24,953 nucleotides of DNA, taken from a virus. The translations under genes were made by a program, and so were the position numbers. This document shows positions 1 through 24,953 of the stretch, piece by piece. Below the pieces are notes generated by a model that saw only the letters and a list, made by a program, of their open reading frames with translations, was not told where the DNA came from and searched no databases. Position 1 is the stretch's first letter, and each line of letters begins with the position of its first letter. The stretch is taken from IMG/VR virus record IMGVR_UViG_3300038585_000086, positions 1-24,953 of that record. One strand, given 5' to 3'.

Positions 1-17
1 GTTTCCCAGTCACGATC
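1..17 (+). other. Library primer tag at contig end (artefact)
   Basis: The first 17 bases read GTTTCCCAGTCACGATC. This is the fixed 5' tag of the random-PCR (round A/B) primer widely used for viral metagenome amplification. It differs from the M13 -40 vector primer, which ends CACGAC. The bases are almost certainly not phage DNA. The next nine bases or so (18-26) would have been set by the random 3' end of the primer and may carry mismatches. The tag reads in frame with the first gene, so the first few residues of that partial protein are artefactual. Confidence 0.88.
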
Positions 18-365
18 GGTCTCGGAGGAGGGCAAGGAGCAGGGGAGTACAGAATCAACTGGGACGAGAATCGTATAGAGATATCGTTGCTTTCTGATAC
101 AACACAGGTTGTCCTTGAGTACATCTCTGATGCTGCTAAGTCAGATAACCCCTGTATCCCTGTGTACGCAGAGGAGGCGTTACGTGCGTACATGTACTAC
201 AAGACAATCATGCGTAAAGCCAGTGTGCCAATGGCAGAGAAACAGCGCGCACGTGCAGAGTACTATAATGAAAGACGTTTGGCTAACGCAAGACTCAAGT
301 CATTCAACAAGTTTGACGCAATGAGCACAAGCCGCAGAAACTTCAAACTAAGCCCTAAAGCATAA
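3..365 (+). CDS. Probable head-tail connector/neck structural protein, 3' part
   Basis: The frame is open from the contig edge to a TAA at 363-365, so the gene is truncated at its 5' end. The first five codons lie in primer sequence. A TTG at 87 is only an internal codon in this reading. The fragment (about 115 phage-derived residues) has the segment YRINWDENRIEI, then VVLEYISD, then VYAEEALRAYMYYKTI, and a basic helical tail. That order (a beta strand, a short acidic stretch, then a helical region rich in Tyr and Lys) resembles small connector/neck proteins encoded before the tail-nozzle gene in podovirus-like and crAss-like phages. The link to that family is from memory of the pattern, not a search. 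The next gene starts three bases after the stop, in line with co-transcription of virion genes. Confidence 0.55.
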   Translation, partial: FPVTIGLGGGQGAGEYRINWDENRIEISLLSDTTQVVLEYISDAAKSDNPCIPVYAEEALRAYMYYKTIMRKASVPMAEKQRARAEYYNERRLANARLKSFNKFDAMSTSRRNFKLSPKA

Positions 366-368
366 TAG

Positions 369-3300
369 ATGGGTTCGATTAACAAATTACTTCCACGCTC
401 TCTAAACACAGATGATGATGAGCGTCTAATCCAGGCAACTGAGATGACGGATGCACAGAACATCCGTGTGTCTATTGATGCGGAGGAGGATGCTCTCGTA
501 CTTAAGAACTCCTGGGGTAATGTACAGCGTTCTGCTACGATAGAGAACGGCTCTTTTCCTGCTGGTCAGAATGTTTGTATAGGCGCAGTTGGAGATGACA
601 CACGAGCACAAGTGTATTACTTTGTTTGGAACAGCGGGAGTAATCACACTATATTTAGATACGACCAGAACGCAAAAAAGACATACATCGTATATCAAGA
701 TGAGGTGCTAAACTTCGGTAAGGAAGGATTTGTGTATGCTTCAATAGTTAGGCTTTCAAATAACAACACGTTGCTTTATTTCAACGATGGCGTAAACGAG
801 CCGAAGAAGATTAACGCTACGTTGTCAGAGCAGAGCATGTCTGGAGCGGGTATATACGCAGGCACATTCCGTAATGGGACAAACCAACAGCGCCTAAACT
901 ACATCACTGTAGCCAAGCAGCCCCCCTTGTCTGCACCCACGATTACCTTTTCTAACAACGCTGCATACGCACAGAACGACATATTTGAAAAGAACTTTCA
1001 GTTTGCATACCAGTACGAGTACATAGATGGAGAGCACAGCGCATTGAGCCCATACTCTGAACTATCTGTATCAAAGTCCCAACTAAAGGACGGATTCATT
1101 AACGCTGGTGCAAGAAACTATTACAATCAGATTAATATCGCTGTGTCTAACTCTGAGTTGGATGTAGAAAACATTAATGTATACGGGCGTATAGGAGACA
1201 GAGACGCTGCGTTCTTTTTGATTGACACCATACCAAACGTAAACGGATCTGGAACTCAGACTATAGGGTTTAGAAACGACTCCAACTACATAGGTCTATC
1301 GGCAACGGTGCAAGATAAGTTCTACGACAACGTACCGCAAAAAGCAGATAGCCAAGCAATATCTCAAGGAAGATTATTCTACGGCGCATACACAGAGGGG
1401 TATGACAACCTAACAGAAATGGATGTGCAAGCGCTACCAAACTATTACGATAAGCCAAACACATACGAAATACCTGTGTCGTTTATAGGATATTCTAAAG
1501 GAGACCCCTTTAGTGAAACAAACGTATTCTTAGGTGGTGGTTGTTTTAATATTGATTGTTCTTCTATACCTAATCCAGTTCCAGAGGACTCAAAGGTTCT
1601 ATTGTCTTTTTCGTGGAACGACGGAGCCGTAACCATACGCAACATACTCGGTAACAACAAACACTTTGTGTTTACTGATAAGTTACCAGGTGTTAAGATA
1701 TATTCAGATCCAGATGGAAACAACAGGCTGAATGGCATTGGTGGTGGTTACAATTTCTCTGACGAACTTGAAGTGCTTGGTGGTATACGCTCTATTATAG
1801 ATGGTGTAAACAATACCAATGGAATCAACGTAGATGGAACCTTGAACATGCCTCCTAACGTAAGGTTTGTTACACAGAAAAGAACATCAGACACCAGAGA
1901 GGAGACTATACCAATACGCAAAATTAACCAGGGCATTAAGTGTGTGAGTAGCGGTATACAGGTTAGGGAAATCATAGATATTCCAAAAGGCTCTACCAGA
2001 AAGCAGGTGCAGGATATTATCAGAAACAAAATTATTGGCCTATACCCAGTTCAACTGACGCCACAAGAAGGTGAAGCCGGCTTTAGCGGAATGAGTACTG
2101 CTGGGGATACTCCTTCAAATGGAGAGACAGGCGCTTTTGCTGGCCAGGGCGACATGTGGGTACAGAGAGTTAGTAGCGATGAGACCCCTCAGTTTGTGTC
2201 AACACCTGGTATTGATTATTACGAGGTGACTTATAACAGAGTTACAATGCGATTGGATAAAATGACCTTCGGCACAAAAGAAACAGAGGTCTTAACTGCC
2301 AACGCTACATCCTCTCAGTTTGATATTATAGAGAGAAACATAGACGGCCTATCATCTGATATAGTAGGTGTAAACCTGGTTCCAACAGCAGCGGGTGATT
2401 ATGTAACTATGAACAAGCAAACCGGTAAAGATGCATTAGTTATAAGAACCGGCGCTTATGTAACACAGGGCGGTTCGTTTATGGTTGTTTCAGATGACAT
2501 GGATGGAACCCGATGCTTTAAGTCTGGTTCAAGCCATGAACTTGGGTTATTATACTTTGACGACAAAGGCAGACCATCTGGTGTTCAGCCTCTGGAGAAC
2601 GAGGTCTTTGTTCAGCATACAAACGACCGATCTAATCAGAACAACCTGGACGGAAGCGCAGATATTGTATTACGTATTTCACACAAAGCACCAGATTGGG
2701 CGGAGAGATACAGCGTTGTCTATGCAGGACAAGGCTCTGTCATAAACAAGGTGCAATACTCTATAGGTGGAGCGTACCTTGCCTTGAATGATAACGAGGC
2801 TGGTTCTTTTGGTTCTTCCCAAAACATATACCTCTCTTTAGGAACTCTTCAGAGCAGGGCGAATTCCTTTGATAATCAGTTAGGAGCGATGGTAAACTAT
2901 GGGTTTGCCGAAGGGGATAGAATTAGAATTGTTAGATACGGAGAGGACCAAAAGGAAACCGCTACATGGAGAGTTTCTAAAATGGTTACCCTTCTTGCTG
3001 ACCCGGCGACCAACCCTTTGTTGGATCGTAGTTCTAAGGCCGCTATTCAGAATACCACAGGAGACTTCTTAGTTATAGAGGATAACGAAACCCCTTACTG
3101 GAACACAAGCAGTATACTCAATAGTCAATCCAGATGGAATGAGAAATGTGTTATTGAAATCTACAGAGAGTCTGATGCATTTGAAGAAACATTCTACTAT
3201 GAAATAGGTGAGAATTTTTCTGTAGACGCTAATGGCACCCACCAAACACAGCGATCAGGAACCTCTGTTAGTATTAAGATTGAATCGCAAACCACACTTG

Positions 3301-5441
3301 CAATTGTAGCCGAGGTTAACAAGAAGATATACAAGGGAGACCGTATAGAAACAACTGGCGGCGACTACATCGAAGTAGGTAACGTAATACCTAATGATGA
3401 CGCTACCTATCCTTTTAAATTTTATGGAGTTGCGCAGGCTGGTACAGTCTGGACACCTACGAATGTATATAGCATGACTGTAACTAATCCTCAGTCTGTT
3501 ATTCAACTAAACCAAGGTGATTCTTACTTTAGATTACGAACGCTGTTCTACGGGAGCGCTCCACGTAAGGGTGACGTGTGGAGAAACATGGCTGTAGCCT
3601 TCTCTCAGAACGCTATAGTAGATTTTATCGAGGACCCACGAGTTAGTGATTTCTACAAATCAGATTACCAGTCTCTAGGTAAGAGTTTTGCATACCTTCC
3701 GGATATTACACGTATCAAGAGGTACGGCTCTATTACATACTCTGACCCGTTTTCTTTTGAGAACACCAAACTGGGACTGTCTTCGTTCAACCTTACGCAG
3801 CAAAACTTTGCAGATGCATCGTACGACTATGGTGCAATCAAGTCTCTGGTTCCTTACGATCAGTTCCTATATATGGTTCACGAACGCAGAGCAGGTATTG
3901 TTCCTGTAAACAGAAACATCTTGACCGCGAACGATGGTGAGTCTTTGACTGCTACTAACGCAGTGTTAGGGCCGGTTAAATACTATACAGGAGAGTACGG
4001 GTGTAATGATAACCCAGAGTCAGTTGCGTGGTATAGAGGATATGTGTTCTTTGTAGATGCAAAAGCAGGCAAGGTAGTTAAAATCAACTACCAGTCTGGA
4101 CTGGATGTAATCAGTGAGCAGAACGTAGATGCATTCTTCAAGAGCAAGATGTTCTCTACATCAACCACAGCGAAGAACAGAATGTATCGAGCAGGCGTTG
4201 ACCGAGAGAACTACGAATACATCATCAGTTCTCCTGCGCTGTATACAAGCCAAATAGATATCAATGACAGTTGTAGCGGAAACACTGCGACAGGATACGC
4301 CAGAACCAATGAGGATGGCACCATCATAAACGTCAATGCTGTATACGACAACACGCTGACTTTTAACTTTAACAGCGACCCAAGAAACTGGGAGTGTGCT
4401 GAAGATGACTGGGATGATTCGGGTAAGGGATTACTTCTGATTGACCAGTTAACCAACAATGCAATTGTAGGTATGTCCGAAGACATGGACCCTACGATTA
4501 CCGGTACACTTCAGAACGTACCTATACTGCTAACATCTTCTGCATACAACGCATTCCACACAGGTGTGTATAGCCAGATCAACCAAGAGATTACAGCAGA
4601 TGCAGATGCTCAGTCTACATTTACAATTACCAACACCAGTGAAACCCTTGGAGGGTTTAGTATTGCGTACGACGTGCGTTCTAACTACTGGAGCACACGC
4701 TATTCTTACATAGCAGAGACAGTGGTTGGGTTATCAGACAGGCTATACACCTTCTCTCGTGGCCATATTTATGAACATAGTCCAGACGCTACCCGTAACA
4801 CATTCTACGGAGCATCGGGCGATAGTATTATTGAGTGTATATCCAACTTCAACCCGTCTATGGTGAAGGTATATGAGGCCATGAGCCTTGAAGGTAACAA
4901 CAAAAACTGGACAGTAACACTAACCAATAGTGACCAAACAAGCACAATCGCAAACTCAATATGGCAAGAGAAGGAGAACTTTTATTATGCCCCAATTCAC
5001 CAAGACTCAAGCAACAACATCGACTATACTGCAACTGCCAATGTTAGTTCCCTTAGCGGAACGTCTGAGGTATTCGGAGTCGGAACAGTTGCATCCATAG
5101 CGACGGATAAGATTACATTTAAGAACGCTATCAACAGCATAGGCTTCCCTGTAGGTAACACAACAGCGTTGTTTAAGGTAAGTGGTACCAATTTGGTACC
5201 GTTAAATCTTTATGCTGTATCGGTTAGCGGAGAGAAAGAACTTGAGTGTCATGCTACAGTGAGTGGATTGGTGGCTGATGATGAGGTAGTCTTGATTGCC
5301 AACTCATCAATAGAGGGGGACTCTATTAGAGACTACTACTTGAAGGCAAAACTTGTAAACTCCACAACCTCAGCACACGAGTTGTATGCTGTAAACTTTA
5401 TATATGCTAAGAGCAACCTGCACAACCAGCAGGGACAATAG
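369..5441 (+). CDS. Large tail nozzle / stabilisation-type structural protein
   Basis: This 1690-aa protein has no signal peptide or membrane segment and is rich in Asn, Ser, Thr and Tyr, as expected of a beta-rich virion protein. It starts MGSINKLLPRSLN. Around residues 212-235 it has AYQYEYIDGEHSALSPYSEL, a pattern I associate with P22 gp10/T7 gp12-like tail nozzle and stabilisation proteins of podovirus-like and crAss-like phages. Around residues 1205-1240 it has YTGEYGCNDNPESV followed by YVFFVDAKAGKVV, which looks like a beta-propeller blade and recurs in the same proteins. It is about twice as long as classical nozzle proteins, so extra domains are likely. ATG at 369 lies three bases after the preceding stop, with no Shine-Dalgarno. 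An alternative is a tail fibre or other adhesin. The structural assignment is firmer than the nozzle assignment. Confidence 0.65.
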   Translation: MGSINKLLPRSLNTDDDERLIQATEMTDAQNIRVSIDAEEDALVLKNSWGNVQRSATIENGSFPAGQNVCIGAVGDDTRAQVYYFVWNSGSNHTIFRYDQNAKKTYIVYQDEVLNFGKEGFVYASIVRLSNNNTLLYFNDGVNEPKKINATLSEQSMSGAGIYAGTFRNGTNQQRLNYITVAKQPPLSAPTITFSNNAAYAQNDIFEKNFQFAYQYEYIDGEHSALSPYSELSVSKSQLKDGFINAGARNYYNQINIAVSNSELDVENINVYGRIGDRDAAFFLIDTIPNVNGSGTQTIGFRNDSNYIGLSATVQDKFYDNVPQKADSQAISQGRLFYGAYTEGYDNLTEMDVQALPNYYDKPNTYEIPVSFIGYSKGDPFSETNVFLGGGCFNIDCSSIPNPVPEDSKVLLSFSWNDGAVTIRNILGNNKHFVFTDKLPGVKIYSDPDGNNRLNGIGGGYNFSDELEVLGGIRSIIDGVNNTNGINVDGTLNMPPNVRFVTQKRTSDTREETIPIRKINQGIKCVSSGIQVREIIDIPKGSTRKQVQDIIRNKIIGLYPVQLTPQEGEAGFSGMSTAGDTPSNGETGAFAGQGDMWVQRVSSDETPQFVSTPGIDYYEVTYNRVTMRLDKMTFGTKETEVLTANATSSQFDIIERNIDGLSSDIVGVNLVPTAAGDYVTMNKQTGKDALVIRTGAYVTQGGSFMVVSDDMDGTRCFKSGSSHELGLLYFDDKGRPSGVQPLENEVFVQHTNDRSNQNNLDGSADIVLRISHKAPDWAERYSVVYAGQGSVINKVQYSIGGAYLALNDNEAGSFGSSQNIYLSLGTLQSRANSFDNQLGAMVNYGFAEGDRIRIVRYGEDQKETATWRVSKMVTLLADPATNPLLDRSSKAAIQNTTGDFLVIEDNETPYWNTSSILNSQSRWNEKCVIEIYRESDAFEETFYYEIGENFSVDANGTHQTQRSGTSVSIKIESQTTLAIVAEVNKKIYKGDRIETTGGDYIEVGNVIPNDDATYPFKFYGVAQAGTVWTPTNVYSMTVTNPQSVIQLNQGDSYFRLRTLFYGSAPRKGDVWRNMAVAFSQNAIVDFIEDPRVSDFYKSDYQSLGKSFAYLPDITRIKRYGSITYSDPFSFENTKLGLSSFNLTQQNFADASYDYGAIKSLVPYDQFLYMVHERRAGIVPVNRNILTANDGESLTATNAVLGPVKYYTGEYGCNDNPESVAWYRGYVFFVDAKAGKVVKINYQSGLDVISEQNVDAFFKSKMFSTSTTAKNRMYRAGVDRENYEYIISSPALYTSQIDINDSCSGNTATGYARTNEDGTIINVNAVYDNTLTFNFNSDPRNWECAEDDWDDSGKGLLLIDQLTNNAIVGMSEDMDPTITGTLQNVPILLTSSAYNAFHTGVYSQINQEITADADAQSTFTITNTSETLGGFSIAYDVRSNYWSTRYSYIAETVVGLSDRLYTFSRGHIYEHSPDATRNTFYGASGDSIIECISNFNPSMVKVYEAMSLEGNNKNWTVTLTNSDQTSTIANSIWQEKENFYYAPIHQDSSNNIDYTATANVSSLSGTSEVFGVGTVASIATDKITFKNAINSIGFPVGNTTALFKVSGTNLVPLNLYAVSVSGEKELECHATVSGLVADDEVVLIANSSIEGDSIRDYYLKAKLVNSTTSAHELYAVNFIYAKSNLHNQQGQ

Positions 5442-5450
5442 GATAAATAG

Positions 5451-5458
5451 TATTTTTG
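5451..5458 (+). promoter_or_regulatory. Bacteroidota-type -7 box (TATTTTTG)
   Basis: TATTTTTG fits TAnnTTTG, the -7 element of Bacteroidota housekeeping promoters. It lies in the 21-base gap before the 360-aa gene, with exactly four bases (TAAT) between the box and its ATG. No TTTG is seen at the expected -33 position. Transcription from it would begin at or near the ATG, giving a leaderless or nearly leaderless message. The same arrangement recurs before the gene at 14132. Confidence 0.45.
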
Positions 5459-5462
5459 TAAT

Positions 5463-6545
5463 ATGAAACACGGTAAAAAATTTTTTGTAGGCGGCTTGTT
5501 GAACTTAGGAGCAGGTCTCGGCACCGCTGCGTATGGCGCATATCAAGAGCGCCAGGCAAAAAAGAAAATGGCCCAGGCAGATAGTCTCGCTCAAGGTCCA
5601 ATCAGATCACAAGCAGCAAGACAAAGAATTGCTCAACAAGAAAGTGATGCGCAATCTGCAATTGATTCTACTCTACGTGCCCAAGCAACAGCGGCCGAGC
5701 AAATCGCACAACAAGGTGGCTCACGGGGATTAGTTTCAGCAACACCAGGACTCATCAGAGCAACAGACTTAGCGTCACAAAATGCAATAAACCAATTCGG
5801 TCAAAGAAATGCAGCCATTAGACGGGCTGAAGAGTCTGACGCTATGGCAACACAGCGTGCTGATGCAACCGCTAACATGGACAGGCTCGCACGTGCTGCA
5901 GATGCTGCCAGAAAAACCACAATGACTGGTATTGGTCAATCATTAGCGGGTGTTGCAGAGATTGCTGGTGATTACAAAAAGAAACCTAAAGAAGACCCGA
6001 CGCCAGAGAGCACAAGCGTTTTAACAAAACCTTTAGATAGTCAGTTGGTTGACGCAAATCTTGAACGTGACCCAAGCGATCAATCTATTGTTGCATTAAA
6101 ATCACCAGCAGACGCTGCAGCCGACCAGGCGCTACGTCCAAGAGACCAAATGATTTTCTTTGAAGACGAATTAAACAAAGCATCATCACCTACTTTACCT
6201 GTTGACAACAGTATGGCTGGTCTTACACTCGGAGAAGCAGATGCAGCAACAGAAGGAATGGACCTTGACCTAAGCAGACCAGAAGAAGAAAGGTCTGTGC
6301 TTTCAACAGGATTCGCACGAGGCGGTGAGGTTGAGGAGCCAGTAGATAAAACACCAGGAGAGTTCGACCATGACGACAACCCTATTGACATCATGCAAGA
6401 GGGTGCTAAGATTGGCGAGATGACAGGTGGTGAGTACATTTTTAACCCAGAGCAAGCGGCGGAGATGCGCAAACTTTCTGAAGAAGGTGACAGCGAACTA
6501 CATCAATTCATTCGTAACTTACTTAGCAAAGAACAATTTCAATAA
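5463..6545 (+). CDS. Ejection-type internal virion protein, Ala/Gln-rich
   Basis: The 360-aa protein begins with a basic start and a small-residue hydrophobic stretch (about residues 8-28, GGLLNLGAGLGTAAYGAY). A long Ala/Gln/Arg-rich helical region follows (about 30-160), then a Pro/Asp/Glu-rich, probably disordered middle. The C-terminal segment (about 310-360) contains GEMTGGEYIFNPEQA and ends in a helix. A glycine-zipper N terminus plus a long Ala-rich helix is typical of podovirus ejection proteins such as T7 gp14 or P22 gp7. The GGEYIFNPEQ-type ending recurs in minor virion proteins of uncultured phages. It sits between the nozzle gene and two larger ejection-type genes, as in T7-like and P22-like virion operons. 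Its stop overlaps the next start (TAATG). No enzymatic motif was seen. Confidence 0.6.
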   Translation: MKHGKKFFVGGLLNLGAGLGTAAYGAYQERQAKKKMAQADSLAQGPIRSQAARQRIAQQESDAQSAIDSTLRAQATAAEQIAQQGGSRGLVSATPGLIRATDLASQNAINQFGQRNAAIRRAEESDAMATQRADATANMDRLARAADAARKTTMTGIGQSLAGVAEIAGDYKKKPKEDPTPESTSVLTKPLDSQLVDANLERDPSDQSIVALKSPADAAADQALRPRDQMIFFEDELNKASSPTLPVDNSMAGLTLGEADAATEGMDLDLSRPEEERSVLSTGFARGGEVEEPVDKTPGEFDHDDNPIDIMQEGAKIGEMTGGEYIFNPEQAAEMRKLSEEGDSELHQFIRNLLSKEQFQ

Positions 6546-8332
6546 TGGCTGATACATCTACATTTATGCCAGTAGGCGAATTGCCAGTGATTGACTATGG
6601 TGCGGTATACAGAAACGCCAAGGCTCGCCGGGAATTAGAAGAAGAAAAGAAGTTAGCATACCTCAACCAGTTCCAACAGGAGCGCGGTGCTTTTACTCCT
6701 GGTCTGCAGGACCAACTGCAAATGGAGTGGGATGCCATCGAGCAAGACTTGGATCAGGGAGACATGTCTTTTGAAGCCAAGGCCCGTAGACAAAAACTGT
6801 ACAGCACATACAAGCAACACGCAGCAGATGCTTTGACATACGCTGAGTCAATCAATGGTTTGGAGGCATCCATTCTTGCTGACCCAACTCAGTATAATGA
6901 CCCTGCTGCTATCATGCAGCAATTAGAACAAGCCAGGTCTATTCCTGTAGACATGAATATGATTGGCAATGCGACGAGTCAACTTCCTCGACTTGGAGAG
7001 TTCAGACGATTTGCGCTCCCAGAGATTGCACCAAACGCAGCAGCGGGTATGATTCTACAGAACCTTAAGTCATCGGGTGGTTTTCAAAACTTCTACGACA
7101 TGGCTGGTAAGGGTGCGCTAGACCCAGAAGCGGTAGCAAACTCTGTATCTGCATGGTTCGGCACAAACTCCTTGTCACAAGAAGAAGAAGACCAGGCTAT
7201 TGCATACGTGTTACACCAACTCGGTGGTTTGTCTGGCAACATGGAGGACTTGTCTAAGATTAAGAACCTTGACGAAGCACAGCGTGAAGAGTACATCGGG
7301 ATGTATGCTCAGTATGTGACCAACTCTCTGAACAACATGCTTGCAACAGACATTGAAACAGAGAAGGAAAAAGAACAGCGTGAGTACGCTGCGTACAGGA
7401 GAAAGTTAAACGCCCAAGCACGAATACAAAGAGCCGCTGCTGAAGAGAAGTCTGCGGCAAACGCATTTGCTCTATCTCAAGGTGATGTTTCGTATGCTCC
7501 TGCTATTACAGAAAAAGGAAAACGAGGCAACTTTATAAAAACGGGAGAGCCAGAATTGGTTAATGCTGGATTTGTATTGCACTCAAAGATTGAGGGCTCG
7601 CAGCCGTTCTTCAGAGATGAACGAGGCAACCAGCGTTACATAACATCTGTCGGTGTTAACGATAAAGGTGAGCCGTACGCCGTGGTAAGAAGCAAGCAAT
7701 CTGTTATAGAGAGCGGCGGTTCTTCAACGCATTTAGCGCATGAAGTTGTTCCGATGAATGAGATACCTTTAGGCGGATTGAGTAATGCATCCCAGGCTAA
7801 CAAGATACGCAACACCTTCCAGCAGATGCTTCCGTATTACCAGCAGACTATGATGGAAATGAATCCAGAAAAACCAGCACCTGGTCCTGCTGGCCTTGCT
7901 CAATCACAGGCTTGGCTTATGAATGCCGAACCAGAAAGAGATGCTATAGATGCGAACATATCACAAATACTTCGTGCAGAGTCTCCAGCACCGAAATCGT
8001 CTGAAGATTTGAGCATGTCTCGAGCCGAATATTCCTCTATGGGTGATGAAGAAAAAATTGATTACTTCGTAGACTACGCTATTAGCAACGGAGCGCTACA
8101 AGGGGGGTACGCTCAGTATGAAAAACTAAGCCCAGAACAAAAGGCCGAAGTTGCTATACAGGGTATGAATGCAATATTCCAAAACGATGATTTACCAGAC
8201 AATATTATGGAGGGTGATTACACCAGCCTATGGTTTCTAACGGAAGATGAAATCAAAAAACAGATGAAGGCGAAGTCCCTTAAGGACCAAAAAGATATGA
8301 CGGATAACAGTAGAGCCTTCCTCATGCAATAG
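6545..8332 (+). CDS. Putative internal virion (ejection) protein
   Basis: The 595-aa protein is rich in Gln, Glu, Ala and Met and is largely helical by composition. It has no membrane segment or signal peptide. Its N terminus carries PVIDYGAVYRNAKARRELEEEKKL and a run of amphipathic helices to about residue 300. The central part is shorter and more beta-like (about 310-410, FFRDERGNQRYITSVG). The acidic C terminus has LSMSRAEYSSMGDEEKIDYF. No family was recognised with certainty. Position between two other ejection-type genes and the helical composition make an internal virion protein likely. The start overlaps the upstream stop as TAATG, so the two are probably translationally coupled. It could instead be a scaffold or tail-associated protein. 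Confidence 0.5.
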   Translation: MADTSTFMPVGELPVIDYGAVYRNAKARRELEEEKKLAYLNQFQQERGAFTPGLQDQLQMEWDAIEQDLDQGDMSFEAKARRQKLYSTYKQHAADALTYAESINGLEASILADPTQYNDPAAIMQQLEQARSIPVDMNMIGNATSQLPRLGEFRRFALPEIAPNAAAGMILQNLKSSGGFQNFYDMAGKGALDPEAVANSVSAWFGTNSLSQEEEDQAIAYVLHQLGGLSGNMEDLSKIKNLDEAQREEYIGMYAQYVTNSLNNMLATDIETEKEKEQREYAAYRRKLNAQARIQRAAAEEKSAANAFALSQGDVSYAPAITEKGKRGNFIKTGEPELVNAGFVLHSKIEGSQPFFRDERGNQRYITSVGVNDKGEPYAVVRSKQSVIESGGSSTHLAHEVVPMNEIPLGGLSNASQANKIRNTFQQMLPYYQQTMMEMNPEKPAPGPAGLAQSQAWLMNAEPERDAIDANISQILRAESPAPKSSEDLSMSRAEYSSMGDEEKIDYFVDYAISNGALQGGYAQYEKLSPEQKAEVAIQGMNAIFQNDDLPDNIMEGDYTSLWFLTEDEIKKQMKAKSLKDQKDMTDNSRAFLMQ

Positions 8333-8337
8333 ATATA

Positions 8338-8345
8338 AATTCAAT
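8338..8345 (+). promoter_or_regulatory. AATTCAAT translation-leader motif
   Basis: AATTCAAT stands two bases before the ATG of the 1921-aa gene in a 15-base gap that has no Shine-Dalgarno. The same octamer precedes two genes on the other strand (at 22629-22636 and 23957-23964). It may be an A/T-rich, unstructured initiation context as used by Bacteroidota. Chance in an A/T-rich gap is possible. Confidence 0.25.
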
Positions 8346-8347
8346 AC

Positions 8348-11300
8348 ATGGAACCACAAGAGCAAGAATTCTTAGCAGCCCTCGAGGATGCTTACAACAG
8401 AGGTATAACCTTCGAGCAGATGGAGGGGAACATCAGTGATGACGCAATGGCCATCGCGCAAGATTTCTTTTCAAAAAAAAAAGATGGTACCGCAGGTTCG
8501 CAGATCGCCACTCCTGGGGTATTAGCATCAGAGTCTTTGGGAAGACCTATGGAGTCTCCTTCTACTCAACTCGAATCTGAGTCACAGGCGATCGCAAGCG
8601 GTATATTCCCTGCAATTGAGTCCGCAAAAGAAAGAGGGGTGACCCTTGATCAAATGAAGGACAACGTAACTCCAGAGGTATATACCTTAGCGCAGGAATA
8701 TTACAAATCAGTTGATGGTGCGGGCAGCAAGTTTCTTCCTGCAATGCAGGACCACAACCTTATCATTGATGAAAACCCAAGTGAATTAGGTAGACTGTGG
8801 AATAGAGCGGCTGCTGGCGGTATGCTTGCTGACGCTATAACCCAGGGTGAGATGACTGGTGATTTCAACTGGGAATCCATAGCCTATTACAACCATATCA
8901 TACAGCGAGATGCTCCAAAAGACAGTGATTACTTGTCGGATCAAACCGGCAGCGCTGTAGATGATTTTGTTCTTGACGTTGTACGAACTATTCCAGAGTC
9001 TATTATATCAATGGGACTCGCCTGGAAGTCCGGGGGCGAGGGCGCGGCCGCAGGAGCAGGAATAGGTGCAGGAGTTGGTTCTTTTGTCCCAGTAGCAGGT
9101 ACAGCGGTAGGAGCAAAAACAGGTGCGACAATCGGGTTCTTTGCAGGAACATCTCTTGCCCTTGAGTACGGCCACTCATTTGTGGATGTGCTTAGAGAGC
9201 AAGGTGTAGACGTTACAGATGTTGATGAGTTAAAGACCGCAGTTCAAGACCCGGAGTTACTTTCAGCAGCAAGAGAAAAGGGGCTCAAGCGTGGTATCCC
9301 TATCGCTATATTTGATGCTATATCTGGGGGTGTTGCCGGTAAGGTAGGAAGCAAGGCTATCCAAAGCGTGGGTAAAACAGCCACAAACAGAGCATTGAAA
9401 GTAGGTGCAGCAGAAACATTGGTTCAAGCAGCGCTCGGGGGTACTGGTGAATTGGCTGGGCAGGTGATATCGGGTGAAGAGATTCGACCACGTGACATTG
9501 CGCTCGAGGCATTTGCAGAATTAGGACCCGCAGCACCTGTGATGGCATATAGACTTACTGGTCGTATCGGTAAAACACCAGGAGAGTTGGAGTACATGGA
9601 CTGGGCAGAGCAACAGGATCAGGGCAAACTCGTACAGGCAAATGAAATTTCTTTTACACTTAACAATGGTGAGATTTCCAGTCTTGACAACGAGATGTCG
9701 AAACTAAAAGAATCACAAAAGCAAGACCCCACCACAAAGAAGGCTGTTGAAGCCAAGTTACGTAGGTTAAAGGACGAGAAGTACAGGCTACTTAAGGAGT
9801 ATTCCGAAAAAGTTATGGGCCTCGATGCGGTAGCGCAAGCCCAGGCTAATGAGTTGACCTCGGAGTTGATGACAGCAGCAGAGGTTCTTAAAAAAGGGGA
9901 CATAAACGCAGAAGAAAAGGCAGCCATCGAGGAAGAGATGGGGAACAATGCAAGGGAACTTGATAATATAATCAACAAAAGAGAACCAAGTGATACGAAA
10001 ACTGGCACCGAAGAAGTACCGAGTGGAGAGCAAGTCGGGCAAGAACTTGGGGACGTACCCGAGTCGCAAATTAGCAGAGCGCAGGCTCAGATTAGTGGAA
10101 TACTTCAAGAACGCGCGCAAAACTTAGAGCGCACATCAAGACACGCTACTTCAGAGCAGGCGGCTGAAAGATTTAAAACAGCAAAAGGAAAGTTCTTCAA
10201 CCTGTTTGACAGGAATGATGCGGCTGCGCTTCAGCAGATGCTCGAGAACAGAGAATGGGCAGACGGTCAGCGCATATCACCAACAGAGCAGCGTACTCTC
10301 AACAAGTTAATTCTTGCAAGTGAAGCGTTCGCTAAACTGGAGCCAGACTCAAAGCACTTTAATATCGGGTTTGGAAGACAAGGCTATTACAAGGCTGGTC
10401 AAAACGCAGGATATACCAAGAAGAACCTCAAGAACAGTGCTGGTATATATAGCGGGCTTAAAACACAGGCTAAACGAGATAAGATAGGCGGAAACAGAGT
10501 CGCTGTAGAAATACCATTAAGAAAAGAGTCTCTCACGGGACGAGGAACAGCAGACAGATATACCCCACAAGGCACAGCATATCACGAGATTTACCATTCT
10601 ATATTCGCCAAGTTCTTTAACGATAACCCTATTGACTTTAACCAGTTTAGAAAGTTAGTCACACGTCGTTTAAGTGGATCGAGCGTAAAGGAACTCAACA
10701 ACTTTACACAACGCTACTTAGAACGGGATGACATGGACAGCGCAGGCGCTTACAAATCTGAAGAGTTCATGGTGGAACTCGGAGGACTAATGGCTGACGA
10801 ACGTATTGTATTCGAGCCATCGTTCTTGGAGGAAGTAAAGGCTTTCTTGAACGCCATCGTTTCAAAGTTGACGGGTAAGAAGGTTCAGATTTTTGAAGAC
10901 GCTGCTCTTGCAAAAGATATATCTGAATACATGAAGGGTATGGCTAAGGCCGTGCGTGCTGGCGCTGACATCAGCCAGGTGCCCATGTCTGAGCGCTTAC
11001 AAACAGAGCGCTTCCAAAGAAAGAGACCAGAGGCAAGGGAAAGAAAAGAATACGATGAGTACGGGAAAGAAAAATCAACCGGAGATGTAGAGCAGGTACC
11101 CAGTGAAAACGCAGCAGGTATTCCAGATCCAGAGAACTACGAGAAAACATACGACCCTTTAGAGAAGGTGACCGGGTTTATCAAACCTAAGTTCGACAGC
11201 CTTGTAAAGAAGTTAGAGAAAATTCTTGGGGTTAAGCGATTGCGTAGCATTAGAAGAGACGTACTGCAAGCACTTGAAGTTTCTGAGTCTATAAATGTGC

Positions 11301-14113
11301 AGCACATCAATAGATTTTACTTGGCTTTACGTCAAGTGAATAAGATTACCAAGAACATGGAGCCCCAGCAGAGAGAGCGGATTGCTAACCTTGCTAACGA
11401 CTATTTGTTCGGGGAAAACGCAGACACCAGAGATAATGCTATAAAGGAGATACTTAGCCAGAACCCAGAGTTGGCAAAGCAGTTAGGTAGATTGAGTGCT
11501 ATTCGTGCGTCTATGCAGGAGTCTATTCAAAACAGTGCTGTGTTCTCCAATCTAAGTACCGAGTTGCAGGATGTTATCAAGGATAATACAGCGATGTACG
11601 GCACAAGAACTTACCGAGCATTCACTGACCCTAACTTTAAGTTTGACCCACAGTTACGTAGAGCCGCAGAGAAAGCAATGGTAGAAGGTAGCATAATGGA
11701 TATCGCCTTTGACATCGACGAAAACATGACGGACGAAATAGCCACGGACATGATGGACATGGGTCTTAATCCAGAAGAGTTCGATGATGTAGTGATGTAC
11801 GTTGAGGCTACTCAAAAAACAAAGATAAAAAAGCGGGTGAGCGACAGCCTTCGTGGTCTTGAAGAAGGGGCCAAACGGCAGCGCGAAGGATATGGCGAGG
11901 GACTATCCGGTACTCGAGACCTGGGTAAATTGAGATTACCTACTAAGAAGTTCAAGGAAAAGTTAGACTTGCCGATAGAACTAATGGAGTACCTCGGCGT
12001 AGAGAAAGACCCGTATGCTAAGTTCAGTCACACGATTGCCACGCTAACCAACATGGTTCAGCAATTCACCTTGACCGATAGAGTTAATGAGATTGCACAG
12101 CGCAGTAACTTAGGCGACTTGATTCTAACTGGCACCACTATTCGCAACCTTGAAAAGAACTCGCTTAGTTTTTCTCAAATAGTTGAGTTAGGTAGAACCA
12201 TGGGGGTTATACAAAAGGGAGAGTCTCTGGTAGATTTCTACAAGAGATTAGGATATAACGAATTGCTGGACGAACAGGGCAATCGTAAAGGCGACACCCC
12301 CGCTGAGAAAGATGCTGTCCACTCAGCGGTATACGACTTCTATAAAAAGAACTACACAAAAATAGAGGAGAAAAAATCCCCTATGAATGGCAAGGCTGTG
12401 AAGAATGACTTTGTTAGTATGCTAAAGCAGACTCCTCTGTATCAGTCCGACAACAAGGCACTCCAAGCATACTATAAATTGCTACTTCAGATGCGTCGTG
12501 TTCGTGTACTTTACAACACACCTACCTGGCGCAAGAACATCATGGGTGGTTGGTACTTCCTTGCTGCTAATTTTGTGTTGCCGTTCAATAAACACAGAGG
12601 AGGCATCACTGTTATGAAGGACTTGAAGAATCGCTTCAAGAAAATGAAAGACGGTGTGGTTGACTCTGATTTAGAAGTTGTGTTGAACCGAATGGGTGAA
12701 CTTGGTTTGCTTGGTTCTTCTCCTAACATGGGTATGTTCTCAGATATTAACCAGTCATTTATTGACCAAATAGAAGGCGCATCCCCAGACGTAGCATGGA
12801 GTTGGTTGCCGCAAAGAATAAAAGACGCACAGCGTAGAGGTAAGACAAAGTCTGCACGTATAGCGTACCAGTACGGATTCATTGATGACTACACCAAGAT
12901 GATTGCCTATCTCACAAAGCGTGAGAACTTCGCTAAGAGACTTGAATCAAACCCAGAGGGTAAGTCCTACAAAGAACTAAATTCAGAGCAGCAACAGCAA
13001 GTAGATGAGATGACAGCGGAGCGTATCAAGCAGAACATGCCAACCATGTCTCGTATACATCCTTCACTGCGGAACCTATTTAAGTTACCTGTGGGTGACT
13101 TCTTGTCGTTTCGTGTAGAAGCATTCCGTAGTTACTTCAGTATATACAAAAACGCTGTATCGGATTTGTCAATGGCCATGACCAACGAGAACCTAACTTC
13201 ATCACAGCGTGAAGCGTACATGGTAGATTCCGTTGGTACTTTGTCTATGGGTATGTTGTTAGCGACACTATCCACGATGGGTTACCAGGCTATTGCAAAT
13301 ATGTTACTTGAGGACGATGAGGAAGCGGAACTCGCAGAGCAAGCACGTGGTACAAACTATATACTACCACCTTGGATGCAGGGGTCTAACATCGTAGCGA
13401 TAGGCATGGACGATAGCGGTAAGATTCGTTTTGCCAACATGAGTTCAGAAGACCCATACGATGAACTACAGGGCCTTATATTTGGACGTGATGGTATATC
13501 AAGAAACGACCAACTACTAAGCATACTCTCTGACTTCAAGGACCCTAACCTTGCGGCAAGACTTCTGTTTAATCTTGTAGACGGAAAGGATTCTTACGGT
13601 CGTCCTATCTTGGATAACGAAGATGTAAGTTGGGTTAACAGATACATCATTGGTCCAAACCTTACTGATTGGTCTGACGCATATGGTTCGTATGTATTTA
13701 AAGAAACATTCATACCCCCTAACTTGAACTATATATCTCGTGAGTACCGCAAGAGAATGGGCGAAGCAGAGGAGAATCCAGACATAGAACTACAGCCGTT
13801 AGAGACTTCGTTACAACTATCAAAAGCATTCCTTTTCCGTGACTATCCAGTAGATATTGCTAAGCAGTTCTATTACAACATGAGTGATCAGAACTTCCGT
13901 AAGCCATACATTGATATGAGCGACACAGAGAAGGTGAAGAGAAAGGCACGATTGGATGAGGTTGTAAAAGCATACGATTTTGCGGTGAACTATTCTTCTA
14001 AGTTTGAGAATTACAGCATAGCAAACAGCGCCGAGAGTACTATCAAAAGAACATTCAAGGATAGTCCAGAGGAGGTTATGTACGTGTTGTACGGTGTCGA
14101 ACTTCCAGAGTAG
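8348..14113 (+). CDS. Giant internal virion/ejection protein with HExxH peptidase-like domain
   Basis: This 1921-aa protein is the largest in the window. Residues 9-41 and 87-119 are two copies of one helical module (both with RG[IV]T, QM and a later AQ). Residues about 228-270 form a Gly/Ala-rich glycine-zipper stretch that could insert in a membrane. Residues about 430-600 are charged coiled-coil. Residues 746-750 read HEIYH, in the context GTAYHEIYHSIF; 55 residues later, SEEFMVEL (804-811) offers a Glu that could be the third zinc ligand. That pattern fits a zincin metallopeptidase. Residues about 1080-1300 contain a segment like large-polyvalent-protein regions of phages. The C-terminal third has a hydrophobic stretch near 1626-1650. 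Expected role: released into the envelope during DNA entry, with the peptidase acting on wall or envelope. No transglycosylase or RNA polymerase motif was seen. Confidence 0.62.
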   Translation: MEPQEQEFLAALEDAYNRGITFEQMEGNISDDAMAIAQDFFSKKKDGTAGSQIATPGVLASESLGRPMESPSTQLESESQAIASGIFPAIESAKERGVTLDQMKDNVTPEVYTLAQEYYKSVDGAGSKFLPAMQDHNLIIDENPSELGRLWNRAAAGGMLADAITQGEMTGDFNWESIAYYNHIIQRDAPKDSDYLSDQTGSAVDDFVLDVVRTIPESIISMGLAWKSGGEGAAAGAGIGAGVGSFVPVAGTAVGAKTGATIGFFAGTSLALEYGHSFVDVLREQGVDVTDVDELKTAVQDPELLSAAREKGLKRGIPIAIFDAISGGVAGKVGSKAIQSVGKTATNRALKVGAAETLVQAALGGTGELAGQVISGEEIRPRDIALEAFAELGPAAPVMAYRLTGRIGKTPGELEYMDWAEQQDQGKLVQANEISFTLNNGEISSLDNEMSKLKESQKQDPTTKKAVEAKLRRLKDEKYRLLKEYSEKVMGLDAVAQAQANELTSELMTAAEVLKKGDINAEEKAAIEEEMGNNARELDNIINKREPSDTKTGTEEVPSGEQVGQELGDVPESQISRAQAQISGILQERAQNLERTSRHATSEQAAERFKTAKGKFFNLFDRNDAAALQQMLENREWADGQRISPTEQRTLNKLILASEAFAKLEPDSKHFNIGFGRQGYYKAGQNAGYTKKNLKNSAGIYSGLKTQAKRDKIGGNRVAVEIPLRKESLTGRGTADRYTPQGTAYHEIYHSIFAKFFNDNPIDFNQFRKLVTRRLSGSSVKELNNFTQRYLERDDMDSAGAYKSEEFMVELGGLMADERIVFEPSFLEEVKAFLNAIVSKLTGKKVQIFEDAALAKDISEYMKGMAKAVRAGADISQVPMSERLQTERFQRKRPEARERKEYDEYGKEKSTGDVEQVPSENAAGIPDPENYEKTYDPLEKVTGFIKPKFDSLVKKLEKILGVKRLRSIRRDVLQALEVSESINVQHINRFYLALRQVNKITKNMEPQQRERIANLANDYLFGENADTRDNAIKEILSQNPELAKQLGRLSAIRASMQESIQNSAVFSNLSTELQDVIKDNTAMYGTRTYRAFTDPNFKFDPQLRRAAEKAMVEGSIMDIAFDIDENMTDEIATDMMDMGLNPEEFDDVVMYVEATQKTKIKKRVSDSLRGLEEGAKRQREGYGEGLSGTRDLGKLRLPTKKFKEKLDLPIELMEYLGVEKDPYAKFSHTIATLTNMVQQFTLTDRVNEIAQRSNLGDLILTGTTIRNLEKNSLSFSQIVELGRTMGVIQKGESLVDFYKRLGYNELLDEQGNRKGDTPAEKDAVHSAVYDFYKKNYTKIEEKKSPMNGKAVKNDFVSMLKQTPLYQSDNKALQAYYKLLLQMRRVRVLYNTPTWRKNIMGGWYFLAANFVLPFNKHRGGITVMKDLKNRFKKMKDGVVDSDLEVVLNRMGELGLLGSSPNMGMFSDINQSFIDQIEGASPDVAWSWLPQRIKDAQRRGKTKSARIAYQYGFIDDYTKMIAYLTKRENFAKRLESNPEGKSYKELNSEQQQQVDEMTAERIKQNMPTMSRIHPSLRNLFKLPVGDFLSFRVEAFRSYFSIYKNAVSDLSMAMTNENLTSSQREAYMVDSVGTLSMGMLLATLSTMGYQAIANMLLEDDEEAELAEQARGTNYILPPWMQGSNIVAIGMDDSGKIRFANMSSEDPYDELQGLIFGRDGISRNDQLLSILSDFKDPNLAARLLFNLVDGKDSYGRPILDNEDVSWVNRYIIGPNLTDWSDAYGSYVFKETFIPPNLNYISREYRKRMGEAEENPDIELQPLETSLQLSKAFLFRDYPVDIAKQFYYNMSDQNFRKPYIDMSDTEKVKRKARLDEVVKAYDFAVNYSSKFENYSIANSAESTIKRTFKDSPEEVMYVLYGVELPE
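8473..8482 (+). repeat. A10 homopolymer inside coding sequence
   Basis: Ten consecutive A residues encode part of Ser-Lys-Lys-Lys near residue 42 of the 1921-aa protein, just after the first copy of its N-terminal repeat. Such a run is a candidate site for polymerase slippage. One added A leads to a stop after about 37 codons, and one lost A to a stop after about 13 codons. The frame continues intact here, so this copy is not broken. Confidence 0.7.
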
Positions 14114-14119
14114 GATTGG

Positions 14120-14127
14120 TATATTTG
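14120..14127 (+). promoter_or_regulatory. Bacteroidota-type -7 box (TATATTTG) before the lysis genes
   Basis: TATATTTG matches TAnnTTTG and lies in the 18-base gap before the holin-like gene, with four bases (TAGG) before its ATG. No clear -33 TTTG is present. It could start a separate lysis transcript. The spacing equals that at 5451-5463, so the message would begin at about the ATG. Confidence 0.45.
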
Positions 14128-14131
14128 TAGG

Positions 14132-14353
14132 ATGAAGTGGACAGAAATTTTCAAAGAGAGCAACGACTACAATGAGAAGACCGTTATAGGCTTTCTGTCC
14201 TTTGCTATTATGGTCATCGTAATGGTGGTGGATGTAGTCACAGGGTTCTTTGGAAGCCACCTACCTATCAACGACTTTGTCTACAACTCTTTTCTTGTCG
14301 TAACGCTCGGCAGTTTTGGAATAGCAGGACTTGAGAAATTTGCAAAGAAGTGA
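14132..14353 (+). CDS. Probable holin
   Basis: The 73-aa protein has two predicted transmembrane segments (about residues 18-40 and 48-66) joined by a short loop, a hydrophilic N terminus and a short basic C terminus (LEKFAKK). Size, topology and position right after the virion genes fit a small class II holin, which would form inner-membrane lesions to time lysis. Three more membrane-protein genes follow in overlapping order, consistent with a lysis cassette. No endolysin lies beside it. The ATG was chosen because it follows the upstream gene by 18 bases with a TATATTTG box before it. An unrelated small membrane protein cannot be excluded. Confidence 0.55.
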   Translation: MKWTEIFKESNDYNEKTVIGFLSFAIMVIVMVVDVVTGFFGSHLPINDFVYNSFLVVTLGSFGIAGLEKFAKK

Positions 14354-14754
14354 AACAGATACAGCGCATAAAGTTCTTAGCATCCAAAATACGCCACATA
14401 TATCTGTATAGTGACAGTCAACCCACAGAGATTACTCTTGCGGTATGTTTGATTATTCTTTCTCCTTTGGTAACTGTTATGGAGATAGGATGGATGCCGA
14501 TATACAATTTAGTGTGTGTTGGATTTGGTATATTTCAATTGTACTGCATTTCTACCGAGGACTTGCATTGTAGAATGAGGGCAGCCGTTTTAAGCATGAG
14601 CGCCTACATATCTACGTTCCTAATATACACGGTAGAAGGTACTATCTTTGTATCACCCACACACTGGGGCTGGTTTGTTCTCGCCTTTAGTGCATGGGGT
14701 GTGGTTCGTAGATTGAACGCAGAATATTTACACAGAAAAACCAGAGAAAGATAA
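14350..14754 (+). CDS. Polytopic membrane protein of unknown function
   Basis: The 134-aa protein begins at a GTG that overlaps the upstream stop by four bases (GTGA), so translation is probably coupled to the holin-like gene. It has a basic N terminus, then about four hydrophobic segments (roughly residues 27-46, 51-67, 77-93 and 103-121), and a basic C-terminal tail. The segment YSDSQPTEITLAV before the first membrane span recalls a recurrent small membrane-protein family of uncultured phages, without a known role. Membrane topology and position suggest a lysis accessory, antiholin or superinfection-exclusion protein. None of these is shown by the sequence. Confidence 0.6.
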   Translation: MKQIQRIKFLASKIRHIYLYSDSQPTEITLAVCLIILSPLVTVMEIGWMPIYNLVCVGFGIFQLYCISTEDLHCRMRAAVLSMSAYISTFLIYTVEGTIFVSPTHWGWFVLAFSAWGVVRRLNAEYLHRKTRER

Positions 14755-15065
14755 TGGAGTCTTGGATCCAAATAGCGATAACAGTTGTTACTGTATTAGG
14801 TAGTGGTGCAGCGTTCCAGTTTTACACCAACCGAATGAAGATGAAATCAGAAGAACGCAAAGGCGCTGAGGCTAACAACGACACTACTCTTTACCGTGAT
14901 GACTTGAAGGCACGTGTAAGAAACCTTGAGGAACTATTAGCCCACAGCGCCGAAGAGAAAGAGAAGATGCGTGGCTCCATATTGGAACTCACAGCAGAGG
15001 TTCATTCACTCCGAGTCAAGGTAGAGTTCCTGGAAAAGGAAAACGAAATTCTAAAATCAAGATAA
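14754..15065 (+). CDS. Membrane-anchored coiled-coil protein (possible i-spanin-like)
   Basis: The 103-aa protein has one N-terminal transmembrane segment (about residues 5-22), a polar linker, and a C-terminal coiled coil with regular Leu/Val heptads (about 52-100). N-anchor plus coiled coil is the layout of inner-membrane spanin subunits (Rz type). Placement just before a lipoprotein gene supports a lysis role. However, the next protein already seems able to span the periplasm alone, so this one may be a helper or a different structural protein. The start overlaps the upstream stop (TAATG), and its own stop overlaps the next start in the same way. Confidence 0.55.
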   Translation: MESWIQIAITVVTVLGSGAAFQFYTNRMKMKSEERKGAEANNDTTLYRDDLKARVRNLEELLAHSAEEKEKMRGSILELTAEVHSLRVKVEFLEKENEILKSR

Positions 15066-15484
15066 TGAAATGGCTGGCCGGGTTGATTACAATAGTCTTA
15101 TTGAGTTCTTGCAGCGCTCAATGGCACCTCAAGCGCGCGGTCAAGAAAGACCCAACGCTACTAAATACGGACACGATTGCTATTGTGGATACGGTTGTGA
15201 CTCCGCCTGTTACTTTGACGGACACGGTGATAACACGCACACAGGACACAGTAGTAGTTCAGAAAGATAAACTCAAAGTCCAGGTAGTACGATCATATGA
15301 TACTATCATGGTCGACGCTGTATGTGAATCCGACACTATCGTTCAAATCGTAGAAGTACCTGTCCCGTCCGTCGTTATGAAGGACAGCGACAGGTGGTAC
15401 AACAAGGTGTACAAGTTTTCCTTTTACGTTCTGTTGATTCTTCTACTGCTTCTTTACTACCTAAGAGTGAATAGACCACTCTAA
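15065..15484 (+). CDS. Probable unimolecular spanin (lipoprotein with C-terminal TM)
   Basis: The 139-aa protein has a lipoprotein signal: a basic start, a hydrophobic stretch, and a lipobox LLSSC with the lipidated Cys at residue 16. The periplasmic part (about 20-108) is rich in Thr, Val and Asp with repeated DT[IV] steps, so probably beta. A transmembrane segment follows at about 113-133, ending in a short basic tail. A lipid anchor in the outer membrane plus a C-terminal span in the inner membrane is the defining layout of u-spanins such as T1 gp11, which fuse the two membranes at the end of lysis. This implies a Gram-negative host. It is the last + strand gene and its stop directly abuts the stop of the first opposing frame. 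Confidence 0.7.
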   Translation: MKWLAGLITIVLLSSCSAQWHLKRAVKKDPTLLNTDTIAIVDTVVTPPVTLTDTVITRTQDTVVVQKDKLKVQVVRSYDTIMVDAVCESDTIVQIVEVPVPSVVMKDSDRWYNKVYKFSFYVLLILLLLLYYLRVNRPL

Positions 15485-15583
15485 TTAGGAGCCGCAAGCC
15501 TCGCAATCTTCTACGTTAGAAATGTTACAAGTAGGTTGCTCTTGGGACGCAAGGTCCTCTACGAATTTGTCGAAGTCTTCCAT
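15485..15583 (-). CDS. Small acidic Cys-containing peptide, hypothetical
   Basis: A 32-codon frame opens with ATG at 15583 and ends at TAA 15487-15485, back to back with the spanin stop. The peptide is very acidic with three Cys and ends DCEACGS. A longer version starting at 15700 would overlap the neighbouring gene by nearly 50 bases and adds an unlikely leader, so the short form is preferred. There is no recognisable family. It fills the otherwise empty space between the converging operons, which slightly supports it being real. It may be a chance frame. Confidence 0.35.
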   Translation of the reverse strand: MEDFDKFVEDLASQEQPTCNISNVEDCEACGS

Positions 15584-15609
15584 AATGATTGATAAAAAAT
15601 AGGTTGTAG

Positions 15610-15625
15610 CCCACGAAATTGTGGG
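15610..15625 (-). terminator. Hairpin after the - strand operon, possible terminator
   Basis: CCCAC and GTGGG flank a six-base AT-rich loop in the 68-base gap downstream of the PD-(D/E)XK-like gene. On the - strand a run of six T residues follows about nine bases after the stem. The stem is only five pairs and the T run is displaced, so termination is possible but weak. Confidence 0.35.
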
Positions 15626-15651
15626 AGCCGTGAAGGTACGAAACGAAACGA

Positions 15652-16161
15652 TTAGGGTTTCAGTTCGTAATAGGGTGAGTACGCGTGCTTTACGTTCCAC
15701 TCCCTTACTTCTGCCGGTGTGAAATCGGCGAATATGTAATCCTCGGGTGATGTGAACAAGATGAAGAGGACCAGATCTGACTCTTCCTTATCCATGGCTG
15801 GCTTGTTTGCTTTGAATGTTTTCTCACAGGTCTTGATGCTTAGTCCATAGTTCTTATCGGTTGCTTCAACTATGATGTCTGGGTCATCGGTTACGCTCTT
15901 GGTTTCTTTCAACAGCGTTGAGACCGTGTAGCGTATAACTTGTGGTGTGATTTCAAAGTAGTGGCGCATCAGTAACTCGCCAAGTATGCCTATGTATTCT
16001 GTGTAGTATTCCCTCGATACCTCACCAAGTAGTATAGACTTCTTTGTTCCTGTGCGCTGTTTGTGTGTGCCTTCATAGCGCTCTCGGTTAGCCTCAATGC
16101 GCATGAGGGTTAGGTCGTTTGCGTAATGCTTTAGGTATGGCGGTATGGTTAGGTTTTTCAT
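15652..16161 (-). CDS. PD-(D/E)XK-like nuclease, putative
   Basis: The 169-aa protein has a helical N terminus with IGILGELLMRHYF (E62 region), then DDPDIIVEATDKNYGLSIKT (residues 92-111), and later strands and helices DLVLFILFTS and YIFADFTPAEVREW. An early Glu, then P-D, then a strand ending in x-x-K is the core order of PD-(D/E)XK nucleases. Here the residue normally Asp/Glu two before the Lys is Ser (S108-I-K110), so the site is atypical and activity is uncertain. The gene ends the - strand operon and overlaps the glycosyltransferase gene by four bases. It could serve phage DNA processing or host DNA degradation. Confidence 0.45.
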   Translation of the reverse strand: MKNLTIPPYLKHYANDLTLMRIEANRERYEGTHKQRTGTKKSILLGEVSREYYTEYIGILGELLMRHYFEITPQVIRYTVSTLLKETKSVTDDPDIIVEATDKNYGLSIKTCEKTFKANKPAMDKEESDLVLFILFTSPEDYIFADFTPAEVREWNVKHAYSPYYELKP

Positions 16162-17123
16162 GACAGCCCTTCCAATCTCAGTTTGTTTATGGTAGATAAA
16201 TCGTAGTGCTCTTTACAATACTCATACAGATTGTTTCCAAGTCTCTGTGCTTTGCTTAGTGTCATGCTTTCTACGGCATCTTTCCATTCCTTTGGGCTAC
16301 TGCATAGGATGCCTGTCTCTCCGTGCTTTATAACCTCCTTATATGGCGTTACGTTGGATGCTATGATAGCAGTACGTGTGAACCCCGCTTCCACTACCTT
16401 CAGTTCTGATTTACACTTGTTGAATCTTGAGTTCTTCAAGGGGCTGAGGGAAACGTCGAAGAACTTGTACAACTGTGCATACTGAGTAATATCCACGGGG
16501 TTCATCTTATACTTTGCTTTTAATCTATCTGGGTAGTCCATCAAGTTCATGCAGTACAACTCATGGTCCTCGAATGTCACGCCCATCACATCTAAATCTT
16601 TCTGGTGCCCGTTAGCACCAAGGTATCCGAACCTTACTTTATAATCTTTTGGGTTGTCCTTTTCCCAATCAGCCCATTGCTTCTCCTTCTGGTGGATGGT
16701 GTTCGCAACAACCCTATACACAGCGTCGGGGTTAATCTTCTTCATCCTTTCAGCAAGGTATGCTGATGGTGTCCAGATCTCATCCGCTATCTGTATACTG
16801 TCTTTAATAAAGTACTGTTCATTGTTTTTGTAATGATCGTACGCTGGATTGTCTTTTGGCAGTTCCCAATAGTCATCGTTGTCAAGTATAAGTTTGACGT
16901 CGTTGTCTACTAAGAATTGTTTAAAGGATTTAGCATCGGACACTCCGAATCTTCTTGAGCCCACCAAGTGCGAGACACCAGACAGGTCAAACTCTTTGAG
17001 TTGATTAAGGCTGTCGATGAAATGCACGTTGATTCCCTCCTCTTCCTTTAATCGGAGGAAGGGAGTCATCAACCTGTGGTAGTTAATACCGTTTAGTCCG
17101 TCAAGATAAATCAGCGTCATCAT
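16158..17123 (-). CDS. GT-B glycosyltransferase
   Basis: The 321-aa protein has the two-domain look of GT-B enzymes. The N-terminal half includes GINYHRLMTPFLRL (12-25) and LILDNDDYWELP (78-89). The C-terminal half holds the family signature, FNKCKSELKVVEAG (234-247), then TAIIASNVTPYKEVI and HGETGILC, matching the nucleotide-sugar binding region of GT4-type enzymes with the conserved Glu of the EX7E-like motif. It would move a sugar from a nucleotide donor to an unknown acceptor in the cytoplasm. MM at the start allows initiation at 17123 or 17120. It overlaps both neighbours. Phage glycosyltransferases may modify DNA, virion proteins or host surface glycans; the sequence does not decide. 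Confidence 0.75.
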   Translation of the reverse strand: MMTLIYLDGLNGINYHRLMTPFLRLKEEEGINVHFIDSLNQLKEFDLSGVSHLVGSRRFGVSDAKSFKQFLVDNDVKLILDNDDYWELPKDNPAYDHYKNNEQYFIKDSIQIADEIWTPSAYLAERMKKINPDAVYRVVANTIHQKEKQWADWEKDNPKDYKVRFGYLGANGHQKDLDVMGVTFEDHELYCMNLMDYPDRLKAKYKMNPVDITQYAQLYKFFDVSLSPLKNSRFNKCKSELKVVEAGFTRTAIIASNVTPYKEVIKHGETGILCSSPKEWKDAVESMTLSKAQRLGNNLYEYCKEHYDLSTINKLRLEGLS

Positions 17124-17325
17124 AATACTCCAGCAGTGCAGAACGTATTAGGTCAAATTCTGAATCAATGTTTCTCTTGTACTTACGGATGGTGTTGTGA
17201 AGCCGTTCAGCGTCCGTTCTCGGAGACCCTGCGTTTGTGTGCAGGCTCTCGTACAACTCAGTCGCTGCCTCATGCATGCGGCTGGTCGCAAGAAAGTAAA
17301 CCTCACTCAACGATTTGATATCCAT
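17101..17325 (-). CDS. Small helical protein, hypothetical
   Basis: The 74-aa protein is largely helical and mixed-charge, beginning MDIKSLSEVYFLATSRMHEA and ending in an acidic tail EYYDDADLS. No family was recognised. It overlaps the RusA gene upstream by 23 bases and the glycosyltransferase downstream by 23 bases, in different frames. This is the usual packing in this operon and supports it being a real gene. Confidence 0.6.
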   Translation of the reverse strand: MDIKSLSEVYFLATSRMHEAATELYESLHTNAGSPRTDAERLHNTIRKYKRNIDSEFDLIRSALLEYYDDADLS

Positions 17326-17677
17326 GGCATTTTATTTTGGCTATAAACTCGTCCTTCTCTAACGTCGGGTCATACTTTGTCGACTGCGAAGTAAAGAATT
17401 TCGGATTGTCGTCTTTAATATAACCATGATTTCGCAAATAATCCGCCAAAAATTTGCAACAACATATAGCGTTATCAACATCAAAGCGACAATTGTAGAC
17501 AACATGTATAGACATTTGGTCCATAGTAAACTTGTCCAACTTGTCCATTGCTTTTTCAATCTCGCCCCAGTACTTATCCTTATACTTCTTCCTTACCGCA
17601 TAGTGTCTACCAGAGTAGAACTGGTTGAGCGACGGTGGCTTCGGTAGAGATACACTGATTTCTTCATATTCATTCAC
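17303..17677 (-). CDS. rusA: RusA-like Holliday junction resolvase
   Basis: The 124-aa protein matches the RusA family in length and motifs. It has LPKPPSLNQFYSGRHYAVRKK (11-31) and the acidic site RFDVDNAICCCKFLADYL (64-81), followed by GYIKDDNPKFF with DD at 89-90. These Asp residues bind the metal in RusA dimers, which cut four-way DNA junctions. It starts at GTG 17677; the nearby ATG at 17673 is out of frame. It lies directly after the primase-helicase (three-base gap), so it would resolve recombination intermediates formed during replication. Confidence 0.8.
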   Translation of the reverse strand: MNEYEEISVSLPKPPSLNQFYSGRHYAVRKKYKDKYWGEIEKAMDKLDKFTMDQMSIHVVYNCRFDVDNAICCCKFLADYLRNHGYIKDDNPKFFTSQSTKYDPTLEKDEFIAKIKCHGYQIVE

Positions 17678-17680
17678 ACT

Positions 17681-19447
17681 CTAATATAAGTCCAATGTGC
17701 TGTTCTTGTATGCTAAAGGCTTAAAGTTTTTAACACCTGTTCCAAGTTCACTGAAACCTGTGTAAGAAGAATTGATTTCTATTAGGACAGGATCCAGGTA
17801 TGGTGTTGGCATACCACCCGTCTCTTGATTGCGTTGCTTGCGTACGTGTATCTCTGTACGTATACGTATAGCGTGCTCATCTGACTGCACTTTTCTATGA
17901 AATGTCAAGAAGGAATCGCAGCGGTTCACGAACTTACCGCCGCCTTCAGTCATAGCCGCACCAGGTGCAACGGGTAGACCATCGGGCCCGGTGATACGCT
18001 GTGCCTCCGTGATGCTGTGTGTGTTCAGCCATATCGCTATGTTATTAGTAACGCTAAACGTCAGCATCTCAGACGCCGCTTCATAGTGGTATTCATGTGA
18101 GGACAGTTGTGCCCCCTTAGATATCGTAGTCTTGAGTGAGTTGTATGGGTCAATCAAGAACCCATCGTACTTCTCCTGGCGTATGAGTTTCTCAGCGAAC
18201 ACAAGCAGGTCTGTGTAACTGTACACTTGCTCGTTGCTGATGACTGTGAAGTGCTCATTGACCCACTTGTATGCAGCGATACGTTCCTCGTAGTGCATGT
18301 CGGTAATACGTAAGTCAACCAAGAACTCCATCAACCTCATCTTGATAGAGGCAGTCTTGTTCTCGGAGGAGTATATAATCCAACGCCAACCATGTAGCAC
18401 TGAAGCAGACACCATAAGATACAGCGCCGTCGTTGTCTTACCTACGTTGCTGTGTCCGTTGATAATGGTAAACTCTTTCTTAAATAGGAAGTGCTTGTCG
18501 AGTTTGGGAAAGCCTGTGCTTAGTCCCTTCTCTATTTCTCCGTTGGCGAACTTGTTAATCCATTCCAGATCATGGTGGTCCGAGGAGATAAAAGACATGT
18601 CGCCATCGTTGATGCGCATCTCTCTACGAATCTTGTTTTCGTCATCAATGACCTCACGTATAGGCATCGAGCGCCCCTGCGTGATACCATCCATGATGGT
18701 CTTGCGTGCCAGGTCTATGTCCTCCACGTCTCTTCGCATCAGTTCACGTTCCATTACACGAATAGCCTCTTGCTCCTCCATCCGCCCAGCGCTGATGTAT
18801 CCACCACATAGGATAGCCGCACGTAATAATATGTTGTGCTTCTGCCCATCGGGTGCCTTGCGTATCATGCGTGCAACGATGTCTATCTTGTCGTAGTCGG
18901 TATAGGAGTCTTGCTGTACTACTTCCTGGTGTTCGCTACTCTCTGATAGCATAGCACCAAACACCTTGCACTCATCGTTCTTGATGAGGTCTGGGTCGTA
19001 ACTCTCGAAGCAGGCCCGAGATACATTAATCCCAGAAGGGTCTACCTCTAACCCATAGTTTCTTTCAAAGTAAGATTGTAATGCACGGAAGTGGTCACGG
19101 TGTCGCTCGGGATTACTAATACGGACAAGTGCCTTAAGACCGTCTCCACTTGGAGACACCCAGCATGCTCGTATGTATTCATCAGTACCGAGTAAAGATT
19201 TGTAATCGTTGGTGTCGATGTGGTCAAAGTCCAATACAACAATACCACTGTGTCCTTGTATCTGCTCATCCCTTCTACCTGTAAAGACTCCAGAGAACAG
19301 CGCTACGGGTAGTGTCTTCTTAACTTGTTTGTCTCCAGATCTTACTTGCTCGACCTTCTCTTTGCTCTTGCCCTCGATGATTCTATCAAGCGCAGATTCT
19401 AAAGTGATGTAGTACGGATTGTCAATCGTTGTGATTGACGGGAACAT
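17681..19447 (-). CDS. Primase-helicase: VirE_N/BT4734-like primase plus DnaB-like helicase
   Basis: This fused replication protein has 588 aa from the ATG at 19447. Residues 72-76 (LDFDH) and 98-108 (SPSGDGLKALV) are the metal and nucleotide-site motifs of the VirE_N/BT4734-like archaeo-eukaryotic primase group, common in Bacteroidota elements. A helical linker follows. The RecA-like helicase domain has Walker A GHSNVGKTT (331-339), Walker B FLIDPYNSL (430-438), and later GGGKFVNRCDSFLTFHRK. It should prime and unwind at the phage fork. The frame opens further to ATG 19513, but that would overlap the upstream gene by 56 bases. The ATG at 19447 follows that gene's stop by ten bases and sits right at the domain start. 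Confidence 0.85.
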   Translation of the reverse strand: MFPSITTIDNPYYITLESALDRIIEGKSKEKVEQVRSGDKQVKKTLPVALFSGVFTGRRDEQIQGHSGIVVLDFDHIDTNDYKSLLGTDEYIRACWVSPSGDGLKALVRISNPERHRDHFRALQSYFERNYGLEVDPSGINVSRACFESYDPDLIKNDECKVFGAMLSESSEHQEVVQQDSYTDYDKIDIVARMIRKAPDGQKHNILLRAAILCGGYISAGRMEEQEAIRVMERELMRRDVEDIDLARKTIMDGITQGRSMPIREVIDDENKIRREMRINDGDMSFISSDHHDLEWINKFANGEIEKGLSTGFPKLDKHFLFKKEFTIINGHSNVGKTTTALYLMVSASVLHGWRWIIYSSENKTASIKMRLMEFLVDLRITDMHYEERIAAYKWVNEHFTVISNEQVYSYTDLLVFAEKLIRQEKYDGFLIDPYNSLKTTISKGAQLSSHEYHYEAASEMLTFSVTNNIAIWLNTHSITEAQRITGPDGLPVAPGAAMTEGGGKFVNRCDSFLTFHRKVQSDEHAIRIRTEIHVRKQRNQETGGMPTPYLDPVLIEINSSYTGFSELGTGVKNFKPLAYKNSTLDLY

Positions 19448-19457
19448 TGTGATTGAG

Positions 19458-19769
19458 TTAGCCCCAGTGGTCGGCATAGTCTTCTTCTTTATGTATTTCC
19501 GAATATCCGACAATCTTTTGAGACTTGATGTTGAACACTCTGAAATTTTCTTTCTTGGCTGTGAGTTTAGTTTGGTCCTCTAAAAAGTCGAGGGCCTTCC
19601 GGTCTTTGTTAAGGTGCATCAAATTCTTTGCTCGGCTTACACATTCCATGTCGTGCCACTTATGGATGGACATCTTCTTGCCTCGGCGTGTTTGCCACAT
19701 GATGTCTACAACGTACCAATGAATTGGCTGGCCATCCCGTACTGCTTTTTCTATATCGTATTCTTCCAT
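19458..19769 (-). CDS. Hypothetical protein, 103 aa
   Basis: The protein is basic in its centre with several Trp and Met residues (HWYVVDIMWQTRRGKKMS, KWHDMECVSRAKNLMHL). It has an acidic C terminus ending YADHWG and no membrane segment. No family was recognised. It overlaps the sulfotransferase gene by 19 bases and stands ten bases before the preferred primase-helicase start. Co-expression with replication genes suggests an accessory role, but there is no direct sign of function. Confidence 0.65.
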   Translation of the reverse strand: MEEYDIEKAVRDGQPIHWYVVDIMWQTRRGKKMSIHKWHDMECVSRAKNLMHLNKDRKALDFLEDQTKLTAKKENFRVFNIKSQKIVGYSEIHKEEDYADHWG

Positions 19770-20380
19770 ATGCTTTTGTATAAAGTAAAATCTTCTTTGT
19801 AGTATAAGGCAAGTAGTAGGCCTGTCTCTTTATCTATCGTCCACTGCTTAGAGGTAGTGGTGTTAGTCCGCTGAAGCGGTAAGTCTACGTCTATTTGTTT
19901 ACAGACATAACTCCAATGCGCCTTGAGGTTAGATACATTGCCAATCCATAGTTCTTCATTAAGCCAATGAACTTGCTGATAGGCATTCCTTGGTTGGCTC
20001 CAATGCTTATCGTATACATGGAACTGTGCAAACATGTGTTTGTTTATAACCTTATTGGGTGAGCGTTCGAGATGATGTTCATCGTTAAGCAGCCAATGCA
20101 AGTTGTGTTGATCTGGAAAAGTATAGTCAGCGTTGTAAACGAATGAAGATATGAATCTCTCTTTAGGCTCTCGAACAAAAGCAAACTTAAAATAGGAGTT
20201 CCATCGTTCCTCCCCTGCAATAAGGCGCACTTGGCTTGCAAGTTCATGTCCGTATGGTGGATTACTGTCATCCCCCCTAATGCAGTCGGGGTCTTCGTTT
20301 ATCAGCGCCTCCTCCATAGAGGTGCTTGCGTTCTTTGGGACACGAACAAAAATACATTTAAGTTTATCAGAGATGACCAT
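19751..20380 (-). CDS. Sulfotransferase family 2-like protein
   Basis: The 209-aa protein carries both PAPS-binding motifs of sulfotransferases. The 5' phosphosulfate loop is FVRVPKNASTSM (11-22), and the 3' phosphate motif is FAFVREPKERFISS (66-79). The order and spacing fit the Sulfotransfer_2 (carbohydrate sulfotransferase-like) group. It would transfer sulfate from PAPS to a hydroxyl or amine, probably on a glycan, in the cytoplasm. A GTG at 20383 and an ATG at 20380 are alternative starts; ATG gives the TGATG overlap used here. It sits in an early/replication operon together with a glycosyltransferase and an FkbM methyltransferase. The host must supply PAPS. The acceptor is unknown. Confidence 0.75.
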   Translation of the reverse strand: MVISDKLKCIFVRVPKNASTSMEEALINEDPDCIRGDDSNPPYGHELASQVRLIAGEERWNSYFKFAFVREPKERFISSFVYNADYTFPDQHNLHWLLNDEHHLERSPNKVINKHMFAQFHVYDKHWSQPRNAYQQVHWLNEELWIGNVSNLKAHWSYVCKQIDVDLPLQRTNTTTSKQWTIDKETGLLLALYYKEDFTLYKSIWKNTI

Positions 20381-20835
20381 CACATTAAATTTTTAACAGT
20401 CATTATCTCGTAGTTATCCAAGGTTTCTGGGTTGTCTGTGTATAAGACTACTCTATACTTTAAGTGACGAGCAGATGTTTTTTTCTTTACCATTACCTGG
20501 TCGAGAATCTCAGCCCCTTCCAAGAACTTATTGGTGTATAGTTCGTTTACTCTGCGTCCGTTACTGAAAACATCTATATGCTTCTTGTGTGTCTTCAAGC
20601 AGGCAATGACCGTAGTGTGGTGTCTATTAAATAACTTTCCAAGGTTATGCATAGTGAGCGTAGAGTTCTCTCTCAAGTACGCCCATACCATACAACGTGT
20701 TTCGACCAGGGGTCTGTCCCTACGTGAACTTGTTAAGTCCGAAGCGATTACCCTGTTCAACATACTAAAAGTTTCAGTTGCTTCGTCGATTGCGTGTTGG
20801 TCAATCGTGCGAATGAAATGATATTCGTTACTCAT
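20380..20835 (-). CDS. Stand-alone DnaA domain-IV-like DNA-binding protein
   Basis: Residues 38-87 of this 151-aa protein match the DnaA C-terminal DNA-binding domain: RRDRPLVETRCMVWAYLREN, then LTMHNLGKLFNRHHTTVIACLKTHKKHI. The RHHTTVIACLKTH segment corresponds to the DnaA signature (DHTTVLHACRKI-type) that reads DnaA boxes. There is no AAA+ ATPase domain; flanks are a 37-residue N-terminal part and a 65-residue basic C-terminal part of unknown fold. It may bind origin-like sites of the phage or host, or act as a regulator. ATGA overlap with the gene upstream and TGATG with the one downstream show tight coupling. Confidence 0.7.
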   Translation of the reverse strand: MSNEYHFIRTIDQHAIDEATETFSMLNRVIASDLTSSRRDRPLVETRCMVWAYLRENSTLTMHNLGKLFNRHHTTVIACLKTHKKHIDVFSNGRRVNELYTNKFLEGAEILDQVMVKKKTSARHLKYRVVLYTDNPETLDNYEIMTVKNLM

Positions 20836-21059
20836 TTGTCAATGATAATTCTTTTGTAATAGTTAGGTGCTACCCTTTTAATCTCTCGATAGAATTCGTT
20901 CTCTGCTTCTCGCAGTTTCGATTTAGTTTCCGTGTCGCCTTTGCCCTTGGTTCCGAACGACGTGTGCAACAAGGCTAACGCCTCAAGTTGCTTGTCCACG
21001 TGCGCGCGTACGAGAGGGCACATCTTCGAGCGTGATGCGCTCTTACATACCTTGTCCAT
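20832..21059 (-). CDS. Small basic protein, hypothetical
   Basis: The 75-aa protein is rich in Lys and Arg and mostly helical (VDKQLEALALLHTSFG, SKLREAENEFYREIKRV), with two Cys near the N terminus. No family was recognised. It starts inside the 3' end of the FkbM gene (17-base overlap) and overlaps the DnaA-like gene by ATGA. The charge and helices are compatible with nucleic-acid or protein binding. Confidence 0.6.
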   Translation of the reverse strand: MDKVCKSASRSKMCPLVRAHVDKQLEALALLHTSFGTKGKGDTETKSKLREAENEFYREIKRVAPNYYKRIIIDK

Positions 21060-21666
21060 GATTTGCTGAGTTGGGGTTTAATTCAAAGTGAGAACCAAAT
21101 GGATCTGGTGTGACACGTATGTCGATAGCATACACGTCATCAAACTCCTGGTACACGAGATACTCTCGCTCTTCCAGGAAACTCTTCATAGCATACACTC
21201 CGCCTTGAATGTGCTTGTGTTCTGCCTTAATAATCCTTGGTCTGTGCGGACCCTCGTACATCACCTGGTTAAGTATCACCATGTCATGACCTTCGGTGTC
21301 CACCTTAAGGAAGTCTACTTGCGGAATGCCGGACTTCGTTAGCATGTTCTGATATGTGATTGCTTCTACCAAGCGTGGAGTCACATACTCCCCGTTCGCT
21401 GGGTTGGTATACTCCGCAAAGGAACTCATCCCTGCGTAGTCTCTGTCCTTGGATACGATGTCCTCGTTGAATACGTTCATCATACGTGAACCAGGAATTG
21501 CATCTATTGCAGAGTTGATGTAACACACGCTGTCGTGTTTTGGTAGGTTATCTAAGTATTCCGCTATAGGTTCTACAACTACCCCGCCCCATCCTTTAGA
21601 GGCAAGGTCGTTAAGCGTATCGAAATCACAACTGCCTATCTCTACAAAGTATTTAGTATTCTTCAT
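21043..21666 (-). CDS. FkbM-family methyltransferase
   Basis: The 207-aa protein has the class I SAM-methyltransferase order: VEIGSCD (8-14) as the first loop, VVVEP (29-33) as the acidic strand end, and VDFLKVDTEGHDMVIL (117-132), the hallmark of FkbM enzymes. FkbM proteins usually O-methylate sugars or small molecules. The frame is open to 21753, but that start would overlap the GGCT-like gene by about 100 bases and adds 29 residues before the domain. The ATG at 21666 places the domain at the N terminus and leaves a 14-base overlap. The substrate is unknown; the nearby glycosyltransferase and sulfotransferase suggest a sugar. Confidence 0.8.
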   Translation of the reverse strand: MKNTKYFVEIGSCDFDTLNDLASKGWGGVVVEPIAEYLDNLPKHDSVCYINSAIDAIPGSRMMNVFNEDIVSKDRDYAGMSSFAEYTNPANGEYVTPRLVEAITYQNMLTKSGIPQVDFLKVDTEGHDMVILNQVMYEGPHRPRIIKAEHKHIQGGVYAMKSFLEEREYLVYQEFDDVYAIDIRVTPDPFGSHFELNPNSANHGQGM

Positions 21667-22135
21667 ACAGCGTCTCTGATTCTGAGTAGTAATCCTCGGG
21701 TGCCATGTAAACCCATGGCTCAAGTATTGCATTGTGATATGAGAATCCTTCACGGTCTAAGCCAGTGACTAAGACTGGTTTCTTCTCACGTCTGTACCAT
21801 TCAGGATGTCCTTCGAGCATGTCCAATCGGTTGAGCGTAGGTTCATCCACGAGGTACACCTCTACCTTGACACGCTTACCCGTGCCCTTCATGTCTACGA
21901 GGAAGGGTAGTCCTGATCCACGTACCACGAGCGGGTACTCATCCTCTGTGTATCCCTCTCCTACGAACACGGAGTCCGCTAAGAGCATGTGATTACCATA
22001 CCCTCTCTTGAGTGTACCGTATACAGCGACTAAAATATCGTGCAGTTCTTCGCTATTATTTCCTCGTACCAAAAATCGACGTCCATCTTCTGCGTACTGC
22101 TGAAGACTGTCGTCCCTTTTCTCTTTAGTATCCAT
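21653..22135 (-). CDS. Gamma-glutamylcyclotransferase (AIG2/GGCT)-like protein
   Basis: The conserved core runs from about residue 36: VAVYGTLKRGYGNHMLL (36-52) gives the substrate loop YGTLKxG, then GLPFLVD, and LDMLEGHPEWYRR (104-116), where E108 aligns with the catalytic Glu of the fold. Such enzymes cyclise gamma-glutamyl amines to 5-oxoproline. The substrate here is unknown. The first 35 residues are outside the usual domain and overlap the preceding gene by 106 bases. A TTG at 22072 would start just before the core and reduce the overlap to 43 bases. Iyer and Aravind linked this fold to amidoligase peptide-modification clusters; no amidoligase is in this window. Confidence 0.78.
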   Translation of the reverse strand: MDTKEKRDDSLQQYAEDGRRFLVRGNNSEELHDILVAVYGTLKRGYGNHMLLADSVFVGEGYTEDEYPLVVRGSGLPFLVDMKGTGKRVKVEVYLVDEPTLNRLDMLEGHPEWYRREKKPVLVTGLDREGFSYHNAILEPWVYMAPEDYYSESETLYEEY

Positions 22136-22254
22136 CGTTTCTTGCGTTTATTAAATTCAATTGAGTAGTTGGTCTTGACCTGGACTGGTGGCTTACCACT
22201 CCATGGCCTATTGCTTCCGTAGGGTATGCGTTCTTCGCCTCTTTTGTGTGCCAT
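22030..22254 (-). CDS. Small basic protein, hypothetical
   Basis: The protein has 74 aa from ATG 22254. The frame continues to a TTG at 22308, but that would run through the structured leader and is less likely. It is very basic, with VQVKTNYSIEFNKRKKRW and a strand-rich centre, and ends IIAKNCTIF. No family was recognised. Its 3' third is shared, in another frame, with the 5' part of the GGCT-like frame, so one of the two starts may be misplaced. Confidence 0.55.
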   Translation of the reverse strand: MAHKRGEERIPYGSNRPWSGKPPVQVKTNYSIEFNKRKKRWILKRKGTTVFSSTQKMDVDFWYEEIIAKNCTIF

Positions 22255-22273
22255 AATCTTTGGGGTTAAATGT

Positions 22274-22334
22274 GGGGAGGGCTTCCCTTTCGAGAGGGGT
22301 TTTGCCAAACAATATTAATAATAGTACCCTCCCC
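22274..22334 (-). promoter_or_regulatory. Structured leader with GGGGAGGG/CCCTCCCC inverted repeat
   Basis: An exact eight-base inverted repeat (22274-22281 with 22327-22334) encloses a 45-base segment in the 91-base gap between the SSB-like gene and the 74-aa gene. Inside lies a second hairpin, CCCTTT/GAGGGG (22285-22299). The two G-rich and two C-rich arms can pair in competing ways, as in an attenuator or protein-binding leader. No T run follows directly, so a simple terminator is unlikely. On the - strand an AT-rich TATTGTTTG (one base longer than the -7 consensus) sits in the loop. Confidence 0.45.
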
Positions 22335-22345
22335 GACATTAAACT

Positions 22346-22624
22346 TTAGAACGGCAAGTCGCTACTGCCTTGCGCTACCGTCTGGTTCGCTTGGCTGTTA
22401 GAGTACTGCGTTCCATTGGCACGTGGATTAAACACAGATGTGAATGCTGTGCCGTCGGTCTTGATGATGAAGTCTACGTTCACATTACCTGCGCCCGTGA
22501 GATACTTCTTCATCTCATCCAACTGTGCCTCTTTAAACGAGATAGAGTACTTGACAACACCGCTGTCAAACTCTTTGCGTTCGCCTACATATCCGATGTA
22601 GACATCTTTCTTTTGCTGATCCAT
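22346..22624 (-). CDS. SSB-like single-stranded DNA-binding protein
   Basis: The 92-aa protein has a compact N-terminal beta/alpha domain (KDVYIGYVGERKEF, VKYSISFKEAQLDEM). A polar, Asn/Gln/Ser-rich linker follows, with the C-terminal tip SSDLPF. That acidic, Phe-terminated tip is the docking peptide of bacterial and phage SSBs. At 92 aa it is shorter than bacterial SSB (about 110-180 aa), so the OB fold is inferred rather than recognised. It follows the exonuclease gene by ten bases, with TTTAATTCAAT before the start. It would protect single strands made by the exonuclease and helicase. Confidence 0.6.
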   Translation of the reverse strand: MDQQKKDVYIGYVGERKEFDSGVVKYSISFKEAQLDEMKKYLTGAGNVNVDFIIKTDGTAFTSVFNPRANGTQYSNSQANQTVAQGSSDLPF

Positions 22625-22628
22625 AGCA

Positions 22629-22636
22629 ATTGAATT
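22629..22636 (-). promoter_or_regulatory. AATTCAAT leader motif before the SSB-like gene
   Basis: On the - strand, AATTCAAT lies four bases before the SSB-like ATG and overlaps the end of the exonuclease gene. The wider TTTAATTCAAT is identical to the leader of the annealing-protein gene. No Shine-Dalgarno is present. Confidence 0.25.
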
Positions 22637-23414
22637 AAATTTCCCCTTGGATAAAGAACGTAGAGGATGGCTTGTCCTGTTGGTAGTGCTCTCGAATAAT
22701 GTTCAAGGCACGAGCCACCTTACGCCTGCCGGAGTCAAGGGTTTCCTCCGATGCTTTGTATACCGCTGGTAGGTATGGGTATGCTTTCTCTTGTACGACC
22801 CAATAGAAATCCTGGATGCCAAACGCGTGCGTATATAAGAAGGCCTGGATGTCATACCCGAAGAAACGTACGTCTCTTGTAAAGCCCTTAACACTACGTG
22901 ATGATTTGCTGTCGGCTATGAAGCCTTCTCCAAGACAGTCTAAGAAACCACGGAAGGGGATTACCTCTCCGCCGATGTCAAGTTTCTGGTGAAACTCAAC
23001 CTGGTAATCCCCATCCAGGTATATGCTCAGAACTTTTGAGTCGTCCAAGCGAGTAATCATGTCGATGCATTGCTGATAATCCTCAATACCCAAGACGGTC
23101 TTGCCTTCAGCCAATGCTTCTTGTTCTTTCTTCCACTCCTTGTATGCCTTGGTCACACGTGGGTTCTTTCCTCCCAGATCCTGTATAATCTGCGTGTCAT
23201 CCATGACGAAGAACGTGGAGTCAAACTCATGCGGCGTGAAGAGAAGGCAATCGTAGGCACTACCAAATGTGAGTGCCTCCGATTCCTTACGCAACTTGCC
23301 TTGCATGTATAATTCAAACAGCGCTATGTCTTGTAGCGCGTACTTTATAGATGAGTACGATAGGTATTGCTTACCCGTTCTCTCTACTAAAGATTCAAAC
23401 CATCCATTAGTCAT
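22635..23414 (-). CDS. PD-(D/E)XK exonuclease of the phage recombination type
   Basis: The 259-aa protein has an N-terminal helical region (YLSYSSIKYALQDIALFELYM and ALTFGSAYDCLLFTP, 18-61) typical of the DUF3799-like/Cas4-RecB-like phage exonuclease group. The active site follows: FRGFLD with D159, DSK with D168 and K170, and the motif IV Gln in YDIQAFLY (Q190). It would resect duplex ends to leave single strands for the annealing protein encoded just upstream, with which it overlaps by ATGA. The pairing of nuclease and annealing protein is the usual two-component phage recombination system. Confidence 0.8.
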   Translation of the reverse strand: MTNGWFESLVERTGKQYLSYSSIKYALQDIALFELYMQGKLRKESEALTFGSAYDCLLFTPHEFDSTFFVMDDTQIIQDLGGKNPRVTKAYKEWKKEQEALAEGKTVLGIEDYQQCIDMITRLDDSKVLSIYLDGDYQVEFHQKLDIGGEVIPFRGFLDCLGEGFIADSKSSRSVKGFTRDVRFFGYDIQAFLYTHAFGIQDFYWVVQEKAYPYLPAVYKASEETLDSGRRKVARALNIIREHYQQDKPSSTFFIQGEI

Positions 23415-23944
23415 ACTAACTTATCGAGTTTGGTTTGCTGTGCTTTAGTAAGAGTGTCTCCGTACTTGTCTTTAATCTGTGTCAATCGAGTTGCACGCTC
23501 GGGCTTGTTCTTCCCGTCCTTGATGTAGGTAACAGCGTTCGCATAGATTTCGTTGTTGCTTTTCGCAGGTGCCGCAGGTGCGTCTTGCCTCTTGATAGCC
23601 ATGTCAACTTCATCTGCTGTTGCGATAGATGTTTCGATACCAATACCCAGGAACCCAAGCGCACGACCTACGGCTGAGGTCTCGCAGTTCTCTACGTATG
23701 ATGTCTGGTTGATGCGTGAAGAAGACTTGTCTTCCTGGGCCATGCCTTGTGCGACCACGGCTCCGTCCGCATTAGTAATGGTTGCTTGCACCACGCATGA
23801 GTCTGCGTCTAGGTGTAGCACGTCTGTTGTAAGTCCGTAGTCTTTGAACTCGGACAGTGTACGGAATGCAATCACACGTTGGTTAACCTCAACGTATTGC
23901 TTCCCTTTGATGTTCGTTGTTTTGAACTGATAAGTATTGCTCAT
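23411..23944 (-). CDS. Single-strand annealing / recombination mediator protein
   Basis: The 177-aa protein has a beta-rich N-terminal half and the signature EDKSSSRINQTSYVENCETS (71-90) running into AVGRALGFLGIGI and TADEV (91-113). The ETSAVGRALG core recurs in phage proteins of the ERF/Rad52-like annealing group. The exact subfamily cannot be fixed by eye. A Pro/Ala linker follows, then a basic helical C terminus. It would coat and anneal strands left by the adjacent exonuclease. It is the first gene after a good promoter, so it probably leads the recombination transcript. Confidence 0.72.
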   Translation of the reverse strand: MSNTYQFKTTNIKGKQYVEVNQRVIAFRTLSEFKDYGLTTDVLHLDADSCVVQATITNADGAVVAQGMAQEDKSSSRINQTSYVENCETSAVGRALGFLGIGIETSIATADEVDMAIKRQDAPAAPAKSNNEIYANAVTYIKDGKNKPERATRLTQIKDKYGDTLTKAQQTKLDKLV

Positions 23945-23956
23945 ACTATTTGATTT

Positions 23957-23964
23957 ATTGAATT
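23957..23964 (-). promoter_or_regulatory. AATTCAAT leader motif before the annealing-protein gene
   Basis: On the - strand this octamer lies within an AT-rich leader about 12 bases before the ATG at 23944. It is part of TTTAATTCAAT, identical over 11 bases to the SSB-like gene leader. Confidence 0.25.
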
Positions 23965-23973
23965 AAAGTATTT

Positions 23974-24004
23974 CAAATCTAACTAATCCTCATTTAATTC
24001 ACAA
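23974..24004 (-). promoter_or_regulatory. Bacteroidota-type promoter for the recombination genes
   Basis: On the - strand, TTG (24004-24002) is followed after 20 bases by TAGATTTG (23981-23974), a full TAnnTTTG. With initiation about five bases past the box, the TTG falls at -33, matching the Bacteroidota consensus arrangement. The predicted leader of about 25 bases before ATG 23944 is AT-rich. This is the best promoter candidate in the window. Confidence 0.6.
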
Positions 24005-24081
24005 GGATTGTCGTGTATTTTTTCCAACGCCTCTGCCAGCCTGCGATCGTCGGCCATGTAGATGTTGTTAATTTTCCTCAT
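23983..24081 (-). CDS. 32-aa peptide, hypothetical
   Basis: The ATG at 24081 lies inside the 3' end of the HTH gene (14-base overlap) and the frame ends at TAG 23985-23983. The peptide is MRKINNIYMADDRRLAEALE at the start and ends acidic (NPCELNED), with one clear amphipathic helix. No family was recognised. Overlap style matches its neighbours. Its 3' end overlaps the promoter at 23974-24004. Confidence 0.4.
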   Translation of the reverse strand: MRKINNIYMADDRRLAEALEKIHDNPCELNED

Positions 24082-24286
24082 CCACTCCAGGAATTGACTC
24101 TTTCTTTCCATTGTCTCTAGGTTTTTTCCATTCGATGTCCCACTCATTGATGTATCGGAATACAGTACGGTCGGTCACGCCCAGGTGCTGGGATGCGACC
24201 TTAACGCTTTGGTACTTGCGCAATGCATAGGTCACGAGTATCTTCCAATTGTGCTCAATGTTTAGGTTCTCTTCTTGCTTCTCCAT
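24068..24286 (-). CDS. Helix-turn-helix DNA-binding protein
   Basis: The 72-aa protein has a Fis-like/homeodomain-like HTH at about residues 26-49 (YQSVKVASQHLGVTDRTVFR), preceded by one helix and followed by a Lys-rich tail. It is likely an early transcription regulator or a terminase-small-subunit-like DNA binder; size and position near the replication genes favour a regulator. Its start lies inside the end of the 47-aa frame upstream, and a hairpin (24301-24332) stands about 15 bases before the ATG. Confidence 0.65.
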   Translation of the reverse strand: MEKQEENLNIEHNWKILVTYALRKYQSVKVASQHLGVTDRTVFRYINEWDIEWKKPRDNGKKESIPGVDEEN

Positions 24287-24405
24287 CTCGCATACATTTT
24301 AGAAGCCCACGCCTTTCGTTGACGTGGGTTCTTGTACATACTGCGCAGTCTCGCCATGGCGATGCGCATGAACTGTTCCATAGTTTTAGTCTCGTTCGAT
24401 CCCAT
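24262..24405 (-). CDS. 47-aa very basic peptide, hypothetical
   Basis: The frame runs from ATG 24405 to TAA 24264-24262 and overlaps the HTH start by 25 bases. The peptide is extremely basic in its second half (YKNPRQRKAWASKMYARWRS), suggesting nucleic-acid binding. It starts with MGSNETKTMEQFMRIAMARL, so internal ATGs at 24381, 24369 and 24357 are other possible starts. No family was recognised. Confidence 0.4.
   Translation of the reverse strand: MGSNETKTMEQFMRIAMARLRSMYKNPRQRKAWASKMYARWRSKKRT
24301..24332 (-). promoter_or_regulatory. Hairpin upstream of the HTH gene
   Basis: CCCACG (24306-24311) pairs with CGTGGG (24323-24328). The stem extends by AGAA/TTCT after one bulged base, giving ten pairs around an 11-base loop. 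It ends about 15 bases before the HTH start and lies within the 47-aa frame. It could be an operator or a translational control hairpin for the HTH gene; chance is possible. Confidence 0.35.
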
Positions 24406-24431
24406 ACTCGTCCAAGTCTCTGTTACACAAA

Positions 24432-24527
24432 TCAATTATGTCCATCATCTTTTCTTTTGGGTAGCAACATGATGAGCAACGCAAGCGCCCACATCAGTAT
24501 CACTACCAGTATCGGGAAACTAATCAT
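24432..24527 (-). CDS. 31-aa single-span membrane peptide
   Basis: The ATG at 24527 overlaps the stop of the zinc-ribbon gene (ATGA), which supports real translation. The peptide is almost entirely one transmembrane helix (ISFPILVVILMWALALLIML) followed by the basic tail PKRKDDGHN. Small single-span peptides of this type are common in phage early regions and may act on host membrane proteins, but nothing in the sequence shows a target. Confidence 0.5.
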   Translation of the reverse strand: MISFPILVVILMWALALLIMLLPKRKDDGHN

Positions 24528-24709
24528 AACCTACTGTGCGTGTAGGTTAGCCAATCTTCTTTTTTAACACCTTCATCACAGGTGTTACACCATAGGGCCG
24601 TCCAACTGAAGTGCCCTACATTCCTCTCTGTGTTGCACGTCGGGCAGAATATCTGTCTCTGCCCCTCACGTGGTGCACGGGTACGTCTGTTTACATTTTT
24701 GAGTTCCAT
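24524..24709 (-). CDS. Small zinc-ribbon protein
   Basis: The 61-aa protein has two CxxC knuckles, CPTC (22-25) and CNTC (41-44), 15 residues apart with aromatic residues between (HFSWTALW), the layout of a zinc ribbon. The N terminus is basic (MELKNVNRRTRAPREGQRQ). It probably binds zinc and perhaps nucleic acid or host RNA polymerase; the partner is unknown. It begins two bases after the stop of the upstream gene and overlaps the next by ATGA. Confidence 0.6.
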   Translation of the reverse strand: MELKNVNRRTRAPREGQRQIFCPTCNTERNVGHFSWTALWCNTCDEGVKKEDWLTYTHSRL

Positions 24710-24710
24710 A

Positions 24711-24896
24711 CTACATCTTTATCAATCTTAATCTTCTCTGGTATTTACGTATCAACATCGCTGAGTTTGCCAACTGATGTTGCAGTTCATCCGTCCACCC
24801 AAATCTACTTGCGTGGATCGTTAGGTTTACCTGGTCAAGCATGAGCATATCCAGGTACGCCTCGGTCCGTTTGATGTGCTTGTACTTCCGTGTCAT
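24711..24896 (-). CDS. 61-aa basic helical protein, hypothetical
   Basis: The protein is helical and strongly basic (MTRKYKHIKRTEAYLDMLML, then LANSAMLIRKYQRRLRLIKM). No family was recognised. The ATG at 24896 overlaps a TGA in another frame (ATGA), suggesting a coupled start. The same frame stays open to the window edge, so a longer protein cannot be excluded. Confidence 0.5.
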   Translation of the reverse strand: MTRKYKHIKRTEAYLDMLMLDQVNLTIHASRFGWTDELQHQLANSAMLIRKYQRRLRLIKM

Positions 24897-24952
24897 GAGA
24901 AAAGACTTTGGAGTCCCTTGATTATCACGTAGAAGAACGTGAAGATAGGGCC
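24893..24952 (-). CDS. 3' end of a hydrophobic (membrane?) protein, partial
   Basis: A frame open from the window edge reads GPIFTFFYVIIKGLQSLFS and stops at TGA 24895-24893, overlapping the next ATG by four bases. The hydrophobic ending suggests a membrane protein. Only about 19 codons are visible, so this is tentative. Confidence 0.35.
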   Translation of the reverse strand, partial: GPIFTFFYVIIKGLQSLFS

Positions 24953-24953
24953 G

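Follow-up and report, generated by a model that had tools for sequence, protein, structure and literature searches.

Metallopeptidases housed within the giant proteins that phages inject are already known and are common (PMC5512222): in the survey of polyvalent proteins by Iyer et al. (2017), zincins were present in about 36% of these proteins, 12 clades of metallopeptidases (MPTases) were published, and the domains were described as having strands that precede the helix with the HExxH motif, and a glutamate on a later helix (PMC5512222). Among the crAss-like phages, mass spectrometry of PhicrAss001 virions has detected gp45, gp46 and gp47, two mid-size cargo proteins and one giant (PMC10172136). 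The N4 counterpart of such a three-gene ejection set is gp52-gp51-gp50. In some other short-tailed phages the largest ejection protein, of the T7 gp16 type, carries a transglycosylase.

The DNA considered here is a virus record of 24,953 bases (IMG/VR IMGVR_UViG_3300038585_000086; the whole of it is referred to as the window), itself a fragment, in which an open reading frame of 1921 amino acids with an ATG start and with relatives in IMG/VR (8348..14113, + strand) would encode a giant cargo, or ejection, protein in which a zincin-like domain is very probably present and intact.

Gene order and the probable ejection set

On the plus strand of the window, the gene of a crAss-type muzzle (tail end) protein (369..5441), recognized by the Pfam profile crAss_MUZ_C (33.9 bits, cut-off 27) and by hhalign with phi38:1 gp97 (E 6.7e-31), is followed by those of a 360-aa protein (5463..6545) and a 595-aa protein (6545..8332), which by their order take the positions of cargo proteins C1 and C2 and have relatives in 21 and 27 of the retrieved loci, respectively, and then by the 1921-aa gene. 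This is the order that marks a podovirus cargo protein, with the cargo genes placed as in PhicrAss001, and from it we infer, on good grounds, that the phage is crAss-like and short-tailed and that the 1921-aa product would be its third cargo (ejection) protein, the largest of the set. The first-pass annotation had already called it an ejection protein, and the name holds in this sense, as it comes from synteny, that is, from being the third gene after the muzzle, and not from the annotation of any tool. The protein is very likely to be a component of the virion; this marine phage would probably carry the giant protein inside its particle and deliver it into the cell along with the DNA, and the host of this crAss-like phage is probably a member of the Bacteroidota. 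The proteins at the same gene position in phi38:1 (gp101) and in Panino have no HExxH, and thus not every giant protein encoded there has a peptidase.

The end of the 360-aa protein (window 6300-6545) contains the motif GEFDH..NPIDI..EGAKIGEMTGGEYIFNPEQ, nearly identical in a diverged relative (L029), and among the replication genes of the window there are a sulfotransferase, an FkbM methyltransferase and a glycosyltransferase (19754-20383, 21046-21753 and 16161-17123, all on the minus strand). Two IMG/VR contigs, 3300021389_000010 and 3300021378_000015 (L125-L134; lengths near 82 and 81 kb), have a common join just past the giant gene; one has two diverged copies of this gene, and in the other a diverged structural half lies beside a part that is 99-100% identical to a 60-kb relative, the pair being either recombinant phages or assembly chimeras.

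The HExxH motif and its conservation

The 1921-aa protein has a single HExxH, H746-E747-x-x-H750 (10583..10597, +), when 0.006 would be expected from its own composition. The motif, HEIYH, had been noticed in the first-pass annotation and is genuine, with both histidines correctly numbered; the surrounding stretch, GTAYHEIYHSIF, had been placed at residues 743-754, but its start lies one residue earlier, at 742. Scans of IMG/VR gave about 29 relatives, with an identity of 60-100% for those of full length and of about 42% for a diverged group, and a further scan using the domain added more distant members. All relatives whose sequence spans the region keep HExxH, with both histidines invariant, a point on which the zincin reading depended. 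In a 20-sequence alignment of the domain (mean column identity 53%), H746, E747, H750, E805 and E806 are invariant among relatives down to about 40% identity. At these residues both synonymous codons of His and of Glu are in use among the relatives, and since the codons vary while the residues stay, it is on the residues that selection acts.

His746 and His750 are the two proposed metal ligands and Glu747 the proposed general base; in zincins the Glu of HExxH is needed for catalysis and is not a metal ligand. A candidate third ligand had been placed in the segment SEEFMVEL (residues 804-811; 10757..10780, +), and this stands for its invariant Glu805 and Glu806, but not for Glu810, which many relatives replace with Gln and L065 with Asp, and which was dropped as a candidate because of this variation. 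Glu806 would be the best candidate, because by motif the segment lines up with the NEFMAWGL that follows HELVH in N4 gp50 (the virion RNA polymerase) and with the YEFLAYGM of other phage zincins; in the more distant proteins L030 and L031, HELLH is followed by YEFLAYGM or HEFLAYGM.

Fold and family of the central domain

According to the alignments and the AlphaFold2 models, the zincin-like metallopeptidase domain would occupy residues 634-878 (10247..10981, +). The two models, one of residues 575-896 (322 aa; mean pLDDT 71.8, pTM 0.72) and the other of residues 634-878 (245 aa; mean pLDDT 69.8, pTM 0.69), both of moderate confidence, present the same order: a helix, three strands, the HExxH helix, further helices and the helix that bears SEEF; in the larger model HExxH is in helix 166-185 and SEEF in helix 230-242. 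At the level of secondary structure, and set against the published description, this prediction agrees with the MPTase core (PMC5512222).

Against the PDB, Foldseek gave no match below E 1.7 and no clear zincin, and VIA-align reached a Z of 4.4 at most, to spider-silk domains, the other rows being unrelated helical or globin structures; a putative zinc peptidase, 4l7a, appeared with Z 2.4 and was discarded as within noise. Phmmer and profile searches of the PDB sequences gave no match for the protein, the Pfam and PHROGs scans found no peptidase family and none that covers the domain, and no relatives appeared in the bacterial genomes scanned. By hhalign, nothing significant was found between the domain and the N4 relatives, which does not place it in the C1-type clade of the N4 virion RNA polymerase, and the profile comparison with the relatives of L030 gave no significant match either, although the HExxH domain of L030 does match N4 (profile comparison, E 3e-12). 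The HExxH region of QMP84800, a 3694-aa structural protein of a Flavobacterium elemo-phage, does match the domain, with 30% identity over 117 columns (E 1.5e-6, and 1.9e-5 against the whole protein), while other HExxH segments gave E values of at least 0.04 and three controls without HExxH of at least 0.29.

Of the marks of a zincin-like peptidase in the broad sense, the domain has an HExxH with a conserved downstream candidate for the third ligand; of those of the polyvalent MPTases it has, besides the predicted core, its location in a large phage protein with domains common to other polyvalent proteins. A zincin fold and the binding of a metal are predicted and seem very likely. To judge by sequence, its most likely place is among the zincin-like metallopeptidases that Iyer et al. 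(2017) described in polyvalent phage proteins (PMC5512222), where, compared with the profiles of the N4 and L030 relatives and matching neither, it would form a clade of its own. Searches of the open-licence literature found no description of this domain for crAss-like phages.

The flanking modules

At about residues 225-415 (9020..9592, +) there is a glycine-rich, membrane-like module which hhalign shows to be common to the giant proteins of unrelated podoviruses: L030 (E 2e-18), ctfjg026 (4e-16), Limnohabitans DC33 (1e-14), Xanthomonas CP2 (1e-11), Pseudomonas HU1 (3e-10) and L032 (6e-7). Its hydrophobicity is borderline (best 19-residue mean 1.36), and thus the association with membrane is itself something that we infer. 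HExxH is found in all six of the other phage groups that have the module (ctfjg026, DC33, CP2, HU1, L030/L031 and L032), a small sample retrieved via the module and not via HExxH, and the sequence contexts of the motif visibly differ from one group to another. From composition alone, disregarding how common zincins are in polyvalent proteins, the chance of HExxH, reckoned for five of these groups, is 3e-10; against the 36% background of zincins in those proteins, that of six in six is about 0.002 by our arithmetic. These counts hint that the membrane-like module and the peptidase are linked. In the giant proteins of CP2 (ORF24) and HU1 the module is accompanied by the polyvalent domain LPD22. 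Those of CP2 (L081, ORF 7146-14582) and ctfjg026 (L079, ORF from 6240) have two HExxH each. At the N-terminus of the 1921-aa protein itself, residues 9-46 and 91-125 (window about 8372-8485 and 8618-8722) are two similar stretches of the form RG[IV]T-QM-AQ-[FY][FY]K, which are also present in the relatives.

A second module, at about residues 1390-1759 (12515..13624, +), recurs in a polyvalent protein with an ADP-ribosyltransferase from Pseudoalteromonas phage vB_Pun_Y3 (E 8.6e-14 and probability 98 by hhalign, with a query numbered 3 higher than the 1921-aa protein; tblastn E 3e-5), which scores 28.9 bits with the Pfam family ART-PolyVal, slightly below the cut-off of 31.2. Neither of the two proteins that share this C-terminal module only (Y3 and 023Pt_psg01) has an HExxH.

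Possible roles of the peptidase

The best overall explanation, to which we would give about an even chance, is that of a cargo protein with a membrane-associated front, a central zincin and the processing of itself or of its neighbours. The glycine-rich module would associate with the membrane, the central domain would hold one metal by means of His746, His750 and Glu806, with Glu747 acting as the general base, ahead of a large C-terminal region. During or after ejection with the DNA, the peptidase would cleave the chain that contains it, or else the cargo proteins next to it, and this cut would part the membrane-associated front from the remainder of the 1921-aa protein. Taken separately, the choice of such processing over any other substrate is tentative and falls somewhat short of an even chance: it is favoured over the digestion of the wall because HExxH goes with the N-terminal module and is absent where the C-terminal module occurs alone, and what counts against it is that the N4 virion RNA polymerase is packaged unprocessed despite carrying such a domain (PMC5512222). 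A more general proposal, in which the N-terminal module would depend on a zincin elsewhere in its chain, drawn from different clades in different phages, as a general protease that frees ejection proteins from a membrane anchor at DNA entry, is speculative and unlikely.

The peptidase could also enter the cell as an effector and, early in infection, cleave a host protein such as one of defence or regulation, and here the C-terminal module would matter, as its union with an ADP-ribosyltransferase in Y3 indicates that varied effector enzymes can attach to it; host targeting is among the possible roles mentioned by Iyer et al. (PMC5512222). However, in the sampled proteins it is the N-terminal and not the C-terminal module that HExxH tracks; a host substrate is conceivable, if rather doubtful. 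A structural role for the domain, or metal binding with no peptide cleavage, seems highly improbable: according to a preprint on N4, proteins other than proteases have HExxH as well (PMC12633501), and the packaging of the N4 virion RNA polymerase requires the region that bears the domain (PMC5512222), but Glu747 is as invariant as the ligands.

An opening of the envelope, in which the domain would cleave the cross-bridges of peptidoglycan, or proteins of the envelope, where the DNA passes, has in its favour that wall enzymes are located in the ejection proteins of other podoviruses, and that a structural lysozyme gene is annotated in HU1 directly upstream of its giant protein; but this same lysozyme has a gene of its own next to that of the HExxH protein, which makes the two jobs look separate, and Pfam shows no likeness of the domain to the families of peptidoglycan peptidases, all of which leaves this role improbable. 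The contrast that had been drawn with the transglycosylases of podovirus ejection proteins is borne out in that the Pfam scan finds no lysozyme or transglycosylase domain in the 1921-aa protein, which is thus not of that type, but not as a novelty, given the precedents for injected metallopeptidases (PMC5512222). The accompanying argument, that no separate endolysin is seen, has no weight, as the window covers no more than a fragment of 24.9 kb; a related 60-kb record, both ends of which fall inside one same gene, as for a circular genome, has a DUF5675 gene (34581-35033; 96.3 bits) that may or may not be the lysis enzyme.

For the processing of the chain itself or of its neighbours, as for the other roles, E747 and E806 are precise residues with which to ask if the peptidases that phages inject target themselves, their partner ejection proteins or the host, a question that dates from the survey of polyvalent proteins. 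The N-terminal module, for its part, points to an element common to the ejection proteins of distant phages.

Comparison with known systems

Like the MPTases of polyvalent proteins (PMC5512222), the domain would have its HExxH on one helix and its Glu on a later one, within a giant multidomain phage protein; unlike them, it has no match to the profile of the N4-type clade and is unseen by Pfam and PHROGs. With the C1 domain of N4 gp50 (PMC12633501) it has in common the pair of motifs, HELVH and NEFMAWGL in N4, and the place in a protein that is both third and largest in a set of three ejection proteins, whereas no RNA polymerase domain is recognized in the 1921-aa protein and hhalign detects no relation. 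The T7 gp16 type is likewise the largest ejection protein, and differs in the lysozyme or transglycosylase domain that Pfam does not find here. The elemo-phage protein QMP84800 has the matching HExxH region and a related muzzle gene upstream, but is much longer and is without the N-terminal module. As in PhicrAss001, with its cargo proteins gp45-gp47 (PMC10172136), the giant gene comes third, after two of mid-size, in a window that has a muzzle homologue; in PhicrAss001, however, the giant cargo proteins are related to RNA polymerase, and none of this kind is recognized in the window. A crAss-like phage may thus bear a peptidase giant where crAss001 has its RNA-polymerase-related giants.
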